Source of the DNA: Couchioplanes caeruleus
GTDB lineage: Bacteria > Actinomycetota > Actinomycetes > Mycobacteriales > Micromonosporaceae
Direction: 5' to 3'
Assembly (NCBI RefSeq): GCF_023499255.1
Contig: NZ_CP092183.1
Span: 4,832,501-4,896,500 of the forward strand
DNA length: 64,000 bases
The notes under the pieces were generated by a model. That model was given only the letters and a program-made list of their open reading frames with translations. It was not told the DNA's origin and searched no databases. Made by a program: the position numbers and the translations under genes. Below, piece after piece: positions 1 to 64,000 of the stretch. Position 1 is the stretch's first letter. The number at the start of each line of letters is the position of its first letter.

Positions 1-82
1 GCTCGGGCCGTACGGGACGTTCCCGGGGCTGCGGCCGACCGGATGATGGTGTGCGGTGTGGACGGTGGGCTAGCGTGGCACC

Positions 83-868
83 GTGCCTCCCGAGCTCGAC
101 GAGACCGTCCCCCACTCCGCGCGCGTGTACGACTACCTCCTCGGCGGCAAGGACAACTTCGCCGCCGACCGTGAGGCCGCCGCGCAGATCCTGAAGGCCT
201 CGCCGGGCCTGCCCGTGTCGATGCGCGCCAACCGCCGGTTCATGGCGCGCGCCGCCCGCCACCTCGCCGAGCGCGGCATCGACCAGTTCCTCGACATCGG
301 CACCGGCCTGCCGACCAGCCCCAACCTGCACGACGTCGTGCAGCGGGTGCACCCGTCGGCCCGCGTCGTCTACGTGGACAACGACCCGCTCGTGCTGGTG
401 CACGCCCGCGCCCTGCTCACCTCCACGCCCGAGGGGGCCACCGCCTACCTCGACGGCGACCTGCGCGACCCGGCCGCCATCCTTGCCTCGGACGAGGTGA
501 CGGGAACGCTCGACCTGAGCCGCCCGGTGGCGCTGAGCCTCATCGCGGTGCTGCAGTTCGTCCCCGACGAGGCCCAGGCCGCCAAGATCATCGACACGCT
601 GCTGGAGCCCCTGCCGTCCGGCAGCGCGCTGGCCATCTCCACGGTCACCGCGCACAACCCGCAGGCCGTCGCGGCCGCGCAGCAGTACACGGCCCGCGGC
701 ATCCCCGCCAAGCCGCGCACGGACGAGGAGGTCGAGGCGCTGTTCCGCGGCCTGGAGCTGGTGGACCCCGGGGTGACGCCGGTGCACCGCTGGCACCCGG
801 ACGCCGAGGCGGGCGCCGTCTCCGACGCGGACGTGCAGATGAGCGGGGGCGTCGCCGTCAAGCGGTGA
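83..868 (+). CDS. SAM-dependent methyltransferase, DUF574 (Methyltransf_19) family
   Basis: The 261-residue product has the hallmarks of the actinobacterial DUF574 methyltransferases. There is an N-terminal ARVYDYLLGGKDNFAADRE block (residues 13-31), a SAM-binding DIGTGLPT motif I (71-78) and the acidic YVDNDP segment (97-102) that would hold the ribose of SAM. Length is typical for the family. These proteins are numerous in actinomycetes and their substrates are mostly unknown, so none is assigned. The GTG start follows TAGCGT (71-76) by 6 nt with no Shine-Dalgarno, which suggests a leaderless transcript. It stands alone, with no operon partner visible. Confidence 0.9.
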   Translation: MPPELDETVPHSARVYDYLLGGKDNFAADREAAAQILKASPGLPVSMRANRRFMARAARHLAERGIDQFLDIGTGLPTSPNLHDVVQRVHPSARVVYVDNDPLVLVHARALLTSTPEGATAYLDGDLRDPAAILASDEVTGTLDLSRPVALSLIAVLQFVPDEAQAAKIIDTLLEPLPSGSALAISTVTAHNPQAVAAAQQYTARGIPAKPRTDEEVEALFRGLELVDPGVTPVHRWHPDAEAGAVSDADVQMSGGVAVKR

Positions 869-990
869 GCCACACCCCTTGACGGGCTGAATGGGATGCA
901 TCAGAGGCCTTCTGCCTGATCGTAGCGACGTCAAGGGCGCCCTGCGCCCGCTGCGCGGGGTGCGCGGCCCGGCATGCCAGAATGCCGGTC

Positions 991-1611
991 ATGCACCCCA
1001 CCGTCGACGTGTCCTGGGACCTGATCGTGCGCTGGCTCGCCGAGCACCGGGATCCCGAGCTGATCGACATGGAATGGTTCACGACGCCGAGCACCGGGGC
1101 TGACATCGATGCCGTGGCCGCTGAGATCGGAGAGCCGCTACCTGACGACCTGGTTGCCTGGTGGCGCCTTGCCGGCGGCAGCCTTGACGCGGAGAGCACC
1201 GTCTACCTCCTACCGCCCGGCCAGTTGCCCCTCGGTCCGGCGGACGCGATCAGAGTGCGGGCGAGGTGCCGTGAGCTCATGTACTACGAGGTCAGCCCGG
1301 ACGCGGACGCGACAGGGCCGGCGGGCGGCGACGCGAAGGTGTTCGGCAGCCGGTTCCTGCCGGTGGCATGGGATCACGGCCACACCAATCTCTTCGTCGA
1401 TCTTCGACCCGGTCCGCAGCACGGCTGCGTGATGCGGTGGGACGACGAGATGGCCGTCCGCGGCGGCCCGCTGTGGCCGTCCGTGACCGCGATGCTGGCC
1501 GACACCGCCCGGGCACTGACCGACGGAACTCCCGCACTGGCCGACCGGGGCGGCTGGGTGGCGGAGCTCGACGAGGAGTTCATGTCCTGGGAACAGGCCG
1601 AACCGGCCTGA
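991..1611 (+). CDS. SMI1/KNR4 (SUKH) family protein
   Basis: Residues about 30-60 read as the SUKH-fold entry, an acidic helix followed by IGEPLPDDLVAWWRLAGG, the usual signature of SMI1/KNR4 proteins. The rest is a soluble acidic protein of about 206 residues, typical in size. Family members are often immunity proteins against nuclease toxins or have unknown roles; no toxin gene lies beside it, so no partner is proposed. An ATG at 982 is in frame, but the one at 991 sits 7 nt after CAGAAT (978-983), the spacing seen at other leaderless starts in this window. A 7-bp hairpin (1602-1619) overlaps the stop codon and may end transcription. Confidence 0.75.
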   Translation: MHPTVDVSWDLIVRWLAEHRDPELIDMEWFTTPSTGADIDAVAAEIGEPLPDDLVAWWRLAGGSLDAESTVYLLPPGQLPLGPADAIRVRARCRELMYYEVSPDADATGPAGGDAKVFGSRFLPVAWDHGHTNLFVDLRPGPQHGCVMRWDDEMAVRGGPLWPSVTAMLADTARALTDGTPALADRGGWVAELDEEFMSWEQAEPA

Positions 1612-1719
1612 CGGCCGGTCAAACGGCGACGTACGAACGTTGCAGCGGTGGGAATGGTTCGCGGTCGTGCCATGCGATTCGTGTCAAGACGCCCGTGCGG
1701 GCTCGGCATACGATGCGGC

Positions 1720-2664
1720 GTGACGTTCACCCCTCGATCCGCGTGGCACGAAACGCCGGAACCGGTACGTAAGGCCGTCGCTGAGGCGCTCGGCGCCGCG
1801 ATTGACCGACATGCCGATCTGCACGGCGGTATGTCGCCTGGTCCGGCCGCGAGCCTGTGGCTGGCCGACGGACGACACGTTTTCGTCAAGGCGGTGTCGG
1901 CGGAGGTCCGGGCGCACAACCACACGATGATCCTGCAGGAAGCCGCGATTCTGGATGCCCTGCCGAGGTCGGTACCGGCCCCTCGGCGCCTCGCCACCGT
2001 CGAATGCGGGCCGTGGGCTGCCCTGGCCACTACCTGGGCCGCCGGTGCGACCGCACCGTCCTGGACAGACGCCTCGATCGAGGCTGTTGCGGACGCATGC
2101 CGGACGACGAGCCGACATCGGGCACCCGGCAGCCTGCCGCCCGTCGCCCAGCGCATCTTCGACTTCGACGGCTGGACCCGCCTGGCCGAGATCGGCGCGA
2201 ACGACGACTGGGAGGCGGCCTACGCAGGGCCGGCGGCCGACGTGGTGGCCGGGTGGGAAAACTGGACAGCCGGTGACGCCCTGGTCCACCGGGACCTGCG
2301 TCTCGACAACACGACATTCGACGCCGACCATAGTCCGGCGGTTCTCCTCGACTGGGCCTACGCAGCGGCCGGCGCCGCTTGGATCGACCTTGCCCAACTG
2401 GCCGCCGACGTGGTCGCAACCGGACACGTCCTCGGGGTGCAAGCAGCTACGGACCGGGCGTATCAGCTGCTGCGGACGCTGCCACCCGACGCGCCGCGCT
2501 TCGTCGTGGGGCCAGCCGGAATGTGGTGCATCCGCGCCGCCACAGTCTCGGACACCTTCAACCCCAGAATCGCCTCCTGGCGGCGCGCGAGGTCAACCGC
2601 GTTACGTCCCTTAGTGGCCCGCCTGATCGCCGACTTCCGCGAGGGACACCGGAAGGGAGCGTAA
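1720..2664 (+). CDS. Aminoglycoside phosphotransferase (APH) family kinase
   Basis: This is a protein-kinase-fold small-molecule kinase of about 314 residues. It shows the catalytic loop LVHRDLRLDN with Asp192 and the Mg-binding LLDWAY (Asp211) expected of APH/choline-kinase proteins. The N-terminal lobe has an SLWLADGRHVFVKAV strand whose Lys is the likely ATP contact. Substrate is unknown; family membership alone does not imply drug resistance. In-frame ATGs at 1648 and 1669 exist, but the added residues look non-conserved. A GTG at 1720 lies 5 nt after TACGAT (1709-1714), fitting a leaderless start, so that start was chosen. A short hairpin follows the TAA stop. Confidence 0.8.
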   Translation: MTFTPRSAWHETPEPVRKAVAEALGAAIDRHADLHGGMSPGPAASLWLADGRHVFVKAVSAEVRAHNHTMILQEAAILDALPRSVPAPRRLATVECGPWAALATTWAAGATAPSWTDASIEAVADACRTTSRHRAPGSLPPVAQRIFDFDGWTRLAEIGANDDWEAAYAGPAADVVAGWENWTAGDALVHRDLRLDNTTFDADHSPAVLLDWAYAAAGAAWIDLAQLAADVVATGHVLGVQAATDRAYQLLRTLPPDAPRFVVGPAGMWCIRAATVSDTFNPRIASWRRARSTALRPLVARLIADFREGHRKGA

Positions 2665-2682
2665 CGCCGCCTCATGGCGGCG
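2665..2682. terminator. Short hairpin after the APH-like gene
   Basis: CGCCGCC, loop TCAT, GGCGGCG starts right after the TAA stop. It has a perfect 7-bp GC stem and no U-tract, so it is a plausible but unproven terminator. Confidence 0.45.
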
Positions 2683-2815
2683 ACGACGATGCCCTCGGCC
2701 ACCTCCGCAGGCCACCCACTGCCTGAACCGATCCCCACCGGCCAGCGGGCGCGTACGGCGGCAGACATGTGCGTCGGCGTGCCGCGAGCGCCTCGGCGAT
2801 GAATGGCGACCCTGA

Positions 2816-3139
2816 CTACTTCCGAGCCAGCCGCTCGTTGATTGCCTCAACCGCCTGGTCCCGGGCCGAAGCGTCGCGCGTCCACACCGCTACATCGCGG
2901 GCCGACAACACCATCAAATCCAGTGACTGGTCAGTGAACGTGGTCAGCCGCAGCCGGGGCGGCCTGTCGGCTGTGACGCAGACTTCTGCGACATCGTCCA
3001 GGGCGAACCGCCGGGTACGCCCCAGCCCCAAAAGAGGAGTGAAGGTTACCGCTTCGTCGGTCAATGCGAGTGTCCCGCCCAGCATTGAGAGCCGCCACCA
3101 CGGAACACTGGCAACCCACTCGCGTCTACTACCGGCCAC
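2816..3139 (-). CDS. Hypothetical protein with PH-like fold
   Basis: A 107-residue protein. Its pattern of short beta strands (PWWRLSMLGGTLALTDEAVTFTP, then RTRRFALDDVAEV) and a C-terminal helix resembles bacterial PH/GRAM-like domains of small actinobacterial hypotheticals. There is no membrane segment. The start is GTG 3139, because a strong GGGAGGA lies 5-10 nt upstream at about 3143-3150; an in-frame ATG at 3199 has no ribosome site. Function is unknown. It is not in an operon: the gene on its 3' side is convergent and the next minus-strand gene is over 400 bp upstream. Confidence 0.6.
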   Translation of the reverse strand: MAGSRREWVASVPWWRLSMLGGTLALTDEAVTFTPLLGLGRTRRFALDDVAEVCVTADRPPRLRLTTFTDQSLDLMVLSARDVAVWTRDASARDQAVEAINERLARK

Positions 3140-3567
3140 GGTGTTCCTCCCGAGTTGTCGTCGCCCACGGTCGACCCCCGGACCTCGTACCCTTCGCATC
3201 TACAACTGACGCACCCACATCGGCAGTTCAGCATGGCGCACGGCGATGGCGGCGGCTTCGGGGGTCGGGGACCGCAAGGGGCCGGCCAGTCGGGTGCCGG
3301 CTCTTCGTCTTCGGGTATGCATCTCAGGGTGTAAGGGGCGATGTCGGCACGGGCACCGCCGTCGAGGCCCTGCAGATCGTGTGGCCAGACCGGTACCACC
3401 GCTGGCCCTGGCAGCCCGGTGCCACGTAGACGACATGCCCGTCCTCGGCCCGCGCCTGTTCCTCTGAGGGAACCTCTATTGCACCGCCACTGGCGGGCTT
3501 GGCCAGGGGTCGTGACGGCTGCCGGAGGCGCGCTTTCTCTGCGGCAGACAGGTGTACTGGCGGCGGG
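3140..3567. other. Gene-free stretch
   Basis: About 430 bases without a convincing gene. Short minus-strand reading frames between 3200 and 3470 have mixed codon bias. They could be remnants of a small gene split over several frames, but I recognise no family and see no clear operator or hairpin. Confidence 0.4.
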
Positions 3568-4029
3568 TCAAGACGACAGCGTGGGCGGCCCAGTCTGGTC
3601 GGCGGTGTTCTGCGCTCGCACCAAACGATCCATGAGCATCAGAAGGGTCTCGACGTCCTCGGCCGGCCAGTCGGCGGTCAACCTCCGCAGCACCCTGTCC
3701 TGCCACGCGTGTGCCTGCCGAAGCAGCTCTTCGCCGGCGGCGGTATTCGTGATCACGGCTGCCGCGCCGATCCGGCCCGGCGCACGCCGGACGACGAAAC
3801 CCTGCTGTTGCGCGCGGGTCACCATCCGGCTGACTCCGGATTGGTCAATTCCCAGCTCTCGGGCCACATCGTTGATGGAGGTGGGACGGCCTTGCTTGCC
3901 CAGGGCGTGAACCGCCTCGACAACCATCACATCTCGGCCGCGTTGCGTCTCGGCGCTCAGGCCGGCGCCCGTCCAACGTCGAGACCAGAAGCGTACGAAT
4001 GCGAACAACGCCTGGCCTCGAACCTCCAC
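3568..4029 (-). CDS. MarR family transcriptional regulator
   Basis: A winged-helix regulator of about 153 residues. The helix-turn-helix region reads SINDVARELGIDQSGVSRMV (about residues 50-70), followed by the wing QQGFVVRRAPGRIGAAAVITNT and a long C-terminal dimerisation helix, in MarR order. GTG 4029 is preferred over ATG 4035 because the GGAGG at 4036-4040 abuts the ATG but lies 6 nt from the GTG. It is divergent from the SnoaL-like gene, and twin palindromes fill the gap, so it probably represses that gene and itself. The ligand cannot be read from the sequence. Confidence 0.85.
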   Translation of the reverse strand: MEVRGQALFAFVRFWSRRWTGAGLSAETQRGRDVMVVEAVHALGKQGRPTSINDVARELGIDQSGVSRMVTRAQQQGFVVRRAPGRIGAAAVITNTAAGEELLRQAHAWQDRVLRRLTADWPAEDVETLLMLMDRLVRAQNTADQTGPPTLSS

Positions 4030-4052
4030 GAGCATCCTCCATCACCGCCATC

Positions 4053-4094
4053 GTATGCACTTCGCATACAGTCGCCGTATGCACAGCGCATACG
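4053..4094. promoter_or_regulatory. Twin palindromic operators for the MarR regulator
   Basis: Two near-identical palindromes lie between the divergent genes: GTATGC-ACTTC-GCATAC (4053-4069) and CGTATGC-ACAGC-GCATACG (4076-4094). Their centres are 24 bp apart. Size and symmetry fit two MarR dimers in the shared promoter region. Confidence 0.75.
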
Positions 4095-4105
4095 AAGAGG
4101 ATGCC

Positions 4106-4495
4106 ATGTTCGAGACCCTGATCAACGCCTGGCACGACGCCGTCAACAACCGCGACCTCGCTGCTGCGGAGGCGACCGTCACCGATCGGGTGGAGGTGTC
4201 CGGCCCGCGTGGTGCCCATACGATCAGCGCCCGGGAATTCGCCGACTGGATCATCAGGTCCGGGATACGGCTCCATCCGTTGTCGGCACATCGCGTCGAC
4301 GACGTCACCACGGTCATCGAACAGGAGGCCACCTGGCCGGATGACGCGGACGCGGACGCGGTGACGACGCCGCCCATTCTGGTGGCCACGATGTTCAAGA
4401 TCCGCGACGGCGGCCTCTCCACCATCCGCCGCTTCGACTCGCTGCACGACGCTCTACGCGAGGCGGGCAACGAGACACCACAGCCCGGACAATAG
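4106..4495 (+). CDS. SnoaL-like / NTF2-fold protein
   Basis: A 129-residue alpha+beta-barrel protein. The opening MFETLINAWHDAVNNRDLAAAEATV is the usual first helix pair of the nuclear-transport-factor-2/SnoaL superfamily. It is followed by strands in the family order, ending FKIRDGGLSTIRRFDSL. Such proteins are small enzymes (cyclases, isomerases) or ligand binders; no substrate is proposed. The start at 4106 has AGAGGA 6-11 nt upstream and lies just after the twin operators, so it is very likely controlled by the divergent MarR protein. An in-frame ATG at 4055 lies inside the operator and is unlikely. Confidence 0.75.
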   Translation: MFETLINAWHDAVNNRDLAAAEATVTDRVEVSGPRGAHTISAREFADWIIRSGIRLHPLSAHRVDDVTTVIEQEATWPDDADADAVTTPPILVATMFKIRDGGLSTIRRFDSLHDALREAGNETPQPGQ

Positions 4496-4613
4496 TGACT
4501 GAACTTGATCCACCGCCGGAACCCACTGTCATCGGCGAAGCAGTGTCCCGGTTCCATCTGCGCCCGTTGGCTTCCGGCCGAGTCAGAACCACGTCCACGG
4601 GGCGGGACAGGCG

Positions 4614-5075
4614 TCACAGGCGACCACGCCGACGGGCACGCCGCGGATGCAGGATAATCTCGATGTCCTCCGGCGCGTTTCTCGGAGTCGCGCTCACATG
4701 AGGCTTGGCGCGTGCCTGGCGGAGTGCTGCGGTGACCCGGTCTTCGTCGAGCCGGCCGTGGACTCTTGCCAGGTGCCCGAGGCAGGTGGCGGCAAGAGTC
4801 TGCCCCTGGTGGTGCTTGTGGTCGAGCATCGTCAGGTAGAGCTTCTGTCATTCTCTCCAGTCCCCGTCGCCGTACAGCGCGCAGCCCACCATGGCATTCA
4901 AAGCGCCGCTGATGTCATCGCGATCCAGTGCGGTGGCCCATGCCTTCCCGCCTCGATCATGGGGAGCGCCGGCCGGCATCTTTTCATCGGCAGATCCGGA
5001 CACCGGGTCGGCCGGCAGGCGCCACTGTCCGTAGCTGGTCGGAGTGCCGCGTGCTGGCGTCAGCTCGTCGTACCA
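4614..5075 (-). pseudogene. HEAT-like protein gene interrupted by a nonsense codon
   Basis: One minus-strand frame stays open and well coded from about 5075 to 4614 except for a single TGA at 4848-4850. It reads ALNAMVGCALYGDGDWRE, stop, then QKLYLTMLDHKHHQGQTLAA and CLGHLARVHGRLDEDRV. The last segment resembles a family of small HEAT-repeat-like actinobacterial proteins with the GHLARxHGxLD motif. The stop falls where TGG (Trp) would read naturally, so a one-base change appears to have broken the gene. No canonical start is found before the WYDELTPARG segment; ATG 4979 is the only in-frame ATG before the stop. Upstream lies the divergent VOC gene. A sequencing error is possible. Confidence 0.5.
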
Positions 5076-5199
5076 GGCCTGTCTGCCTGCGGCCGGGCGT
5101 GGGCTATCAGCTGCCGGACAGCGCAGGCCGGAAATATGGCGCGCCGCCAGTCGCCCGTGTACGGCCGCCGCCGGTCCGGCGATGTTGTAGGTTCCCGGG

Positions 5200-5877
5200 A
5201 TGCAACCGAGGGTCTCCGGCGCCGTGCCGGTGTGTTACGTGAAGAACCTGGAGCTCAGCCGGGACTTCTACGCGCATTTCGGCTACGCCGAGGTGCGCCA
5301 CGGCGGCGACGGGGACGGCCGGTGGTCGTACGTGCAGAGCGGCGACCAGACCCTGCTGCTGGCCTGTGTGCAGCCGCCGCTGATCCAGGTGGAGCTGCCG
5401 CTGCTGATCTACCTGTACGTGGAGGACCTGGCCGCCGTCGGCGAGCGGGTGCGGGCCGCCGGCCTGCCGTGGGAGCTCGTCGGCTATCCCGACCACGCCC
5501 CCGGCGGCGAGGCGCGCACCACCGACCCGGACGGCAACGTGGTCCTCGCCGGCCAGCGGGTCGCCGTCGCGCCCGGCGACCGGGCCGAGCCGACCGGTTC
5601 CGCCGCCGAATTCTCGCTGATCCAGCAGGCCGCCGAGGCCGTACGCCGCCGCGGCGGAGCGCCGGCCGCCTGCCAGATTGCGCTGGCCGACGGCAGCCCG
5701 TGCCCGGAGCCGGCCGAGGTGAAGCTCGCCGACCCGTGGGGCGACACGGTGTGGGGCTGCCTGGTGCACTCCGAGGAGGCGCTGATGCACGCGCGGGCCG
5801 CGTTCATCGCCACGGAGGACGGCTACGGCCTCGGTCCCTGGCTGCGCCGCCGGCAGGGGCGCGCGAACCCGGCCTGA
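5200..5877 (+). CDS. VOC (glyoxalase/bleomycin-resistance fold) protein with extra C-terminal domain
   Basis: Residues 1-115 form a vicinal-oxygen-chelate module: VPVCYVKNLELSRDFYAHFGY at the start and TTDPDGNVV at its end, the typical final strand. Residues 130-225 are not part of a standard VOC domain. They hold a helix and a CQIALADGSPC turn, then EVKLADPWGDTVWGCLVH, which may be a degenerate second half or a small added domain. No metal-ligand set could be assigned with certainty, so enzyme versus binding protein is open. Its ATG is 6 nt after TAGGTT (5188-5193), a leaderless-type start. The cupin gene converges on it with a 4-bp gap. Confidence 0.75.
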   Translation: MQPRVSGAVPVCYVKNLELSRDFYAHFGYAEVRHGGDGDGRWSYVQSGDQTLLLACVQPPLIQVELPLLIYLYVEDLAAVGERVRAAGLPWELVGYPDHAPGGEARTTDPDGNVVLAGQRVAVAPGDRAEPTGSAAEFSLIQQAAEAVRRRGGAPAACQIALADGSPCPEPAEVKLADPWGDTVWGCLVHSEEALMHARAAFIATEDGYGLGPWLRRRQGRANPA

Positions 5878-5881
5878 CCGA

Positions 5882-6214
5882 TCAGGCGGGCTTGGCGACG
5901 GTCAGCAGCACCGCCGCGTCCTCCAGGGCCTCGAGGGTGTGCCGGGCGTCCGGCACCACCAGCAGGTCGCCGGGGCCGCCGTCGGCGGAGTGCCCGCCGC
6001 CGGCCAGCCGTACCCGGCCGCGCAGCACCTGCAGGGTCGCCTCGCCGGGGCTGTCGTGCTCGTCGAGCTGCCGGCCGGCCAGCAGCACGAGCACGGTCTG
6101 CCGCAGCACCCGGTCGCGGCCGCCGACGAGGGTCTGGGCGCTGCGCCCGGACGCCTGCTCGCGGGCGACGGCGAAGTGGTGGTCCAGCAGGGCGGGTAGC
6201 GAGAGGGCGTCCAC
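5882..6214 (-). CDS. Cupin domain protein of the nar operon
   Basis: A 110-residue single-cupin protein. The two conserved cupin blocks are visible: DEHDSPGEATLQVLRGRVRL with candidate metal ligands, and GDLLVVPDARHTLEALEDA. It starts at GTG 6214 with ACGGAGG 5 nt upstream, 12 nt after the narK stop, so it is the last gene of narGHJI-narK. A small cupin at the end of nar operons could sense or protect under nitrosative stress, but no activity is visible in the sequence itself. Confidence 0.8.
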   Translation of the reverse strand: MDALSLPALLDHHFAVAREQASGRSAQTLVGGRDRVLRQTVLVLLAGRQLDEHDSPGEATLQVLRGRVRLAGGGHSADGGPGDLLVVPDARHTLEALEDAAVLLTVAKPA

Positions 6215-6225
6215 GGTGGCCTCCG

Positions 6226-7449
6226 TCAGGCGGTGCGGCGGGTGGCCAGGCCGCTCATCTTCACCGCGGTGAAGACGGCTGCGGCCAGGGCCATGTCGGA
6301 CAACAGCATCAGGCCGATGGCGTAGGAGTGCTCGGCGCCGTACACCCAGCCCATGATCAGCGGCGGGACGAAGCCGCCGAGGCCGCCGGCGGCGCCCACG
6401 ACGCCGGTGACCGTGCCCACCTTGTCGGCCGGCGCCACCTTGCCGACCAGGGCGAACACCGCGCCGCTGGCGGCGCCGAGCAGCGCGGCCATGCCGAGGA
6501 AGCAGATCGTGGCGCCGGGCACGAGGCCCGGCTGGAAGGCCTGCGCCACGGCGAACACCGCCGTGCCGGCGAAACACCAGACGAGCACGGGTACGGGGTG
6601 CAGCCGGTCGGCGAGCCACCCGCCGGTGGGCCGGGCGATGACGGCCAGCACCACGAAACCGGCGGTCCGCAGCGCGGCGTCGTCGGGGGCGAGCCCGTAC
6701 GCGGTGCGCAGGTACGCGGGCAGGTACACGCTGAACGCCACGAAGCCGCCGAAGCCGACGGCGTACAGGAAGCACAGCTGCCAGGTGACCGTCAGGCGGC
6801 TGACGCCGAGGGTGCGCGACCACGCCGACCCCGCCGGGGGTTGCCGGCCCGGCGCATCGCGCAGCAGCAGGAACGCCACCACGGCGTAGACCGCGAGCAG
6901 GGCGGCGACGAGCAGGAACGGGGTGTTCTTCCCGTACGCGTCGGCCAGCCGTACGGTGCTGAAGTTGGCGATCGCGGTGCCGCCCATGCCGACGCCGAAC
7001 ACGCCGATCGCGAAACCCTTGCGGGCCGGCGGGTACCAGCCGGAGACCAGCGGCACCCCGACGGCGAACGCGGTGCCGCCGATGCCGAGGAAGAAGCCGG
7101 TCGTGATCAGGGCCGCGTACGACGAGACCGCCGTGAGCGTCAGCACCGGCACGATCGTCACGATGCTGACCAGCGGGAACATGACCCGCGCGCCGTAGCG
7201 GTCGGTGAGCGCGCCGACCGGGATGCGCCCGAGCGAACCCACCACGACCGGCACGGCGACCAGCAGCGACTGGGCGGCGAAGCTCAGCCCGAGGCGTTCC
7301 TTGACGCCGGGGCCCAGCGGCCCGAGCAGCGCCCAGGCCCAGAAGTTGACCGTGAAACCGATCGTCGCGAGCACGAGGTTGCGGCCGGCCCCGGCGGGGG
7401 CCGCCGCCTCGGCCGGGCTCTGCCGGGTCGTGGCGCCGGTGGCGGCCAT
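6226..7449 (-). CDS. narK: Nitrate/nitrite MFS transporter NarK
   Basis: A 407-residue major-facilitator protein with about 12 membrane segments. It opens LVLATIGFTVNFWAWALLGP and carries the cytoplasmic-loop motif GALTDRYGARVMFP (MFS motif A). Glycine-rich stretches such as GIGGTAFAVGVPLVSGWYPP match the nitrate-signature regions of NarK/NasA carriers. It would import nitrate or export nitrite for the reductase encoded upstream. It lies 4 nt after narI, in the same operon and orientation. Family length and context agree; transport direction cannot be read from sequence. Confidence 0.9.
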   Translation of the reverse strand: MAATGATTRQSPAEAAAPAGAGRNLVLATIGFTVNFWAWALLGPLGPGVKERLGLSFAAQSLLVAVPVVVGSLGRIPVGALTDRYGARVMFPLVSIVTIVPVLTLTAVSSYAALITTGFFLGIGGTAFAVGVPLVSGWYPPARKGFAIGVFGVGMGGTAIANFSTVRLADAYGKNTPFLLVAALLAVYAVVAFLLLRDAPGRQPPAGSAWSRTLGVSRLTVTWQLCFLYAVGFGGFVAFSVYLPAYLRTAYGLAPDDAALRTAGFVVLAVIARPTGGWLADRLHPVPVLVWCFAGTAVFAVAQAFQPGLVPGATICFLGMAALLGAASGAVFALVGKVAPADKVGTVTGVVGAAGGLGGFVPPLIMGWVYGAEHSYAIGLMLLSDMALAAAVFTAVKMSGLATRRTA

Positions 7450-7453
7450 GTCC

Positions 7454-8194
7454 CTACCTCCGGGTGGTCGGTGCGGTGGGCGGGCCCTCCCAGCCGGGCC
7501 GGCTCGGGCGCAGGCCGGGCCGGGTGTCGCGGGAGCGGTAGACCACGTACGGGCGGGTGAGGTAGCCGACCGGCGCGCTGAAGGCGTGCACGAGCCGGGT
7601 GAACGGCCAGAACGCGAACAGCGCGAACGCCACGATCACGTGCGTCTGGAACGTGGTGGGCACGCCGGCCATCAGGTCCGGGTCGGGCTGCAGGTAGAAC
7701 AGCGAGCGGAACCACGGCGAGACGGTCTCGCGGTAGTCGTAGCCGTCCCCCGCGACGTTCGCCTTGAGCGTGGCCCAGAGCCCGCAGACGATGACGGCCG
7801 CGAGGACCACGTACATCGCTTTGTCGTTCTTCGTGGTCGCGGCGAACACGGGCCCGGTGAGCCGGCGGCGGGCGATGAGGATCGCCATGCCGATCAGCGT
7901 GCACAGGCCGGCGACCGTGCCGACGAAGACCGCGGTGAGGTGGTACATGTGCTCGGTGACGCCCACGGCCTCGGTCCACGACTTCGGGATGAGCAGGCCG
8001 CCGATGTGCCCGACCAGCACCATGAGCACGCCGAAGTGGAACAGCGGGCTGCCCCAGCGCAGCACGGCGCTCTCGTACAGCTGGGAGGAACGGGTGGTCC
8101 AGCCGAACTTGTCGTAGCGGTAGCGCCAGACGAGCCCGCCCACGAGCACGGCGATGGCCAGGTACGGGTAGACGACCCAGAGCAGGACGTTCAT
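7454..8194 (-). CDS. narI: Respiratory nitrate reductase gamma subunit (cytochrome b)
   Basis: A 246-residue membrane protein with five predicted helices. The N-terminus MNVLLWVVYPYLAIAVLVGGL fits NarI. Histidines in HFGVLMVLVGHIGG (helix 2) and in FQTHVIVAFALFAFWPFTRLVHAFS (helix 5) are the expected ligands of the two b hemes. The subunit takes electrons from menaquinol and passes them to NarH while anchoring NarGH to the inner face of the membrane. Its ATG overlaps the narJ stop by four bases (ATGA), so translation is probably coupled. Confidence 0.95.
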   Translation of the reverse strand: MNVLLWVVYPYLAIAVLVGGLVWRYRYDKFGWTTRSSQLYESAVLRWGSPLFHFGVLMVLVGHIGGLLIPKSWTEAVGVTEHMYHLTAVFVGTVAGLCTLIGMAILIARRRLTGPVFAATTKNDKAMYVVLAAVIVCGLWATLKANVAGDGYDYRETVSPWFRSLFYLQPDPDLMAGVPTTFQTHVIVAFALFAFWPFTRLVHAFSAPVGYLTRPYVVYRSRDTRPGLRPSRPGWEGPPTAPTTRR

Positions 8195-8814
8195 CGGCGG
8201 CCTCCGGTGGTGTCGACGAGCCCGAACGGTTCCAGCCCGACCAGCTCGGTGGGCGGCCCGGTGCGGGCGAGCGTGGCCACGGCCCGCAGCTCGTCCGGCC
8301 CGGGCGGCGGGAGCATCTCCCGCACGGCGGCCACCGCGTGCCGGTAGACCGACTTCTCCCGGGCCAGCGACTCGCCCAGCAGGTCGAGCCCGACGCGGTT
8401 GTCGCGCAGCAGCCGCCATCCGCCGTCGTGGAAGGCGGCCAGGTCCAGCACCGCCGGCAGGTGGTCCGGCAGCTCGCCGTCGACCACCTCCAGCCCGGCA
8501 TGCTTGTACGCCGCGGCGAACAGCACGAGCGCCTCGCCGCGCTTACGGGTGTCGCCGCAGCTGTAGTACGTCAGGTGCAGCGCGCACCGGCGGCGGAAGT
8601 CGAACACCTCGACGTACTCGGCGGCGAGCCGGCCCGGGTCGGTGTCGCGCCGGTACGCGGCGACCGGGCGCAGGTGCTCGGCGATGCCGCCGGGGAGCTC
8701 GTCCAGCGCCGCGGTCAGCGTGGGCAGCGCCGCGAGGACCGCCTCGTCGGGGTAGCGCAGCAGCAGCGAGGCGGCGCGGGCGGCGACCGCCCGCCAGGTC
8801 GGCGACGCGGTCAT
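8191..8814 (-). CDS. narJ: Nitrate reductase assembly chaperone
   Basis: A 207-residue soluble alpha-helical protein of the NarJ/TorD type: LLLRYPDEAVLAALPTL near the N-terminus, then AEYVEVFDFRRRCALHLTYY, the conserved core that contacts the NarG N-terminus. It assists insertion of the molybdenum cofactor into NarG and is not part of the mature enzyme. Start and stop overlap narH and narI by four bases each (ATGA). Confidence 0.95.
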   Translation of the reverse strand: MTASPTWRAVAARAASLLLRYPDEAVLAALPTLTAALDELPGGIAEHLRPVAAYRRDTDPGRLAAEYVEVFDFRRRCALHLTYYSCGDTRKRGEALVLFAAAYKHAGLEVVDGELPDHLPAVLDLAAFHDGGWRLLRDNRVGLDLLGESLAREKSVYRHAVAAVREMLPPPGPDELRAVATLARTGPPTELVGLEPFGLVDTTGGRR

Positions 8815-10526
8815 CGCGGGCCTCCGTCCGTGTCGATCACGCCCGGCCCCTCGGTGGCCCCACCGCCGGCCGTGGCATCCGACCGGGGCGGGAAGAGTCC
8901 GGCGGGCCGGCCCTTGCCGTCCCAGTTGAGCAGGTTGACCCGGCGCGGCTCGTCGCCGGGATCGGTGAAGCCGTCGGAGGTCTGCCGCTCGCGCAGCATG
9001 TGGAACGTCTCCACCTGCACCGGCGCGGCCGTGCCGGAGGCCTCGCCGAACGGGCCGCTCTGGTACATGCCCGGGCCGCCCTCGAAGTCGAGGCTGCACT
9101 CGGTGCCCATCTGCTCGAGCTTGTGGGCGTCCTCCGCGTGCGCGGCCGGGATGACGTACCGCTCGTCGTACTTGGCGATGGCCAGCAACCGGTACATGTC
9201 GTCCATCTGCTGCCCGGTGAGCCCCACGGAGGCGGCGATCGTCTCGTCTCGTTCCTCGCCGAGGTTGATCCGGCGCTGGTACGCGCGCATCGCGGCGAGC
9301 CGGTTGAGCACCCCGCGCACCGGCGCGGTGTCGCCGGCGGTGAACAGGCCGGCGAGGTACTCCATGGGGATGCGCAGCGCGTCGACGGCACCGAAGAGGT
9401 TGTGCGCGTCCTCGCCGTCGTGCCCGGTGTCGCGCAGCACGTCCACGACCGGCGACAGCGGCGGGATGTACCAGACCATCGGCATGGTGCGGTATTCCGG
9501 GTGCAGCGGCAGCGCCACCTCGTACTTCATGATGAGGTCCCAGATCGGGGAGCGGCGGGCCGCCTCGATCCAGTCGTCGGGGATGCCGGCCCGGCTCGCG
9601 GCGGCCGCCACCTGCGGGTCGTTCGGGTCGAGGAACACCGAGCGCTGGGCGGCGTACAGGTCCTTGTCGTCCTTGACCGACGCCGCCTTCTGCACCGCGT
9701 CGGCGTCGTACAGCATCAGGCCGAGGTAGCGCAGCCGGCCCACGCACGTCTCCGAGCAGATGGTGGGCTGGCCGATCTCGATGCGCGGGAAGCAGAACGT
9801 GCACTTCTCCGCCTTGCCGGTGCGGTGGTTGAAGTAGATCTTCTTGTACGGGCACCCGGTCACGCACATCCGCCAGCCGCGGCAGCGGTCCTGGTCGACG
9901 AGCACGATGCCGTCCTCGGCCCGCTTGTAGATCGCGCCGGACGGGCAGGACGCCGCGCAGGACGGGTTGAGGCAGTGCTCGCAGATGCGCGGCAGGAAGA
10001 ACAGGAACGACTTCTCGTACTCCTGCTTCACCCGGTCCGACACCTGCTGCAGCACCGGGTCGCCGGCCGCGATCTCGTTGCCGCCGGCGAGCGAGTCGTC
10101 CCAGTTCGCCGACCACGTGACCTTGGTGTCCTGGCCGGTGAGCAGCGACTTCGGCCGCGCCACCGGGGTGTCGTCGCCGGCCGGGGCGCTGAGCAGGTGC
10201 TCGTAGTCGTACGTCCAGGGCTCGTAGTAGTCCTGCATCGACGGCAGCTTGGGGTTGGCGAAGATGCTGAACAGCTTCTTCACCCGGCCGCCGGCGCGCG
10301 GCTTGAGCCGCCCGGTGCGGGTCCGCACCCAGCCGCCCTGCCACTTCTCCTGGTCCTGGTACGTGCGCGGATACCCCTGCCCGGGGCGGGACTCCACGTT
10401 GTTGAACCAGACGTACTCCACACCGGAGCGGTTGGTCCACGCCTGCTTGCACGTCACCGAGCAGGTGTGGCAGCCGATGCACTTGTCGAGGTTCATGACC
10501 ATCGCCATCTGGGCCATCACGCGCAT
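8811..10526 (-). CDS. narH: Respiratory nitrate reductase beta subunit (iron-sulfur)
   Basis: A 571-residue ferredoxin-type subunit with the full cysteine set of NarH: CIGCHTCSVTCKQAW near residue 20, CEHCLNPSCAASCP, then CRGWRMCVTGCPYKK, where Trp replaces one Cys as in the [3Fe-4S] site, and later CTFCFPRIEIGQPTICSETC. These hold three [4Fe-4S] and one [3Fe-4S] cluster linking NarI hemes to NarG. The ATG at 10526 overlaps the narG stop (TGATG), and AGGAGG lies about 10 nt upstream inside narG. No key residue is missing. Confidence 0.95.
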   Translation of the reverse strand: MRVMAQMAMVMNLDKCIGCHTCSVTCKQAWTNRSGVEYVWFNNVESRPGQGYPRTYQDQEKWQGGWVRTRTGRLKPRAGGRVKKLFSIFANPKLPSMQDYYEPWTYDYEHLLSAPAGDDTPVARPKSLLTGQDTKVTWSANWDDSLAGGNEIAAGDPVLQQVSDRVKQEYEKSFLFFLPRICEHCLNPSCAASCPSGAIYKRAEDGIVLVDQDRCRGWRMCVTGCPYKKIYFNHRTGKAEKCTFCFPRIEIGQPTICSETCVGRLRYLGLMLYDADAVQKAASVKDDKDLYAAQRSVFLDPNDPQVAAAASRAGIPDDWIEAARRSPIWDLIMKYEVALPLHPEYRTMPMVWYIPPLSPVVDVLRDTGHDGEDAHNLFGAVDALRIPMEYLAGLFTAGDTAPVRGVLNRLAAMRAYQRRINLGEERDETIAASVGLTGQQMDDMYRLLAIAKYDERYVIPAAHAEDAHKLEQMGTECSLDFEGGPGMYQSGPFGEASGTAAPVQVETFHMLRERQTSDGFTDPGDEPRRVNLLNWDGKGRPAGLFPPRSDATAGGGATEGPGVIDTDGGPR

Positions 10527-13500
10527 CAGTACTGCACCTCCTGCGACCGGCGGCGGATGACCGTGACCTCGTCGCGCTGGTTGCCGGTGGGACCGAGATA
10601 GTTGAAGGCGAACGAGAGCTGGGCGTACCCGCCGATCAGGTGGGTCGGCTTGACCAGCAGGCGGGTCAGGGAGTTGTGGATGCCGCCGCGGCGTCCGGTC
10701 CGCTCCGCCTTCGGCACGTCGATGACGCGTTCCTGCGCGTGGTACATGTACACCGTGCCCTCGGGCATCTTGTGGGTCACCACGGCACGGCACACCACGA
10801 CGCCGTTGCGGTTGACCGCCTCGATCCAGTCGTTGTCACGTACGCCGATCTTGGCCGCATCCGTCTCGCTCATCCACATCGTCGGGCCGCCGCGGGACAG
10901 CGTCAGCATGATCAGGTTGTCCTGGTACTCGGAGTGGATCGACCACTTCGAGTGCGGCGTCAGGTAGCGCAGGGTGATCTCGAGCTCGCCGTGTTTCCCG
11001 AGCCGGGGTTCGCCGAAGAGCTTGTGCATGTCCAGCGGCGGGCGGAAGATCGGCAGCGCCTCGCCCGCCTCGTGCATCCAGTCGTGGTCGAGGAAGAACT
11101 GCTGGCGGCCGGTGAGCGTGTGCCACGGCTTGAGCCGTTCGGTGTTGATGGTGAACGGCGAGTAGCGCCGGCCGCCGTGCTCGCTGCCGGACCACTCCGG
11201 GCTGGTGATGACCGGTACGGGCCGCGCCTGGGTGTCGGCGAACGTGATCTGCTTGCCCTCGTGCTCGGCGGCCAGGTCGGCGAGGCGTACGCCGGTGCGT
11301 TTCTCCACGTCGTGGAAGCCGGCCGTGGCGACCCGCCCGTTGGTGGTGCCCGACAGCGCGAGGATCGCCTCGCAGGCGTGCACGTCCTTGGCCAGCGCGG
11401 GCCGGCCGTCGGCGACGCCGCCGCGCACCGCGCCGTTCTTGCGCTGCAGGTAGCCGATCTCCGGGGTGACGTCCACGGCGACGCCCTTGCCGGTCGTGCC
11501 CAGCGTGTCCAGCAGCGGCCCCAGCGCGGCGAGCTTCTGGTCGATGACGCCGTAGTCGCGCTCCACCACGATGATCTTCGGCATGGTCCGGCCGGGCACG
11601 GGCATCTCGCCGGTCTCGGCCCAGTCGCGCACCACGCCGTGCGGGGTGGCCATGGCGTCCGGGGTGTCGTGCAGCAGCGGCGCGGCGACCACATCCTTGC
11701 GGACGCCCAGGTGGTCCTTGGCGAGCGCGGAGAACGCCTTGGCGATGCCGTGGAACGCGTCGAAGTCCGTACGGGTCTGCCACGGCGGGTTGATGGCCGG
11801 CGTGAACGCGTGCACGAACGGGTGCATGTCGGTGCTGTTGAGGTCGTGCTTCTCGTACCAGGTCGCCGCCGGCAGCACGATGTCGGAGAACAGCGTCGTC
11901 GACGTCATCCGGAAGTCCAGGCTGAGCAGCAGGTCGAGCTTGCCCTCCGGGGCCTGGTCGGGCCACACCACGTCCTTGGGACGCAGCTGCGGTTCGGCCT
12001 CCTCGGCGCGCAGGTTGGAATCGGTGCCGAGCAGGTGCCGCAGGAAGTACTCGTTGCCCTTCGCGGACGAGCCGAGCAGGTTGGCCCGCCACACCGTCAG
12101 CACCCGCGGCCAGTTCTGCGGGTCGTCCGGATCGGTGCAGGCGAACTGCAGCCGGCCGGCGTGCAGCTCACCGGCCACATAGCTCGCCGGGTCGCCCGAG
12201 GCCACGGCCTCGTCGGCCAGGTCGAGCGGGCTGCGGTCGAACGTGGGCATGGACGGCATCCAGCCCAGCCGCGCCGACTGCGCCATCAGGTCCATCGTGT
12301 GCTTGCCGCGGAACGCGCCCGTGCCGGTCGGCGACGACACCACGTCCGCCGAGTACGTGTCGTAGCGCCACTGGTCGGTGTGGGTGTACCAGAACGCGGT
12401 GCCGATCATCTGGCGCGGCGGGCGTACCCAGTCCAGGCCGCCCGCGAGCTGCGCCCAGCCGGTCACCGGGCGGCACTTCTCCTGCCCCACGTAGTGCGCC
12501 CAGCCGCCGCCGTTGACACCCTGGCAGCCGGTCAGCGTGGTGAGCGCGAGGATCGCCCGGTACGTCGTGTCGGAGTGGAACCAGTGGTTCGTGCCCGCCC
12601 CGAGCAGGATCATCGACCGGCCGCCGGAGCGCTCCGCGTTGTCGGCGAACTCGCGCGCCACCCGGGCCACCTGCGCCGCCGGCACGCCCGTGATCGGCTC
12701 CTGCCACGCCGGCGTGTACGGCACCTCCGGGTCGTCGTAGCCGGCCGGCCACTGCCCCGGCAGGCCGTCGCGGACCACGCCGTACTGGGCCAGCATCAGG
12801 TCGAACACGGTGGTGACCAGCTTGCCGCCGACCGTCCGGGTGGGCACGCCGCGGCGCAGCACGCCCGGGGTGTCGGTGTCGAAGCGCGGCAGCGCCACCT
12901 CGACCGGGTCGCCGTCGCCGAGGCAGGTCAGCGCTGGCTCGATGTCACCCAGGTCGAGGTTCCACTGGCCCGCCTTCTCGCCCCAGCGGTGCCCCAGCGA
13001 GCCGCGCGGCACGGCGGCCGCGTTCGTGGCCGAGTCCCACAGCACGGTGCGGAACGCGGCCTCCTTGTCGCTCTCCCCCAGGTCCTCGGCGGTGAGGAAC
13101 TTCGCCGGCCGGTGCGCGCCGTCCGGGCCCGGCTCCAGCGTGACGAGGAACGGCAGGTCGGTGAACTTGCGGACGTAGTCCACGAAGCGCGGCGTGCGGC
13201 GCGCGACGAAGAACTCCTTGAGGATCACGTGGCCCATGGCCATGGCGAGCGCGCCGTCGGTGCCGGGCTGCGCGGGCATCCACTCGTCGGCGAACTTGAC
13301 GTTGTCGGCGAAGTCGGGGCTGACCACGATGACCTTCTGCCCGCGGTAGCGGGCCTCGGCCATCCAGTGCGCGTCCGGCGTCCGGGTCACCGGGACGTTC
13401 GAACCCCACATCATCAGGTACGAGGCGTCCCACCAGTCACCGGACTCCGGCACGTCGGTCTGGTCGCCGAACACCTGCGGGGACGCGACGGGCAGGTCGG

Positions 13501-14185
13501 CGTACCAGTCGTAGAAGGACAGCATCGAGCCGCCGATCAGCGACATGAAGCGGGAGCCGACCGCGTGCGAGACCATCGACATCGCCGGGATCGGCGAGAA
13601 GCCCGCGACCCGGTCGGGGCCGTACCGCCGGATCGTGTGCACGTGCGCGGCGGCGATCATCTCCTGCGCCTCGTCCCAGGTGACGCGCACCAGGCCGCCC
13701 TTGCCGCGGGCCTTCTGGTAGCGCCGGCGCCGCTCCGGGTCGTCCTGGATCTCCGCCCACGCCGCGACCGGGTCGCCGAGGCGCTGCTTGGCCTCGCGGT
13801 ACATCTCCAGCAGCACGCCGCGCGCGTACGGGTACCGCACCCGCGTCGGCGAATACGTGTACCAGGAGAAGGCGGCGCCACGCGGGCAGCCGCGCGGCTC
13901 GTACTCCGGGCGGTCGGGGCCGACGCTGGGATAGTCGACCTGCTGCTGCTCCCACGTGATGATGCCGTCCTTGACGTACACCTTCCACGAGCAGGAGCCG
14001 GTGCAGTTCACGCCGTGGGTGGAGCGGACCACCTTGTCGTAGGACCAGCGGTCGCGGTAGAAGGCGTCCGCCTCCCGGCCGCCGATCTGGTACAGGGCAC
14101 GGCCGTCCGGGGACACCTCGGCCCGCCGTACCAGTCCTCCGAAGCCCAGCAGGGCCCGTCCCGCCGAGCCGGCCGCGTCTGCCAT
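10526..14185 (-). CDS. narG: Respiratory nitrate reductase alpha subunit (molybdopterin)
   Basis: The 1219-residue catalytic subunit that reduces nitrate to nitrite in the cytoplasm. The FS0 cluster motif HGVNCTGSCSWKVYVKDGI (His and three Cys) is near residue 55, and the Mo-ligand region SFYDWYADLPVASPQ carries the Asp used by NarG rather than NapA. Length agrees with family members. ATG 14185 is chosen: a GAGGG site lies upstream, and homologous sequence begins soon after. A perfect DosR-like palindrome lies 81-94 bp upstream, in the gap shared with the divergent regulator, pointing to oxygen- or NO-responsive control. Confidence 0.95.
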   Translation of the reverse strand: MADAAGSAGRALLGFGGLVRRAEVSPDGRALYQIGGREADAFYRDRWSYDKVVRSTHGVNCTGSCSWKVYVKDGIITWEQQQVDYPSVGPDRPEYEPRGCPRGAAFSWYTYSPTRVRYPYARGVLLEMYREAKQRLGDPVAAWAEIQDDPERRRRYQKARGKGGLVRVTWDEAQEMIAAAHVHTIRRYGPDRVAGFSPIPAMSMVSHAVGSRFMSLIGGSMLSFYDWYADLPVASPQVFGDQTDVPESGDWWDASYLMMWGSNVPVTRTPDAHWMAEARYRGQKVIVVSPDFADNVKFADEWMPAQPGTDGALAMAMGHVILKEFFVARRTPRFVDYVRKFTDLPFLVTLEPGPDGAHRPAKFLTAEDLGESDKEAAFRTVLWDSATNAAAVPRGSLGHRWGEKAGQWNLDLGDIEPALTCLGDGDPVEVALPRFDTDTPGVLRRGVPTRTVGGKLVTTVFDLMLAQYGVVRDGLPGQWPAGYDDPEVPYTPAWQEPITGVPAAQVARVAREFADNAERSGGRSMILLGAGTNHWFHSDTTYRAILALTTLTGCQGVNGGGWAHYVGQEKCRPVTGWAQLAGGLDWVRPPRQMIGTAFWYTHTDQWRYDTYSADVVSSPTGTGAFRGKHTMDLMAQSARLGWMPSMPTFDRSPLDLADEAVASGDPASYVAGELHAGRLQFACTDPDDPQNWPRVLTVWRANLLGSSAKGNEYFLRHLLGTDSNLRAEEAEPQLRPKDVVWPDQAPEGKLDLLLSLDFRMTSTTLFSDIVLPAATWYEKHDLNSTDMHPFVHAFTPAINPPWQTRTDFDAFHGIAKAFSALAKDHLGVRKDVVAAPLLHDTPDAMATPHGVVRDWAETGEMPVPGRTMPKIIVVERDYGVIDQKLAALGPLLDTLGTTGKGVAVDVTPEIGYLQRKNGAVRGGVADGRPALAKDVHACEAILALSGTTNGRVATAGFHDVEKRTGVRLADLAAEHEGKQITFADTQARPVPVITSPEWSGSEHGGRRYSPFTINTERLKPWHTLTGRQQFFLDHDWMHEAGEALPIFRPPLDMHKLFGEPRLGKHGELEITLRYLTPHSKWSIHSEYQDNLIMLTLSRGGPTMWMSETDAAKIGVRDNDWIEAVNRNGVVVCRAVVTHKMPEGTVYMYHAQERVIDVPKAERTGRRGGIHNSLTRLLVKPTHLIGGYAQLSFAFNYLGPTGNQRDEVTVIRRRSQEVQY

Positions 14186-14265
14186 CCGGACACCCTCGTT
14201 TCGCCGTTTCCCTGCCTGCAGATCCGATTCGATCAAAGTTTGGTCCCGTACAACGGGCAAAACCC

Positions 14266-14279
14266 GGGACTAAAGTCCC
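14266..14279. promoter_or_regulatory. DosR/DevR-type box upstream of narG
   Basis: GGGACTAAAGTCCC is a perfect match to the 14-bp core of the mycobacterial DosR motif TTSGGGACTWWAGTCCCSAA, with 6-bp arms and an AA centre. It lies in the 142-bp gap between narG and the SufR-like regulator. A looser inverted repeat built on GGTCCCGT and ACGGGC follows at about 14242-14258. Confidence 0.65.
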
Positions 14280-14327
14280 TATGTCCCTCCTGCAGGGGTG
14301 AGGCGACGGCCGATATACCGTCGGGTC

Positions 14328-14963
14328 ATGGCAGTGTCACCCGCGCCGGTCGACCGGGCCGCGATCCTCGATCTGGTACGGACGGCCGGCGGCGTGACCG
14401 CGGCGGAGGTGGCCGACCACGCCGGGCTGCCCGTCTCCACCATCCGTGACCACCTCGACGCGCTCGTCGCGGCCGGACTGCTCGCGAAGGCGCGGGCCAG
14501 CGGCGGGCTGCCGTACCGGCCGGCGTGGCGGTACCGCGCCGTCACCGACGACCCCACCTCGTCAGCGTACGGCCGGCTGCTCACCGCGGTCCTGGAACAC
14601 CTCGGCGACGAGGCCGCGGACCGCGCGGTGGCCGACCGGGTGGGGCGGCGCTGGGGCGGCCTGCTCGCCGGCGCCCGCGACGACGACCGGGATCCCGTCG
14701 AGGCTCTCGTCGCGGTCCTGGACGCACTGGGCTTCACGCCCCGCGTCGCCGCCGGTGGCGACACCACGGAGGTGTGGCTGCGCAGCTGCCCGTACCTGGG
14801 GCTCGTCCGGGACCACCCCGACGCCATGTGCCGCCTGCACGCCGGCGTGATCCGCGGGGCGCTGCACCACAGCGGCGCGGACGACGACGCCGTGCTGGAA
14901 CCGTTCGCCGCTCCGGAGGGTTGCGTCGTGCGCCTGCGCGCGGCCGGGCCGGACCCCGCCTAG
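14328..14963 (+). CDS. Winged-helix regulator with metal-site cysteines (COG2345/SufR-like)
   Basis: A 211-residue regulator. Residues 10-60 form an ArsR/MarR-type winged helix (GGVTAAEVADHAGLPVSTIR). The C-terminal half has CPYLGLVRDHPDAMC (two Cys 13 residues apart), then LHAGVIRGAL and a third Cys in APEGCVVRL, the layout of COG2345/SufR proteins that bind an iron-sulfur cluster. It is divergent from narG and shares the promoter gap, so it may control nitrate respiration or cluster supply. That role is inference. ATG 14328 follows TACCGT (14316-14321) by 6 nt with no Shine-Dalgarno, so the mRNA is probably leaderless; ATG 14298 upstream lacks support. Confidence 0.8.
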   Translation: MAVSPAPVDRAAILDLVRTAGGVTAAEVADHAGLPVSTIRDHLDALVAAGLLAKARASGGLPYRPAWRYRAVTDDPTSSAYGRLLTAVLEHLGDEAADRAVADRVGRRWGGLLAGARDDDRDPVEALVAVLDALGFTPRVAAGGDTTEVWLRSCPYLGLVRDHPDAMCRLHAGVIRGALHHSGADDDAVLEPFAAPEGCVVRLRAAGPDPA

Positions 14964-14994
14964 CGTTTCGCGTGCAGCGCAGGAAAGGACACTC

Positions 14995-15477
14995 ATGGAC
15001 GCCACCGGCTTCACCCGGGACCGCGACGGCGCGGGGCGGGCCAGGAACTCCCGGCCCCGCGACGCGCTGGGCCGGCCGCTGCCGTACGGGCTGCCCGGCG
15101 TGCCCACCACGCCCGAGGACGTGGTGCTGAGCCCCGCGGAGGCGCTCGAGGAAGCCCAGCGCCTGCTCGACGAGGGCCGCCCGTTCCACGCCCACGAGGT
15201 GCTGGAGGGCGCGTGGAAGCAGGCGCCGGAGCCGGAGCGGGAGCTGTGGCGCGGCCTCGCCCAGCTCGCGGTCGGCGTGACGCACCGCGCGCGGGGCAAC
15301 GACACGGGCGCGGCCCGGCTGCTGCGGCGGGCGGCCGACCGGATCGCCGCGTACGCCGGCGCCGCCCCGCACGGTATCGACGCGGCGGGCGTGTCGGCCT
15401 GGGCGGACGCGCTCGCCGACCGCCTGCAGAGCGGGGACGCGGGCGGGGAGCCACCGGTACGCCTCGCCGCCCGGTGA
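14995..15477 (+). CDS. DUF309 domain protein
   Basis: A 160-residue protein whose core, HAHEVLEGAWKQAP then LWRGLAQLAVGVTHRARGN, is the defining DUF309 motif, a helical bundle with conserved His and Glu. Function of the family is not established. It starts 31 nt after the SufR-like gene with AGGAAAGGA upstream, so the two probably form an operon divergent from nar. It ends before a bidirectional hairpin shared with the next, convergent gene. Confidence 0.85.
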   Translation: MDATGFTRDRDGAGRARNSRPRDALGRPLPYGLPGVPTTPEDVVLSPAEALEEAQRLLDEGRPFHAHEVLEGAWKQAPEPERELWRGLAQLAVGVTHRARGNDTGAARLLRRAADRIAAYAGAAPHGIDAAGVSAWADALADRLQSGDAGGEPPVRLAAR

Positions 15478-15483
15478 GCACGG

Positions 15484-15521
15484 CGGCGCCCCCGTCGCCG
15501 CGTCTGCGGGCGGGGGCGCCG
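15484..15521. terminator. Bidirectional hairpin between convergent genes
   Basis: GGCGCCCCCG (15485-15494) pairs with CGGGGGCGCC (15511-15520), extendable outward by one pair. There is no U-tract; it sits between the convergent DUF309 and PRC/DUF2382 genes. Confidence 0.6.
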
Positions 15522-15537
15522 TCGGGAGTCGGGGGTG

Positions 15538-16347
15538 TCAGCCGAGGGTGCGGCGGCCCTGCTCGCCGGGGACGTCGGCCTCGATGTGCTCCTTGCGCAC
15601 CTCGCCGCCGACGGTCTGCTGCTCGGTGACCGTCTGCTTGTTCAGGCGTACGCGCTCGACCGGCACGGCCTCGGTGTCCACGACCGGGCGCTCGGCGTGC
15701 AGCGTCACCTCGTGCTCCTCCTCGCTGATGTCCGGGCCGTCCAGCGCCCGGCCGACGTTCGCGTCGGTGATCGGCTCGCGCTCGATGCGGACCTCCTCGT
15801 GCGAGACCGGCACGGTGACCTGCTGCTGCTCGGTCACGACGTACTTGCGCAGCCGCGCCCGGCCGACCTGCTCGCGCTCGGTGCCGACGGTCAGCCGCTC
15901 CTCGGAACGGGTCATGGCGTCGTCGGTGGTCCGGCCGGAGGTGTCGTGTCCCACCGTGTCCCGCTCCCGCGTGCCGGTGTAGGAGGCGTTCCCGGCCGCG
16001 GCGCCGGCCTGGTACGCCCGGTAGCTGTCGTCCCAGTTGACGTTGTAGTAGTCGTACAGCCGGGTCACCTCGTCCTCGGCCAGCGGCTCGTCGTGCGAGG
16101 CGTCGATGTTCGGGGCGTCCTTGACCATGGCCTTCTCGAACGGCACGACCAGGCGGTCGCCCTGCAGGTCGGCGTCCTGCAGCGGGATCATCGACTCGTT
16201 GAGGCCGAACAGGCCCGTCTTGACGCTCGCCCACGTGGGCTGACCGACGCCGTCGCCCCACACCTGACCGATGCTGCCGATCTTGTCACCGTCGCGGTCG
16301 TACACCTCGCGGCCGTACAGCGAATGGATCTGCTCCTGCGCGATCAC
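15538..16347 (-). CDS. PRC-barrel and DUF2382 (YsnF/AvaK) stress protein
   Basis: A 269-residue soluble protein. Residues 1-95 are a PRC-barrel (LYGREVYDRDGDKIGSIGQV). Residues 155-265 form a DUF2382 region built of charged repeats such as RLRKYVVTEQQQVTVPVSHE and RVRLNKQTVTEQQTVGGEVR, typical of YsnF-like general-stress proteins. The linker is acidic and low in complexity. GTG 16347 is the start, with GAGAGGAGAG upstream; a longer reading to 16410 lacks a ribosome site. Family members are induced by desiccation and osmotic stress, but their molecular job is unknown. Confidence 0.85.
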   Translation of the reverse strand: MIAQEQIHSLYGREVYDRDGDKIGSIGQVWGDGVGQPTWASVKTGLFGLNESMIPLQDADLQGDRLVVPFEKAMVKDAPNIDASHDEPLAEDEVTRLYDYYNVNWDDSYRAYQAGAAAGNASYTGTRERDTVGHDTSGRTTDDAMTRSEERLTVGTEREQVGRARLRKYVVTEQQQVTVPVSHEEVRIEREPITDANVGRALDGPDISEEEHEVTLHAERPVVDTEAVPVERVRLNKQTVTEQQTVGGEVRKEHIEADVPGEQGRRTLG

Positions 16348-16478
16348 GGTTCTCTCCTCTCGCTCGTGTGACCCTGAGCTACCCACCGCCCGATGCTCCA
16401 TGCGGTCCAAAGATCGCTTTTATCCGTGTTGACCAGCAGGTTTGAGCGAGAAACGGGACGGCGGGGAGCAACCGCTCA

Positions 16479-18467
16479 TCACGGACGGTAAGGCAGGCGG
16501 ACGGTGACGGTCGTGCCCTCCGCCGGCCGGGAGCTCAGCACGATCGTGCCGTGGTGGCGCTCCACCACCGCCCGGCCGAGCGCCAGGCCGAGACCCGCAC
16601 CGGAGATGCCGGAGTGCCGCGCGTTGCCGGCCCGGTACAGGCGCCGGAACACCCGGGACTGGTCCTCGGCGGGCACCCCGATGCCCGCGTCCGACACCGC
16701 CACCACCGCCGCGTCGCTCTCGGCGCTCAGGCGTACCCGGACGGTCGAGTCGTCCGGGCTGAACTTGACGGCGTTGTCGAGCAGGTTCTCCACCACCTGT
16801 TCCAGCCGCCGCCGGTCGCCGCTGAACGGGACGCTGTCCGGCGCGTCGACCACGAGCGCGATCCGGTGCTCGCGGGCGGCGGGCAGGGCGGTCTCCACGG
16901 CGGCGGCGACCACGGCGGTGAGGTCGATGTCCGCGACGGTCAGGCTCGCGTCGCCGGATTCCAGCGCGGCGAGGTCGAGCAGCTGCTCCACGATCTGGCG
17001 CAGCCGTACGTTGTTGCGCTCGACGACGTCCAGCAGCGGGCGGATGTCGCCCACCGGGGTGGCGTCGTCGGACTCCGCGATGAGCTCGGTGTAGGCGCCG
17101 ATGGAGGTCAGCGGCGTCCGCAGCTCGTGCCCGACCAGGGCGATGTACTCGTCCGTCGCGGCGGCCAGGTGCACGCTGAGGTCCTCGGCGCGGCGCTGCT
17201 CGAGATACGCGCCGACGTTGCCGGCGATGCCGCTGAGCAGGACGGTCAGGGCGGGCTCCGGCTCCTGCGGACAGTACGTGAAGAAGGTGAGTACGCCGGT
17301 GACCCGGTCGCCGCTGCGCACCGGCACAGCCCCGGCGGCCCGGTAGTCGGTGTTCTCCCGCACGTCCGGCAGCACCGGGGAACCGGGGGCGTGGATGTCC
17401 CGCACCCACACGAGCTCCGCCCTCTCCCAGCACTGGCCGGCAAGCCCCTGCCCGCGCTCGAAGCTCGCCGGCAGGGGCAGCGGCCGTTCGCCCGGTCCCT
17501 GGTACGTGGCGGCCGGCCGCAGCCGCGCGGTCATCTGGTCGATCAGCCACAGCCGCACGTACGGCCAGTCGAGACACTCGCCGACGGCCCGCACCACGGC
17601 CTCGGCGGCGGTGGCCGTGTCGGAGCCGGCCGCCAGCACCTCGAGCACCCTCGTCTTGCAGTGCTCGTACTGGCGGGACCGGTGGTCACCGGTGACGTCG
17701 TGGACGGCGGCGACCGCGCCGAGCACCACGCCGGCGGCATCGCGGACCGGCCGGGCGTTGATGTCCAGCCAGCACGGACGGCCGGCCCGGTCGTGGACGA
17801 GCAGGTCGGCATGCCGGACGTCCTCGCCGGCCAGCGCCCGTACCAGCGGCAGCTGGCCGGCGGTGAGCGGAGTGCCGTCGTGGTGGCGCAGCACGAACCG
17901 CCGCGGCCAGTCGGCGAGCGGTATCTCGCCGCTGGCGTCGCCGAACAGTTCGCGCAGCACGGGGTTGAGCAGGACGAGCCGGCCGGAGGTGTCGCAGGCC
18001 GCCACGCCGACGTCCAGGCTGTGCAGCAGCGCGTCCGCGAAGCCGGCCGGCGCGCCGGCGGCGGGCGGGTCGGACGCCGGCGCGGCGAACGGCGGTGCCG
18101 GCGGCGCGCCGGACAGGTACGGGCCCAGCGTTCCCGACAACTGCTGCACGGTGAACGGCTTGGGCACCACCGCCGCGGCACCGGCCGAGCCCAGCCGCGG
18201 GTCGCTGGGCGGCAGGTACGCGGTGACCAGCACGACCGGGATCGTGGCGAACTCCGGCGCCTCGCGCAGCATCCGGCACATCTGCAGCCCGTTCAGGTAC
18301 GGCATGTCGACGTCGGCCACGATCAGGTCCGGGTGGTGCTCGGCCACCGCCGCCAGCCCGGCGCGCCCGTCATCGGCCATCAGCACGTCGTGGCCGAGGC
18401 GGCGGACCACCTCGGCGATGGCACGCTGATGGTCCGGGTTGTCCTCGACCACCAGTACCGATGCCAT
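16479..18467 (-). CDS. Receiver-first hybrid histidine kinase (REC-PAS-GAF-HisKA-HATPase)
   Basis: A 662-residue soluble protein. Its N-terminal receiver starts ASVLVVEDNPDHQRAI and has the phosphoacceptor in LIVADVDMPYLNG (about Asp52). A PAS-like segment (about 145-260), a GAF domain (270-410), HisKA with VGHELRTPLTSI (phospho-His) and an HATPase_c with DAGIGVPAED follow. There is no membrane helix, so it senses inside the cell and may receive phosphate from another kinase. ATG 18467 follows TACCCT (18474-18479) by 6 nt, a leaderless-type start. An AGTCC-N4-AGTCC direct repeat at 18484-18497 resembles DosR half-sites. The giant multi-HAMP kinase gene ends 55 bp upstream. Confidence 0.9.
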   Translation of the reverse strand: MASVLVVEDNPDHQRAIAEVVRRLGHDVLMADDGRAGLAAVAEHHPDLIVADVDMPYLNGLQMCRMLREAPEFATIPVVLVTAYLPPSDPRLGSAGAAAVVPKPFTVQQLSGTLGPYLSGAPPAPPFAAPASDPPAAGAPAGFADALLHSLDVGVAACDTSGRLVLLNPVLRELFGDASGEIPLADWPRRFVLRHHDGTPLTAGQLPLVRALAGEDVRHADLLVHDRAGRPCWLDINARPVRDAAGVVLGAVAAVHDVTGDHRSRQYEHCKTRVLEVLAAGSDTATAAEAVVRAVGECLDWPYVRLWLIDQMTARLRPAATYQGPGERPLPLPASFERGQGLAGQCWERAELVWVRDIHAPGSPVLPDVRENTDYRAAGAVPVRSGDRVTGVLTFFTYCPQEPEPALTVLLSGIAGNVGAYLEQRRAEDLSVHLAAATDEYIALVGHELRTPLTSIGAYTELIAESDDATPVGDIRPLLDVVERNNVRLRQIVEQLLDLAALESGDASLTVADIDLTAVVAAAVETALPAAREHRIALVVDAPDSVPFSGDRRRLEQVVENLLDNAVKFSPDDSTVRVRLSAESDAAVVAVSDAGIGVPAEDQSRVFRRLYRAGNARHSGISGAGLGLALGRAVVERHHGTIVLSSRPAEGTTVTVRLPYRP

Positions 18468-18521
18468 GCCCCCAGGGTAAAACGGACTAAAGGGACTTGG
18501 CTGCCGAACGGCGGAGATCCG

Positions 18522-23039
<4,518 letters not shown>

Positions 23040-23126
23040 GATCCTCCCGAAGCGTCCCGCCACCAGCCGTGATCCACTGATCCGGCCCGTAAGTATGCAC
23101 GGCGGTGCGGGTCCGCGCCCGGGGCG

Positions 23127-24098
23127 TCAGTCCCGGCTGCGGTGCATGGGCTCGTACGGGAACGACAGCCGTACGGTGGTCCGCCCGGGCGCCGACTCGA
23201 TCACCACGACGTCGGCGAGCTGACGGGCCAGCCACAGCCCCCGCCCACCGGGCGCGAGCCCGTCCAGGCGCGGGCGGTGGTATCCGGCTTCCGGCGGGAT
23301 CCGGCGGCCACCGGCGTCGTCGCACTGCACGGTCAGCGTGCCGGCTTCGTGCCAGGCCCGGACCCGTATCGGCGGCCGGCCGTGGCGCAGCCCGTTGGTG
23401 GCGATCTCGACCACCGCCACCAGGACGTCCTCCGCGGCCGCGGCGCCGAACCCGTGCCCGGCGGCCCACTTGTCCAGCAGCGAGCGCAGCCGGCCCAGGG
23501 CGGCGACCCCGTCCAGGACCAGGTCGTGGTCCACCGCTGCGGGCGGGGCGGGAAGCGGCGGATCACGCCGGGCGGACAGGAAGCGCTCCGGTGCCAGGTA
23601 CTGCGCCGAGGGCCGCGCCCCGTCCGCGCTCAGCACGTGGCCGTGCGCCGCCCGCGCCCCGTCGATGACGGCCTGCGGGTGGTGCCGGCAGTCCCAGATG
23701 CAGGTGACCGGGCACCCGTACGGCGCGTACACGTCGTTGCACACCGCCTCGTACGCCAGGTAGGCCAGCGATCGCCCGGGCACGGCCTCGGCGGTGATGT
23801 CCGGCTCGGCGACCACGTGGACGCGCCGCCCGGCATCGTGCTGCCCGGCCAGGTAGCGCCGGAAGCTCTCGTACGCGAATCCGAGCCGCTGGTAGAACCC
23901 CCCGGGATCGCCCCAGCTGAGCGTCCCGGCCAGGTCGCCGGCGGCCGCGGTGAGCACGGCCCGGCTGCGGTCGCTGACGACCATCAGCACCTCGTCGTAC
24001 GCGCCGGCCGAGCGCCGCAGCTCGGGCAGCAGCGCGGCCACCAGCTCGTCGTCCGAGCCGGCGACCACCGCGGCGTGCCGGAACGAGCCGTCGTCCAT
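23127..24098 (-). CDS. MEDS-domain sensor with HATPase (anti-sigma-type) module
   Basis: A 323-residue protein. Residues 1-185 match the MEDS (methanogen/methylotroph DcmR sensory) domain: [20 protein letters not shown], then ICxWDCRHHP-type sequence with clustered Cys and His around residue 135. Residues 205-320 form an RsbW-like HATPase with [15 protein letters not shown] (N box) and [11 protein letters not shown]. No HisKA is present, so it probably acts as an anti-sigma kinase or switch protein rather than in a two-component system. It lies 88 bp upstream of the multi-HAMP kinase, same strand; no sigma factor or antagonist gene is nearby. Confidence 0.85.
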
Positions 24099-24223
24099 GA
24101 CCCCGTTCGATACCCCCCTGACAACCGGCTACACCGCGGCGCCCACCCGTTCTCGGTCTTGGCCGACGGGGTGAGCCGGGGTGTACGCCGACCCGGTCAC
24201 CCGCCGTGCCGGGAGGCTTGGCC

Positions 24224-25069
24224 TCACTCGGGCGCGGCGTGACCGGCGGCGCCCGTCCGGGTGAGCCGCAGACCGGCCGTCGCCCGCCGGGCGGCGAGGG
24301 CCAGGCCGAGCGCCAGCAGCGGCAGGCCCGCCATGACGGCCACGTCGGCCAGGACGATTCCGGCCGTGACCGCCGGCGCGGCGTGGATGCCGATCACCGA
24401 TTCCAGGACCGGCTGCGCCACGGGTACGGCCACGAGCGGCGCGAGCAGCACGGCGACGCGGCCCCGGGCACCCGCCGGCGCCCGGCGCACGCCGAGCATG
24501 GCCGGCACGGAGCTCGCCACCGGCCGCCGGGCCCGCCGGGCGACGACCAGGAACACGGCCGTCAGCAGGGACAACGCCAGGGCCCACGACATGCGGATCG
24601 GCCGGAACGCCTCACCGGGCAGCCACACCACGATCGCCGCCGTCTCCACCAGCACGCCCAGCACGGCCAGCGCCGCCGCGGTGCGCCGCAGCCCGGCGAG
24701 CACGACGGCCGCCACGACCGTCCACACCAGCGCGCGGACCGCCACGTCGCGGACCTGCCCACCCTCGACGAAGCCCACCGAGGCGTACATGAGCAGCCGG
24801 CGGACGGCCACGGCGGCGAGCATCACCGCGCCGATCAGCCCGGCGATCCCGGCTGCCTCGCGCCGGCCCGGGTCCGGCGACCGGACGGCGCCACGGGCGC
24901 GGGCGGCGAGGCCGCACCACAGCAGGTCCGCGGCCTCGCGCAGGGACGGGCGCCGCTGGCCGGGCCGGGCGCCGTCCATGAGCACGGCCGTCATCTCGTC
25001 CGCGTACGCCTCCCGGTGCTGCGCCGGGTACACCGCGAGCAGCCGCCGGTACCGCATCTCCAGGCTCAT
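24224..25069 (-). CDS. Membrane protein paired with PadR regulator
   Basis: A 281-residue protein. Residues 1-60 are cytoplasmic and resemble the permease-associated RRLLAVYPAQHREAYADEM motif common in actinobacterial PadR partners. About six hydrophobic segments follow (for example AAGIAGLIGAVMLAAVAVRR, AVLLAPLVAVPVAQPVL). No transport signature is visible. Its ATG overlaps the padR stop by four bases, so the regulator and membrane protein are co-translated, a common PadR arrangement. Function is unknown. Confidence 0.75.
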   Translation of the reverse strand: MSLEMRYRRLLAVYPAQHREAYADEMTAVLMDGARPGQRRPSLREAADLLWCGLAARARGAVRSPDPGRREAAGIAGLIGAVMLAAVAVRRLLMYASVGFVEGGQVRDVAVRALVWTVVAAVVLAGLRRTAAALAVLGVLVETAAIVVWLPGEAFRPIRMSWALALSLLTAVFLVVARRARRPVASSVPAMLGVRRAPAGARGRVAVLLAPLVAVPVAQPVLESVIGIHAAPAVTAGIVLADVAVMAGLPLLALGLALAARRATAGLRLTRTGAAGHAAPE

Positions 25070-25410
25070 GAGAACGCCTCCCCCGCGGTACGGCGCGTCC
25101 GCAGCCGGCTCTCGGCGAGCGTGGCCTGCCGGCGCAACCGCTCGGTCTCACCGGCCAGCCGCTGCTCGCCGACGCCCGTGAGCCGGTAGTAGCGGCGCAG
25201 CCGGGACTGCACGACCTCCTCGCGGTCGACCTCGATGAGGCCGTCGGAGCGCAGCCGGTCGAGGGCCGCGTACAGGGTGCCGGCGCGCAGCCGCACCCGG
25301 CCGTCCGTCATGCGGGCCACGTCCTCGATCACGGCGTACCCGTGCTGCGGGGTGGCGGCCAGCGCGGTCAGCACGAGGAAGGTCGGCTCCCGCATCGGTG
25401 GTTCGATCAT
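25066..25410 (-). CDS. PadR family transcriptional regulator
   Basis: A 114-residue regulator with the PadR winged helix: FLVLTALAATPQHGYAVIEDV, then RAGTLYAALDRLRSDGLIEV and RRYYRLTGVGEQRLA. A short C-terminal helix completes the dimer. ATG 25410 lies 7 nt after TATGCT (25418-25423), a leaderless-type start, and the -10 overlaps a palindrome that is probably its own operator. It heads a two-gene operon with the membrane protein and would be relieved by an unknown ligand. Confidence 0.85.
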   Translation of the reverse strand: MIEPPMREPTFLVLTALAATPQHGYAVIEDVARMTDGRVRLRAGTLYAALDRLRSDGLIEVDREEVVQSRLRRYYRLTGVGEQRLAGETERLRRQATLAESRLRTRRTAGEAFS

Positions 25411-25418
25411 GCGCGGCA

Positions 25419-25443
25419 GCATATACCGATCATCGGCATATAC
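25419..25443. promoter_or_regulatory. Palindromic operator over the padR promoter
   Basis: ATATACCGATCATCGGCATA is part of an imperfect palindrome with arms TATACCGAT and ATCGGCATATA. It overlaps the predicted -10 of padR, as expected for autorepression. Confidence 0.6.
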
Positions 25444-25580
25444 GGCAACCGGCCGGCAACCGGCCCGGTTGGGGCTGCAGAGCTTTCGGCGGCGATCCGT
25501 CAAGGTCACGACTCCCCGACCGATGAACCTCCTCCGACAGGGGATGAGATCGAAAAAGTCCGACACAAGGAGAGCTGACC

Positions 25581-27143
25581 ATGGGGTTGTTCGGCCGGCA
25601 GACGACGGACGGCGAGGGCGAAAGCGCCGTGGCCGAGGCACGGCAGAACGCCGCGGCCGTGAGCACCGTGGTGCGGGCGCTGCAGGGTGCCACGACGCCC
25701 GCCGAGGCGGCTCGCGCGGCACTCGACGCCGTACGGGAGTGCTTCGGCTGGGCGTACGGCTCCTACTGGCGCGTCGACCCCGCGGCGAACGTGCTGCGGT
25801 TCGCGGTGGAGTCGGGCGACGCCGGCCCGGAGTTCCGCACGGTCACCCTCGCCGCCTCCTTCGCCGAGGGCGTGGGCCTGTCCGGCCGGGCCTGGCGCGC
25901 CCGGGACCTGATCTTCATCGCCGACCTGGGGCAGATGCACGACTGCGTCCGGGCGCCCGTGGCACAGAGGGTGGGCGTGCGGAGCGGCATCTGCTTCCCG
26001 CTGACCGAGGACGGCCGGGTGGTCGGCACGATGGACTTCTTCGCCACCACCACGCTCGAGCCCTCCGAGCAGCGGCTCGAGACGCTGCGCAGCATCGGGC
26101 TGCTGGTGTCCCAGGCCCTCGAGCGGGTCAGCGCCGCCGCGCGGCAGGCGGACGCGGCCGCCGATGTCGCCGCGGTCAACACGGTGCTGCGGCACCTGTC
26201 GCAGGCCGGCGTGGAGGCCGACGCGATCCGGGAGGCGCTGGAGACGGTCCGCACCGGGTTCGGCTGGGCGTACGGGTCCTTCTGGGGCGTCGACGAGTCG
26301 CGGGACGTCCTCACGTTCGGCGTGGAGTCGGGCGACGCCGGTACGGAGTTCCGCCAGGTGACCCGCTCGGCGACCTTCGCCCGCGGCGTGGGCCTGGCCG
26401 GCCGGACCTGGCAGGCGCAGGAGATGATCTTCGTCGAGGACCTCGGCACGGTGACGGACTGCGTCCGCGCGCCCGCCGCCCGGCGCGCCGGGGTCGTCTC
26501 CGGCGTGTGCCTGCCGCTCGTCGTGCACGGCACGGTGATCGGCACCCTCGACTTCTTCGCCACCCAGCGGCTGTCGCTGTCCGAGAGCAGGTCGAGCGCG
26601 CTGCGCAACACCGCGTTCCTCATCGCCCAGGCGGTGCAGCGGATCAGGGAGAGCCGGCGGCTGAGCGCGGCCGGCGCCGAGCTGGTGACCTCGATCGAGG
26701 AGGCCGAGCGCAACGTCCTGCAGGCCACCCTGGTCGCCGGCCGCGCCACCGAGGTCACCGGCGAGGCGAACACCGTGGTCGGGCGGCTGTCGGAGTCCAG
26801 CAGCAAGATCGGCGACGTGGTCAAGGTGATCACCTCGATCGCCGGGCAGACCAACCTGCTGGCGCTGAACGCGACCATCGAGGCGGCCCGCGCGGGCGAG
26901 TCCGGCAGGGGCTTCGCCGTGGTGGCCACCGAGGTGAAGGAGCTGGCGCAGAGCACCGCCCGGGCCACCCAGGACGTGGCGACGCTGATCGCGGCGATCC
27001 AGCACGACGCGGGCAACGTCGTGCACTCACTGGGCGCCATCGGCGGCATCGTCGGTGAGATCAACGAGACCCAGACGATGATCAGCAGCGTGCTCACCGA
27101 GCAGGCGGCCGTGACCCGCGACATCGTGGGCACGCAGGCCTGA
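25581..27143 (+). CDS. Soluble GAF-GAF methyl-accepting signalling protein
   Basis: A 520-residue protein with no membrane segment. Two GAF domains (about residues 30-185 and 195-350) are clear internal duplicates: both contain CFGWAYGS or [17 protein letters not shown] or FGVESGDAG, and [13 protein letters not shown] ends. Residues 365-515 form the signalling module of methyl-accepting proteins, with the hairpin tip [20 protein letters not shown] and [18 protein letters not shown] input plus MCP output implies cytoplasmic ligand sensing; no chemotaxis genes are nearby. CAAGGAGAG lies 7 nt before the ATG. Confidence 0.9.
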
Positions 27144-27194
27144 GCGCTCGCGCAGGGGGCGCACGGCGCGCACAAGATCCGGTACGTTGCGGAC

Positions 27195-28076
27195 ATGAGT
27201 GTGCGCTTCGGGGTGTTCGTGCCGCAGGGCTGGAAGATGGACCTGGTCGAGATCGCCGACCCGGTCGAGCAGTACGAGGCGATGACGGCGGTCGCCAAGG
27301 CCGCCGACGCCGGGCCGTGGGACTCGGTGTGGGTGTACGACCACTTCCACACCGTTCCCGAGCCGACCGTCAACACCACGTTCGAGTGCTGGACCGTCAC
27401 CTCGACGCTGGCCCGCGACACCAGCCGGGTCAACATCGGCCAGATGGTCGGGTGCAACGGCTACCGCCAGCCCTCCCTGTACGCCAAGATCGCGTCCACC
27501 GTCGACGTGGCCAGCCACGGGCGCCTCTACGCCGGGCTGGGCGCCGGGTGGTACGAGCACGAGTGGAAGGCGTACGGCTACGAGTGGAAGGAGGTCCCGC
27601 AGCGCATGGGCGAGTTCCGCGAGGCCGTGGAGATCGTCCACCGCATGTGGACCGAGGAGCGGCCGGTGTTCCAGGGCCGGCACTACTCGATCGACGGCCC
27701 GATCAACGAGCCCAAGGGCGTCCGCAAGCCGCACCCGTCGTTCTGGCTGGGCGGCGGCGGCGAGAAGGTGACGCTCAAGCTCGTCGCCCAGTACGCCGAC
27801 GCCTGCAACGTGGGCGGCGGCGACCCCGACCTGATCCGCCACAAGCTCGGCGTCCTGCGCGCGCACTGCGACAAGCTGGGCCGCGACTACGGCACGATCA
27901 TCAAGTCGACCACGCTCGAGATGGACCCGGCCGCGCCGATGTCCGACACGGCCGGGCGGGTCGAGCGGGCCGTCGAGGCGGGCGCCGACTACGTCATCGT
28001 CTACGTGCCGCGGGTGGCGTACGACCACGAGCCGATGCTGCGCTTCGCGCAGGAGGTCATCCCGCAGTTCTCCTGA
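27195..28076 (+). CDS. LLM class F420-dependent oxidoreductase
   Basis: A 293-residue TIM-barrel luciferase-like protein. N-terminal strand VRFGVFVPQGWKMD, the family segment WDSVWVYDHFHTVP, then GRLYAGLGAGWYEHEW, are typical of F420-dependent members (TIGR03560-like). Substrate is unknown. ATG 27195 is 6 nt after TACGTT (27183-27188), a leaderless-type start. It is followed by a hairpin shared with the convergent DivIVA gene. F420 rather than FMN is inferred from subfamily likeness. Confidence 0.85.
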   Translation: MSVRFGVFVPQGWKMDLVEIADPVEQYEAMTAVAKAADAGPWDSVWVYDHFHTVPEPTVNTTFECWTVTSTLARDTSRVNIGQMVGCNGYRQPSLYAKIASTVDVASHGRLYAGLGAGWYEHEWKAYGYEWKEVPQRMGEFREAVEIVHRMWTEERPVFQGRHYSIDGPINEPKGVRKPHPSFWLGGGGEKVTLKLVAQYADACNVGGGDPDLIRHKLGVLRAHCDKLGRDYGTIIKSTTLEMDPAAPMSDTAGRVERAVEAGADYVIVYVPRVAYDHEPMLRFAQEVIPQFS

Positions 28077-28080
28077 CCCG

Positions 28081-28104
28081 CCGCCGGCCGCTTGCGGCCG
28101 GCGG
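28081..28104. terminator. Bidirectional hairpin between convergent genes
   Basis: CCGCCGGCCGC (28081-28091) and GCGGCCGGCGG (28094-28104) form a perfect stem, lacking a U-tract, between the LLM and DivIVA genes. Confidence 0.65.
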
Positions 28105-28124
28105 CCGGCGGGGTCGCGGACGCC

Positions 28125-28817
28125 TCAGTCGGCCGGCTGCGGGTCGCTGTCGAGGTCCTGCAGCTGGTGCGTGACGTGGCTGTGCAGGGCGGCCTGGTAG
28201 CTCTGCGCGAGCTGGCCCAGCCGGTCGATCTCGTCGAGCAGCGCGGCCCGCTTGGCGCCCAGGCTGTTCATCGCGTCGGTGTGGTTGCGCCGCGCGTCGC
28301 CCTCGATCGTGCCCGCCTTGAGCTGCGCCTCACCGGTGATCTGGCCGGCCTTGTCGCGGGCCTCGCCCAGCAGCGCCTCGGACTCCAGCTGGGCGTCGCG
28401 CATGTGGTCGTCGGCGGTGCGCTGGGCCATCATCAGCACCCGGGCGGTGCGCTCGTCGTCGGCCGGCGCGGCGGCCGGCGGCGCGGACCTGGCGCTGCTG
28501 CGGGCGCGCTCCAGCTCGGCCTGCAGGTTGCGGGCGTTCTGCTCGGCGCGGGCCCGCGCCTCCTGCAGGCGCTCCAGGCGCGCGGCGATGTCGGCGAACT
28601 CGGAGTCAAGCACCATGGTGGACGCGGCGGACGGCGGCCCGCTCGGCCCGCCCCGCTGAACCTGCTGGTGCAGCGCGCCGTTCTCCTCCAGCAGCCGGAT
28701 CAGCTCCTGCTCCACCTCGTCGAGGAAGGCATCGACCTCGTCCCCGTCGTAGCCCCGCTTGCCGATCGGCGGCTTCTTGAAGGCGATGTTGTGGATGTCC
28801 GCCGGTGTGAGCGGCAT
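28125..28817 (-). CDS. DivIVA/Wag31-like polar growth protein
   Basis: A 230-residue coiled-coil protein. Its N-terminus ([20 protein letters not shown] then [17 protein letters not shown]) is the membrane-curvature-binding DivIVA domain. Residues 75-200 are a heptad-rich coiled coil with an Ala/Pro linker. DivIVA proteins mark cell poles and recruit wall-growth enzymes in actinomycetes. This one lies outside the dcw cluster, so it may be a paralogue rather than the main Wag31. GAGGAA lies 5 nt before the ATG. Confidence 0.85.
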
Positions 28818-28899
28818 TGCGTTCCTCGATTCACAGGGTGGGCCTCGGTCGTGAGGGTCGATCCTATGCAACGCCCGCGAGCCGCCGGCGTGAGCGTGA

Positions 28900-29325
28900 T
28901 CACCCCGGCGTCTCCGCGTCCGTCGCGGCGGTCCTGAGCAGCCGGAACTCGCGCCGCCGCAGCAGGCGTAGCAGCAGCGCCGCCGGCCGCCCGAACGCCG
29001 CCAGGCCGGCCTGCGCCGGGTACGGCTCGACGCCGGCGATCCGGTGCTCGGTGCCACCGTGCACCACCACGCAGCCTCCCGCGGCCACCACGTTGCGGTA
29101 CCAGTCGACGCCCGGGCCGTACGTCAGCTCGGCGACGAAGTCCCGGCCGTCGCGGGCCAGCACTATCGGCGTCTCGTACGTGCGGCCGGACCGGCGTCCG
29201 GTGTGCCGGATCAGCGCCAACGGTCCGAACCCGGATCTGGCCAGTCGTACCGTGACGGGGTTCAGCGTAGCGTTCAGCACCCGGAAGTAGGCCCGCGCGA
29301 CCCGCCCGCGCCGTCCGGCGGTCAC
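28900..29325 (-). CDS. Deazaflavin (F420)-dependent nitroreductase family protein
   Basis: A 141-residue split-barrel protein of the Ddn family: [27 protein letters not shown] (the [10 protein letters not shown]420-binding segment), then [21 protein letters not shown] and [14 protein letters not shown]. These reduce quinones, nitro groups or other acceptors with reduced F420. Its ATG overlaps the stop of the upstream SagB-like gene by four bases, so the two redox enzymes are likely co-expressed. Confidence 0.85.
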
Positions 29326-30749
29326 CGGGGCATCACCGGCCTGACGCTGGTGGGCCGTCCCGGCGGGCCGCCCTTGGCCGACCGGTACGCCGGCACCCCC
29401 ACACAGGTGAACAGCAGCGCCTCCAGCGGCTGCCCCAGCAGCGCCGGGATGTCACTGTCCAGGAACGTCATCCCGCTCGCGCCGGCGCCCAGGGCGTACG
29501 CCAGCAGGTGCAGCCGGCCCTCGACCAGACCGGACGCCAGTTGCGCCGCGCGGTAGCCGCTGTCGTCCAGGGCGGCCACGTCGGCGGCGGTGATCACGAC
29601 GAAGGCGGCGTCGCGGGCGAGCGCCTGGTCCAGGCAGACCCGGTACAGCTCGTCGCGCAGGTTCCCGGCCCGCACCGGCTGGTCCAGCGCCGGCCACCGG
29701 TAGAGGCCCGGCTCCATCGCGCCGACGTCGTGCACCACCACGAAGTGCGGCAGGTCGACGCCGCGTACGGCCACGGCCACACTGTCGCGCAGGAACTGCT
29801 CCGGCAGCCCGCGGCCCGGGTCCATGAGGCGCTGCGAGCCGCGGGCCAGCACGACGGTCTCGAACGGATCCCGCGGCTCGCCGGACGTCCGCACGGCCGC
29901 GCCGGGCGCCCACGGCTCCCCCAGCACGTCCCAAGCGCTCGCCCGCTGCGCCGCCGTGACCAGCGGAAACTCGAGCGGTGCGGCGTCGACCGCGCCCGCC
30001 ACGGCGGCACCGGCCGGCCGCAGCGCGGGCGCCTGGCCGCCGAGGGAGACGACCGCGACCGGGAACTCGTGGACGCCGTCAGCACCGACCAGGTCCGTCA
30101 CGACGGCATCGGGGAACCGGCTGTACAGCGCGGCGGAGACCCCGGCCGAGGCGGCGGCCCCGGTCAGCTGCGACAACATCGTGCCGAGGTCCCAGTAGAC
30201 GTGCCGGTAGCCCCGCTCGCGATACCGCCAGCCGGTGCGCCACGGGACACCGGTGACGACCACCGCGACGTCCCCGCCCTGCGGCGGCGGTCCTACCTGG
30301 ACGAGCGCGTGGCCCGCGGGGTCGTACCAGTGCACGCCTGCGGGCAGTGTTCCCCCGTCCGGGACCGCGACGTACAGCTCCAGGGGGAACCGTCCGCCCG
30401 CGGACCCGGCGGCCCGGAACGGGTGGGTGCCGTACGCCCGCTCGGCGGTCCGCACGACGCCCGCGGACAGGAACAGGATGCGCGCGAGCCGGCCCGGGCT
30501 CAGCTCCGCCGGCTCGACCACCGCGGTGCCGGCGAGCACGGCGACGGCCGGGGCGGTGGTGGCGGGCAGGTCACGGGGCAGCTCGATCCGCGGCAGGCCG
30601 TCCGGGTATCGCTTGAAGAACCACGGCAGCCGGTTCACGTCGTTCACCTCGAGGTCCTGCACCACCGCCGGGTCGTCGGCCGGGTCGGTCCAGGACCGGG
30701 CGGGCTCGTACGAGGTCAGCCGGTGCAGCCGGTGCGTCGCGAGTTCCAC
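29322..30749 (-). CDS. SagB/ThcOx-type nitroreductase-fold dehydrogenase
   Basis: A 475-residue protein with two nitroreductase-like halves. The start LTSYEPARSWTDPADDP and EVNDVNRLPWFFKRYPDGLP match the SagB-type N-terminus. The first half has the ARILFLSAGVVR segment, the second QFLRDSVAVAVRGVDLPHF and ASGLVEGRLHLLAYALGAGA. True SagB enzymes oxidise azolines in peptide natural products, but no YcaO, precursor peptide or cyclodehydratase gene is nearby. A stand-alone FMN oxidoreductase role is more likely. GTG 30749 lies 7 nt after CAGAGT, a leaderless-type start. Confidence 0.8.
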   Translation of the reverse strand: MELATHRLHRLTSYEPARSWTDPADDPAVVQDLEVNDVNRLPWFFKRYPDGLPRIELPRDLPATTAPAVAVLAGTAVVEPAELSPGRLARILFLSAGVVRTAERAYGTHPFRAAGSAGGRFPLELYVAVPDGGTLPAGVHWYDPAGHALVQVGPPPQGGDVAVVVTGVPWRTGWRYRERGYRHVYWDLGTMLSQLTGAAASAGVSAALYSRFPDAVVTDLVGADGVHEFPVAVVSLGGQAPALRPAGAAVAGAVDAAPLEFPLVTAAQRASAWDVLGEPWAPGAAVRTSGEPRDPFETVVLARGSQRLMDPGRGLPEQFLRDSVAVAVRGVDLPHFVVVHDVGAMEPGLYRWPALDQPVRAGNLRDELYRVCLDQALARDAAFVVITAADVAALDDSGYRAAQLASGLVEGRLHLLAYALGAGASGMTFLDSDIPALLGQPLEALLFTCVGVPAYRSAKGGPPGRPTSVRPVMPR

Positions 30750-30844
30750 GCCGCCGACTCTGCCGGATCACCGACCCGCCGCGCCACCCGCCTCCCCCGG
30801 TAATGGCGTCGCCGCGGGGGCCGCCGTCGTGTGAGGGTGGCCGG

Positions 30845-31465
30845 ATGCCCCAACCGATTCTGCGTACGCCCAGGCTGCTGCTGACGCCGCTGGCGGACCG
30901 CCACCTCGAGCTGGAGGTGGCGCTGGACTCCGACCCCGAGGTGCTGCGGTACCTCTTCCCCGGCGCGCGGACCAGGGACGAGGTGGTCACCTCGCACGCC
31001 GGGCGGATGGCATTGGGCCGCAAGGTGGACGGTCTCGGGTTCTGGATGGCGTTCGGCTCCGGCGGTGCCCGGCGCGGTTCCGCGGCCCCGGAGGGCGAGG
31101 ACGGCGCCGACTTCGTCGGGCTGATGATGCTGCCGCCTGCGCACGGCCCCGACCAGCCCGGCGAGCCCAGGGTGTGTGAGCTGGGGTACCGCCTGACCCG
31201 CCGGTTCTGGCGGCAGGGCCTGGCCACCGAGGCGTCGCGGGAGCTGCTGCGGCACGCCTTCGAGACGGCCGGCCAGGACCGGGTGATCGCGCAGACCATG
31301 GCGGTCAATCACGGCTCGCAAGGCGTCATGAAGGCCGTCGGCATGCGCTACGTGCGCACGTTCTTCCCCAGCTGGGAGGATCCGCTGCCCGGCTCCGATC
31401 GGGGCGAGGTCGAGTACGAGATCACCCGGGAGATGTGGGCGGCCGCTGCCGGCCGGCGGCCGTGA
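30845..31465 (+). CDS. GNAT family N-acetyltransferase
   Basis: A 206-residue acetyltransferase of the RimJ/RimL type. It begins ILRTPRLLLTPLADRHLE and continues to the acetyl-CoA pyrophosphate loop region LTRRFWRQGLATEASRELLRHAF and the late strand VNHGSQGVMKAVGMRYV. Substrate cannot be inferred. ATG 30845 is 6 nt after GAGGGT (30833-30838); an earlier in-frame ATG at 30803 adds residues without homology. Its end overlaps the convergent tetR gene by 44 bp. Confidence 0.8.
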   Translation: MPQPILRTPRLLLTPLADRHLELEVALDSDPEVLRYLFPGARTRDEVVTSHAGRMALGRKVDGLGFWMAFGSGGARRGSAAPEGEDGADFVGLMMLPPAHGPDQPGEPRVCELGYRLTRRFWRQGLATEASRELLRHAFETAGQDRVIAQTMAVNHGSQGVMKAVGMRYVRTFFPSWEDPLPGSDRGEVEYEITREMWAAAAGRRP

Positions 31466-32063
31466 CGAGCGCCCGGGCCGCCGCGGTGGCGCGCGCGGCG
31501 ATCGCGTCGACCGTGGTGGACGTACGCGAGAAGAAGCCGTCCTGCACCAGTGAGGTGTACCCGTGCGCCACCGCGATCGTCTCCTCGACCAGCAGTACGG
31601 CCTCCTGGTAGGACGCCGGGCCGGTCGCCGTGGCCAGGTCGAGCAGGGTGGTCATCAGCGCCCGGGTCTGCTCGCGGCGGGTTTCGTCGGGCACGCCGTA
31701 CAGCTCGAGGGCGTAGATGATCTGGAAGCCGGCGCCGGTGCGGACCACGTACCGGACATAGGCGCCGGCAACCGAGGCCAGCCGCGCGTCCGGGTCCGCG
31801 CCCGCCGCGCCGGCCGCGTCGGCGATCGCCGCTCGCAGGTCGCGAGCGGCGTCCGCGGAGACGGCGCTGAGCAGGTGCGCGCGGTCCGGGAAGTGCCGGT
31901 ACGGCGCGGCGGAGCTCACGGCGAGCCGGCGCGCGACGGCGGCGACGGAGAAGCCGTGCAGGCCGCCCTCGGCGAGCAGCTCGAAGCTGGCCTGCACCAG
32001 CGCGGCGCGCAGCGACCCGTGGTGGTAGCCCCGGTGCGCCGACACGCTCGCCCTCTCGATCAT
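31422..32063 (-). CDS. TetR family transcriptional regulator
   Basis: A 213-residue regulator. HTH region: LRAALVQASFELLAEGGLHG, then VAAVARRLAVSSAAPYRHFPDR. The C-terminal helical part resembles the WHG domain (TetR_C_13) subfamily. It is divergent from an F420-type LLM oxidoreductase with an inverted repeat in the 75-bp gap. It probably represses that gene and itself until a substrate-like ligand binds. Confidence 0.85.
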   Translation of the reverse strand: MIERASVSAHRGYHHGSLRAALVQASFELLAEGGLHGFSVAAVARRLAVSSAAPYRHFPDRAHLLSAVSADAARDLRAAIADAAGAAGADPDARLASVAGAYVRYVVRTGAGFQIIYALELYGVPDETRREQTRALMTTLLDLATATGPASYQEAVLLVEETIAVAHGYTSLVQDGFFSRTSTTVDAIAARATAAARALVTAAGRQRPPTSPG

Positions 32064-32081
32064 CCGATCCCGCTTGCCCGC

Positions 32082-32101
32082 ATGTAAGTGGAGTCTTACA
32101 T
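32082..32101. promoter_or_regulatory. TetR-type palindromic operator
   Basis: ATGTAAG-TGGAGT-CTTACAT is a perfect inverted repeat with 7-bp arms. A second half-site CTTACAT lies at 32119-32125, close to the LLM promoter. Confidence 0.7.
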
Positions 32102-32138
32102 TAACAGGTGATAGCCCTCTTACATTGGCGGAGGCACT

Positions 32139-33080
32139 GTGAGCATCCGGCTCGGGTACCAGATCCCGAACTACACCTATCCCGGCGTCCCGGTCGAGAA
32201 CCTCTTCGACACCGTCGTCGCCCAGGCCCGCGAGGCCGAGGCGGCGGGCTTCGACACCGTGCTGGTGATGGACCACTTCTACCAGCTGCCGGGCATCGGG
32301 GCGCCGGAGAACGCGATGCTGGAGGCGTACACGACGCTCGGCGCGCTGGCGTCGGCCACCTCGGCGATCCAGCTGTCCGCCCTGGTCACCGGCAATACGT
32401 ACCGCAATCCCGCGCTCCTGGCGAAGACCGTGACCACGCTGGACGTGGTCTCGAAGGGCCGCGCGATCCTGGGCATCGGCGCGGGCTGGTTCGAGCGCGA
32501 GCACCACGACTACGGCTTCGAGTTCGGCACGTTCGGGCAGCGCTTCGAACGGCTCGAGGAGGCGCTGACGATCATCGCCCCGATGCTCCGGGGCGAGCAG
32601 GCGAGCCTCGAGGGCACGTGGTACACCGCGCGGGGCGCCATGAACAACCCGCGGCTGCGCCCGGCCATCCCGATCATGCTGGGCGGCAGCGGCGAGCGGA
32701 AGACGTTCCGCCTGGCCGCGCGCTTCGCCGACCACATGAACATCATCTGCGACGTCGCGGACCTGCCGCGCAAGGTGGCCGTCCTGCGTGAGCGGTGCGA
32801 GGAGATCGGGCGGGACCCGGCCACGCTGAAGACCAGCTACCTGGCCATGGGCATGGTGGGCGAGACGGAGCAGGAGGCGAAGGAGCTCGGCGAGAGCATC
32901 CCGGAGGACCGCCGGAACCGGGCCTTCCTCGGCACCCCCGAGCAGGTCGCCGAGCAGCTGCGGGAGCGGGTGCTGGGGGCCGGCATCGAGGGCATCACGA
33001 TCAACCTCGTCCGCAACGGTCACCGGCCCGGGATGGTCACGCGGGTGGGCGAGGCCCTGAAGCCGCTGGTGGACGCCTGA
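32139..33080 (+). CDS. LLM class F420-dependent oxidoreductase
   Basis: A 313-residue luciferase-like barrel. N-terminal IRLGYQIPNYTYPGV, the VMDHFYQLPGIG segment, KTVTTLDVVSKGRAILGIGAGW and late FLGTPEQVAEQLRERVL are typical of F420-dependent LLM enzymes. GTG 32139 has GGAGG 6 nt upstream. It is transcribed away from tetR through a shared operator, suggesting induction by its own substrate or product. It resembles the LLM gene at 27.2 kb only at family level. Confidence 0.85.
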   Translation: MSIRLGYQIPNYTYPGVPVENLFDTVVAQAREAEAAGFDTVLVMDHFYQLPGIGAPENAMLEAYTTLGALASATSAIQLSALVTGNTYRNPALLAKTVTTLDVVSKGRAILGIGAGWFEREHHDYGFEFGTFGQRFERLEEALTIIAPMLRGEQASLEGTWYTARGAMNNPRLRPAIPIMLGGSGERKTFRLAARFADHMNIICDVADLPRKVAVLRERCEEIGRDPATLKTSYLAMGMVGETEQEAKELGESIPEDRRNRAFLGTPEQVAEQLRERVLGAGIEGITINLVRNGHRPGMVTRVGEALKPLVDA

Positions 33081-33083
33081 CCT

Positions 33084-33126
33084 CCCGCCCCGCGGCCGGG
33101 CGTGGACCCGCCGGCCGCGGGGCGGG
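33084..33126. terminator. Strong bidirectional hairpin
   Basis: A perfect 16-bp GC stem (33084-33099 with 33111-33126, 11-nt loop) separates the convergent LLM and small secreted protein genes. No U-tract. Confidence 0.7.
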
Positions 33127-33131
33127 GACGC

Positions 33132-33389
33132 TCAGGAATCCTCGGGGTCGTCCGGCGGGAACGACGGCCACGGCGGCGGCGTGACCGACGGGTCGGCGGT
33201 CGGCGGCGTCGCGGTGACCGGTCCCGACGGGATGGGATGCCCCGGCGGCAGCGGCACGTCGTCGCTGCTCTGCACCGCCGGCGGGCGGCCGGGCGGCGTG
33301 GTGTCGGCGAACGCCGGCCAGGCGGTGACGGCGATGCCCACCGCGACCGCCGCCGCGGCAAAGACGGACAGGACATGGGTACGGTGCAT
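33132..33389 (-). CDS. Small secreted proline-rich protein
   Basis: An 85-residue protein with a signal peptide (MHRTHVLSVFAAAAVAVGIAV, cleavage probably after WPAFA). The mature part of about 55 residues is rich in Pro, Asp and Ser (PPGRPPAVQSSDDVPLPPG) and probably unstructured. GGGGGAAG lies upstream of the ATG. No family is recognised; it could be a cell-wall-associated peptide. Confidence 0.6.
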   Translation of the reverse strand: MHRTHVLSVFAAAAVAVGIAVTAWPAFADTTPPGRPPAVQSSDDVPLPPGHPIPSGPVTATPPTADPSVTPPPWPSFPPDDPEDS

Positions 33390-33472
33390 GGTCTTCCCCC
33401 GTGATCCGGGCGGCCCGGACGGCCGCTCGCCGCCGGACGCTACCAACGATCGACGGGGGCCGCTGTCCCCTG

Positions 33473-34198
33473 TCACACGCCCGGCGTCCGCGCGACGTAC
33501 ACCGTGTTGGTCGAGGTGCGCCCCTGCAGCGGATTGGGGAAGGCGACGACCTCGGCGCGCGCCGTCGCGAACACCTCGCCCAGCAGGGCGGTGAAGGCGT
33601 CGTCGGGCGGGTCGTTGGACCAGAGCCCGAACACGCCGCCGGGATGCAGGTGCGCGGCGAGCCGGCGCAGGCCGTCCGCGGTGTAGAAGGCGGCGTGCCC
33701 GGGGTTCAGCAGGTGGCTCGGGCTGTGGTCGATGTCGAGCAGCACCACGTGCACCTGCCGGCCGGGCGTGGCGGGGTCGTACCCGGCCGGGTCCGCGGTC
33801 AGGGCGAAGAAGTCGGCGTGCACCAGGCGGCACCGCGGGTCCGTGGCCACCGCCCCGGCGAAGGGGAGCAGCCCTCGCCGGTGCCACGAGATCACCTCCT
33901 CGATGGCGTCCACCACCACCAGCGAGCGCACCCGCGGATCGTCGAGGACCGTCCGGGCCGTGTACCCCAGCCCCAGCCCGCCGACCACCACGTCCAGCCC
34001 GGCCGGCTCCGTCACCTCGTCCAGGCCCAGGCGGGCGAGCTCGATCTCGGCGACCGTGAACAGGCTCGACATGAGGAACTCGTCGCCGAGCTTCACCTCG
34101 TACACCTCGATGCCGAGCATCGGATCCCGCCGCCGGCGCAGGCTGATCTCGCCCATCGGGGTCTCCCGCCAGGCCAACTCCTCGAACCGCAGACTCAT
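33473..34198 (-). CDS. Spermidine-synthase-like methyltransferase-fold protein
   Basis: A 241-residue Rossmann-fold protein. DVVVGGLGLGYTARTVLDDP is the glycine-rich nucleotide loop, LVVVDAIEEVISWHRR the acidic motif II region, and HVVLLDIDHSPSHLL the polyamine-synthase catalytic-loop position. LWSNDPPDDAFTALL follows. The typical Asp pairs of true spermidine synthases are only partly kept, so it may be a divergent member. ATG 34198 follows GAGCAT (34205-34210) by 6 nt, a leaderless-type start. Confidence 0.75.
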   Translation of the reverse strand: MSLRFEELAWRETPMGEISLRRRRDPMLGIEVYEVKLGDEFLMSSLFTVAEIELARLGLDEVTEPAGLDVVVGGLGLGYTARTVLDDPRVRSLVVVDAIEEVISWHRRGLLPFAGAVATDPRCRLVHADFFALTADPAGYDPATPGRQVHVVLLDIDHSPSHLLNPGHAAFYTADGLRRLAAHLHPGGVFGLWSNDPPDDAFTALLGEVFATARAEVVAFPNPLQGRTSTNTVYVARTPGV

Positions 34199-34235
34199 GC
34201 GGCCATGCTCCACCCCGGACGGCCCCGGCGGCGTC

Positions 34236-34300
34236 CGCCACGGCGGTGCGAAGCCGGTGAAGGACGCCACGGCGGTGCGATCCCCGCGAAGGACGCCATG
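34236..34300. repeat. 29-bp tandem repeat between divergent genes
   Basis: Two copies (34236-34264, 34265-34293) share 25 of 29 bases, beginning CGCCACGGCGGTGCGA and ending AAGGA. A partial third copy starts at 34294. They fill the gap between the two divergent start codons. Confidence 0.7.
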
Positions 34301-34330
34301 TCGCCGCCCCGGCGGGCGCAGAATGACCTC

Positions 34331-34738
34331 ATGTGCGGTTCGGTGTCCGCGATCGGCCTCCACGACCGGGAACGGCTGCTGTGGCCGTACCTCCGGGAGC
34401 GCCTGCGCGTGCCCGAGCAGCTCATGTCGCTGCAGCGCGGCGTCCTCGGCGACGCCGAGGTCGCCGTCGTCGCGGCCGTGACCCCGCAGGGCCGGGCGAC
34501 GATCATGGCGCTGCTGGCGAGCACCGAGGAGATCGCTCAGGAGATCCTGCTGCCCGCCGGGCTGGTGGTGCCGCCCGGCCAGGACCGGATCGTACGGGCC
34601 AAGGTCGGCGACTACGACGCGGACATCCTGGTGCGCAGCGACCCGCACGGCGCGCCCGAGCCGCTGGCCGTGCTGACCACACCGTGGATCGAGCAGCACC
34701 TGCTGCTGTACGCCCGCGACCTCTGGCACCGGCGCTGA
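34331..34738 (+). CDS. Conserved-looking hypothetical protein
   Basis: A 135-residue soluble protein, starting MCGSVSAIGLHDRERLLWPY, with no recognised domain. Composition and predicted alternation (ILLPAGLVVPPGQDRIVRAK then VGDYDADILVRS) suggest a compact alpha/beta fold. ATG 34331 lies 6 nt after CAGAAT (34319-34324), a leaderless-type start. The reading frame continues open upstream over the repeat, but those codons are not gene-like. Confidence 0.55.
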   Translation: MCGSVSAIGLHDRERLLWPYLRERLRVPEQLMSLQRGVLGDAEVAVVAAVTPQGRATIMALLASTEEIAQEILLPAGLVVPPGQDRIVRAKVGDYDADILVRSDPHGAPEPLAVLTTPWIEQHLLLYARDLWHRR

Positions 34739-34838
34739 GCGCACCCTGCCCAGTGCCGGTGCCAGCGACGAAGGGCCGGCAACCAGCTGCTCGATGCCGT
34801 CGTCGGCTGACGAGCGATCACCTGCTGCGCGCTTCGGC

Positions 34839-35573
34839 TCAGCCGCGGAGCGAGCCGAGCGGCCCGGCCGGCAGGGCGATCCACCCCTCGCTGCGGGCCA
34901 CGTCGCGATCCGCCACCGTCGCGCGGCCCAGGACCACCGCACGCGCCGCCAGGGCGGCCACCACCGCGTCGAGCGCGTGGTCGCTGCGGCGGCACAGGGT
35001 CTCGTGCTCCCCCAGCCGCAGCCACGGCGCCGCGGCCAGCAGGCCGTCGACGACCTCGCCGAGGGCCTCGCGGTTGCGCGCCGTCTTGTAGCCGCGCCAC
35101 GGCAGGCCCCAGATCTTCAGGGACGCCGCCGGGTAGACCTCGGCGATCGCGCCCCGGCCCGTACGGTCGACGTCGTGCCCGTCCGCGGCCAGCGCCGCCT
35201 GCAGGGCGGCGCAGCGCATGGCCGTGTGGCCGATCCGGTCGGCCGACACGCTCAGTGGCACCAGGCCGGTCGCCGCGCGCACCACCTCGTCGGTGTGCCG
35301 CCAGGCCAGGCGGCGCCGCCAGGACCGGTCCGCCGGCCCGTCCATCGGAACGGGACCCGAGCGGTGCGCGCCGACGAACGACACGAAGGCGTCCGGCCAG
35401 CCGAGCGGGCAGTCGATCCCGGTCTTCGCCGCGCCCCGCACCGCCGCCAGCACGGCGTCGTCGCCGGCCGGGCACGCCAGGCCGGTGACCTCGGCACCGC
35501 CGGCCGTCCAGGTCAGGATTGCGACCGCGGTGCCGTCCGGTTCCGCGGCGAGGTCGACGCCGGCTGTTCGCAT
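34839..35573 (-). CDS. DUF429 family protein (RNase H-like fold)
   Basis: A 244-residue protein with the DUF429 pattern: RTAGVDLAAEPDGTAVAI (first acidic strand), AKTGIDCPLGWPDAF (second Asp), then VYPAASLKIWG and RRSDHALDAVVAALAARA (terminal acidic helix). The spaced Asp/Glu residues suggest an RNase H-like nuclease fold, but no activity is established for the family. ATG 35573 follows TACCGT (35580-35585) by 6 nt, so it is probably leaderless. It overlaps the 3' end of the upstream membrane gene by 61 bp. Confidence 0.8.
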   Translation of the reverse strand: MRTAGVDLAAEPDGTAVAILTWTAGGAEVTGLACPAGDDAVLAAVRGAAKTGIDCPLGWPDAFVSFVGAHRSGPVPMDGPADRSWRRRLAWRHTDEVVRAATGLVPLSVSADRIGHTAMRCAALQAALAADGHDVDRTGRGAIAEVYPAASLKIWGLPWRGYKTARNREALGEVVDGLLAAAPWLRLGEHETLCRRSDHALDAVVAALAARAVVLGRATVADRDVARSEGWIALPAGPLGSLRG

Positions 35574-36142
35574 CCGGGCACGGTAGCGCCGCTCCGGCGG
35601 GCGAGGACGTGCAGGGCGAACAGGCCGTACCCGAGGAGCGGCGGGATGAGGACCGGGTGCACCAGCGCGGCCAGCAGCAGGGTGAGCACGACGGTCGCGG
35701 TCGCCGCCGCGAGCGGGGCGGGCCGGGCCATCGCCCGGGCCGTCGCGAGCGGGGCCGGCCCGGAGGCGGCGACGGCGAGCAGGCCGGCGAACCCGAGGGC
35801 CGCCGCGGCGACCGCGAGCAGCGGGACCATCAGCATCGGCGCGCCCGGCACCGATCCCGAGCGCAACGCCAGGACGTCCACGACCACCAGGGCGACGAAC
35901 AGGAGCGCGGCGGCCGACGCTGCCAGGCCCGGCAGCAGCGCCCGGCGGAAGGTGCGCAGGCACGCCCGGGGCGGCGGCCAGCTGTCGTGGTCGAGGTGGT
36001 GGCGGATCGCGGCGCTGCCGGTGGTGACCGCGGCGCCCGCCGTCACCACCGCCAGCGCCGCCCCCGTGACGAGGAAGCCCAGCAGGGCCAGGTCCGCCGC
36101 CGCGCGGACGGTGTCGCGCCAGCCGTGCCGCACCCCGCTCAC
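35513..36142 (-). CDS. DUF624 (YesL-like) membrane protein of the sugar operon
   Basis: A 209-residue membrane protein with about five hydrophobic segments (DLALLGFLVTGAALAVVTAG, LLFVALVVVDVLALRSG). The HHLDHDSWPPPRACLRTFRR loop is typical of DUF624/YesL proteins, which accompany carbohydrate ABC importers, including pectin-derived sugar systems. GTG 36142 overlaps the permease stop (GTGA), so it is translationally coupled to the importer. Role in uptake is unknown. Confidence 0.75.
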   Translation of the reverse strand: MSGVRHGWRDTVRAAADLALLGFLVTGAALAVVTAGAAVTTGSAAIRHHLDHDSWPPPRACLRTFRRALLPGLAASAAALLFVALVVVDVLALRSGSVPGAPMLMVPLLAVAAAALGFAGLLAVAASGPAPLATARAMARPAPLAAATATVVLTLLLAALVHPVLIPPLLGYGLFALHVLARRSGATVPGCEQPASTSPRNRTAPRSQS

Positions 36143-36969
36143 CCCTTGAGCCCGCTGGTGTTGATGCCCTCGACCAGCAGGCGCTGGAAGGCCACGAAGA
36201 ACAGGAAGACGGGTACGAGCGACAGCAGCGACATGGCGAACATGGGCCCGACCGCGCTCTCGCTGGTGGAGTCGATGAACAGGGTGAGCGCCACGGGCAC
36301 GGTGTAGTCCTTGAGGTCGGACAGGTACACCAGCTGCCGGAAGAAGTCGTTCCAGGTCCAGATGAACGAGAAGATCGCCGTGGTGACCAGGGCGGGCCGG
36401 CTCAGCGGCAGGATGACGTGCCGGAAGACCCGGTACGGCGAAGCCCCGTCGATGATGGCGGCCTCGTCGAGCTCGCGCGGGATGCCCCGCATGAACTGGA
36501 CCATGAGGAAGACGAAGAACGCCTCGGTGGCCAGGAAGTGCGGCACGAGCAGCGGCAGGTACGGCCAGTCCCCGCCGACCCAGCCGAGGTTCCGGAACAG
36601 GATGTACTGCGGGATGATCAGGACGTGGCCGGGCAGCAGCAGAGTCCCGATCATGACCGCGAACCACATGCCGCGCAGCCGGAACCGCAGGCGGCCCAGG
36701 GCGTACGCGGCCAGCAGGCACGACATCACGTTCCCGGCCACGGTCAGCAGCGACACCATGGCGCTGTTGAGGAAGAACCGGCCGAAGCCGACGTCGAACT
36801 TGTGCCAGCCCTCGGCGAAGTTGCCGGGCGTGACGTGCTGCGGCACGAGCCCGATGTTGTTGACGATCTCCTCGGGCGACTTGAACGACGTGCCGACCAT
36901 CCACACCAGCGGGTAGAGCACGACGGCGACGATGAGGATCAGCGCGGCGTAGCGCAGCGGGCGGCGCAT
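36139..36969 (-). CDS. Sugar ABC transporter permease (MalG/LacG type)
   Basis: A 276-residue inner-membrane protein with six helices. The ATPase-docking EAA loop reads ELDEAAIIDGASPYRVFRHVILPLSRPAL. The N-terminus (AALILIVAVVLYPLVWMVGTSFKS) and C-terminal EGINTSGLKG match carbohydrate importer permeases. It forms a heterodimer with the next upstream gene product. Stop and start codons overlap on both sides (TGATG, GTGA), so the operon is tightly coupled. Confidence 0.95.
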   Translation of the reverse strand: MRRPLRYAALILIVAVVLYPLVWMVGTSFKSPEEIVNNIGLVPQHVTPGNFAEGWHKFDVGFGRFFLNSAMVSLLTVAGNVMSCLLAAYALGRLRFRLRGMWFAVMIGTLLLPGHVLIIPQYILFRNLGWVGGDWPYLPLLVPHFLATEAFFVFLMVQFMRGIPRELDEAAIIDGASPYRVFRHVILPLSRPALVTTAIFSFIWTWNDFFRQLVYLSDLKDYTVPVALTLFIDSTSESAVGPMFAMSLLSLVPVFLFFVAFQRLLVEGINTSGLKG

Positions 36970-37949
36970 CACTGTCCCTCGCTGTCGGAGTAGTGGACCC
37001 AGAAGCGGCCGGTGCGGAACAGCACCGCCGTAATGAGGCCGATCGCCAGCAGGAACACCCAGGCCATCGCCGAGGCGTAGCCCATCTCCAGCCGGACGAA
37101 GCCGTTGATGTACAGGTTCAGCGTGTACATCAGCGTGGAGTCGACCGGGCCGCCGGTGCCGTTGCTGAGCACGAACGCCGACGTGAAGCCCTGGAACCCG
37201 TGGATCGTCTCCAGCACGAGGTTGAAGAAGATCACCGGGGACAGCATCGGCAGCGTGATGTGCGCGAACTGCCGCCACGTGCCGGCACCGTCGACCGCGG
37301 CGGCCTCGTACAGCTCGGCCGGCACCTGCTTGAGCCCGGCCAGGAAGATGACCATCGGCGCCCCGAACTGCCAGATCGCCAGCAGCATCAGCGTCTCGAG
37401 AGCCCACGTCGGATCGTTGACCCAGGGCGCGCCCTGGACGCCGAAGAGGGCGAGCAGCGAGTTGAACGCACCGTCGCGGTTGAACATGCTCACCCAGACG
37501 ATGGCCAGGGCGACGCTGCCGCCGAGCAGCGACGGCAGGTAGAACAGGCCGCGGAACAGGCCCACCCCGCGGAAGGCCCGGTTGAGCAGCAGGGCCACGC
37601 CGAGCGCGGCGGCGAGTTTCAACGGTACGGCGACCAGCGCGAACGTCACGGTGACCCGGACCGCGTGCCAGTACGACGGATCCGCGGTGAACATCCGCTC
37701 GTAGTTGTCCCACCCCACCCACCGCGCCTCGGACAGCGGCGTGAGCACGTCGTAGTCGGTGAAGCTGAGGTAGAGCGAGAGCAGCATGGGGATCGCGGTG
37801 ATCGCCATGAGCCCGAGCAGCCACGGGCCGAGGAACAGGTATCCGGGCAGGTTCTCGCGCCGCCGGGCCCGCCCGGAGCCCCGCCGGCCGGCGGCGGGAC
37901 CCCGGGGTGCGGGCGGTTCGGTGCGCGCGGGGGTGTGCACCGCGGTCAA
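36969..37949 (-). CDS. Sugar ABC transporter permease (MalF/LacF type)
   Basis: A 326-residue permease with a basic, proline-rich N-terminal tail (residues 1-35) and six helices. The EAA loop is ELYEAAAVDGAGTWRQFAHITLP. Start is probably TTG 37949, 3 nt after the binding-protein stop, with GTG 37940 as the alternative; neither has a clear ribosome site, which suggests coupling to the upstream gene. Together with the MalG-type subunit it makes the channel. No ATPase gene is present here. Confidence 0.92.
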   Translation of the reverse strand: MTAVHTPARTEPPAPRGPAAGRRGSGRARRRENLPGYLFLGPWLLGLMAITAIPMLLSLYLSFTDYDVLTPLSEARWVGWDNYERMFTADPSYWHAVRVTVTFALVAVPLKLAAALGVALLLNRAFRGVGLFRGLFYLPSLLGGSVALAIVWVSMFNRDGAFNSLLALFGVQGAPWVNDPTWALETLMLLAIWQFGAPMVIFLAGLKQVPAELYEAAAVDGAGTWRQFAHITLPMLSPVIFFNLVLETIHGFQGFTSAFVLSNGTGGPVDSTLMYTLNLYINGFVRLEMGYASAMAWVFLLAIGLITAVLFRTGRFWVHYSDSEGQ

Positions 37950-37952
37950 GGC

Positions 37953-39305
37953 TCAGCCCTGACCGATCGCGGCCTTGGCGGCGGCGTGGAACGCGGCGGC
38001 GGCCGCGGCCGGCGTCTGGCGCCCGTACTGGACCTCCTCGGCGGACTTGGTCAGCTCGGTCTTGACCTTGCTGTGCCCGGGCAGCGGCACGGCCGGCGGC
38101 GGGCCGAACGTCTTCGCCAGCTCGCCCTCGACGGCGATGGACTGCTTCATCGCGGGGTCGTCCACGGAGTCGGCCACCTGCCGGCGCACGTCCAGGTTGG
38201 ACGGCAGCCCGCGGTCGGTGCCGAGGATCTTGCCCGCCTCCGGGTCGTTGGCGAGGAAGTTGATGACGTCGACGGCCACGTCCTTGTGCGGGCTGCCCCG
38301 GAAGACGGAGAAGTACATGGAGGCCCGGGCCCACTGCGCGCTCGGATTCCCCGGGTACGCGACCACGCCGAGCTCGCTCTTGGTGTTCTTCTTGAGCTCG
38401 GGCATCTGGTTGGCCCACACCCAGCTGGTGGCGGCCTTGCCGGTGACCACGAGCTGCTTGCTGACGTCGGTGACGTTGCCCTCGTGGATCACGTCGGCGG
38501 TCGGCGTGGCGCCCCGGTCGCGGGCGCCCTTCCACAGCTCGAACCACGCGGCGGCGTCCTGCTCGGTGAAGCCGAGCTCCTTGCCCTTGTAGAGGTCCTT
38601 GCCCTGCTGGCGCAGCCACACCCAGAAGGCCTTGTAGTCGGCGCTGGGGTCCTGCGTACCGGGCACCTTCGTGGTCTTCGAGACGTTCTCGGCCCAGGCG
38701 ATGAACGCCTCCCAGCTCATGCCGGTCGTGGGCGCGGGCAGCTCGAACCGGTCGAGCAGGGTCTTGTCGAAGACCAGCCCCTGGGTGTTCTCGCCGGACG
38801 CGACGCCGGCCAGCTTGCCGTCGACCACGCCGTACTGCCACAGGCTCTCCGGGAACTTGGACACGTCGAGGCGCCCGTCGTTCTTGTACGGCGTGAGGTC
38901 CAGCGTGACGTTGCGGGTGGCGTACTCGGCGATGTAGTTGTCGTCGAGCTGGAACAGGTCGGGGGCGTTGCCGCCCGCGGTCAGGGTGGCGAGCTTGTCG
39001 AAGTAGCCCTGGTTCGCCTGCCACGTCTTCTTGAACGTCACCTCGGGGTGCTTGCGGGTGTAGAGGTCGAGGGCCTGTTCGGTGAGGGCGGCGCGGGCCT
39101 CGGCGCCCCACCAGAACACCGACAGCTCGGTCTTGCCGCCGCTGCCCGAGGAGTCGTCGTCGCCGCACGCCGCGGCGCCGATCAGCAGGGGCAGGGTCAG
39201 CGCCGCGGCGAGCAGGCGCCGCCGCGAGGTGTGCCCGGTCGGCGGCGGGGTACGGTGAGCGCGCGTGGGCCGCGCGTCCCCCCGCGGGGTCGTGGTGCGA
39301 GACAT
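37953..39305 (-). CDS. Sugar ABC transporter solute-binding lipoprotein
   Basis: A 450-residue type 1 extracellular binding protein. The signal is TSRRRLLAAALTLPLLIGAAAC, with the lipobox Cys47 and a twin-arginine-like SRRRLL, so Tat export is possible. The mature part has ELSVFWWGAEARAALTEQAL at the start and SIYFSV/WVWANQ-type binding segments. Context (pectate lyase, uronate enzymes) suggests oligogalacturonides or related acidic sugars. GAGGAGAG lies 7 nt before the ATG. First gene after lacI in the importer operon. Confidence 0.92.
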   Translation of the reverse strand: MSRTTTPRGDARPTRAHRTPPPTGHTSRRRLLAAALTLPLLIGAAACGDDDSSGSGGKTELSVFWWGAEARAALTEQALDLYTRKHPEVTFKKTWQANQGYFDKLATLTAGGNAPDLFQLDDNYIAEYATRNVTLDLTPYKNDGRLDVSKFPESLWQYGVVDGKLAGVASGENTQGLVFDKTLLDRFELPAPTTGMSWEAFIAWAENVSKTTKVPGTQDPSADYKAFWVWLRQQGKDLYKGKELGFTEQDAAAWFELWKGARDRGATPTADVIHEGNVTDVSKQLVVTGKAATSWVWANQMPELKKNTKSELGVVAYPGNPSAQWARASMYFSVFRGSPHKDVAVDVINFLANDPEAGKILGTDRGLPSNLDVRRQVADSVDDPAMKQSIAVEGELAKTFGPPPAVPLPGHSKVKTELTKSAEEVQYGRQTPAAAAAAFHAAAKAAIGQG

Positions 39306-39321
39306 GGCACTTCTCTCCTCG

Positions 39322-40362
39322 TCAGTGGGAGGCGACGCCGGGGGCCGGGGCGGCGACCACGTCGCCCGGGTCCGCAGGGCAGTGCGGGCCCGGGCCCGGC
39401 CCCGTCGAGTCGCGGATGACCAGTTCGGTCTGCAGGTTCACCAGGGCGGTGGTGCGGCGGTCGTCGCCGTGCGCGAGCAGCATGTCGACGGCCGCCCGAC
39501 CGGCGGCGGCGGTGGGGGTCGCCACCGTGGTCAGCTTGGGGCGGGTGAGGCGGCTCAGGGTGATGTCGTCGATGCCGACGACGCTGACGTCCCTGGGGAC
39601 CCGCAGGCCGCGCTGCTGCAGTCCCTCGATGAGCCCGAGGGCCATCAGGTCGTTGTACGCCAGCACCGCGGTGACCCCGGCCCGGACGTGCTCGGCGACG
39701 GCGAGGCCGCCGTCCTCGGTGGGTGGGTTGGGGCCCAGCACGGTCAGCTCCGCCCCGGCGGCGCGGGCGGCGGCGGTGGCCGAGCGGCGGATCTCCTTGC
39801 TGGTCCACGAGCCGCGGGGGCCGGCCGCGAGCGCGAGCGTACGGTGCCCGAGGCCGGTGAGGTGCTCGATGGCCAGGCGGGCGCCCCGGGCGACGTCCAT
39901 CACGACGGCGGGCAGGCCGGCGATCTGGCGGTTGACGACGACCAGCGGCACCTCGCGGCTGAGCTGTTCGATGAGGCTGTTGCTCATCCGGGGGCTGCAC
40001 AGCAGGATGCCGTCGACCTGCTTGGCCAGCGCCCGCACGAGCTCTTCCTCGGCGGCCGCGTCCTCGTTGGTGTCGGCGACGAACACGTGGTGGTCGTGGC
40101 GGCGGGCCTGGCTCTCGGCGGCTTTGATCAATGGCGGGAAGAACGGGTTGGCGATGTCGGCGACGATCAGGCCGATGTTGAACGTCCGGCCGGTGATCAG
40201 CGCCCGGGCCGCCCGGTTGGGCCGGTAGCCGAGCTGCTCCGCGCAGGCCAGCACACGGGTACGGGTCTCCACGTTGACCAGGTGCGGGGCGGAGAACGTC
40301 CGGGACACCGTGGAGATGTGCACCCCGGAGGCCCGGGCGACGTCGCGGATGGTGGCCGGCAC
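39322..40362 (-). CDS. LacI family transcriptional regulator
   Basis: A 346-residue regulator. HTH: ATIRDVARASGVHISTVSRTF with the hinge GYRPNRAARALITGRT. The periplasmic-binding-like ligand domain starts NIGLIVADIANPFFPPLI and ends VATPTAAAGRAAVDMLL. GTG 40362 has AGGAGG 7 nt upstream. It is divergent from the uronate catabolic genes and heads the importer operon. Two matching palindromes in the gap are its likely operators, and a third near the pectate lyase gene is similar. The inducer is probably a pectin breakdown product. Confidence 0.93.
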   Translation of the reverse strand: MPATIRDVARASGVHISTVSRTFSAPHLVNVETRTRVLACAEQLGYRPNRAARALITGRTFNIGLIVADIANPFFPPLIKAAESQARRHDHHVFVADTNEDAAAEEELVRALAKQVDGILLCSPRMSNSLIEQLSREVPLVVVNRQIAGLPAVVMDVARGARLAIEHLTGLGHRTLALAAGPRGSWTSKEIRRSATAAARAAGAELTVLGPNPPTEDGGLAVAEHVRAGVTAVLAYNDLMALGLIEGLQQRGLRVPRDVSVVGIDDITLSRLTRPKLTTVATPTAAAGRAAVDMLLAHGDDRRTTALVNLQTELVIRDSTGPGPGPHCPADPGDVVAAPAPGVASH

Positions 40363-40478
40363 GCCGCGCCTCCTCTCCGGTGGCTCGAGGACAGTGACGC
40401 CGGGACAGTGACTCGAGAACGACAACTCGAGGACGGTGAGCTGGGCAGTGATGACCGTCACTGCGTGTGGACTATTAA

Positions 40479-40492
40479 TGCAAGCGTTTGCA
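40479..40492. promoter_or_regulatory. LacI operator 1
   Basis: TGCAAGCGTTTGCA is a near-perfect 14-bp LacI-family palindrome with the central CG, in the gap between lacI and the uronate genes. Confidence 0.8.
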
Positions 40493-40566
40493 GCACTGTC
40501 AATGCTCCGAAACGAATGCATCGAACGACTTCGTTGACGATCAGGCATCGACATGTCTAACTATTG

Positions 40567-40580
40567 TGCAAACGTTTGTA
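40567..40580. promoter_or_regulatory. LacI operator 2
   Basis: TGCAAACGTTTGTA, a near-copy of operator 1, lies 15-28 bp before the first uronate-operon ATG (40595). The operator centres are 88 bp apart, allowing looping or independent control of both directions. Confidence 0.8.
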
Positions 40581-40594
40581 GTGCGGAGGTCCGC

Positions 40595-41914
40595 ATGACC
40601 CGACGCTTCGCCCTGGTCGGCACCGGGGCCCGCGCGGAGATGTTCGTCCGGGCGATCGCCGACCACCCCGGCACGGCCGAGCTGGTGGCGCTCAGCGACA
40701 CCAGCCCGCACCGCATCCGGGTGCACAACGACTGGCTGCGGGCCGCCGGGCGCTCGCCCGTGCCGGCGTACCCGGCCGCCGGGCTGGCCACGATGCTGGC
40801 CCGTGAGCGGGTCGACGAGCTGATCGTGACCAGCGTGGACGACACCCACGCGGGGCACATCGTGACCGCGCTCGAGGCCGGTTGCGACGTGATCACCGAG
40901 AAGCCGATGACCGTGGACGCCGAGGGCTGCCGGCGCATCCTCGACGCCCGGGCACGAACCGGGAAACGGGTGTCCGTCGCCTTCAACTACCGCTTCAACC
41001 CCGTGCACGAGCAGGTACGCCGCCTGCTGGCCGGGGGCGCGGTCGGCGAGATCGGCTCGGTGCACTTCGAGTGGCTGCTCGACGTGCGCCACGGCGCCGA
41101 CTACTTCCGCCGCTGGCACCGCGACAAGGCGCACTCCGGCGGGCTGCTGGTGCACAAGGCGGGGCACCACTTCGACCTGGTCAACTGGTGGCTCGGGGCA
41201 GCGCCCGCCGAGGTGTACGCCAGCAGCCGCCTGTTCTTCTACGGCGAGAACGGCCGCCGCCACGGCTACGCCCGCGACTACGAGCGGGTGCACGACTCCC
41301 CCGCGGCCGACGACGACCCGTTCGCCCTGCACCTCGCCGGCAACCCCCGCCTGCGCGCGCTGTACCTGGACGCCGAGGCGGACGACGGGTACGTGCGCGA
41401 CCGCAACGTCTTCGCCCCCGGGGTCAGCATCGAGGACGACATGGCGGTGCTGGTGCGCTACGACACCGGCGCCACGATGACGTACCACCTCACCGCGTAC
41501 GCGCCGTGGGAGGGTTACCGGCTGATGGTCAACGGCAGCCGGGGCCGCCTCGAGCTGGAGGTCGTCGAGAACGACCACGTCAGCCCGGCCGCCGCCGGGG
41601 AGCTCAAGGGCGCCGCCGTGCACGGGGTCACCGCGAACCCCGAACGCGGCCACGCCCGCCTCACCGTGCACCCCTTCTGGGAACCGCCGCGCGAGATCCC
41701 GCTGCCCGCCCGCGAGCGCGGCGGGCACGGCGGCGCGGACGCCCGCATGACCGCCGTCCTGCTCGGCGCGCAGACCGACCCGATGCACCGCTCGGCGACC
41801 GCCCGCGACGGCGCCCTGGCGCTGCTCACCGGCCTCGCCGCCAACCGCTGCCTGCAGACCGGCGCACCCGTGCGCGTCGCCGACCTGCTCGACCTGAGCC
41901 GACCCGAGACCTGA
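40595..41914 (+). CDS. Gfo/Idh/MocA family oxidoreductase
   Basis: A 439-residue NAD(P)-dependent dehydrogenase. RRFALVGTGARAEMFVRAI is the Rossmann loop, DVITEKPMTVD carries the EKP catalytic-lysine motif, and KAGHHFDLVNWWLG the active-site His/Asp segment. First gene of the uronate operon, with GGAGGT upstream. The family oxidises sugars or sugar acids; the exact substrate is unknown. The C-terminal half (KAHSGGLLVHKAGHHFDL) is closest in style to large Idh-type dehydrogenases of pectin loci. Confidence 0.88.
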   Translation: MTRRFALVGTGARAEMFVRAIADHPGTAELVALSDTSPHRIRVHNDWLRAAGRSPVPAYPAAGLATMLARERVDELIVTSVDDTHAGHIVTALEAGCDVITEKPMTVDAEGCRRILDARARTGKRVSVAFNYRFNPVHEQVRRLLAGGAVGEIGSVHFEWLLDVRHGADYFRRWHRDKAHSGGLLVHKAGHHFDLVNWWLGAAPAEVYASSRLFFYGENGRRHGYARDYERVHDSPAADDDPFALHLAGNPRLRALYLDAEADDGYVRDRNVFAPGVSIEDDMAVLVRYDTGATMTYHLTAYAPWEGYRLMVNGSRGRLELEVVENDHVSPAAAGELKGAAVHGVTANPERGHARLTVHPFWEPPREIPLPARERGGHGGADARMTAVLLGAQTDPMHRSATARDGALALLTGLAANRCLQTGAPVRVADLLDLSRPET

Positions 41915-41926
41915 CCCGAGGTGACC

Positions 41927-43342
41927 GTGCCCGACCCCGTCTTCGCCACCGACCCCCGGCAGCGCGACCTCGCCCGCGAGCTGCACGCCGTGGCCCGCGA
42001 CCTGCCGCTGATCTGCCCGCACGGGCACGTCGATCCCGGACTGCTCGCCGAGGACCGGCCGTTCCCCGACCCGGCGCGGCTGCTGGTCGTGCCCGACCAC
42101 TACGTCACCCGCATGCTGCTCAGCCAGGGCGTCCCGCCGGCCCGGCTCGGCGTGCCGTCACGCACCGGCGAGCCGGTCGAGACGGACGGGCGGGCGATCT
42201 GGCGGCTGCTGGCCGCCCACTGGCACCTCTTCCGGGGTACGCCGTCCCGCCTGTGGCTGGAGCGCACCTTCGAGACCGTGTTCGGCGTCGACACCCCGCT
42301 GCGTGCCGCAACGGCCGACGAGGTGTACGACGCGATCGCCGCGCGGCTGGCCGAGCCGGCGTTCCGCCCCCGGGCGCTGTTCCAGCGCTTCGGCATCGAG
42401 GTCCTGGCCACCACCGAGTCGCCACTCGACGACCTGTCCCGGCACGCGAAGCTGGCCGCCGACGGCTGGGGCGGCCCGGGCGGCCGGGTCATCACCACGT
42501 TCCGCCCGGACGGCGTCGCCGACATGGAGTTCCCCGGCTGGGCGGGGAACGTCGCGCGCCTCGGCGAGATCACCGGCGAGGACACGGAGACGTACGACGG
42601 CTACCTGGCCGCACTGCGCTCACGCCGCGAGGCCTTCATCGCCGCCGGGGCCACCTCGTCCGACCACGGGCACCTGACCGCCCGTACCGTCGCATTGAGC
42701 GCGGGCGAGGCAGCCCGCCTGTTCGGCCGCGGGTTGCGTGGCGAGGCGTCGCCCGCCGACGCCGAGACGTTCCGCGGGCACATGCTGATGGAGTTCGCCC
42801 GGATGTCGCTGGACGACGGCCTGGTGCTGCAGCTGCACCCCGGCGCGGTCCGCGACCACAACACGTGGCTGCACGAGGCGCACGGCCGCGACGTCGGCGG
42901 CGACATCCCGCAGGCCACCGACTACGTGCACGCTCTGCGCCCGCTGCTGGACCGGTACGGCAACGACCCGCGGCTGCGGATCGTCCTCTACACGCTCGAC
43001 GAGGACGCGTTCAGCCGGGAACTTGCCCCGCTCGCGGGCGGGTACGCGGCCCTGTACCTCGGCGCGCCCTGGTGGTTCCTCGACTCCCCCGACGGGCTGC
43101 GCCGCTTCCGCGAGGCGGTGACCGAGACGGCCGGCTTCTACAACACCGCGGGCTTCGTCGACGACACGCGCGCGTTCTGCTCGATCCCCGTACGCCACGA
43201 CATCGCCCGGCGGGCCGACGCGGCGTACCTGGCCTCGCTCGTCGTGCAGGACCGGCTGCCGTTCGACGAGGCCGCCGAGACGATCGCGGACCTCGCGTAC
43301 CACCTGCCGAAACGCATCTTCCGACTGGAGGCGGCCCGATGA
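41927..43342 (+). CDS. uxaC: Glucuronate/galacturonate isomerase
   Basis: A 471-residue amidohydrolase-fold isomerase. The N-terminal motif ICPHGHVDPGLLAED supplies the metal-binding His pair. The conserved DDPLADL-like helix and late HDIARRADAAYLASLV and RDHNTWLHEAHGRDVGGDIP are UxaC hallmarks. It converts D-glucuronate to fructuronate or D-galacturonate to tagaturonate. GTG 41927 is 5 nt after GAGG and is preferred over GTG 41921. Its stop overlaps the next ATG by four bases (ATGA). Confidence 0.9.
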   Translation: MPDPVFATDPRQRDLARELHAVARDLPLICPHGHVDPGLLAEDRPFPDPARLLVVPDHYVTRMLLSQGVPPARLGVPSRTGEPVETDGRAIWRLLAAHWHLFRGTPSRLWLERTFETVFGVDTPLRAATADEVYDAIAARLAEPAFRPRALFQRFGIEVLATTESPLDDLSRHAKLAADGWGGPGGRVITTFRPDGVADMEFPGWAGNVARLGEITGEDTETYDGYLAALRSRREAFIAAGATSSDHGHLTARTVALSAGEAARLFGRGLRGEASPADAETFRGHMLMEFARMSLDDGLVLQLHPGAVRDHNTWLHEAHGRDVGGDIPQATDYVHALRPLLDRYGNDPRLRIVLYTLDEDAFSRELAPLAGGYAALYLGAPWWFLDSPDGLRRFREAVTETAGFYNTAGFVDDTRAFCSIPVRHDIARRADAAYLASLVVQDRLPFDEAAETIADLAYHLPKRIFRLEAAR

Positions 43343-44625
43343 CCCGCATCACCGGCGTGGACGTGCACGACGTGCGGTTCCCGACCGCGGCGGCCGGCGA
43401 CGGCTCCGACGCGATCAACCGCGGCGACTACTCGGCCACGTACGTCGAGCTGCGCACCGACGGGCCGCACACCGGCGCGGGGTTCACCTTCACCAACGGC
43501 CGCGGCAACGAGCTGACCTGCGCCGCCGTACGCGCCCTCGCGCACCACGTGCAGGGGCTCCTGCTCGACGACCTGTGGGCCGACCCGGTGGGCTTCGCCC
43601 GTTCGCTGAGCGCCGACGTGCAGCTGCGCTGGCTCGGCCCGGAGAAGGGCGTCATCCACATGGCCACCGGCGCGATCGTCAACGCCGTGTGGGACCTGCA
43701 CGCGAAGGCCGCCGGGAAGCCGCTGTGGCAGTTCCTCGCCGAGCTGCCCACCGAGAAGCTGGTCGGGTGCGTGGACTTCCACCACATCACCGACGCGCTC
43801 ACCCCGCAGGACGCCGCGGCCATCCTCGACAAGGGGCTGACCGGGCTCGACGACCGCCGCGCCGAGCTGGAGCGCGACGGGCTGCCGTCGTACACCACCA
43901 GCGTCGGCTGGCTCGGCTATCCCGACGACAAGGTACGGGAGCTGGCGCGGGCCGCGTACGCCGACGGCTGGCGCGCGATGAAGATGAAGGTGGGTGGCGA
44001 CCTCGCGGACGACGAGCGGCGGGCACGCGTCATCCGCGCCGAGATCGGGCCGGACGCGCTGCTCATGATGGACGCCAACCAGGTGTGGGACGTCGACGAG
44101 GCGATCGCCCGGATGGCCACCCTCGCGGCCGCGGACCCGTACTGGATCGAGGAGCCGACGCACCCCGACGACGTGCTGGGCCACGCGCGCATCCAGCGGG
44201 CCGTGCACCCGATCCGCGTCGCCACCGGCGAGGTGGCGGCCAACCGGGTGATCTTCAAGCAGCTGCTGCAGGCGGACGCGGTCCGCGTGGTGCAGATCGA
44301 CGCGTGCCGGGTCGGCGGCGTCCCCGAGGTGCTGGCCGAGCTGCTGCTCGCGGCGAAGTTCGGCGTCCCCGTGTGCCCGCACGCCGGCGGGGTGGGCCTG
44401 TGCGAGCTGGTGCAGCACCTGTTCGCCTTCGACTACCTGCGCGTCGGCACCAGCCTCGACGGCCGCATGGTCGAGTACGTCGACCACCTCCACGAGCACT
44501 TCACCGACCCGGTACGCACCCGCGGCGGCCGGTACGTGCTGCCCGACCGGCCCGGCTACAGCGCCACCATGAGACCGGAGTCCGTCGCCGAGTTCCGGTT
44601 CCCCGACGGGCCGGTGTGGCGATGA
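43339..44625 (+). CDS. Enolase-superfamily sugar-acid dehydratase, L-fuconate dehydratase family
   Basis: A 428-residue member of the mandelate-racemase group. The signature VDVHDVRFPT and RGDYSATYVELRTDG match L-fuconate dehydratase (FucD) and its human relative ENOSF1. The barrel has WRAMKMKVGGD (KxK catalytic lysine), MMDANQVWD and WIEEPTHPDD (metal ligands), and CPHAGGVGLCELVQH (catalytic His). All key residues are present. In a uronate locus without UxaA or UxuA it may dehydrate the hexonate made by the neighbour, or act on L-fuconate or another acid sugar; which one cannot be decided from sequence. Confidence 0.88.
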   Translation: MTRITGVDVHDVRFPTAAAGDGSDAINRGDYSATYVELRTDGPHTGAGFTFTNGRGNELTCAAVRALAHHVQGLLLDDLWADPVGFARSLSADVQLRWLGPEKGVIHMATGAIVNAVWDLHAKAAGKPLWQFLAELPTEKLVGCVDFHHITDALTPQDAAAILDKGLTGLDDRRAELERDGLPSYTTSVGWLGYPDDKVRELARAAYADGWRAMKMKVGGDLADDERRARVIRAEIGPDALLMMDANQVWDVDEAIARMATLAAADPYWIEEPTHPDDVLGHARIQRAVHPIRVATGEVAANRVIFKQLLQADAVRVVQIDACRVGGVPEVLAELLLAAKFGVPVCPHAGGVGLCELVQHLFAFDYLRVGTSLDGRMVEYVDHLHEHFTDPVRTRGGRYVLPDRPGYSATMRPESVAEFRFPDGPVWR

Positions 44626-46010
44626 GGCTCGGGGCACCGGCACTCGCGCACATCCCGCCGGAATGCCGGCCCCTGGTCCCGCCCGGTGCCGTGCCGACCG
44701 GCATCGTCCACCTCGGCCTCGGTGCGTTCCACCGGGCCCACCAGGCCGTCTACACCGAGGAGGCGGTCGCGGCGGCGGGCGGCGACTGGGGCATCGCCGG
44801 GGTCGCCCCGCGCTCGGTGACCGTGCTCGACGCGCTGCGCGAGCAGGACCGCCTGTTCAGCGTCACCAGCGCCTCCGCCCGGGGCAGCGCCACCCACGTG
44901 GTGAGCGCCTTCTCCGCGCTCGTGCACGCGGCCTCGGACCCGGAAGCGGTGGTCCGGCTGATCGCCGACCCGGCGGTCCGGGTGGTGACGCTGACGATCA
45001 CGGAGAAGGGGTACGCCCCCGGCTCCGCGGCGCTGGGCCTGCTGGTGCGCGGGCTGCTCGCCCGGCGGCACGCCGACGCCGGTCCGGTGGCGGTGCTGAG
45101 CTGCGACAACCTGCCCGCCAACGGCCGGCACCTGCGCGGCCTGGTGCACCGCGCGGCCGGGGACGACGCCCGGGAGTGGCTGACGGACCAGGTCACGTTC
45201 CCCGGCACGATGGTCGACCGGATCGTGCCGGCCGCCACCGCGAGCAGCCTCGCCCGGGCCGCGGGCGCGCTCGGGGTGGAGGACCGCGCGGCGGTGAGCG
45301 GGGAGCCGTACCGGCAGTGGGTGATCGAGGACGACTTCCCCGGCGGGCGCCCGGCGTGGGAGCGTGCCGGGGCGGTGCTGACCGCCGACGCCCAGCCGTG
45401 GGAGCGGTTGAAGCTGCGTTCCCTCAACGGCGTGCACTCCGCGATCGCGTACCTCGGGGCGCTCGCCGGGTGCGAGACGATCGCGCAGGCGCTGACCATG
45501 CCCGGGCTGCGGGCGCTGCTGACCCGGCTCATCACCGAGGACATCGCGCCCGGCCTGCGGCCGCCCGACGGCATCACCGTGGCCGGCTACGGCGAGTCCG
45601 TCCTCGCCCGCTTCGCCGACCCCGCGCTGGGTCACCGGACGGTCCAGGTCGCGATGGACGGCTCGCAGAAGCTGCCGCAGCGGGTGCTGCACACGATCCG
45701 GGACCGCCGGGCGGCCGGGTCGATACCGCGCTGGGCGGTGCTCGTGGTCGCCGCGTGGATGCGCTTCGTGCAGGGCCGTGCCGACGACGGCCGGGAGCTG
45801 CCGCTCGACGACCCGATGGCCGCCGAGATCCGCGAACGGCTCGCCGCCGCGCCGGGCACCCCGGGCGGCGTGGTGGACGCGCTGCTCGGCCTCCGCGCGA
45901 TCTTCCCCGCGGACCTGGCGGAGGACGACGTGGTGCGCGCCCTCCTGGTCGACTGGTTGACGGCCTTGGGCAGGCACGGCGTCGCGGCCACCGTGGCCGG
46001 TGCGGCATGA
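44622..46010 (+). CDS. uxuB: Mannitol dehydrogenase family, fructuronate reductase type
   Basis: A 462-residue NAD-dependent polyol-dehydrogenase-family enzyme. It has GIVHLGLGAFHRAHQAVYTEE (nucleotide loop), LSCDNLPANGRHLRGLV and KLRSLNGVHSAIAYLG (catalytic Lys-Asn segment). The product of UxaC, fructuronate or tagaturonate, is the expected substrate, giving mannonate or altronate. The start overlaps the dehydratase stop (ATGA). Function as UxuB is inferred from operon context and family; mannitol dehydrogenase itself is less likely. Confidence 0.82.
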   Translation: MRLGAPALAHIPPECRPLVPPGAVPTGIVHLGLGAFHRAHQAVYTEEAVAAAGGDWGIAGVAPRSVTVLDALREQDRLFSVTSASARGSATHVVSAFSALVHAASDPEAVVRLIADPAVRVVTLTITEKGYAPGSAALGLLVRGLLARRHADAGPVAVLSCDNLPANGRHLRGLVHRAAGDDAREWLTDQVTFPGTMVDRIVPAATASSLARAAGALGVEDRAAVSGEPYRQWVIEDDFPGGRPAWERAGAVLTADAQPWERLKLRSLNGVHSAIAYLGALAGCETIAQALTMPGLRALLTRLITEDIAPGLRPPDGITVAGYGESVLARFADPALGHRTVQVAMDGSQKLPQRVLHTIRDRRAAGSIPRWAVLVVAAWMRFVQGRADDGRELPLDDPMAAEIRERLAAAPGTPGGVVDALLGLRAIFPADLAEDDVVRALLVDWLTALGRHGVAATVAGAA

Positions 46011-47131
46011 CGACGACCGTCGCGCTGATCGGCGCCAACGGGCACGGGCGGCACCACCGGAGGCATCTCGCCACGCTCGGCGGCGTACGCCTCGTCGCGC
46101 TCGCCGACCCCCGCCCGATCGAGCCCGACCCGCCCGTACCCGACGGCGTGGAGGTCTTCACCGACCACCGCGAGCTGCTCGCGAAGATCGAGCCCGACGT
46201 GGTGGTGATCTGCACGCCGCCGCACACCCATGTGCCGATCGCCGCCGACGCCCTGCGTGCCGGCGCCGACGTGCTGCTCGAGAAGCCGCCGGTGCAGACG
46301 CTCGCCGAGCACCGCGAGCTGACCGCGGTGCTGGCGGAGACCGGGCGGGCGTGCCAGGTGGGGTTCCAGGCCCTCGGCTCGCACGCCGCCGCCCGGCTCT
46401 GGGACGCGGTCGCGCGCGAGAGCGTCACGGGCATCGCCGCGGTCGCCTCGTGGCAGCGCGACGACGCCTACTACGCCCGGGCGCCGTGGGCCGGGCGGCG
46501 CAGCGTCGGCGGGCGGCCCGTGATCGACGGCGCGCTGGTCAACCCGCTCGCCCACGCGGTCATGCAGAGCCTGGCCACGGCGGCGGCCGCGGGGGCGGGC
46601 GGGCCGGTCGCGTGCGAGGCCGAGCGCTACCGCACGCGGCCGATCGAGGCCGACGACACCGCGTTCGCCCGCCTCACGCTGGAGAGCGGCCTGCGCATCC
46701 TGGCCGCGGTGACGCTGGCGGGCGAGGACTTCATCGCCGGCGAGATCATCGTCGACGGTACGGCCGGGCGCGCGGTCCTCGAGTACCCGACGGACCGCCT
46801 GGCGCTGCCGGGTGAGCCGGAGCTGCGCGAGGTCGCCGGGCGTACCGGGCTGTTGGAGAACCTCCTCGCGCACCGGGCGGACCCGTCGGTGCCGTTGCTC
46901 GCGCCGCTGTCGCGCACCGAGCCGTTCACCGCCGTCGTGGAGTGGCTGACCGCGCCGGACGTGCCGCCGCCCGTGCTGCTCGATCCCCGGCACGTCGAGG
47001 ACCACGACGGCATCCGGGTCGTTCCGGGGATCAACGCTGTCCTGCGGCGCTGCGCGCAGGAGATGGCGCTCCCCTCCGAGCTGGGGGTCACCTGGGCGGC
47101 ACCGCCGTACCGTCGGCCACCAGCACGGTGA
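46007..47131 (+). CDS. Gfo/Idh/MocA family oxidoreductase
   Basis: A 374-residue dehydrogenase. TTVALIGANGHGRHHRRHL (nucleotide loop; Asn-Gly-His is unusual), VVICTPPHTHVPIAADAL, DVLLEKPPVQT (EKP lysine) and GALVNPLAHAVMQSL (active-site His). Stop/start overlap with uxuB. It is distinct from the first oxidoreductase of the operon; two such enzymes suggest more than one oxidised uronic or methylated sugar. Its end overlaps the convergent DUF6807 gene by 44 bp. Confidence 0.85.
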   Translation: MTTTVALIGANGHGRHHRRHLATLGGVRLVALADPRPIEPDPPVPDGVEVFTDHRELLAKIEPDVVVICTPPHTHVPIAADALRAGADVLLEKPPVQTLAEHRELTAVLAETGRACQVGFQALGSHAAARLWDAVARESVTGIAAVASWQRDDAYYARAPWAGRRSVGGRPVIDGALVNPLAHAVMQSLATAAAAGAGGPVACEAERYRTRPIEADDTAFARLTLESGLRILAAVTLAGEDFIAGEIIVDGTAGRAVLEYPTDRLALPGEPELREVAGRTGLLENLLAHRADPSVPLLAPLSRTEPFTAVVEWLTAPDVPPPVLLDPRHVEDHDGIRVVPGINAVLRRCAQEMALPSELGVTWAAPPYRRPPAR

Positions 47132-47885
47132 GGTCGCGTTCCAGGGTGGTGCCCGCGGCGATGACCAGCGGCCGCTCGAAGGCCAGCGCGGCGCAGACCC
47201 CGACGTAGTCGCCCGTGCGCACGAACCAGCGGTCGTCGTCGCGCAGACCCCGGAAGACCAGGGTGTACGCGTCCCCGCCGGTGACCGCCAGCCACGGCTC
47301 CGAGCTGCCGTTGACCGCGCCCTCCCCCTCGGCCGAGGAGGTGTACGCCACCGCGTCGCCGTCCGGGGCGCGCCAGAAGAAGCCGCCGTACCCCGCGCCG
47401 CCGGTGCGCCCGTTGGTGGCCGGGCTGCCCAGGGTCACGTCGCGGCCGGCGGGGGCGCTCAGGGCGTACGAGAAGGTCAGCTCCCATCCCCCGGGCGCGA
47501 GCCGGGCCGCGATCCGTCTGCGCTCGGTGAGCAGGACCCGGCCGTCCCGGTCCTGCCAGTGCAGCCGGTGCCCGATGCCGTCGCCGGCGGGCAGCCGGCC
47601 GGCGGGCGCGACCCGGCCGTGGTCGTCGAGCCAGACGTAGCCCTCGCCGCGCCTGCACGTGCGCCCGCCCCAGAAGTTGACGCCGTCGACGTCCTGCATC
47701 GCGACGGACACGCCCAGGTGCCACGGATGGTCGAAGCACAGCGCGTCCGAGACCTGCACCCCGCCCAGCGTGCGGACGGGGTGCAGGTACGGACGCGGCC
47801 CGAGCCGGATGTCGAGGTCCGGCTGCGGCACATAGGTCGCCACCTCGACACCGCCGGCGACCAACCGCCATTCCTCGGTGGACAA
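47088..47885 (-). CDS. DUF6807 (PmoA-like) protein
   Basis: About 265 residues with the fold core PRPYLHPVRTLGGVQVSDAL, CFDHPWHLGVSVAMQDVDGVN and FWGGRT, as in the DUF6807/PmoA-like proteins of plant-polysaccharide loci. No signal peptide is seen, so it acts in the cytoplasm on an unknown sugar derivative. TTG 47885 is the only canonical in-frame start after the upstream terminator, so the N-terminus is uncertain. Confidence 0.7.
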   Translation of the reverse strand: MSTEEWRLVAGGVEVATYVPQPDLDIRLGPRPYLHPVRTLGGVQVSDALCFDHPWHLGVSVAMQDVDGVNFWGGRTCRRGEGYVWLDDHGRVAPAGRLPAGDGIGHRLHWQDRDGRVLLTERRRIAARLAPGGWELTFSYALSAPAGRDVTLGSPATNGRTGGAGYGGFFWRAPDGDAVAYTSSAEGEGAVNGSSEPWLAVTGGDAYTLVFRGLRDDDRWFVRTGDYVGVCAALAFERPLVIAAGTTLERDLTVLVADGTAVPPR

Positions 47886-47930
47886 AGAACCATCCCGTGA
47901 GTCGTAGCCGATGAGGATGTCCGTGCGAGA

Positions 47931-47962
47931 GGATCCCCGTCGCCGGCGAGCGACGGGGATCC
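47931..47962. terminator. Perfect hairpin after the pectate lyase gene
   Basis: GGATCCCCGTCGC (47931-47943) pairs with GCGACGGGGATCC (47950-47962), a 13-bp stem with a 6-nt loop. It lies between pel and the DUF6807 gene and should end pel transcription. Confidence 0.7.
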
Positions 47963-47973
47963 CGGTGCCGCGG

Positions 47974-48969
47974 TCAGAGCGAGATGCGCCCCGCGCCCGC
48001 GTTCGCCGTGACGATGGACTTGACGTTGCTCGCCGGGTCGGCGGTGTACGCGTACGGGATGCTCTTGACGCTGCCGCCGGTCTGCCCGGCGCCGGAGTTG
48101 ACGAGCAGGTTGCCCCGCGCCACCAGCGTGCCCGGGCCCGAGTCGGCCTCACCGAGGTGGTACGGGTCCGGCACGCCCTCGAACGAGTTGTTCTCCACGA
48201 GCACGCCGGCGCCCTCGGTCGAGGCCACGCCGTACCCGCTGTTCTTGTAGTAGTAGTTGTTGTAGACGTGCACCGGGTTGCCGAAGCGCACCCGCGGGTG
48301 CCGCTGCGTCGACGCGTCGAACCAGTTGTGGTGGTAGGTCACCCGCAGGTGCCCGGTGTCCTCGCTGCCGTTGCTGTCGCTGTGGCCGAGCAGCATCGAC
48401 TTGTCGTGGTTGAACACCCGGTTCCACGAGACCGTCACGAAGTCCGACCCGCGCTTGATGTCGACCGCGCCGTCGTGGCCGTGGCTGAACGTGTTGTGGT
48501 CGATCCAGATGTTCGTGGCCGAGGACTGCACGTTGACCGCGTCGTCGTCCCAGTCGCGGAACGTCAGGTTCCGGATGATGACGTTGCGGTCGCCGTTGAC
48601 GTTCAGCCCGCAGCCCACGATCGTCGCGCCCGCGTTGCCGATGATGGTCTTGTTGGAGCGGACCCGCAGCATGCCCGAGCAGCTGATCGTGCCGGAGACC
48701 CGGATCACCGCCGCCGAGCTCGAACCGACGGCCGAGGTCAGCGCGGAGGCGCTGCTCACCGTGGTGGCCGAGGCACTGCCGCCGCCGGTGGTCCCGCCGT
48801 TCTGGGTCGCCCACCCGACGAGGTCGGTGACGGCCGCCGCCCGGGGTGCGGCCGCCGGCGCCGCCGCGGGCTGATCGGCGGCGAAGGCGGAACCGGCTCC
48901 GGCCAGTCCGGCGCCCACGAGAACGAGCGTGGCCGCGCCGGCGGAGGCGCCGAGCAGTTTTGTGCGCAT
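47974..48969 (-). CDS. Secreted pectate lyase, polysaccharide lyase family 1
   Basis: A 331-residue extracellular enzyme. The signal peptide is residues 1-31 (LVLVGAGLAGAGSAFA). A short Ala/Pro linker and then the right-handed beta-helix follow: NVIIRNLTFRDWDDDAVNVQ, NIWIDHNTFSHGHDGAVDIK and NHDKSMLLGHSD (calcium Asp residues), and RHPRVRFGNPVHVYNNYY with the catalytic Arg. It cleaves polygalacturonate by beta-elimination, supplying the sugars for the importer and uronate genes. GGGAGAG lies before the ATG. No carbohydrate-binding module is attached. Confidence 0.93.
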   Translation of the reverse strand: MRTKLLGASAGAATLVLVGAGLAGAGSAFAADQPAAAPAAAPRAAAVTDLVGWATQNGGTTGGGSASATTVSSASALTSAVGSSSAAVIRVSGTISCSGMLRVRSNKTIIGNAGATIVGCGLNVNGDRNVIIRNLTFRDWDDDAVNVQSSATNIWIDHNTFSHGHDGAVDIKRGSDFVTVSWNRVFNHDKSMLLGHSDSNGSEDTGHLRVTYHHNWFDASTQRHPRVRFGNPVHVYNNYYYKNSGYGVASTEGAGVLVENNSFEGVPDPYHLGEADSGPGTLVARGNLLVNSGAGQTGGSVKSIPYAYTADPASNVKSIVTANAGAGRISL

Positions 48970-49564
48970 GGTCTTCTCTCCCTTTCCAGGGTCGGGTGCC
49001 GCCGCGCGATGGCTCGCGGCGACGGGGTCAACTGGTGTGCGGCGGGTGGCGGCCCGCCGGTGGGCAGCGCGCGGTGCACCGCGGTGGCCTGCCCGGGTCG
49101 CCGCGGGGCGGCGTCGCCGCGGCCGGCTCGCGCCGTACCGCTGACGCCTGGCGGCGATGGATCGGAAAACGCCGAGTACGCCGGATCGGCACGGGAACCC
49201 CGCGGCGGCCGGCCGGCGGTGTCCTAGCGTGCGGTCAATGTCTGGCTCCCGCGCCCGCTTTGCCCTGAAGCAAGCGCTTTCCTGGTACCAGAACAACACA
49301 GACGGATGTCGATGTGAAGACATAACCGCTTGCAGGTTGTTTGCAGGATCGGCACTTGGGGCGCCGGGCGCGGGCGCGGAACCGCCGCCCGATGGCCGTC
49401 GCGGGCGGGCGGCTTACACGATCGTGCGGGTGCGAGCAGCCCGCGCCGGCATGGCGAGCCGCACCGTCCGGTCTTTCACAGGTCAGCGCGAAGCGGCTGC
49501 ACCACCGTTGGCGGCGGGCCGATGACCCCGCTGCCGGCGGCACCCGGATGCCGGGCGCGGCCGG
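48970..49564. other. Gene-free stretch upstream of the pectate lyase
   Basis: About 600 bases with no supported gene. It holds the pectate lyase promoter region and one LacI-like palindrome; the rest shows nothing recognisable. Confidence 0.5.
49267..49282. promoter_or_regulatory. LacI-like operator upstream of the pectate lyase
   Basis: GAAGCAAGCGCTTTCC shares most positions with TGCAAGCGTTTGCA of the uronate operon, including central CG. A TGCAAGCG half-site lies on the minus strand at about 49327-49334. About 300 bp upstream of the pectate lyase start. Confidence 0.5.
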
Positions 49565-50701
49565 TCAGACGGTGGCGCCGACCCGGGCCCGGCCTTCCAC
49601 GCCCGGCGTGCCCCGGCCCGCGGCGTGCCGGGGCGACGGGACCGGCCAGGGGCGCAGCCGCGGTATGCGGCGGGCCGCCAGGTCCTCCACCCAGCCCACC
49701 GCGAGCACGGCGAACAGCAGCATGGACAGGGCGATGCCGGAGAAGGCCAGGTAGATGAGCAGGCCCTGGTGCACGTCCCAGAGCTTGAGCTGGTCGCCCA
49801 CGATGATGGCCGCGGTGATGACCACGTTGTGCCACAGGTAGATCGTGACGGCGCGGTTGTTGAGCGCGGCGACCAGGCGCTGCAGCAGCGGCAGCCGGCC
49901 GAGCCAGGCCATGTCCGGGTCGAGGCGCAGCAGGGCCAGCACGAAGCCCATCGAGTACAGGGCGTGGGCCAGCGGGAACGGCACGAGGTCGAGGCCGCCG
50001 GGGCCGGGGTGCTCGACGACCCAGCCGAGGCTGACCACGGTCAGCACGGCGGCGATGCCGGCGACCAGGGCGGGCCGCAGCCGGCGCAGGTCGCCGTCGC
50101 GGTGGGCGAAGCCGAGCAGCCAGCACGGCAGGAACGTCAGCACGTACCCGGCGGTCTGCACGGCGTTGTTGCCGGTGACGATCGGCTGGCTGTGCAGCGC
50201 GGCCAGCACGAGCAGCGGCACGGCGATCGTGAGCACCCGGCGGCGTCGGTACAGGCGCAGCAGCACCGGGGACAGCAGCACGAGCCACAGGTACGTGGCC
50301 AGGTACCAGAGCACGCCGGCCCCCTCGGCGCCGACGTCCCCGATCCCGTGGCTGGCCGGCGGGGTGGCCAGCGGCACGACCCAGAGCAGGAAGTCGGGCC
50401 ACGCCGGGTGGTGCGCCCAGCCGGCGGCGAGCATCAGCGGCACCAGCACGAGCCCCATGACCCACAGCGCGGGCAGCAACCGGCGGATGCGGCTGCGGAT
50501 GACCTTCGGGCCGGGCGAGCGGTCGAGGGACTTCGCCATCAGCGAGCCGCCGAGGGCGAACATCACGCCCATCGAGGGGAAGAGCAGGGCGAGTACGGCG
50601 TAATGGAACGCGTGGTACGCCACGACCCGAACGATAGCCAATGCACGGAGAGTATCGAAATAGCGATCTCGGGCGGGCGCCTGTGCGCTCGTCGCGTCCA
50701 T
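49565..50701 (-). CDS. Acyltransferase-3 family membrane protein
   Basis: A 378-residue integral membrane protein with about ten helices. The first block RYFDTLRALAIVRVVAYHAF holds the conserved Arg and His of acyltransferase-3 proteins; FALGGSLMAKSLDRS and YLWHNVVITAAIIVG match later family motifs. Such enzymes O-acylate sugars, lipids or antibiotics at the membrane. ATG 50701 (or GTG 50704) follows GCAGGAG. No linked substrate gene is visible. Confidence 0.8.
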   Translation of the reverse strand: MDATSAQAPARDRYFDTLRALAIVRVVAYHAFHYAVLALLFPSMGVMFALGGSLMAKSLDRSPGPKVIRSRIRRLLPALWVMGLVLVPLMLAAGWAHHPAWPDFLLWVVPLATPPASHGIGDVGAEGAGVLWYLATYLWLVLLSPVLLRLYRRRRVLTIAVPLLVLAALHSQPIVTGNNAVQTAGYVLTFLPCWLLGFAHRDGDLRRLRPALVAGIAAVLTVVSLGWVVEHPGPGGLDLVPFPLAHALYSMGFVLALLRLDPDMAWLGRLPLLQRLVAALNNRAVTIYLWHNVVITAAIIVGDQLKLWDVHQGLLIYLAFSGIALSMLLFAVLAVGWVEDLAARRIPRLRPWPVPSPRHAAGRGTPGVEGRARVGATV

Positions 50702-51003
50702 CACCAGCGAACTCCTGCAGTCTCGGGCCTATCGGGCATCACACACAGTAGCGGATCATGACCGGGAGCCGGTGAGCCGAACGGCTGGAATATTCTCCCC
50801 GCTCGGCGTCGCCGGGCGCTGTTGCGGGACCTTCGGCCCTGTCCCCCGGACCCCCGGCGGAGCGACATTGGGCGGGAGCCCACCGGCACTGGGATGGGAA
50901 CCTCGGGCGGCGGAGCGACACGCTGACTGGTCATCATCGGTCGCACGGAAATCCGCCGCCGGATCTGCCGGTGGGCCACTATCTGCCCCCGGCGCGACGG
51001 TGC
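50702..51003. other. Gene-free stretch
   Basis: About 300 bases before the stress cluster; promoter region of the acyltransferase gene, with no gene, repeat or strong hairpin recognised. Confidence 0.5.
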
Positions 51004-51324
51004 TCAGGCGAAGGGCGCCGGATGCTCGCGCTCGTCCTGCGCGGCGAGCCGTGCCATGGCCGCCCGGTAGTGCGTACGGCTGATCGCGCCGGAGAACAGC
51101 AGCTCCTGGAGCACCGCGTCCGGCGAGACCTCGGCCGCAGCAGCGGGGACGGGGCGACGGCTCGGCGGCAGGCCCATCACCGGCCCGAGGCAGGGGTCGA
51201 CGCGCGGCTCCTGCTCCCCGGGCCGGCCGGCGTCCCGCGGACCCAGTATCGGCGCGAACGCCAGGGCCACCAGGTGCAGCGCGATCAGCACCCACACCAC
51301 GACGACGAGCGTGTTCACGGCCAT
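51004..51324 (-). CDS. Small single-pass membrane protein with SHOCT-like tail
   Basis: A 106-residue protein. One membrane helix (NTLVVVVWVLIALHLVALAF) near the N-terminus, a proline-rich linker, and a C-terminal helical hairpin (DAVLQELLFSGAISRTHYRA) of SHOCT type. Its ATG overlaps the nitroreductase stop (TGATG), so it is the last gene of the usp-nitroreductase operon. SHOCT tails often mediate oligomerisation; the role here is unknown. Confidence 0.65.
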   Translation of the reverse strand: MAVNTLVVVVWVLIALHLVALAFAPILGPRDAGRPGEQEPRVDPCLGPVMGLPPSRRPVPAAAAEVSPDAVLQELLFSGAISRTHYRAAMARLAAQDEREHPAPFA

Positions 51325-52325
51325 CACCCCAGCAGGACGTCCTTCAGCGGCCGGCGCGGCGTGGCGGGCACCGGGCGGCCGTAGCCCACCCGCAGCACCA
51401 TCTGCGCCCAGGTTCCCGTACCGGTGTCGGTGAGCAGCGCGCGGACCGCCGGCAGCTCCACCGGCTGGCTGATCGGCGTGGTCGCCAGCCCCAGTCCGGT
51501 CGCCGTCAGCAGCACCCGCTGCAGCGCCTGCCCGGCCCTGAGCCACTCCGCCGGCCGGTCGCCGCGGGTCGCCAGCACCACGATCGCCGGGTGCGGCTCG
51601 AACTCGGCGGTCAGCGGGTCACGGTCGCGGCGCGGCAGTGCGAAGTCGCGGACGGGCAGGACCTCCAGGGCGTCCCACGGGCCGATCGCGGTCACCGGTA
51701 CGCCGTCGTGGCGGCCCCGGCCGGGCTTCGTCCAGCGGGCCAGCTCGGCGTCGTAGCCGTCGCGCTCGCGCAGGCGCCGGTCCGCGACCCGGGACATGCC
51801 CAGGATGGCGTCGCGGCCGACCGGTCTCGCCACGGCCAGCGCCGCACCCTCGAGGTGGGCGGCCGCGACCAGCCGTTCGACCGCGTCGGCCGGCAACGCG
51901 GTGTCCGCGAACGGGTAGCGGTTCGTGTGCCGCCGCCCGACCGCCAGGGTGAGCGAGGCGACGCCGGGCGTCGAGGCGGCCGGGCGTCCCACCGAGACCC
52001 GGGCCACGAGGTCCGGTCGCTGCGGGTCCGGGAACGGCGTCAGCACCGGCAGGCGCCCGGCGTCGCGGATCGCGAGGCGCAGCGTGAAGACCGCCGCCCC
52101 GACGCTGATCAGGAGCTCGCGTCCGGTGGGGTCGAGGACGGTCAGCTGCCGGCCGCGGTCGGCGTACACGTCGACGTGGTCGTCGGCGACCCGGAAGCGC
52201 CACGGCTGGCTGTTGTGCAGCGAGGGCGCGGCGGTGGCCGTGCGGACGCACTCGGACAGGACCGTCCGTGGCAGCGTCCCGGCCGCCACGAAACCCCGGT
52301 TGCCTGCAGTGACGGTGCCGGTCAT
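51324..52325 (-). CDS. Acg-type nitroreductase-fold protein
   Basis: A 333-residue protein with the Acg family pattern: CVRTATAAPSLHNSQPWRF at the start, then RRHTNRYPFADTALP and QALQRVLLTATGLGLATTPISQP. Acg (Rv2032) and Rv3131 in M. tuberculosis are DosR-regulated and probably sequester flavin rather than reduce substrates. GGAGAGG lies upstream of the ATG. It follows the usp gene by 46 bp on the same strand, forming usp-acg-SHOCT. Confidence 0.85.
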   Translation of the reverse strand: MTGTVTAGNRGFVAAGTLPRTVLSECVRTATAAPSLHNSQPWRFRVADDHVDVYADRGRQLTVLDPTGRELLISVGAAVFTLRLAIRDAGRLPVLTPFPDPQRPDLVARVSVGRPAASTPGVASLTLAVGRRHTNRYPFADTALPADAVERLVAAAHLEGAALAVARPVGRDAILGMSRVADRRLRERDGYDAELARWTKPGRGRHDGVPVTAIGPWDALEVLPVRDFALPRRDRDPLTAEFEPHPAIVVLATRGDRPAEWLRAGQALQRVLLTATGLGLATTPISQPVELPAVRALLTDTGTGTWAQMVLRVGYGRPVPATPRRPLKDVLLG

Positions 52326-52371
52326 CGCCGTACCTCTCCTTCTTCTCGGGAACATCGCCGACGGCCGGCGG

Positions 52372-53277
52372 TCAGCCGACCAGGAACACCGGGCACTGGG
52401 CCCGCTGCACCATGGCGCGGCTGACCGGACCCAGCAGCGCGCCCGCGAAACCGCCGGGGCCGCGCCGGCCGACCACGACGGCCGCCGCGCGGTCCGACAT
52501 GGCGAGCAGCGCGGCCACCGGGTCGCCGGGGACCAGCCGCTCGTGCACGACGACACCGCCGGGCCCGGGCAGCTGGATCCCCGGCACGGCACCCGTCCCG
52601 GCGTGCAGGACGATGAGCTCGCAACCGCGGACCCGCGCCTCCTCGCGGGCGAACCGGACGACCTCCGGCGGGGTCCTGGCGTCCACGCCGACGACCAGCG
52701 GCCGGGCGCCGAAACCCGGCCCCGGCGGCCAGTCCGGCACGCGGACGACCAGCGCCGGGCCGGTGTGGTGCGCGGCCACCCGCTCGGCCACGCTCAGCCC
52801 GAACGCGGTGCCCGTGGCGCGGTGCCGGTGACCGACGACGACCAGGTTCGCGTCGTGCGCGTCGGACAGCAGCAGCGGTGCGGCCGCGCCGATGGCGACG
52901 CGGCCGGTCACGGCCACGTCCGGGGTGTACGCGTGCACCCGGTCGGTCATGTGCTCCAGCAGGCGGGCGGCGGCTCCCCGGGAGGCCTCGCTGAGCTCGT
53001 ACGAGTGCTGCACGTGCATCATGCGCAGGCCCCAGCCGCGCAGCTCGGCCTCGACCGCGGCGTGGTCGACCGCCGTGTAGCTGGTGGGCGTCTCGTCGAC
53101 GCCGACGAGCACCACCCCGGCCGGCAGCGGCATTCGCGGCGGCGCGCCCGCGGCCGGTTCCCGGTACCCGGCCGCGCTCAGGTACCGGTTGATCACCTCG
53201 CCGTAGCGGGTCGGCGCCGCGGTGGCCGTGCCGTACCGGGCGTGGGTCTGCGTTCTTCTGTCCTCGAGGTGACGCAT
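52372..53277 (-). CDS. Tandem universal stress protein
   Basis: A 301-residue protein with two UspA domains after a 45-residue lead. Domain 1 (about 55-180) starts VVLVGVDETPTSYTAVDHAA and ends with the ATP loop VVGHRHRATGTAFGLSVAERV. Domain 2 (about 190-300) starts PLVVGVDARTPPEVVRFARE and ends VVGRRGPGGFAGALLGPVSR (G-2X-G-9X-G-S type). Adenine-nucleotide binding is likely. A DosR-like box lies 62-75 bp upstream. It resembles the tandem Usp proteins of the mycobacterial dormancy regulon. Confidence 0.88.
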   Translation of the reverse strand: MRHLEDRRTQTHARYGTATAAPTRYGEVINRYLSAAGYREPAAGAPPRMPLPAGVVLVGVDETPTSYTAVDHAAVEAELRGWGLRMMHVQHSYELSEASRGAAARLLEHMTDRVHAYTPDVAVTGRVAIGAAAPLLLSDAHDANLVVVGHRHRATGTAFGLSVAERVAAHHTGPALVVRVPDWPPGPGFGARPLVVGVDARTPPEVVRFAREEARVRGCELIVLHAGTGAVPGIQLPGPGGVVVHERLVPGDPVAALLAMSDRAAAVVVGRRGPGGFAGALLGPVSRAMVQRAQCPVFLVG

Positions 53278-53338
53278 GGCGACCTCCGGGGGTGCGTTCG
53301 CCTACCTCCACCACACCTCCTGCGCGGCCCGCGCTCCA

Positions 53339-53352
53339 GGGTCATTCGTCCC
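53339..53352. promoter_or_regulatory. Weaker DosR-like box upstream of usp/acg
   Basis: GGGTCATTCGTCCC differs from GGGAC-N4-GTCCC at one position. It overlaps the 3' end of the cNMP-binding gene and lies 62 bp before the usp start. One-mismatch matches also arise by chance in this composition. Confidence 0.4.
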
Positions 53353-53848
53353 CGGCGGCACGGCTGAGGGTCCCGGCGGCACCGTCGGGGACGGCACCGA
53401 GGGGGATGAGGCCGCGGCGCGCCTCGCTCAGCCGCCGGCCCAGGACCCGCAGGAAGCGCTCGGCCAGATCGGTGCCGGCGGCGCAGTCCTCGGCCATGAG
53501 GTTGCGCAGGCCACGTGCCTCCAGCTCGACGGCGTGGCACTGCGTGCTCGCGACCGCGCCGACCGACCACCGGCGCGGCGGCTGCAGCCAGGACAGGCCC
53601 AGCAGCTCGCCGCCGCCGACCTGGCCGATGACCACCTCGCCGCGCCCGGGTACGGAGAAGTCGAGGTCCACCTCCCCCGCGGTCAGCAGCCACAGATTCG
53701 CCGCCGGCGAGTCCTCACGGAACACCCGGTATCCCGGCGGCCACACCACCGGGCGGCCGTACCCGGCGACCTGGCGCAGCCGCGCGCCCGGCATGCCGGC
53801 CAGGAAGGGATGCAGCACGAGCAGGTCGAAGACGGTCAGCGAGGACAC
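53342..53848 (-). CDS. Cyclic-nucleotide-binding domain protein, no HTH
   Basis: A 168-residue protein. The cNMP-binding barrel is clear: LHPFLAGMPGARLRQVAGY, then LWLLTAGEVDLDFSVPGRGE and GGGELLGLSWLQPPRRW. No DNA-binding domain follows, so it is a sensor-only relative of Crp/Fnr. The start is a problem: the well-placed ATG 53880 (GGAGGTG upstream) is out of frame and stops after 14 codons. GTG 53848 is the only in-frame start and lacks a ribosome site. A 5' frameshift or leader-peptide coupling is possible. Confidence 0.7.
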   Translation of the reverse strand: MSSLTVFDLLVLHPFLAGMPGARLRQVAGYGRPVVWPPGYRVFREDSPAANLWLLTAGEVDLDFSVPGRGEVVIGQVGGGELLGLSWLQPPRRWSVGAVASTQCHAVELEARGLRNLMAEDCAAGTDLAERFLRVLGRRLSEARRGLIPLGAVPDGAAGTLSRAAGDE

Positions 53849-53880
53849 GGCTCGGCTGCCCAGGTCCGTACGTGGGTCAT
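53836..53880 (-). other. Short out-of-frame leader ORF before the cNMP-binding gene
   Basis: ATG 53880, with GGAGGTG 5-11 nt upstream, encodes MTHVRTWAAEPCPR and stops at 53836-53838, overlapping the GTG start of the next gene. Either it is a coupled leader peptide or the original N-terminus lost by frameshift. Confidence 0.45.
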
Positions 53881-53945
53881 GACGGCACCTCCGCGGGTCG
53901 TGGAGCGTCTCCTCCCATCCCAGCGCGCGCGGATGCCGCGTCCCA

Positions 53946-53959
53946 GGGCCATTGGTCCC
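53946..53959. promoter_or_regulatory. Weaker DosR-like box
   Basis: GGGCCATTGGTCCC differs from GGGAC-N4-GTCCC at one base and fits accepted DosR variants. It lies between the cNMP-binding gene and the aldolase remnant. Confidence 0.45.
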
Positions 53960-54067
53960 CGCCGCGCCGCCCGTTTCTCCCCGGCGCCGCCCGCCGTCGC
54001 GGGGCGTTGGACTCTGGGCCGGCCGGGCCGCCCGGGGCGAGGGTGGGCGCAAGGAAAGGAGGCCGCC

Positions 54068-54287
54068 ATGACAACGCGGCTGCGGCTGGCCGGATGCGGG
54101 CTCGGCGCGGGCAAGAAGGCCCGCCTGCACCGGATCCTCTACCGCCAGGAGGCGAGCACAGGAGTCGATGTCGGCCGGCGCCACCGGGCTGATCTTCGGC
54201 CGCAACGTCTGGCAGCGCGAGCACGACGAGTCCCTGCGGTTCGTCGACCGGCTGCGCGAGGTCCTCGCCAAATACCCGACGCCGTAG
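54068..54287 (+). pseudogene. Internally deleted class I fructose-bisphosphate aldolase (DhnA type)
   Basis: The 5' part starts ATG 54068 with an excellent GGAAAGGAGG and encodes TTRLRLAGCGLGAGKKARLH and RILYR, the normal N-terminus of DhnA-type aldolases. In another frame the 3' part reads ESMSAGATGLIFGRNVWQRE and FVDRLREVLAKYP, stop TAG 54285-54287, the normal C-terminus. The junction is near 54150. The whole barrel, including the Schiff-base Lys, is missing (about 220-280 residues), and the frame changes at the junction. The remnant cannot make an active aldolase. The family often accompanies Usp and GAPDH genes in actinobacterial stress clusters. Confidence 0.8.
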
Positions 54288-54297
54288 GAGGCCGGTC

Positions 54298-54813
54298 ATG
54301 AAAGCGCTGATCATCTTCGAGTCCATGTTCGGCAACACCCGGTCGATCGCCTGCGCGATCGCCGAGGGGCTGCAGGAGACGTACGAGGTCAACGTCGCCG
54401 ACGTGTCCGGCAGGCCCCGGGCGTACGGCATCGACCTGCTGGTCGTCGGCGGCCCCACGCACGCGTTCAGCATGAGCCGGGCGTCCACGCGCGAGGACGC
54501 GGCCCGCAAGGGCACGGTGCGCCAGGGTTCGGCCGGGACCGGCCTGCGCGACTACTTCGACTCCTCGCCGGTGCTGCACGGCATCCCGGCGGCGGCCTTC
54601 GACACGAAGATCAACAAGCCGCTGGTGCCGGGGTCGGCGGCCCGCCGGGCGCAGAAGGAGCTGCGCCGGCTCGGCTGCCGCATCGTGCTGCCGGCCGAGA
54701 ACTTCCTTGTCACCGACACGACCGGCCCGCTGGTGGAGGGCGAGCGCGAACGGGCCCGGCAGTGGGGTGCCGCGCTGGCGGCCGCCGCCGCGGAGCACCG
54801 CGACAAGGTCTGA
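54298..54813 (+). CDS. Flavodoxin-like protein
   Basis: A 171-residue flavodoxin fold. KALIIFESMFGNTRSIACAI holds the FMN phosphate loop, LLVVGGPTHAF and FDTKIN the isoalloxazine-contact loops. It is close in style to flavodoxins of stress clusters, which carry electrons or protect thiols. GGAGG lies 7 nt before the ATG and it follows the aldolase remnant by 10 nt, so it was probably its operon partner and is still expressed from that promoter. Confidence 0.88.
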   Translation: MKALIIFESMFGNTRSIACAIAEGLQETYEVNVADVSGRPRAYGIDLLVVGGPTHAFSMSRASTREDAARKGTVRQGSAGTGLRDYFDSSPVLHGIPAAAFDTKINKPLVPGSAARRAQKELRRLGCRIVLPAENFLVTDTTGPLVEGERERARQWGAALAAAAAEHRDKV

Positions 54814-54817
54814 CGAA

Positions 54818-54855
54818 CGACAAGGCGGCGGCGCACCCGCGCCGCCGCCTTGTCG
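54818..54855. terminator. Perfect 17-bp hairpin between convergent genes
   Basis: 54818-54834 pairs with 54839-54855 (CGACAAGGCGG outer part), a 4-nt ACCC loop. It separates flavodoxin and usp, which converge. No U-tract. Confidence 0.75.
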
Positions 54856-54867
54856 GGTGACCGGTGC

Positions 54868-55803
54868 TCAGTGCCGCCGCGCCGCCGCTGGCCGCCGGGT
54901 GCCGCGGGCCGCACGGGCCGGGCCGGGTACGGTCCAGCCGGGCGGGACGAGCAGGACCGGGCACGCCGTCTGGCGCAGCAGCGTCCCGCCGAGGGAGCCG
55001 TACAGCAGCTCCACGAACCGCCCGCTGCGACCCATGCCGGCGACCAGCAGCCGCCCGCGCCGCGACGCCCGTTCCAGGGTGTAGCCGATGTCGACGTCGT
55101 GCACGAGCAGCCGTTCCACCTCGACACCGGGGAACCGCGCGTCCCAGCCCTCCAGCGCCTCGGCCAGCCGGGCGTCGGCCGCGCGCCGCGCCACGGCGAA
55201 CCCGCCGGCCGGCGATGCCCCGGCCGAGGCCGCGCCGGTGTACGTCCACACGTGCAACGCCACCAGCCGGCTGCCCGTCGCGGCGGCCTCGTCGAACGCG
55301 TACCTCGTGGTGGCGGCGGCACCGTCGCGCGTGGAGACGGCCAGCACCACCGGGCCGCGCCCGGGAACGACGCCCCGGTGCACCAGCAGCGGGCAGGACC
55401 CGTGGTGGGCCAGGTACGCGGTGGTGGAGCCCCAGCTCGGCCGGGTCAGGATCACGTCACGATGCCCGACCACCAGGAGCCGGGCGCGCTCGGACCGCTC
55501 GACCAGCACCTGGGCGGCGCTCCCGCCGGCCAGCTCGGTGCTCACGTCGAGGTCCGGTATCCGCAGCCGGGCCCGGCGCGCGGCGAGGTCCAGCAGGTGC
55601 GCCCCGTCGTCCTGCGTGGGGAACGCCCCGCGGATCCGGAACGCGCCGGAGTAGTGGCCCGGCCACACGTGCACGATGAGCAGTGGCGCGCGCAGGCGGG
55701 CGGCCTGGTCGGCGGCCAGATCGACGGTCTCCGGATGGGAGCGCGACCCGTCGATGCCGACCACCACGGGCAGGTCTCGCTTCGACGACACGACGCTGTG
55801 CAT
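54868..55803 (-). CDS. Tandem universal stress protein
   Basis: A 311-residue two-domain UspA protein. Domain 1: LPVVVGIDGSRSHPETVDLA to LLVVGHRDVILTRPSWGSTT. Domain 2: PVVLAVSTRDGAAATTRYAF to VAGMGRSGRFVELLYGSLGG. The first domain lacks the usual G-2X-G-9X-G(S/T) spacing, the second keeps most of it. A degenerate DosR-like sequence GGGCCTTTCGGCAG lies at 55862-55875 upstream. Divergent from the broken wax-ester-synthase gene. Confidence 0.85.
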   Translation of the reverse strand: MHSVVSSKRDLPVVVGIDGSRSHPETVDLAADQAARLRAPLLIVHVWPGHYSGAFRIRGAFPTQDDGAHLLDLAARRARLRIPDLDVSTELAGGSAAQVLVERSERARLLVVGHRDVILTRPSWGSTTAYLAHHGSCPLLVHRGVVPGRGPVVLAVSTRDGAAATTRYAFDEAAATGSRLVALHVWTYTGAASAGASPAGGFAVARRAADARLAEALEGWDARFPGVEVERLLVHDVDIGYTLERASRRGRLLVAGMGRSGRFVELLYGSLGGTLLRQTACPVLLVPPGWTVPGPARAARGTRRPAAARRH

Positions 55804-55966
55804 ATCCGGACCGTAGGCGCGTACCGCGACACGGCGGCACGGCCGGTGGACCGTGGGATACGGGCCTTTCGGCAGGGTCACGCCGGCTTCGTGCCCTGCT
55901 GCCCGGCACGCCCCGCGGGGTCCGGTGGCTCTGCCGGCGGCGTGCCGGTCCCACGAGACTGGCGCC

Positions 55967-56646
55967 ATGGCCGCGTACGCCGAGCCCGTGACCGACGCCG
56001 ACCTGGCCTTCCTGGCCATGGACACCGGCCGGGTGCCCGTGCAGTTCGGCGCCGTGCTGGCGCTCGACCGCCACCTCGACCCCGCGCGGGCCGCCCGGTT
56101 GCTCGCCGAGCGGATCCCGCGCACCCGGCGGCTGCGGCAGCGCATCGCCACGCGAGGTCCGCTGCGGCGCCCGGTGCGGGAGAACGACGAGTCCTTCACC
56201 GTCGCCCGTCACCTGGAGGTCCGGCACTGCCCGCCGCCCGGTGACGAAGCGGCGCTGACCGCGGTGGCCATGGCGCTCCTGCTGCGCCGGCTGCCGTGCG
56301 ACCGTCCGCTGTGGCGGGTACGGCTGGTACATGCGCCGGCAACGACGGCTCCACACGCTGGTCAGCTTCGTCCGCGGGCCCGACCGGCCGCTGCGGTTCG
56401 GCGGCGCCACGGTCCGCCGGCTCGTCCCGCTGGTTCCTGGGCGGCGAGACGAACCTGACGGTGACGTTCCAGGCCATCACGTACGCCGGCACGCTCGCCG
56501 TCTCCGCGGTGGCGGATCCGCGGGCCTGCCCGGACCTGCCGGTGCTGGGCGCGTACCTCGCCGAGGAGCTGGCGGCGCTGGGCGCGGGCCCGGCCCCCGG
56601 TTTCGGGACCTTCTGCCCTGCCCGGCCCATCGGCAGCGGCCGATGA
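55967..56646 (+). pseudogene. Deleted and frameshifted wax-ester synthase/DGAT (tgs1 family)
   Basis: Three fragments lie in three frames. The N-terminal part (55967 to about 56335) reads DLAFLAMDTGRVPVQFGAVL to LPCDRPLWRVRLVHA, stopping just before the catalytic HHxxxDG motif. The second (about 56345-56435) reads LHTLVSFVRGPDRPLRFGG. The third (to 56646) reads ETNLTVTFQAITYAGTLAVS and ADPRACPDLPVLGAYLAEEL, the normal C-terminus. About 250 central residues are gone and a further frameshift separates the last two parts. No enzyme activity is possible. In M. tuberculosis tgs1 belongs to the DosR regulon. Confidence 0.8.
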
Positions 56647-56671
56647 TCGGGGGAAGCCGAGGGGAGGAACC

Positions 56672-57556
56672 ATGACGACCAGGGCGATCATCGTGGCGAC
56701 GGACGGGACGACGTACGGCGAAGCCGCGGTGCAGTGGGCCGCACGCGAGGCCGGACGCCGCGGATCGCTGCTGCGGATCACGTACGTGTACGACTGGGAG
56801 TGGCGCGAAGCGCGCTTCGACTACAGCACCGAGTACGCGGACGCCGCACGGCACGCGGCGGAGGCGATCACCGCGACGGCTTCCGGCCAGGCGCATGCGG
56901 TGGCTCCCTCCGTACGGATCGAGACGGACACGCTCATCGGGCACGCGTCCGCCCGGCTGCCGGCCGCCGCCGAGGACGCCGAGCTCATGGTGCTGGGCAG
57001 CCGGGGCCGTGGTGGCTTCGCCGGCCTGCTCCTCGGCTCGGTGAGCCGGCGGGTGGCCACGCACGCGCTCTGCCCCGTCGTGGTCGTACGGGGCCGGGGC
57101 GACGTCACCGACGGGCCCGTCGCGGTCGGCGTGGACGACTCCCCCGCCGCCGAGCACGTCCTGGGCGTGGCCTTCGAGGCGGCCGCGAGCCGGGGCAGCG
57201 CGCTCGCCGTCGTCCGGTCGTACCTGCCTCCCGTGCCGCTGTGGCTGGCCGGCACCGTGCCGGCGACCGAGGTCTCCACGCCCGAGGCCGACGCCGCCGA
57301 GCGGGCCCGCCTGGCCGAGCTCGTCGCGCCGTGGCAGGCGAAGTATCCGGACGTCGCGGTCGAGACGATGCTGTCGCACGACAGCGCCGCCGCGGTGCTC
57401 GTGGGTGTCTCGCACGGTGCCCAGCTCGTCGTCGCCGGCACGCACGGCCACGGCGTCGTCGCCGGTACCATCCTCGGCTCGACGACCATGCAGCTGCTGC
57501 ACCACGCCGACTGCCCGGTCCTCATCGCCCGCAGCCCGGGCAAGCGGACGCCATGA
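56672..57556 (+). CDS. Tandem universal stress protein
   Basis: A 294-residue protein with two UspA domains. Domain 1: RAIIVATDGTTYGEAAVQWA to VLGSRGRGGFAGLLLGSVSR. Domain 2: PVAVGVDDSPAAEHVLGVAF to VAGTHGHGVVAGTILGSTTM. Both keep the ATP-binding G-2X-G-9X-G-S loop. GAGGGGAGG lies upstream of the ATG. The stop overlaps the next ATG by four bases, so it is coupled to the acyl-CoA synthetase fusion gene, suggesting regulation of that enzyme by the stress protein. Confidence 0.9.
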   Translation: MTTRAIIVATDGTTYGEAAVQWAAREAGRRGSLLRITYVYDWEWREARFDYSTEYADAARHAAEAITATASGQAHAVAPSVRIETDTLIGHASARLPAAAEDAELMVLGSRGRGGFAGLLLGSVSRRVATHALCPVVVVRGRGDVTDGPVAVGVDDSPAAEHVLGVAFEAAASRGSALAVVRSYLPPVPLWLAGTVPATEVSTPEADAAERARLAELVAPWQAKYPDVAVETMLSHDSAAAVLVGVSHGAQLVVAGTHGHGVVAGTILGSTTMQLLHHADCPVLIARSPGKRTP

Positions 57557-60213
57557 CCATCGGCGGTCCCGCCGTCCCTGAAGCCGACGCGCTCACTTCG
57601 GACGGCGGGATCGTGACCATCCGGCCGGTCGCCGACGGTGACCGGCCGGATCTGTCCAGGCTGTTCGGCGAGGCGTCGCCGGAGAACCTGCGGCTGCGCT
57701 TCTTCTGCCTGCCGAGTTCGGCGACGATCAACGCCGAGATCGACCGGCTCTGCCGCCCGGACGACACCCGCCACCTCGCGGTCGTGGCCACCGAGGCGGG
57801 ACGGATCGTCGGCGTCGCCTCCTGCGAGCGCCCCGGCGCCGGCTCGCCGCGCGCCGAGTTCGCCGTGTTCGTCGCCGACGCCCAGCACGGCCGGGGCATC
57901 GGGACGCTGCTGCTGGAGCACCTGGCCGCCCGGCCCCGGCCGCTCGGCGTCACCGAGCTCACCGGCGAGGTGCTCCCCGGCAACATCGGCATGCTGCGGG
58001 TCGCGCGGGACCTGAGCACGCACACCTGGACGCGCTTCGCCGGCGGCATCGTCGGCGTCGGCGTGGACACCCGCGGGGACGACGCCGCCGAGCCGGTCAT
58101 CGACGCCCGGGACCGGACGGCCGAGCGGGCCTCGCTGCGCGCGCTGCTCAGCCCCCGCTCCGTCGCGGTCGTCGGCGCGGGGCACACCCGCGGCGGCGTC
58201 GGCCACGAGACACTGCGCGCGTTGCGGGAGTACGGCTTCCCCGGGCACGTGTACGCGGTCAACCGGACCGGCGCGGCGGTGGACGGCGTGCCGGGCAGCC
58301 GGTCGCTGCGGGACCTGCCCCGGCCCGTCGACCTGGTGGTGGTCGCCGTACCGGCCGGGGACGTGCCGGCCGTGGTGCGCGACGCCGCGGCCGCCGGGGC
58401 GCGCGGCGTGGTCGTGCTCAGCGCCGGCTTCGCCGAGCAGGGGCCGGCCGGGCGCCGGCGGCAGCAGGAGATCCTCGGCATCACCCGCGCGCACGGCATG
58501 CGGCTGGTCGGCCCGAACTGCCTCGGCATCCTCAACACCGACCCGGCCGTACGCCTCAACGCCTGCTTCGCGCCCGCTCCCCCGCCGGCCGGTGGGCTGG
58601 CCGTCGCCGCGCAGTCCGGCGCCGTGGGAGTCGCGGTGCTGGACAACGCGATCCGTACGGGCTGCGGCGTCTCCTCCTTCGTGTCGCTGGGCACCAAGGC
58701 GGACGTCAGCGGCAACGACCTGATCGCGTACTGGTACGACGACCCGGCGACCCGGGCGGTGGTGCTGCACCTGGAGTCGTTCGGGAACCCGCGCAGGTTC
58801 GCCCGTACGGTGCGCGCCCTGTCCCGGCGCAAGCCCGTCCTGGCCGTCAGGAGCAGCCGATGCGACCGGGCGGCGACGGTCGACGCCCTCTTCGAGCAGG
58901 CCGGGGTGATCCACACCCGCACGCTCGGCGAGCTGCTCGACGCCGCGCGCATGCTCAGCGGCCAGCCGCTGCCCCGCGGGCACCGCCTCGCGATCCTCGG
59001 CAACGCGGGCGGGCTCACCGTGCTGGCCGCCGACGCCGCCGAGGGCGGGGGCCTGCAGGTACGCCCGCTGAGCCACCGGCTGCGCCGCGAGATCGCCTCG
59101 GTGTCGGCGGTGTGCGCGGGCACCGGCAACCCGGTGGATCTGGGCGCGGACGTGCCGCCGGGCACGTTCGCCGAGGCGGCGGCCGTGCTGGCCGACAGCG
59201 GCGAGGTGGACGCGCTGCTGCTGGTGATCGTGGGTACGCGCACGAACGCACCGGCCGCCATCCTGTCCGCCCTGGGCGCGGTGGCCGACGCCCGTCCCGA
59301 GCTGCCCGTCGCCGCGGTGCTGGTGGGCCGGGGCACCGCGGGGCCGGCCTTCGGCGAACGCTGCGCGCCCGTCTTCGACCTGCCGGAGCGGGCGGTGACC
59401 GCGCTCGCCCACGCCGCCTCGTACGCCGCCTGGCGACGCCGGCCGCTGGGTACCCGTCCCGTGCTTCCCGGGCTGGACATCGAGGGCGCCCGCAGCCTGA
59501 TCCGGCACCTGCCCGCGGACGGCGGCGGCCGGCTGACGTACCAGCAAGCCTCCGCGCTGCTGCAGCGGTACGGGATCCCGGTGCTGGCCGCCGAGCTGGT
59601 GACGAGCGGGCCGGACGCGGTGGCCGCCGCCGGGCGCCTCGGCTTCCCGGTGGTGCTCAAGTCCGCCGATCCCGCCCTGGTCCGCAGGAGCGACGCCGGC
59701 GCCGTACGGCTGAATCTCACCGGGGCCGCGGCGGTGCGCGCCGCTTTCGACGAGGTCACGGCCGCCGGGGCGCCGGGCACCGGCGCCATGGTGCAACGCC
59801 AGGTCCGGGCCCCGGTGGAGCTGGTCGCGGGCATCGCGCACGATCCGCTGTTCGGGTCGGTGGTGCTGCTGGGCGCCGGCGGGGCGCGGACCGGCCTGCC
59901 CGGCGACCGGTCGCTGCGGCTGGTCCCGATGACCGATCTGGACGCCGCCCGGATGTGGCGGGACCTGCGCGCCGCTCCCCTGCTGACCGGTTGCCGCGGG
60001 GCGCCGCCGGTGGACACCGCCGCGGTCGAGGATCTGGTGCTGCGGCTGGGCCGGCTCGCGGAGAACCACCCCGAGGTGGCCGAGCTGGACCTCGACCCGG
60101 TCTTCGCGGGCCCGGACGGGGTGCTGGCGGTGGACGTGAGGCTGCGGCTGGCCCCGGTCGGCGCCGAGCCCGATGCGACGCTGCGCAGCCTGCGCGCCCG
60201 CGACGGCAGGTGA
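57553..60213 (+). CDS. GNAT-fused ADP-forming acyl-CoA synthetase
   Basis: An 886-residue multi-domain protein. Residues 20-165 are a GNAT domain (QHGRGIGTLLLEHLA is the acetyl-CoA loop). Residues 197-325 are a CoA-binding domain (SPRSVAVVGAGHTRGGVGHE), 330-480 a succinyl-CoA-ligase-like domain with LVGPNCLGILNT and AQSGAVGVAVLD, and 640-860 an ATP-grasp domain (LTYQQASALLQRYGIPVLAA). Proteins of this Pat-like layout acetylate acetyl-CoA synthetase or other lysines; here the fused synthetase domains may be regulatory or enzymatic. It overlaps usp (ATGA). Confidence 0.88.
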   Translation: MTIGGPAVPEADALTSDGGIVTIRPVADGDRPDLSRLFGEASPENLRLRFFCLPSSATINAEIDRLCRPDDTRHLAVVATEAGRIVGVASCERPGAGSPRAEFAVFVADAQHGRGIGTLLLEHLAARPRPLGVTELTGEVLPGNIGMLRVARDLSTHTWTRFAGGIVGVGVDTRGDDAAEPVIDARDRTAERASLRALLSPRSVAVVGAGHTRGGVGHETLRALREYGFPGHVYAVNRTGAAVDGVPGSRSLRDLPRPVDLVVVAVPAGDVPAVVRDAAAAGARGVVVLSAGFAEQGPAGRRRQQEILGITRAHGMRLVGPNCLGILNTDPAVRLNACFAPAPPPAGGLAVAAQSGAVGVAVLDNAIRTGCGVSSFVSLGTKADVSGNDLIAYWYDDPATRAVVLHLESFGNPRRFARTVRALSRRKPVLAVRSSRCDRAATVDALFEQAGVIHTRTLGELLDAARMLSGQPLPRGHRLAILGNAGGLTVLAADAAEGGGLQVRPLSHRLRREIASVSAVCAGTGNPVDLGADVPPGTFAEAAAVLADSGEVDALLLVIVGTRTNAPAAILSALGAVADARPELPVAAVLVGRGTAGPAFGERCAPVFDLPERAVTALAHAASYAAWRRRPLGTRPVLPGLDIEGARSLIRHLPADGGGRLTYQQASALLQRYGIPVLAAELVTSGPDAVAAAGRLGFPVVLKSADPALVRRSDAGAVRLNLTGAAAVRAAFDEVTAAGAPGTGAMVQRQVRAPVELVAGIAHDPLFGSVVLLGAGGARTGLPGDRSLRLVPMTDLDAARMWRDLRAAPLLTGCRGAPPVDTAAVEDLVLRLGRLAENHPEVAELDLDPVFAGPDGVLAVDVRLRLAPVGAEPDATLRSLRARDGR

Positions 60214-60217
60214 CGGA

Positions 60218-60247
60218 GGGCTGCCCCGGCCGGGCCCGGGGCAGCCC
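60218..60247. terminator. Perfect 12-bp hairpin between convergent genes
   Basis: GGGCTGCCCCGG (60218-60229) and CCGGGGCAGCCC (60236-60247), 6-nt loop. Between the synthetase fusion and the CBS-BON gene. Confidence 0.75.
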
Positions 60248-60260
60248 TTCTCCGGAACCC

Positions 60261-60875
60261 TCAGGACGGGGTGACCACCTTGACGTTCGCGGCGGCCACG
60301 CCGGGTACGGTCCGTGTGAGCACCTCGACGACCGCGCGCTCGGTGTCGTTGGCGAACGCGCCCTCCACCGTGGCCACTCCGCCGTCCACGGTCACGGCCC
60401 ACCGGTGCTCGCCGTCGGCGTACTCGTCGAGGCGGTGCTGCACCTCCTTCACCAGCGCCTCGTCGCTGCGCACCATGGCGCGCAGGATGTCGCGGCGGCT
60501 GATGACGCCGACCACCTCCCGGCCGTCGAGGACCGGCATGCTGCGGACGTCGTGCTGCAGCATCGTGTCCGCGACGTCCGCGACGTCGGCGTCCGGCGTC
60601 GTGGTGAGCGGGAACGGGGACATGACCTCGACGACCATGCCGGGGCGGCGGGACGGGTCGGTGTCCGGGTGCCGGCGCAGGTGCGCGGTCGGGTCGGACG
60701 GGACCCGGTGCCACAGCAGGTCGCTCTCGCTCACCATGCCGACGAGCAGGCCGTCGGCGTCGACCACCGGCAGGGCCGTCACGGCCTTGCCCGCCATCAG
60801 CTCCGCGGCGCTCTCCACCGGTGCGTTCTGCCAGATCACGTGGACCGGGCTGCTCATGATGTCCTTGGCACGCAT
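60261..60875 (-). CDS. CBS-pair and BON domain protein
   Basis: A 204-residue protein. Two CBS domains (RAKDIMSSPVHVIWQNAPVE; VVEVMSPFPLTTTPDADVAD to MPVLDGREVVGVISRRDIL) and a C-terminal BON domain (HRWAVTVDGGVATVEGAFAN). CBS pairs bind adenine nucleotides; BON domains may bind membranes or ligands. Similar proteins (Hrp1-like CBS) belong to the DosR regulon. It starts 4 nt after the gap stop, so they share a transcript. Confidence 0.88.
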   Translation of the reverse strand: MRAKDIMSSPVHVIWQNAPVESAAELMAGKAVTALPVVDADGLLVGMVSESDLLWHRVPSDPTAHLRRHPDTDPSRRPGMVVEVMSPFPLTTTPDADVADVADTMLQHDVRSMPVLDGREVVGVISRRDILRAMVRSDEALVKEVQHRLDEYADGEHRWAVTVDGGVATVEGAFANDTERAVVEVLTRTVPGVAAANVKVVTPS

Positions 60876-60879
60876 GACG

Positions 60880-61899
60880 TCACCTCCGGGTGGCCATCTG
60901 CTGGGTGAGGTCGACGAGGCGGCTGGTGTAGCCCCACTCGTTGTCGTACCAGCCGAACACCTTGGCGAGGCGTCCGCCCGCCTGGGTCAGCTTGGCGTCG
61001 AAGACGCAGGAGGCCTTGTCGCCCACGATGTCGCTGGAGACGATCGGCGCCTCGGTGTAGCGGATGATCCCGTCCATCGGCCCGCCCGGGGCGGCGGCCT
61101 CCGCGACGGCCGCGTTGATCTGCCCGGCGCTGACCTCGGTGCCGAGCTGCAGGGTGAGGTCGCTGACGGAGCCGTCGACGACCGGTACCCGCAGGGCGAC
61201 GCCGTCGAGCCGGCCCGCGAGCTCGGGCAGCACCAGGCCGACCGCCTTGGCCGCGCCGGTGCTGGTCGGGATGATGTTCACCCCGGCGGCCCGGGCCCGG
61301 CGAGGGTCCTTGTGCGGGGCGTCGAGCACGTTCTGGTCGTTCGTGTACGCGTGCACCGTGGTGAGGTGGCCCGCCTCGACGGTGAACGCCTCGTGCAGCA
61401 CCTTGAGCAGCGGCGCCACACAGTTCGTGGTGCAGGACGCGGCCGAGACGACCAGGTGCAGGTCGGGGTCGTACGCGTCCGCGTTGACACCCGGCACCAG
61501 GGTCGCGTCGACGTTCCTGCCCGGTGCGGAGATCAGCACCCGGCCGGCGCCGGCCTTGAGGTGCAGCGCCGCGTCCTCACGCCGGCGCAGCTTCCCGGTC
61601 GACTCGATCACCAGGTCCACGCCGAGGTCGCCCCAGGGCAGCACGTCCGGGGTCCGCTCGGAGAACGTGGGGATCCGGTGCCAGCCGACGGTGATCGCCT
61701 CGTCGTCGCAGCTCACCTGCGCGTCGAGCCGGCCGAACGTGGAGTCGTACTCGAGCAGGTGGGCCAGCATGGCGGCGTCGTACAGGTCGTTGATGGCGAC
61801 GACCTGGAGGCCCGCGTTGGCGAGCTTCTTGTCCGTCAGGGCGCGCAGATAGTTACGGCCGATGCGGCCGAAGCCGTTGATCGCGATGCGGTAGGTCAT
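60880..61899 (-). CDS. gap: Glyceraldehyde-3-phosphate dehydrogenase, type I
   Basis: A 339-residue enzyme. The nucleotide loop INGFGRIGRNYLRAL is at residues 7-21 and the acidic NDL after strand 2 suggests NAD preference. The catalytic SCTTNC has Cys156; the HAYTNDQNVLDAPHKDPRRARA substrate loop and WYDNEWGYTSR end follow. All catalytic residues are kept. Placed in the stress cluster with an aldolase remnant and CBS-BON gene, so it is likely a second, condition-specific GAPDH rather than the central glycolytic one. GGAGG-type site upstream. Confidence 0.92.
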   Translation of the reverse strand: MTYRIAINGFGRIGRNYLRALTDKKLANAGLQVVAINDLYDAAMLAHLLEYDSTFGRLDAQVSCDDEAITVGWHRIPTFSERTPDVLPWGDLGVDLVIESTGKLRRREDAALHLKAGAGRVLISAPGRNVDATLVPGVNADAYDPDLHLVVSAASCTTNCVAPLLKVLHEAFTVEAGHLTTVHAYTNDQNVLDAPHKDPRRARAAGVNIIPTSTGAAKAVGLVLPELAGRLDGVALRVPVVDGSVSDLTLQLGTEVSAGQINAAVAEAAAPGGPMDGIIRYTEAPIVSSDIVGDKASCVFDAKLTQAGGRLAKVFGWYDNEWGYTSRLVDLTQQMATRR

Positions 61900-62045
61900 G
61901 GTCAGCCTCCAGCCTTGATGACGCCCCCAGCCTCGTCCTGCGGGCCGCGGGGCGGACAGGGCCGAACGACCTGCGGGCCCGGGCGCCCGGGCCCGCGTCC
62001 CCGGCCGGCCCGGGCCACGAGGCGCAGATCCACGCGCGACCGTCC

Positions 62046-63092
62046 TCAGGGCACGATCACCGCGCGTCCCTGCAGCTCACCGGCCTGCATCTCGTCGTAC
62101 GCGGTGACCGCCCCGGACAGCTCGAACCGGCAGATCTGCGGGGTCAGCATCCCGCGGGCCGCCAGGTCGAGCACCTCGGCGAGCTCCGGCCGGGTCCCCC
62201 AGTACGTGGTCTGGATGCTGACCTCGTACGGCACCGAGAAGAACGACAGCGGCAGGGTGCCACCGGCGATCCCGACGAGCGTGAGGTCGCCCAGGCTGCG
62301 CACGGTGCCCGCGGCCAGGGCGAGCGTGTCGTCGCCGCCGACGAAGTCGAGCACCACGTCGGCGCCGTGACCGCCGGTCGCGTCGCGGATCGCCTCGGCG
62401 GGACTGTCCTCGGCGGACAGCACGAGGTCCGCGCCGTACCGCCGGGCCAGGTCCAGCGCGTCCCTGCGAAGGTCGACGGCGATCACCCGCGCGGCCGTCG
62501 TCGCCTTGAGGATCTGCACCGCCAGGTGCCCGAGGCCGCCGACGCCGATGACCAGCGCGGTGCTGCGCGGGGTCAGCTTCGGCCACGAACGGCGGATCGC
62601 GTGGTACGGCGTGAGCCCGGCGTCGGTCAGCGGCGCGGCGTGCAGCGGGTCCAGCCCGGGCGGCAACGGGACGAGGTGGCGGGCGTCGGGCACCAGCAGG
62701 TATTCCGCCATGCCGCCGTCCAGGCCCAGCCCGCCACCGCCGGCGGGTACGGGCGCCTCCGCCGGGTGATCGCAGTACGTCTCCGCGCCGAGCCGGCAGC
62801 GGTCACAGGAGCCGCAGCCCCACGCGCCGTACACCGCCACCGCCGTACCCTCCGCGAGGCCGGTCACCCCTTCGCCGACGCGATGCACCCAGCCGGCGTT
62901 CTCGTGCCCCAGGGTGAACGGTGGCCCCCACGGCAGCTGCCCCGCCGTGAAGTCGTGCATGAGGTGCAGGTCGGAGTGGCACGCCCCGGCGCCACCCACC
63001 TTGATCACGACCTGGCCGGGTCCCGGCACGGGCTGCGGCACCTCCACCAGCTCGGCGGGCTTCTTCCAGTCCAGCAGTCTGAGAGCACGCAT
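62046..63092 (-). CDS. Zinc-dependent alcohol dehydrogenase
   Basis: A 348-residue medium-chain dehydrogenase. Catalytic zinc: CHSDLHLMHD and GHENAGWVHR. Structural zinc: CGSCDRCRLGAETYC with four Cys. Nucleotide loop: VIGVGGLGHLAVQIL, with IAVDLR marking NAD preference. It would interconvert alcohols and aldehydes, perhaps for redox balance at low oxygen. ATG 63092 has GGAGGAG 6 nt upstream; a longer reading to 63125 is not supported. Two DosR-like boxes lie upstream, shared with the divergent doxX gene. Confidence 0.9.
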   Translation of the reverse strand: MRALRLLDWKKPAELVEVPQPVPGPGQVVIKVGGAGACHSDLHLMHDFTAGQLPWGPPFTLGHENAGWVHRVGEGVTGLAEGTAVAVYGAWGCGSCDRCRLGAETYCDHPAEAPVPAGGGGLGLDGGMAEYLLVPDARHLVPLPPGLDPLHAAPLTDAGLTPYHAIRRSWPKLTPRSTALVIGVGGLGHLAVQILKATTAARVIAVDLRRDALDLARRYGADLVLSAEDSPAEAIRDATGGHGADVVLDFVGGDDTLALAAGTVRSLGDLTLVGIAGGTLPLSFFSVPYEVSIQTTYWGTRPELAEVLDLAARGMLTPQICRFELSGAVTAYDEMQAGELQGRAVIVP

Positions 63093-63153
63093 CGGTGTCT
63101 CCTCCCACTCGTCTCCTCCGCCCATCGTCGGACCGCCGCTGCGGGGCCCACAC

Positions 63154-63167
63154 GGGGCGAACGTCCC
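63154..63167. promoter_or_regulatory. DosR-like box 1 between adh and doxX
   Basis: GGGGCGAACGTCCC, one mismatch to GGGAC-N4-GTCCC, 39 bp from the stronger box. Confidence 0.45.
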
Positions 63168-63192
63168 GTGCCGGACCGGGCGGCGATCGATC

Positions 63193-63206
63193 GGGACCTA
63201 AGTCCC
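63193..63206. promoter_or_regulatory. DosR-like box 2 between adh and doxX
   Basis: GGGACCTAAGTCCC has perfect 5-bp arms (GGGAC and GTCCC). It sits about midway between the divergent adh and doxX starts (about 100 and 83 bp). Confidence 0.6.
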
Positions 63207-63288
63207 GCCCGGGTCGGGCGGTCAGGCCCGGGTGCCCGCGCCGGAAGCGGTGCATGGTCGGAACAGGACATCGAATGAGGAGGACACC

Positions 63289-63876
63289 ATGACGACCATC
63301 GGCCGCGGAGCTGCGGCTCACCACCTCGAGAACGTCGAGGCACCCGGTCACATGCTCACCCTGACGGCCGCCCGGGCGCTGGCCGTGTTCCGCATCTCCC
63401 TCGGGTTCGTCTTCCTGTGGGCGTTCCTCGACAAGACCTTCGGTTTGAACTACGCCACCCCGTCCGCCCGCGCCTGGATCCACGGCGGGTCGCCGACCAA
63501 GGGCTTCCTGTCCCACGTCGACCTCGGCCCGTTCCAGGGCACGTTCCACTCGATGGCCGGCAACGTCGTGGTCGACTGGCTGTTCATGCTCGGCCTGCTC
63601 GGCATCGGCGTCGCCCTCATCCTCGGCATCGGGATGCGCATCGCCGCCGCAGCTGCCACGCTGATGATGGCGTTCATGTGGTTCGCCGAGTTCCCGCTCG
63701 CGCAGCACACCAGCGCCGGCGAGCCCAGCGGCTCGAACAACCCGATCACCGACTACCACTTCATGTACGCCGTCGGCGCGATCGTCGCCGCGCTGACGTA
63801 CGCCGGACACACCTGGGGCCTGGGCCGCTGGTGGGCACAGCTGCCCTTCGTGCAGCGCAACCGTTGGCTGATCTGA
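63289..63876 (+). CDS. DoxX family membrane protein
   Basis: A 195-residue protein with about four membrane helices (ALAVFRISLGFVFLWAFLDK, WLFMLGLLGIGVALILGIGM, ATLMMAFMWFAEFP, HFMYAVGAIVAALTYAG) and the NNPITDYHFMYA segment of DoxX proteins. DoxX members are linked to quinone and thiol redox stress. GAGGAGG lies 6 nt before the ATG. Divergent from adh with shared DosR-like boxes. Function is not established. Confidence 0.85.
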   Translation: MTTIGRGAAAHHLENVEAPGHMLTLTAARALAVFRISLGFVFLWAFLDKTFGLNYATPSARAWIHGGSPTKGFLSHVDLGPFQGTFHSMAGNVVVDWLFMLGLLGIGVALILGIGMRIAAAAATLMMAFMWFAEFPLAQHTSAGEPSGSNNPITDYHFMYAVGAIVAALTYAGHTWGLGRWWAQLPFVQRNRWLI

Positions 63877-63882
63877 CGCCGC

Positions 63883-63907
63883 CCGGCGCCGGCCACGGCG
63901 GCGCCGG
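63883..63907. terminator. Hairpin after doxX
   Basis: CCGGCGCCG (63883-63891) and CGGCGCCGG (63899-63907), 9-bp stem, 7-nt loop, 6 nt after the stop. Confidence 0.6.
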
Positions 63908-64000
63908 ACGCGAGATCGGACGGTACGAGCAGCCGTCCGGCCGGGGCCTCACGGCGGTCGACCCGGCCGGGCGGCTTTTTCCCGCGACGTGACGTGACCG

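Follow-up and report, generated by a model that had tools for sequence, protein, structure and literature searches.

A Couchioplanes caeruleus gene cluster as part of a probable DosR/OsdR-type low-oxygen survival island

The DosR (DevR) regulon of Mycobacterium tuberculosis, which is associated with a dual-GAF heme kinase, contains genes of the Acg, universal stress protein (Usp), CBS, tgs1 and RafH-type hibernation factor types, and the same types, including the kinase, occur in the chromosome studied here, where the tgs1-type gene is a remnant. Outside mycobacteria, a DosR-type cluster is already known from Streptomyces: as far as the cited account covers it, the OsdR/OsdK regulon of Streptomyces coelicolor (SCO0167-SCO0219) resembles our locus in its DosR/DosT-type pair and in a 14-bp palindrome with a 4-bp spacer, and a Usp cluster, a nitroreductase, PPDK, Nar2, ADH and a Crp-like protein are common to both (PMC5069765). 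We analysed a 64,000-nucleotide stretch of the C. caeruleus chromosome (hereafter the window), in which a sequence-only reading had taken the interval 51004-63876 for a DosR-like dormancy cluster. Our results support this reading of the interval as a DosR-type hypoxia cluster and show it to be a minor portion of a larger whole. Very probably, it belongs to a patchy ~130-kb DosR/OsdR-type low-oxygen survival island of a Micromonosporaceae chromosome, in which a DosT-like kinase would phosphorylate a DosR homologue that acts on shared promoter boxes.

Genes were assigned by Pfam with curated cut-offs, covering part of the genes of the window and the island. On the minus strand, a 107-aa ORF (51004..51327) terminates a run that comprises an Acg-type nitroreductase (51324..52325) and a two-domain Usp (52372..53277). 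The Acg assignment made from the sequence was borne out by Pfam and by the PDB, in which Acg 2ymv is the sole match at E<=0.001 (E 1.5e-27). The class I aldolase remnant proposed earlier was not recovered: PF00274, the sole aldolase family searched, has no genome match at E<=1, the 107-aa ORF was assigned to no family and gave no hit in the PDB at E<=10, and the two longer frames examined close to 51 kb fell into no Pfam family. The expected cyclic-nucleotide-binding (cNMP) protein (53342..53848, minus) is confirmed by Pfam, while the flavodoxin-like gene (54298..54813, plus) has Pfam matches that are all under the curated cut-offs. Two further two-domain Usp genes (54868..55881, minus; 56672..57556, plus) bring the Usp genes to the three that had been read, but not to a tandem array, since other genes lie between them and both strands are used. 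The WS/DGAT (tgs1-type) gene was correctly read as a remnant: the frame at 55994..56329 (plus; E 4.6e-10), the genome's only WS/DGAT match above cut-off, holds only positions 3-121 of the 263 of the catalytic domain, so that no complete one was found, and a putative C-terminal remnant (56464..56580, plus) matches at E 0.0066, under the cut-off. The GNAT-fused ADP-forming acyl-CoA synthetase (57553..60213, plus; 886 aa) has the GNAT, CoA-binding, Succ-CoA-ligase and ATP-grasp domains by Pfam; relatives of it lie near DosS in genomes G043 and G017. In the predicted CBS-BON protein (60261..60875, minus) the CBS pair is supported by Pfam, and the BON part is a weak tail under the curated cut-off; Hrp1 (Rv2626c, 1xkf) matches it at E 1.2e-6 and is not its closest solved relative, as 25 of the 49 sequences listed score better. 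GAPDH (60880..61899, minus), a zinc alcohol dehydrogenase (ADH; 62046..63125, minus) and a DoxX-family protein (63289..63876, plus; slightly above cut-off, 24.2 vs 23.6 bits) also agree with Pfam. After DoxX, beyond the window, lie pntA1-pntA2-pntB, a 197-aa ORF, and the genes for pyruvate formate-lyase (PFL) and its activase.

The island spans ~130 kb (-22 to +113 kb), with two gene blocks flanking a stretch of carbohydrate genes. It contains narGHJI, PFL, transhydrogenase, PPDK, glycogen phosphorylase and a RafH-type hibernation factor, together with further Usp, Acg and CBS genes and two cNMP-binding proteins. All the central target classes of a DosR/OsdR-type regulon (Usp, Acg, CBS, Nar and hibernation factor) are represented. 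The respiratory nitrate reductase operon (6226..14260, minus, Pfam) consists of narG (10526-14260), narH (8811-10526), narJ (8191-8814) and narI (7454-8194), all by Pfam, and an MFS transporter gene (6226-7449) that is probably narK-like, judging from its family and position. The island is not continuous, because in the block at 14.3-50.7 kb, whose genes include carbohydrate genes, there is a single exact intergenic box (33456), which is without an A/T core.

We searched for boxes of the form GGGNC-N4-GNCCC, a 14-bp core palindrome with the 4-bp spacer given in the literature, and delimited intergenic DNA with our own gene caller. The boxes that the earlier reading had looked to are present, and the intergenic DNA in and near the window is enriched in them. 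Predicted exact boxes lie 5 bp before the called narG start, which may be called too far upstream (GGGACTAAAGTCCC, 14266..14279), 121 bp upstream of an acyltransferase_3 gene of uncertain membership (49565..50704, minus; GGGACCTTCGGCCC, 50826..50839), 61 bp upstream of the Usp-Acg run (GGGTCATTCGTCCC, 53339..53352; left out of the intergenic count as it overlaps the cNMP gene end) and at 53946..53959 (GGGCCATTGGTCCC), with the cNMP gene 97 bp downstream. Predicted boxes with one mismatch lie 53 bp upstream of the Usp-GNAT/synthetase genes (GGGACCTTCTGCCC, 56605..56618) and 59 bp upstream of GAPDH-CBS (GGGCCGAACGACCT, 61959..61972), and two predicted boxes (GGGGCGAACGTCCC and GGGACCTAAGTCCC, 63154..63206) lie between the divergent ADH and DoxX genes; the Usp gene at 54868 and the flavodoxin-like gene have weak boxes only. 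EMSAs with OsdR of S. coelicolor showed binding to such sites, and the narG2 site listed in that account contains GGGACCTTCGGCCC, which is present here too (PMC5069765). Spacing and sequence of our boxes agree with OsdR sites, which suggests that DosR may bind them.

As had been stated from the sequence, the window lacks dosR and dosS. None of the 34 HisKA_3 matches of the genome falls inside it, and six-frame searches of the window agree: with the genome's own DosR the one match is a hybrid-kinase receiver domain (18129-18467, E 4.6e-4), and with its own DosS there is none. A DosS-sized GAF-GAF protein of the window (25581-27143) was considered as DosS and rejected, since its C-terminal part looks by eye like a chemoreceptor signalling part and DosS has no window match. 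The regulator pair, whose absence from the genome would have refuted the earlier reading, was found ~433 kb left of the window. The DosR homologue (G000:C1:4398803-4399444) matches DevR 3c3w best in the PDB (E 2.3e-74), followed by VraR (1.1e-42), both being similarity scores and not placements in a tree, and is 92-99% identical to DosR of seven same-genus relatives. Beside it is a 551-aa kinase (4396111-4397766) with GAF-GAF-HisKA_3-HATPase architecture, which matches the DosT heme GAF 2vzw at E 2.4e-50. In the alignment, His140 and Tyr162 occupy the positions of DosS His149 and Tyr171, and a Gly that of DosT Gly85, residues whose roles are described in PMC4082495; heme binding by the kinase is predicted. 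The locus also holds one Usp and two nitroreductase-family genes, with one exact box between dosR and usp-dosS and another preceding a nitroreductase gene. The gap upstream of dosR carries the box in seven of eight same-genus genomes examined (own genome counted), and it was not found there in G111.

PFL seems to be a new predicted DosR target. Among 22 other Micromonosporaceae PFL genes, 14 have an exact box at about -61..-151, while seven other spacers give 0-2 of 22 at the same genes. PFL lies within 10 kb of DosS in eight of the 22 (0.06 expected), and in the same-genus genomes G090 and G029, PFL and activase are found one and two genes away from the dosR-dosS locus. Two of the 22, the PFL genes of G024 and G020, have neither an exact box nor DosS within 10 kb. 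PFL and activase of our genome keep their motifs. No description of DosR control of PFL in Micromonosporaceae was found among titles and abstracts of the open-licence literature.

The genes, the regulator pair, the retained heme-ligand residues and the boxes with their enrichment can be read directly from the sequence. We propose that the distant DosT-like kinase would be switched on when its heme-GAF loses O2, that it would then phosphorylate the DosR homologue, and that DosR~P would bind the boxes of the island promoters. The genes so induced would serve the respiration of nitrate (narGHJI), fermentation together with redox balance (PFL with its activase, GAPDH, ADH, transhydrogenase and PPDK), energy saving (hibernation factor) and stress holding (Usp, Acg and CBS). 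Induction of the island, including the interval, by hypoxia or NO and its physiological role are predicted on this basis.

It is very improbable that chance or base composition explains these patterns, although clusters of Usp, Acg and CBS genes occur in many actinomycetes and GC-rich palindromes arise in intergenic DNA anyway. Across the genome, the loose form of the box has 424 occurrences (965 for its reversed control) and the A/T-core form has 40 (29 for its reversed control). By these counts the pattern is not a rare one, and therefore the case rests on site location. In the 220 kb around the window, where intergenic DNA makes up 10%, 24 of 36 exact boxes are intergenic, and spacer 4 alone stands out, with 2-7 intergenic hits for the other spacers (0-3 and 5-11); a scan with a 6-bp spacer gave nothing unusual. 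Between -25 and +115 kb there are 22 boxes in 13.0 kb of intergenic DNA vs 6 in the 60.6 kb of 20 other 20-kb stretches (odds ratio 17, P 3e-12), and of the 40 A/T-core boxes, 15 lie within 129 kb (P 1.7e-17), five inside the window (P 1.3e-5) and three inside the interval (P 3.4e-5), P values on the island limits and the A/T-core form being optimistic because both were chosen after looking. Density is 0.10 per kb in the control stretches vs 1.0-2.8 per kb, and the box footprint that precedes PFL in 14 of 22 other genomes also speaks against chance.

A general stress cluster outside DosR control, with the box read by a Crp-type protein, a sigma factor or a different NarL-type pair, is unlikely. 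The 34 HisKA_3 hits imply many NarL-type pairs and the island has two cNMP-binding proteins, but the identical box stands in the dosR promoter, in all but G111 of the eight same-genus genomes, and before the nitroreductase gene of the regulator locus, and it agrees with OsdR sites. That the island is a decaying relic, a dormancy system being lost, is hardly credible. The truncated WS/DGAT and the remoteness of the regulators would fit such a decay, but PFL and activase keep their motifs, DosR is 92-99% identical in the seven same-genus relatives, and narGHJI, Usp, Acg and HPF have uninterrupted frames with Pfam matches, in operons with upstream boxes. The low-oxygen survival island thus stays the preferred reading; counted against it are the position of the regulators outside the island in our genome and the boxes with one mismatch only at some interval promoters (56605 and 61959).

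The island also encodes P0001, a 434-aa DosT-like heme-GAF protein whose gene lies 13.6 kb to the left of the window. By residues and fold, P0001 corresponds to a predicted heme sensor, with GAF-A (heme His, distal Tyr, DosT-type Gly), GAF-B and a DHp hairpin. A CA (HATPase) domain is absent from P0001, the frame stopping 54 residues past the H-box position, and the phosphoacceptor His is replaced by Arg; each of the 16 short proteins compared has Arg or Gln at this position. The protein search scored 8000 sequences, 2732 of them at E<=1e-60; the best 120 and the query (121 proteins, 119 short) were examined, and the phylum search scored five candidates per genome. Short genes were counted where sequence was read, with G109 left out; a contig-end fragment that keeps the His (L088) was left out of the counts and the tree, and L044 was left out as an apparent duplicate of L046 with equal length and alignment figures. 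The His is missing in 115 of the 119 short proteins from the best 120 of 2732 and kept in four. Hence, there seems to be a new family of DosT-like heme-GAF proteins that lack the ATPase domain and mostly the phosphoacceptor His, and no kinase-less DosS paralogue was found described among titles and abstracts of the open-licence literature.

P0001 was considered as a pseudogene, which is opposed by 118 similar short proteins (from the best 120 of 2732), by a tree in which one branch parts the short proteins from 25 long rows (100/99), and by a whole-gene dN/dS of 0.27-0.34. For the DHp part alone, dN/dS is 0.17 between our genome and Nucisporomicrobium and 0.59-0.67 against Pseudosporangium, so that constraint is weak in the latter pairs. 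The Gln of the HDxxxQ motif has a phosphatase role. All 25 long proteins keep both Asp and Gln, but among the 119 short proteins from the best 120 of 2732, Gln is kept in 70 and the residue after the His position is Asp/Glu in only 17, which weakens the idea of P0001 as a conserved DosR phosphatase. The short gene lies 2-22 kb from dosR or dosS in six of 11 core genomes, ~420 kb away in our genome and ~155 kb in G115, and on another contig in G111, G042 and G028. No box was seen in the 7-8-kb stretches of a divergent group of short genes (L086/L087/L089), and G087, which belongs to this group, has no full DosS at E<=1e-60; no intergenic box was found in the short-gene stretches of G042 and G053 or the short contig of G043. 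The divergent group, the distances and the box-less stretches count against a partnership with DosS, as do the four His-keeping short proteins. We tentatively propose that a DosT-type kinase might have given rise, in Micromonosporaceae, to a kinase-less dual-GAF heme sensor that keeps the O2-sensing pocket and the DHp hairpin but not the phosphoacceptor His or the ATPase domain. By pairing with the DosS DHp (or binding DosR), this sensor could serve as a brake or rheostat, gated by O2, on a regulon that here may have taken over PFL fermentation in organisms regarded as aerobes.

These results would extend the DosR-type hypoxia program, known from mycobacteria and Streptomyces, to soil bacteria of the Actinoplanes type, where its predicted targets include nitrate respiration and a fermentation enzyme that is sensitive to oxygen. 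They bear on the streptomycete 'anaerobic paradox' raised in the OsdR paper (PMC5069765), and the predicted sensor offers a new point of control that can be tested, in easily handled soil bacteria, for a system of interest in dormancy research. In contrast to the OsdR/OsdK regulon as described there, the regulators here are ~433 kb from the window, and the island has PFL and activase, transhydrogenase, glycogen phosphorylase and the kinase-less GAF paralogue; the terms 'formate' and 'pseudokinase' are absent from the main text of that paper (PMC5069765). Compared with the M. tuberculosis DosR regulon, the island has fermentation genes, a broken tgs1-type gene and another layout. P0001 resembles the DosT/DosS kinases in its heme-ligand residues, DosT-type Gly, both GAF domains and DHp hairpin, and differs from them in having neither the phosphoacceptor His nor the CA domain. 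The action of RetS on GacS is modelled as a DHp heterodimer. Like RetS, which acts on the kinase GacS (PMC12148439), P0001 could be a sensor that works through a partner kinase, as proposed from analogy, whereas, unlike RetS, it is without a CA domain and is of the heme-GAF type.

Dormancy regulation of the DosR type had been proposed for window positions 51004-63876, and the sequence-only reading had noted that the 64-kb window lacks dosR and dosS, which is correct. A search of the 8.42-Mb chromosome, a single contig that contains the window (G000:C1:4832501-4896500), found both a DosR-type regulator and a GAF-heme kinase approximately 433 kb to the left of the window. Among 34 HisKA_3 matches in the genome, one, at 4396.5 kb, shares a 554-aa frame with two GAF_2 matches. 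The GAF-A of this kinase best matches the DosT heme GAF (2vzw, E 2.4e-50), the ATPase domain has matches in DosT 3zxq and DevS 3zxo, and in the alignment with DosS its His140 falls on the heme His149 and its Tyr162 on the distal Tyr171, with Gly at the Glu87/Gly85 position, like DosT; the roles of these residues follow an excerpt of PMC4082495. The best PDB match of the DosR homologue is full-length DevR (E 2.3e-74). At this locus, two nitroreductase-family genes share a strand with dosS and usp, and dosR is encoded on the opposite strand.

Nearly all genes named in the interval were supported by Pfam. The only PDB match of the Acg-type nitroreductase is Acg itself (2ymv, E 1.5e-27), and the WS/DGAT remnant is genuine, retaining catalytic-domain positions 3-121 of 263; it is the genome's only match over the cut-off and is followed downstream by a weak C-terminal scrap. 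The search for the supposed class I aldolase remnant came up empty.

Streptomyces coelicolor OsdR binds a 16-nt palindrome (consensus AGGGCCGATCGGCCCT) resembling the DevR site, according to an excerpt of PMC5069765. Scanning with GGGNC-N4-GNCCC, which has the spacing of the OsdR site, revealed boxes concentrated between genes around the window: 24 of 36 exact boxes in 220 kb are intergenic, and intergenic DNA makes up just 22.1 kb of it. Spacers of 0-3 and 5-11 gave only 2-7 intergenic matches, and the intergenic DNA of twenty other 20-kb genome stretches, 60.6 kb altogether, contained 6 boxes (0.10 per kb). In window coordinates (negative to the left), intergenic boxes number 7 from -25 to 0 kb (2.8 per kb), 6 from 1 to 64 kb (1.0) and 9 from 64 to 115 kb (2.0), and flanking densities are 0.17 per kb (-78 to -25 kb) and 0.30 per kb (115 to 142 kb). 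The loose pattern is no rarity across the genome (424 matches vs 965 for the reversed control). A stricter A/T-core form, picked after sites had been seen, gave 40 matches vs 29, of which 15 fall within 129 kb (4816657-4945746), 5 in the window and 3 in the interval (P 3.4e-5 for this form picked after the fact). Two further A/T-core boxes lie at the regulator locus, and two more small groups were observed at G000:C1:3613345-3630288 and 6001265-6007997. Within the interval, boxes accompany the Usp-Acg unit (53339), the cNMP gene (53946) and the ADH and DoxX genes (63154 and 63193), and boxes with one mismatch the Usp-GNAT/ACS unit (56605) and the GAPDH-CBS unit (61959); the sites at the Usp gene (54868) and at the flavodoxin-like gene are all weak.

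The interval is part of a patchy island of some 130 kb, with other genes interspersed. The left block (-25 to 14 kb) encodes a 762-aa metal-type P-type ATPase with a C-terminal hemerythrin domain (G000:C1:4807822-4810110, window -24678 to -22390; L015:14325-16610 in its extracted stretch) divergent from a ferric-reductase-like gene, with box -22309 in the gap, as well as a nitroreductase, a hibernation factor of the RafH type (sole PDB match RafH 8whx, E 2.6e-27; box 66 bp upstream), a kinase-less heme-GAF protein (P0001), three Usp proteins, TauE, a second short S30AE-like protein of 113 aa (stretch L014:9561-9899; E 5e-4, below the cut-off; box 79 bp upstream) and, at its end, an MFS transporter and narGHJI with box 14266. 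Carbohydrate genes and one exact box lacking the A/T core lie between the blocks. A 1486-aa hybrid kinase (18522-22982; eight HAMP matches, GAF, HisKA, HATPase and two receiver matches) and a tandem-GAF protein (25581-27143), whose C-terminal part by eye resembles a chemoreceptor signalling domain, were also observed in the window. The right block (50 to 114 kb), which includes the interval, carries pntA1-pntA2-pntB, pyruvate formate-lyase (PFL) and its activase (Cys-Cys, RVSGYAV and CxxxCxxC motifs present), five more Usp proteins, a cation ATPase, a second cNMP protein, two CBS-BON proteins, glycogen phosphorylase, PPDK and three nitroreductase-family genes, one of them 0.9 bits below the cut-off.

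PFL is a predicted target in relatives as well. The glycyl-radical domain occurs in 23 of 81 family genomes, and, this genome excluded, 14 of 22 PFL genes are preceded by an exact box at a distance of about 61-151 bp (0-2 of 22 for seven other spacers). DosS lies within 10 kb of 8 of the 22 (0.06 expected), and 20 have either a box or DosS within 10 kb; the PFL genes of two genomes (G024 and G020) have neither. In one same-genus genome (G090), a dosR-usp-dosS-acg locus with boxes is one gene away from PFL and activase (identities to this genome: DosR 98%, DosS 77%, the PFL part within the stretch 86%), and in another (G029) two genes separate them from dosR-dosS. A GNAT/ACS relative adjoins DosS in G043, and GNAT/ACS and PPDK relatives are a few genes away from it in G017. 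A literature search on PFL with DosR in actinobacteria turned up a single horizontal-transfer paper on the tubercle bacillus. One island protein has named relatives in Nucisporomicrobium flavum (at 93% identity) and Pseudosporangium ferrugineum (at 82%), and therefore the organism is on the Actinoplanes side of Micromonosporaceae.

P0001 (434 aa; G000:C1:4817643-4818944, window -14857 to -13556) is encoded after the gene for the hibernation factor with its box. The first of its GAF domains resembles the heme GAF of DosS/DosT (E 1.4e-47), and the DHp helix of P0001 reads DLRD vs DLHD in the kinases, the frame stopping 54 residues further on. A structure model from 11 sequences (mean pLDDT 83.9, pTM 0.66; low confidence at 102-107 and 128-130) retrieved tandem-GAF phosphodiesterases at the top, followed by DosS/DosT GAF-A structures at 54-58% identity. 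In an alignment of 41 family proteins, made after leaving out a fragment at a contig end and an apparent duplicate, all 16 short proteins have Arg or Gln at the phosphoacceptor position and no ATPase part, vs His and an ATPase part in 25 of 25 long ones; 15 of the 16 retain the heme His, and one branch (100/99) splits the two groups in the unrooted tree. A search of 5.8 billion proteins passed 2732 of 8000 scored matches at E<=1e-60; the best 120 plus the query comprised 119 short proteins, in which the heme His was kept in 118, Tyr in 119 and Gly in 119, with Arg (104), Gln (10), His (4) or Gly (1) at the phosphoacceptor position. Short forms were read in 14 of 121 family genomes. Of these 14, the 11 core genomes all contain a full-length DosS-like frame (554-791 aa) as well; in 6 of the 11 the distance from the short gene to dosR or dosS is 2-22 kb, and in 5 the short gene is distant or on another contig. 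A divergent subgroup from genus g17 (L086, L087 and L089; ~39% identity) has Arg at the His position and no boxes in the stretches read, and one of its genomes (G087) showed no full-length DosS-like frame at the threshold used for the core group. Across 296 phylum-wide genomes (two from the family; five candidates scored per genome), the matches listed at E<=1e-70 included no further short frame with full coverage, and one partial match in G258 lies in a 440-aa frame containing an internal stop. Activity as a plain phosphatase is made less likely by the lost motif residues; most likely, P0001 would act as a modulator of DosS or DosR.

Induction of the cluster by hypoxia or NO, as first proposed, is a candidate response. 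The cluster belongs to the known DosR/OsdR regulon type, and its new parts are the predicted target set and the putative accessory protein family.
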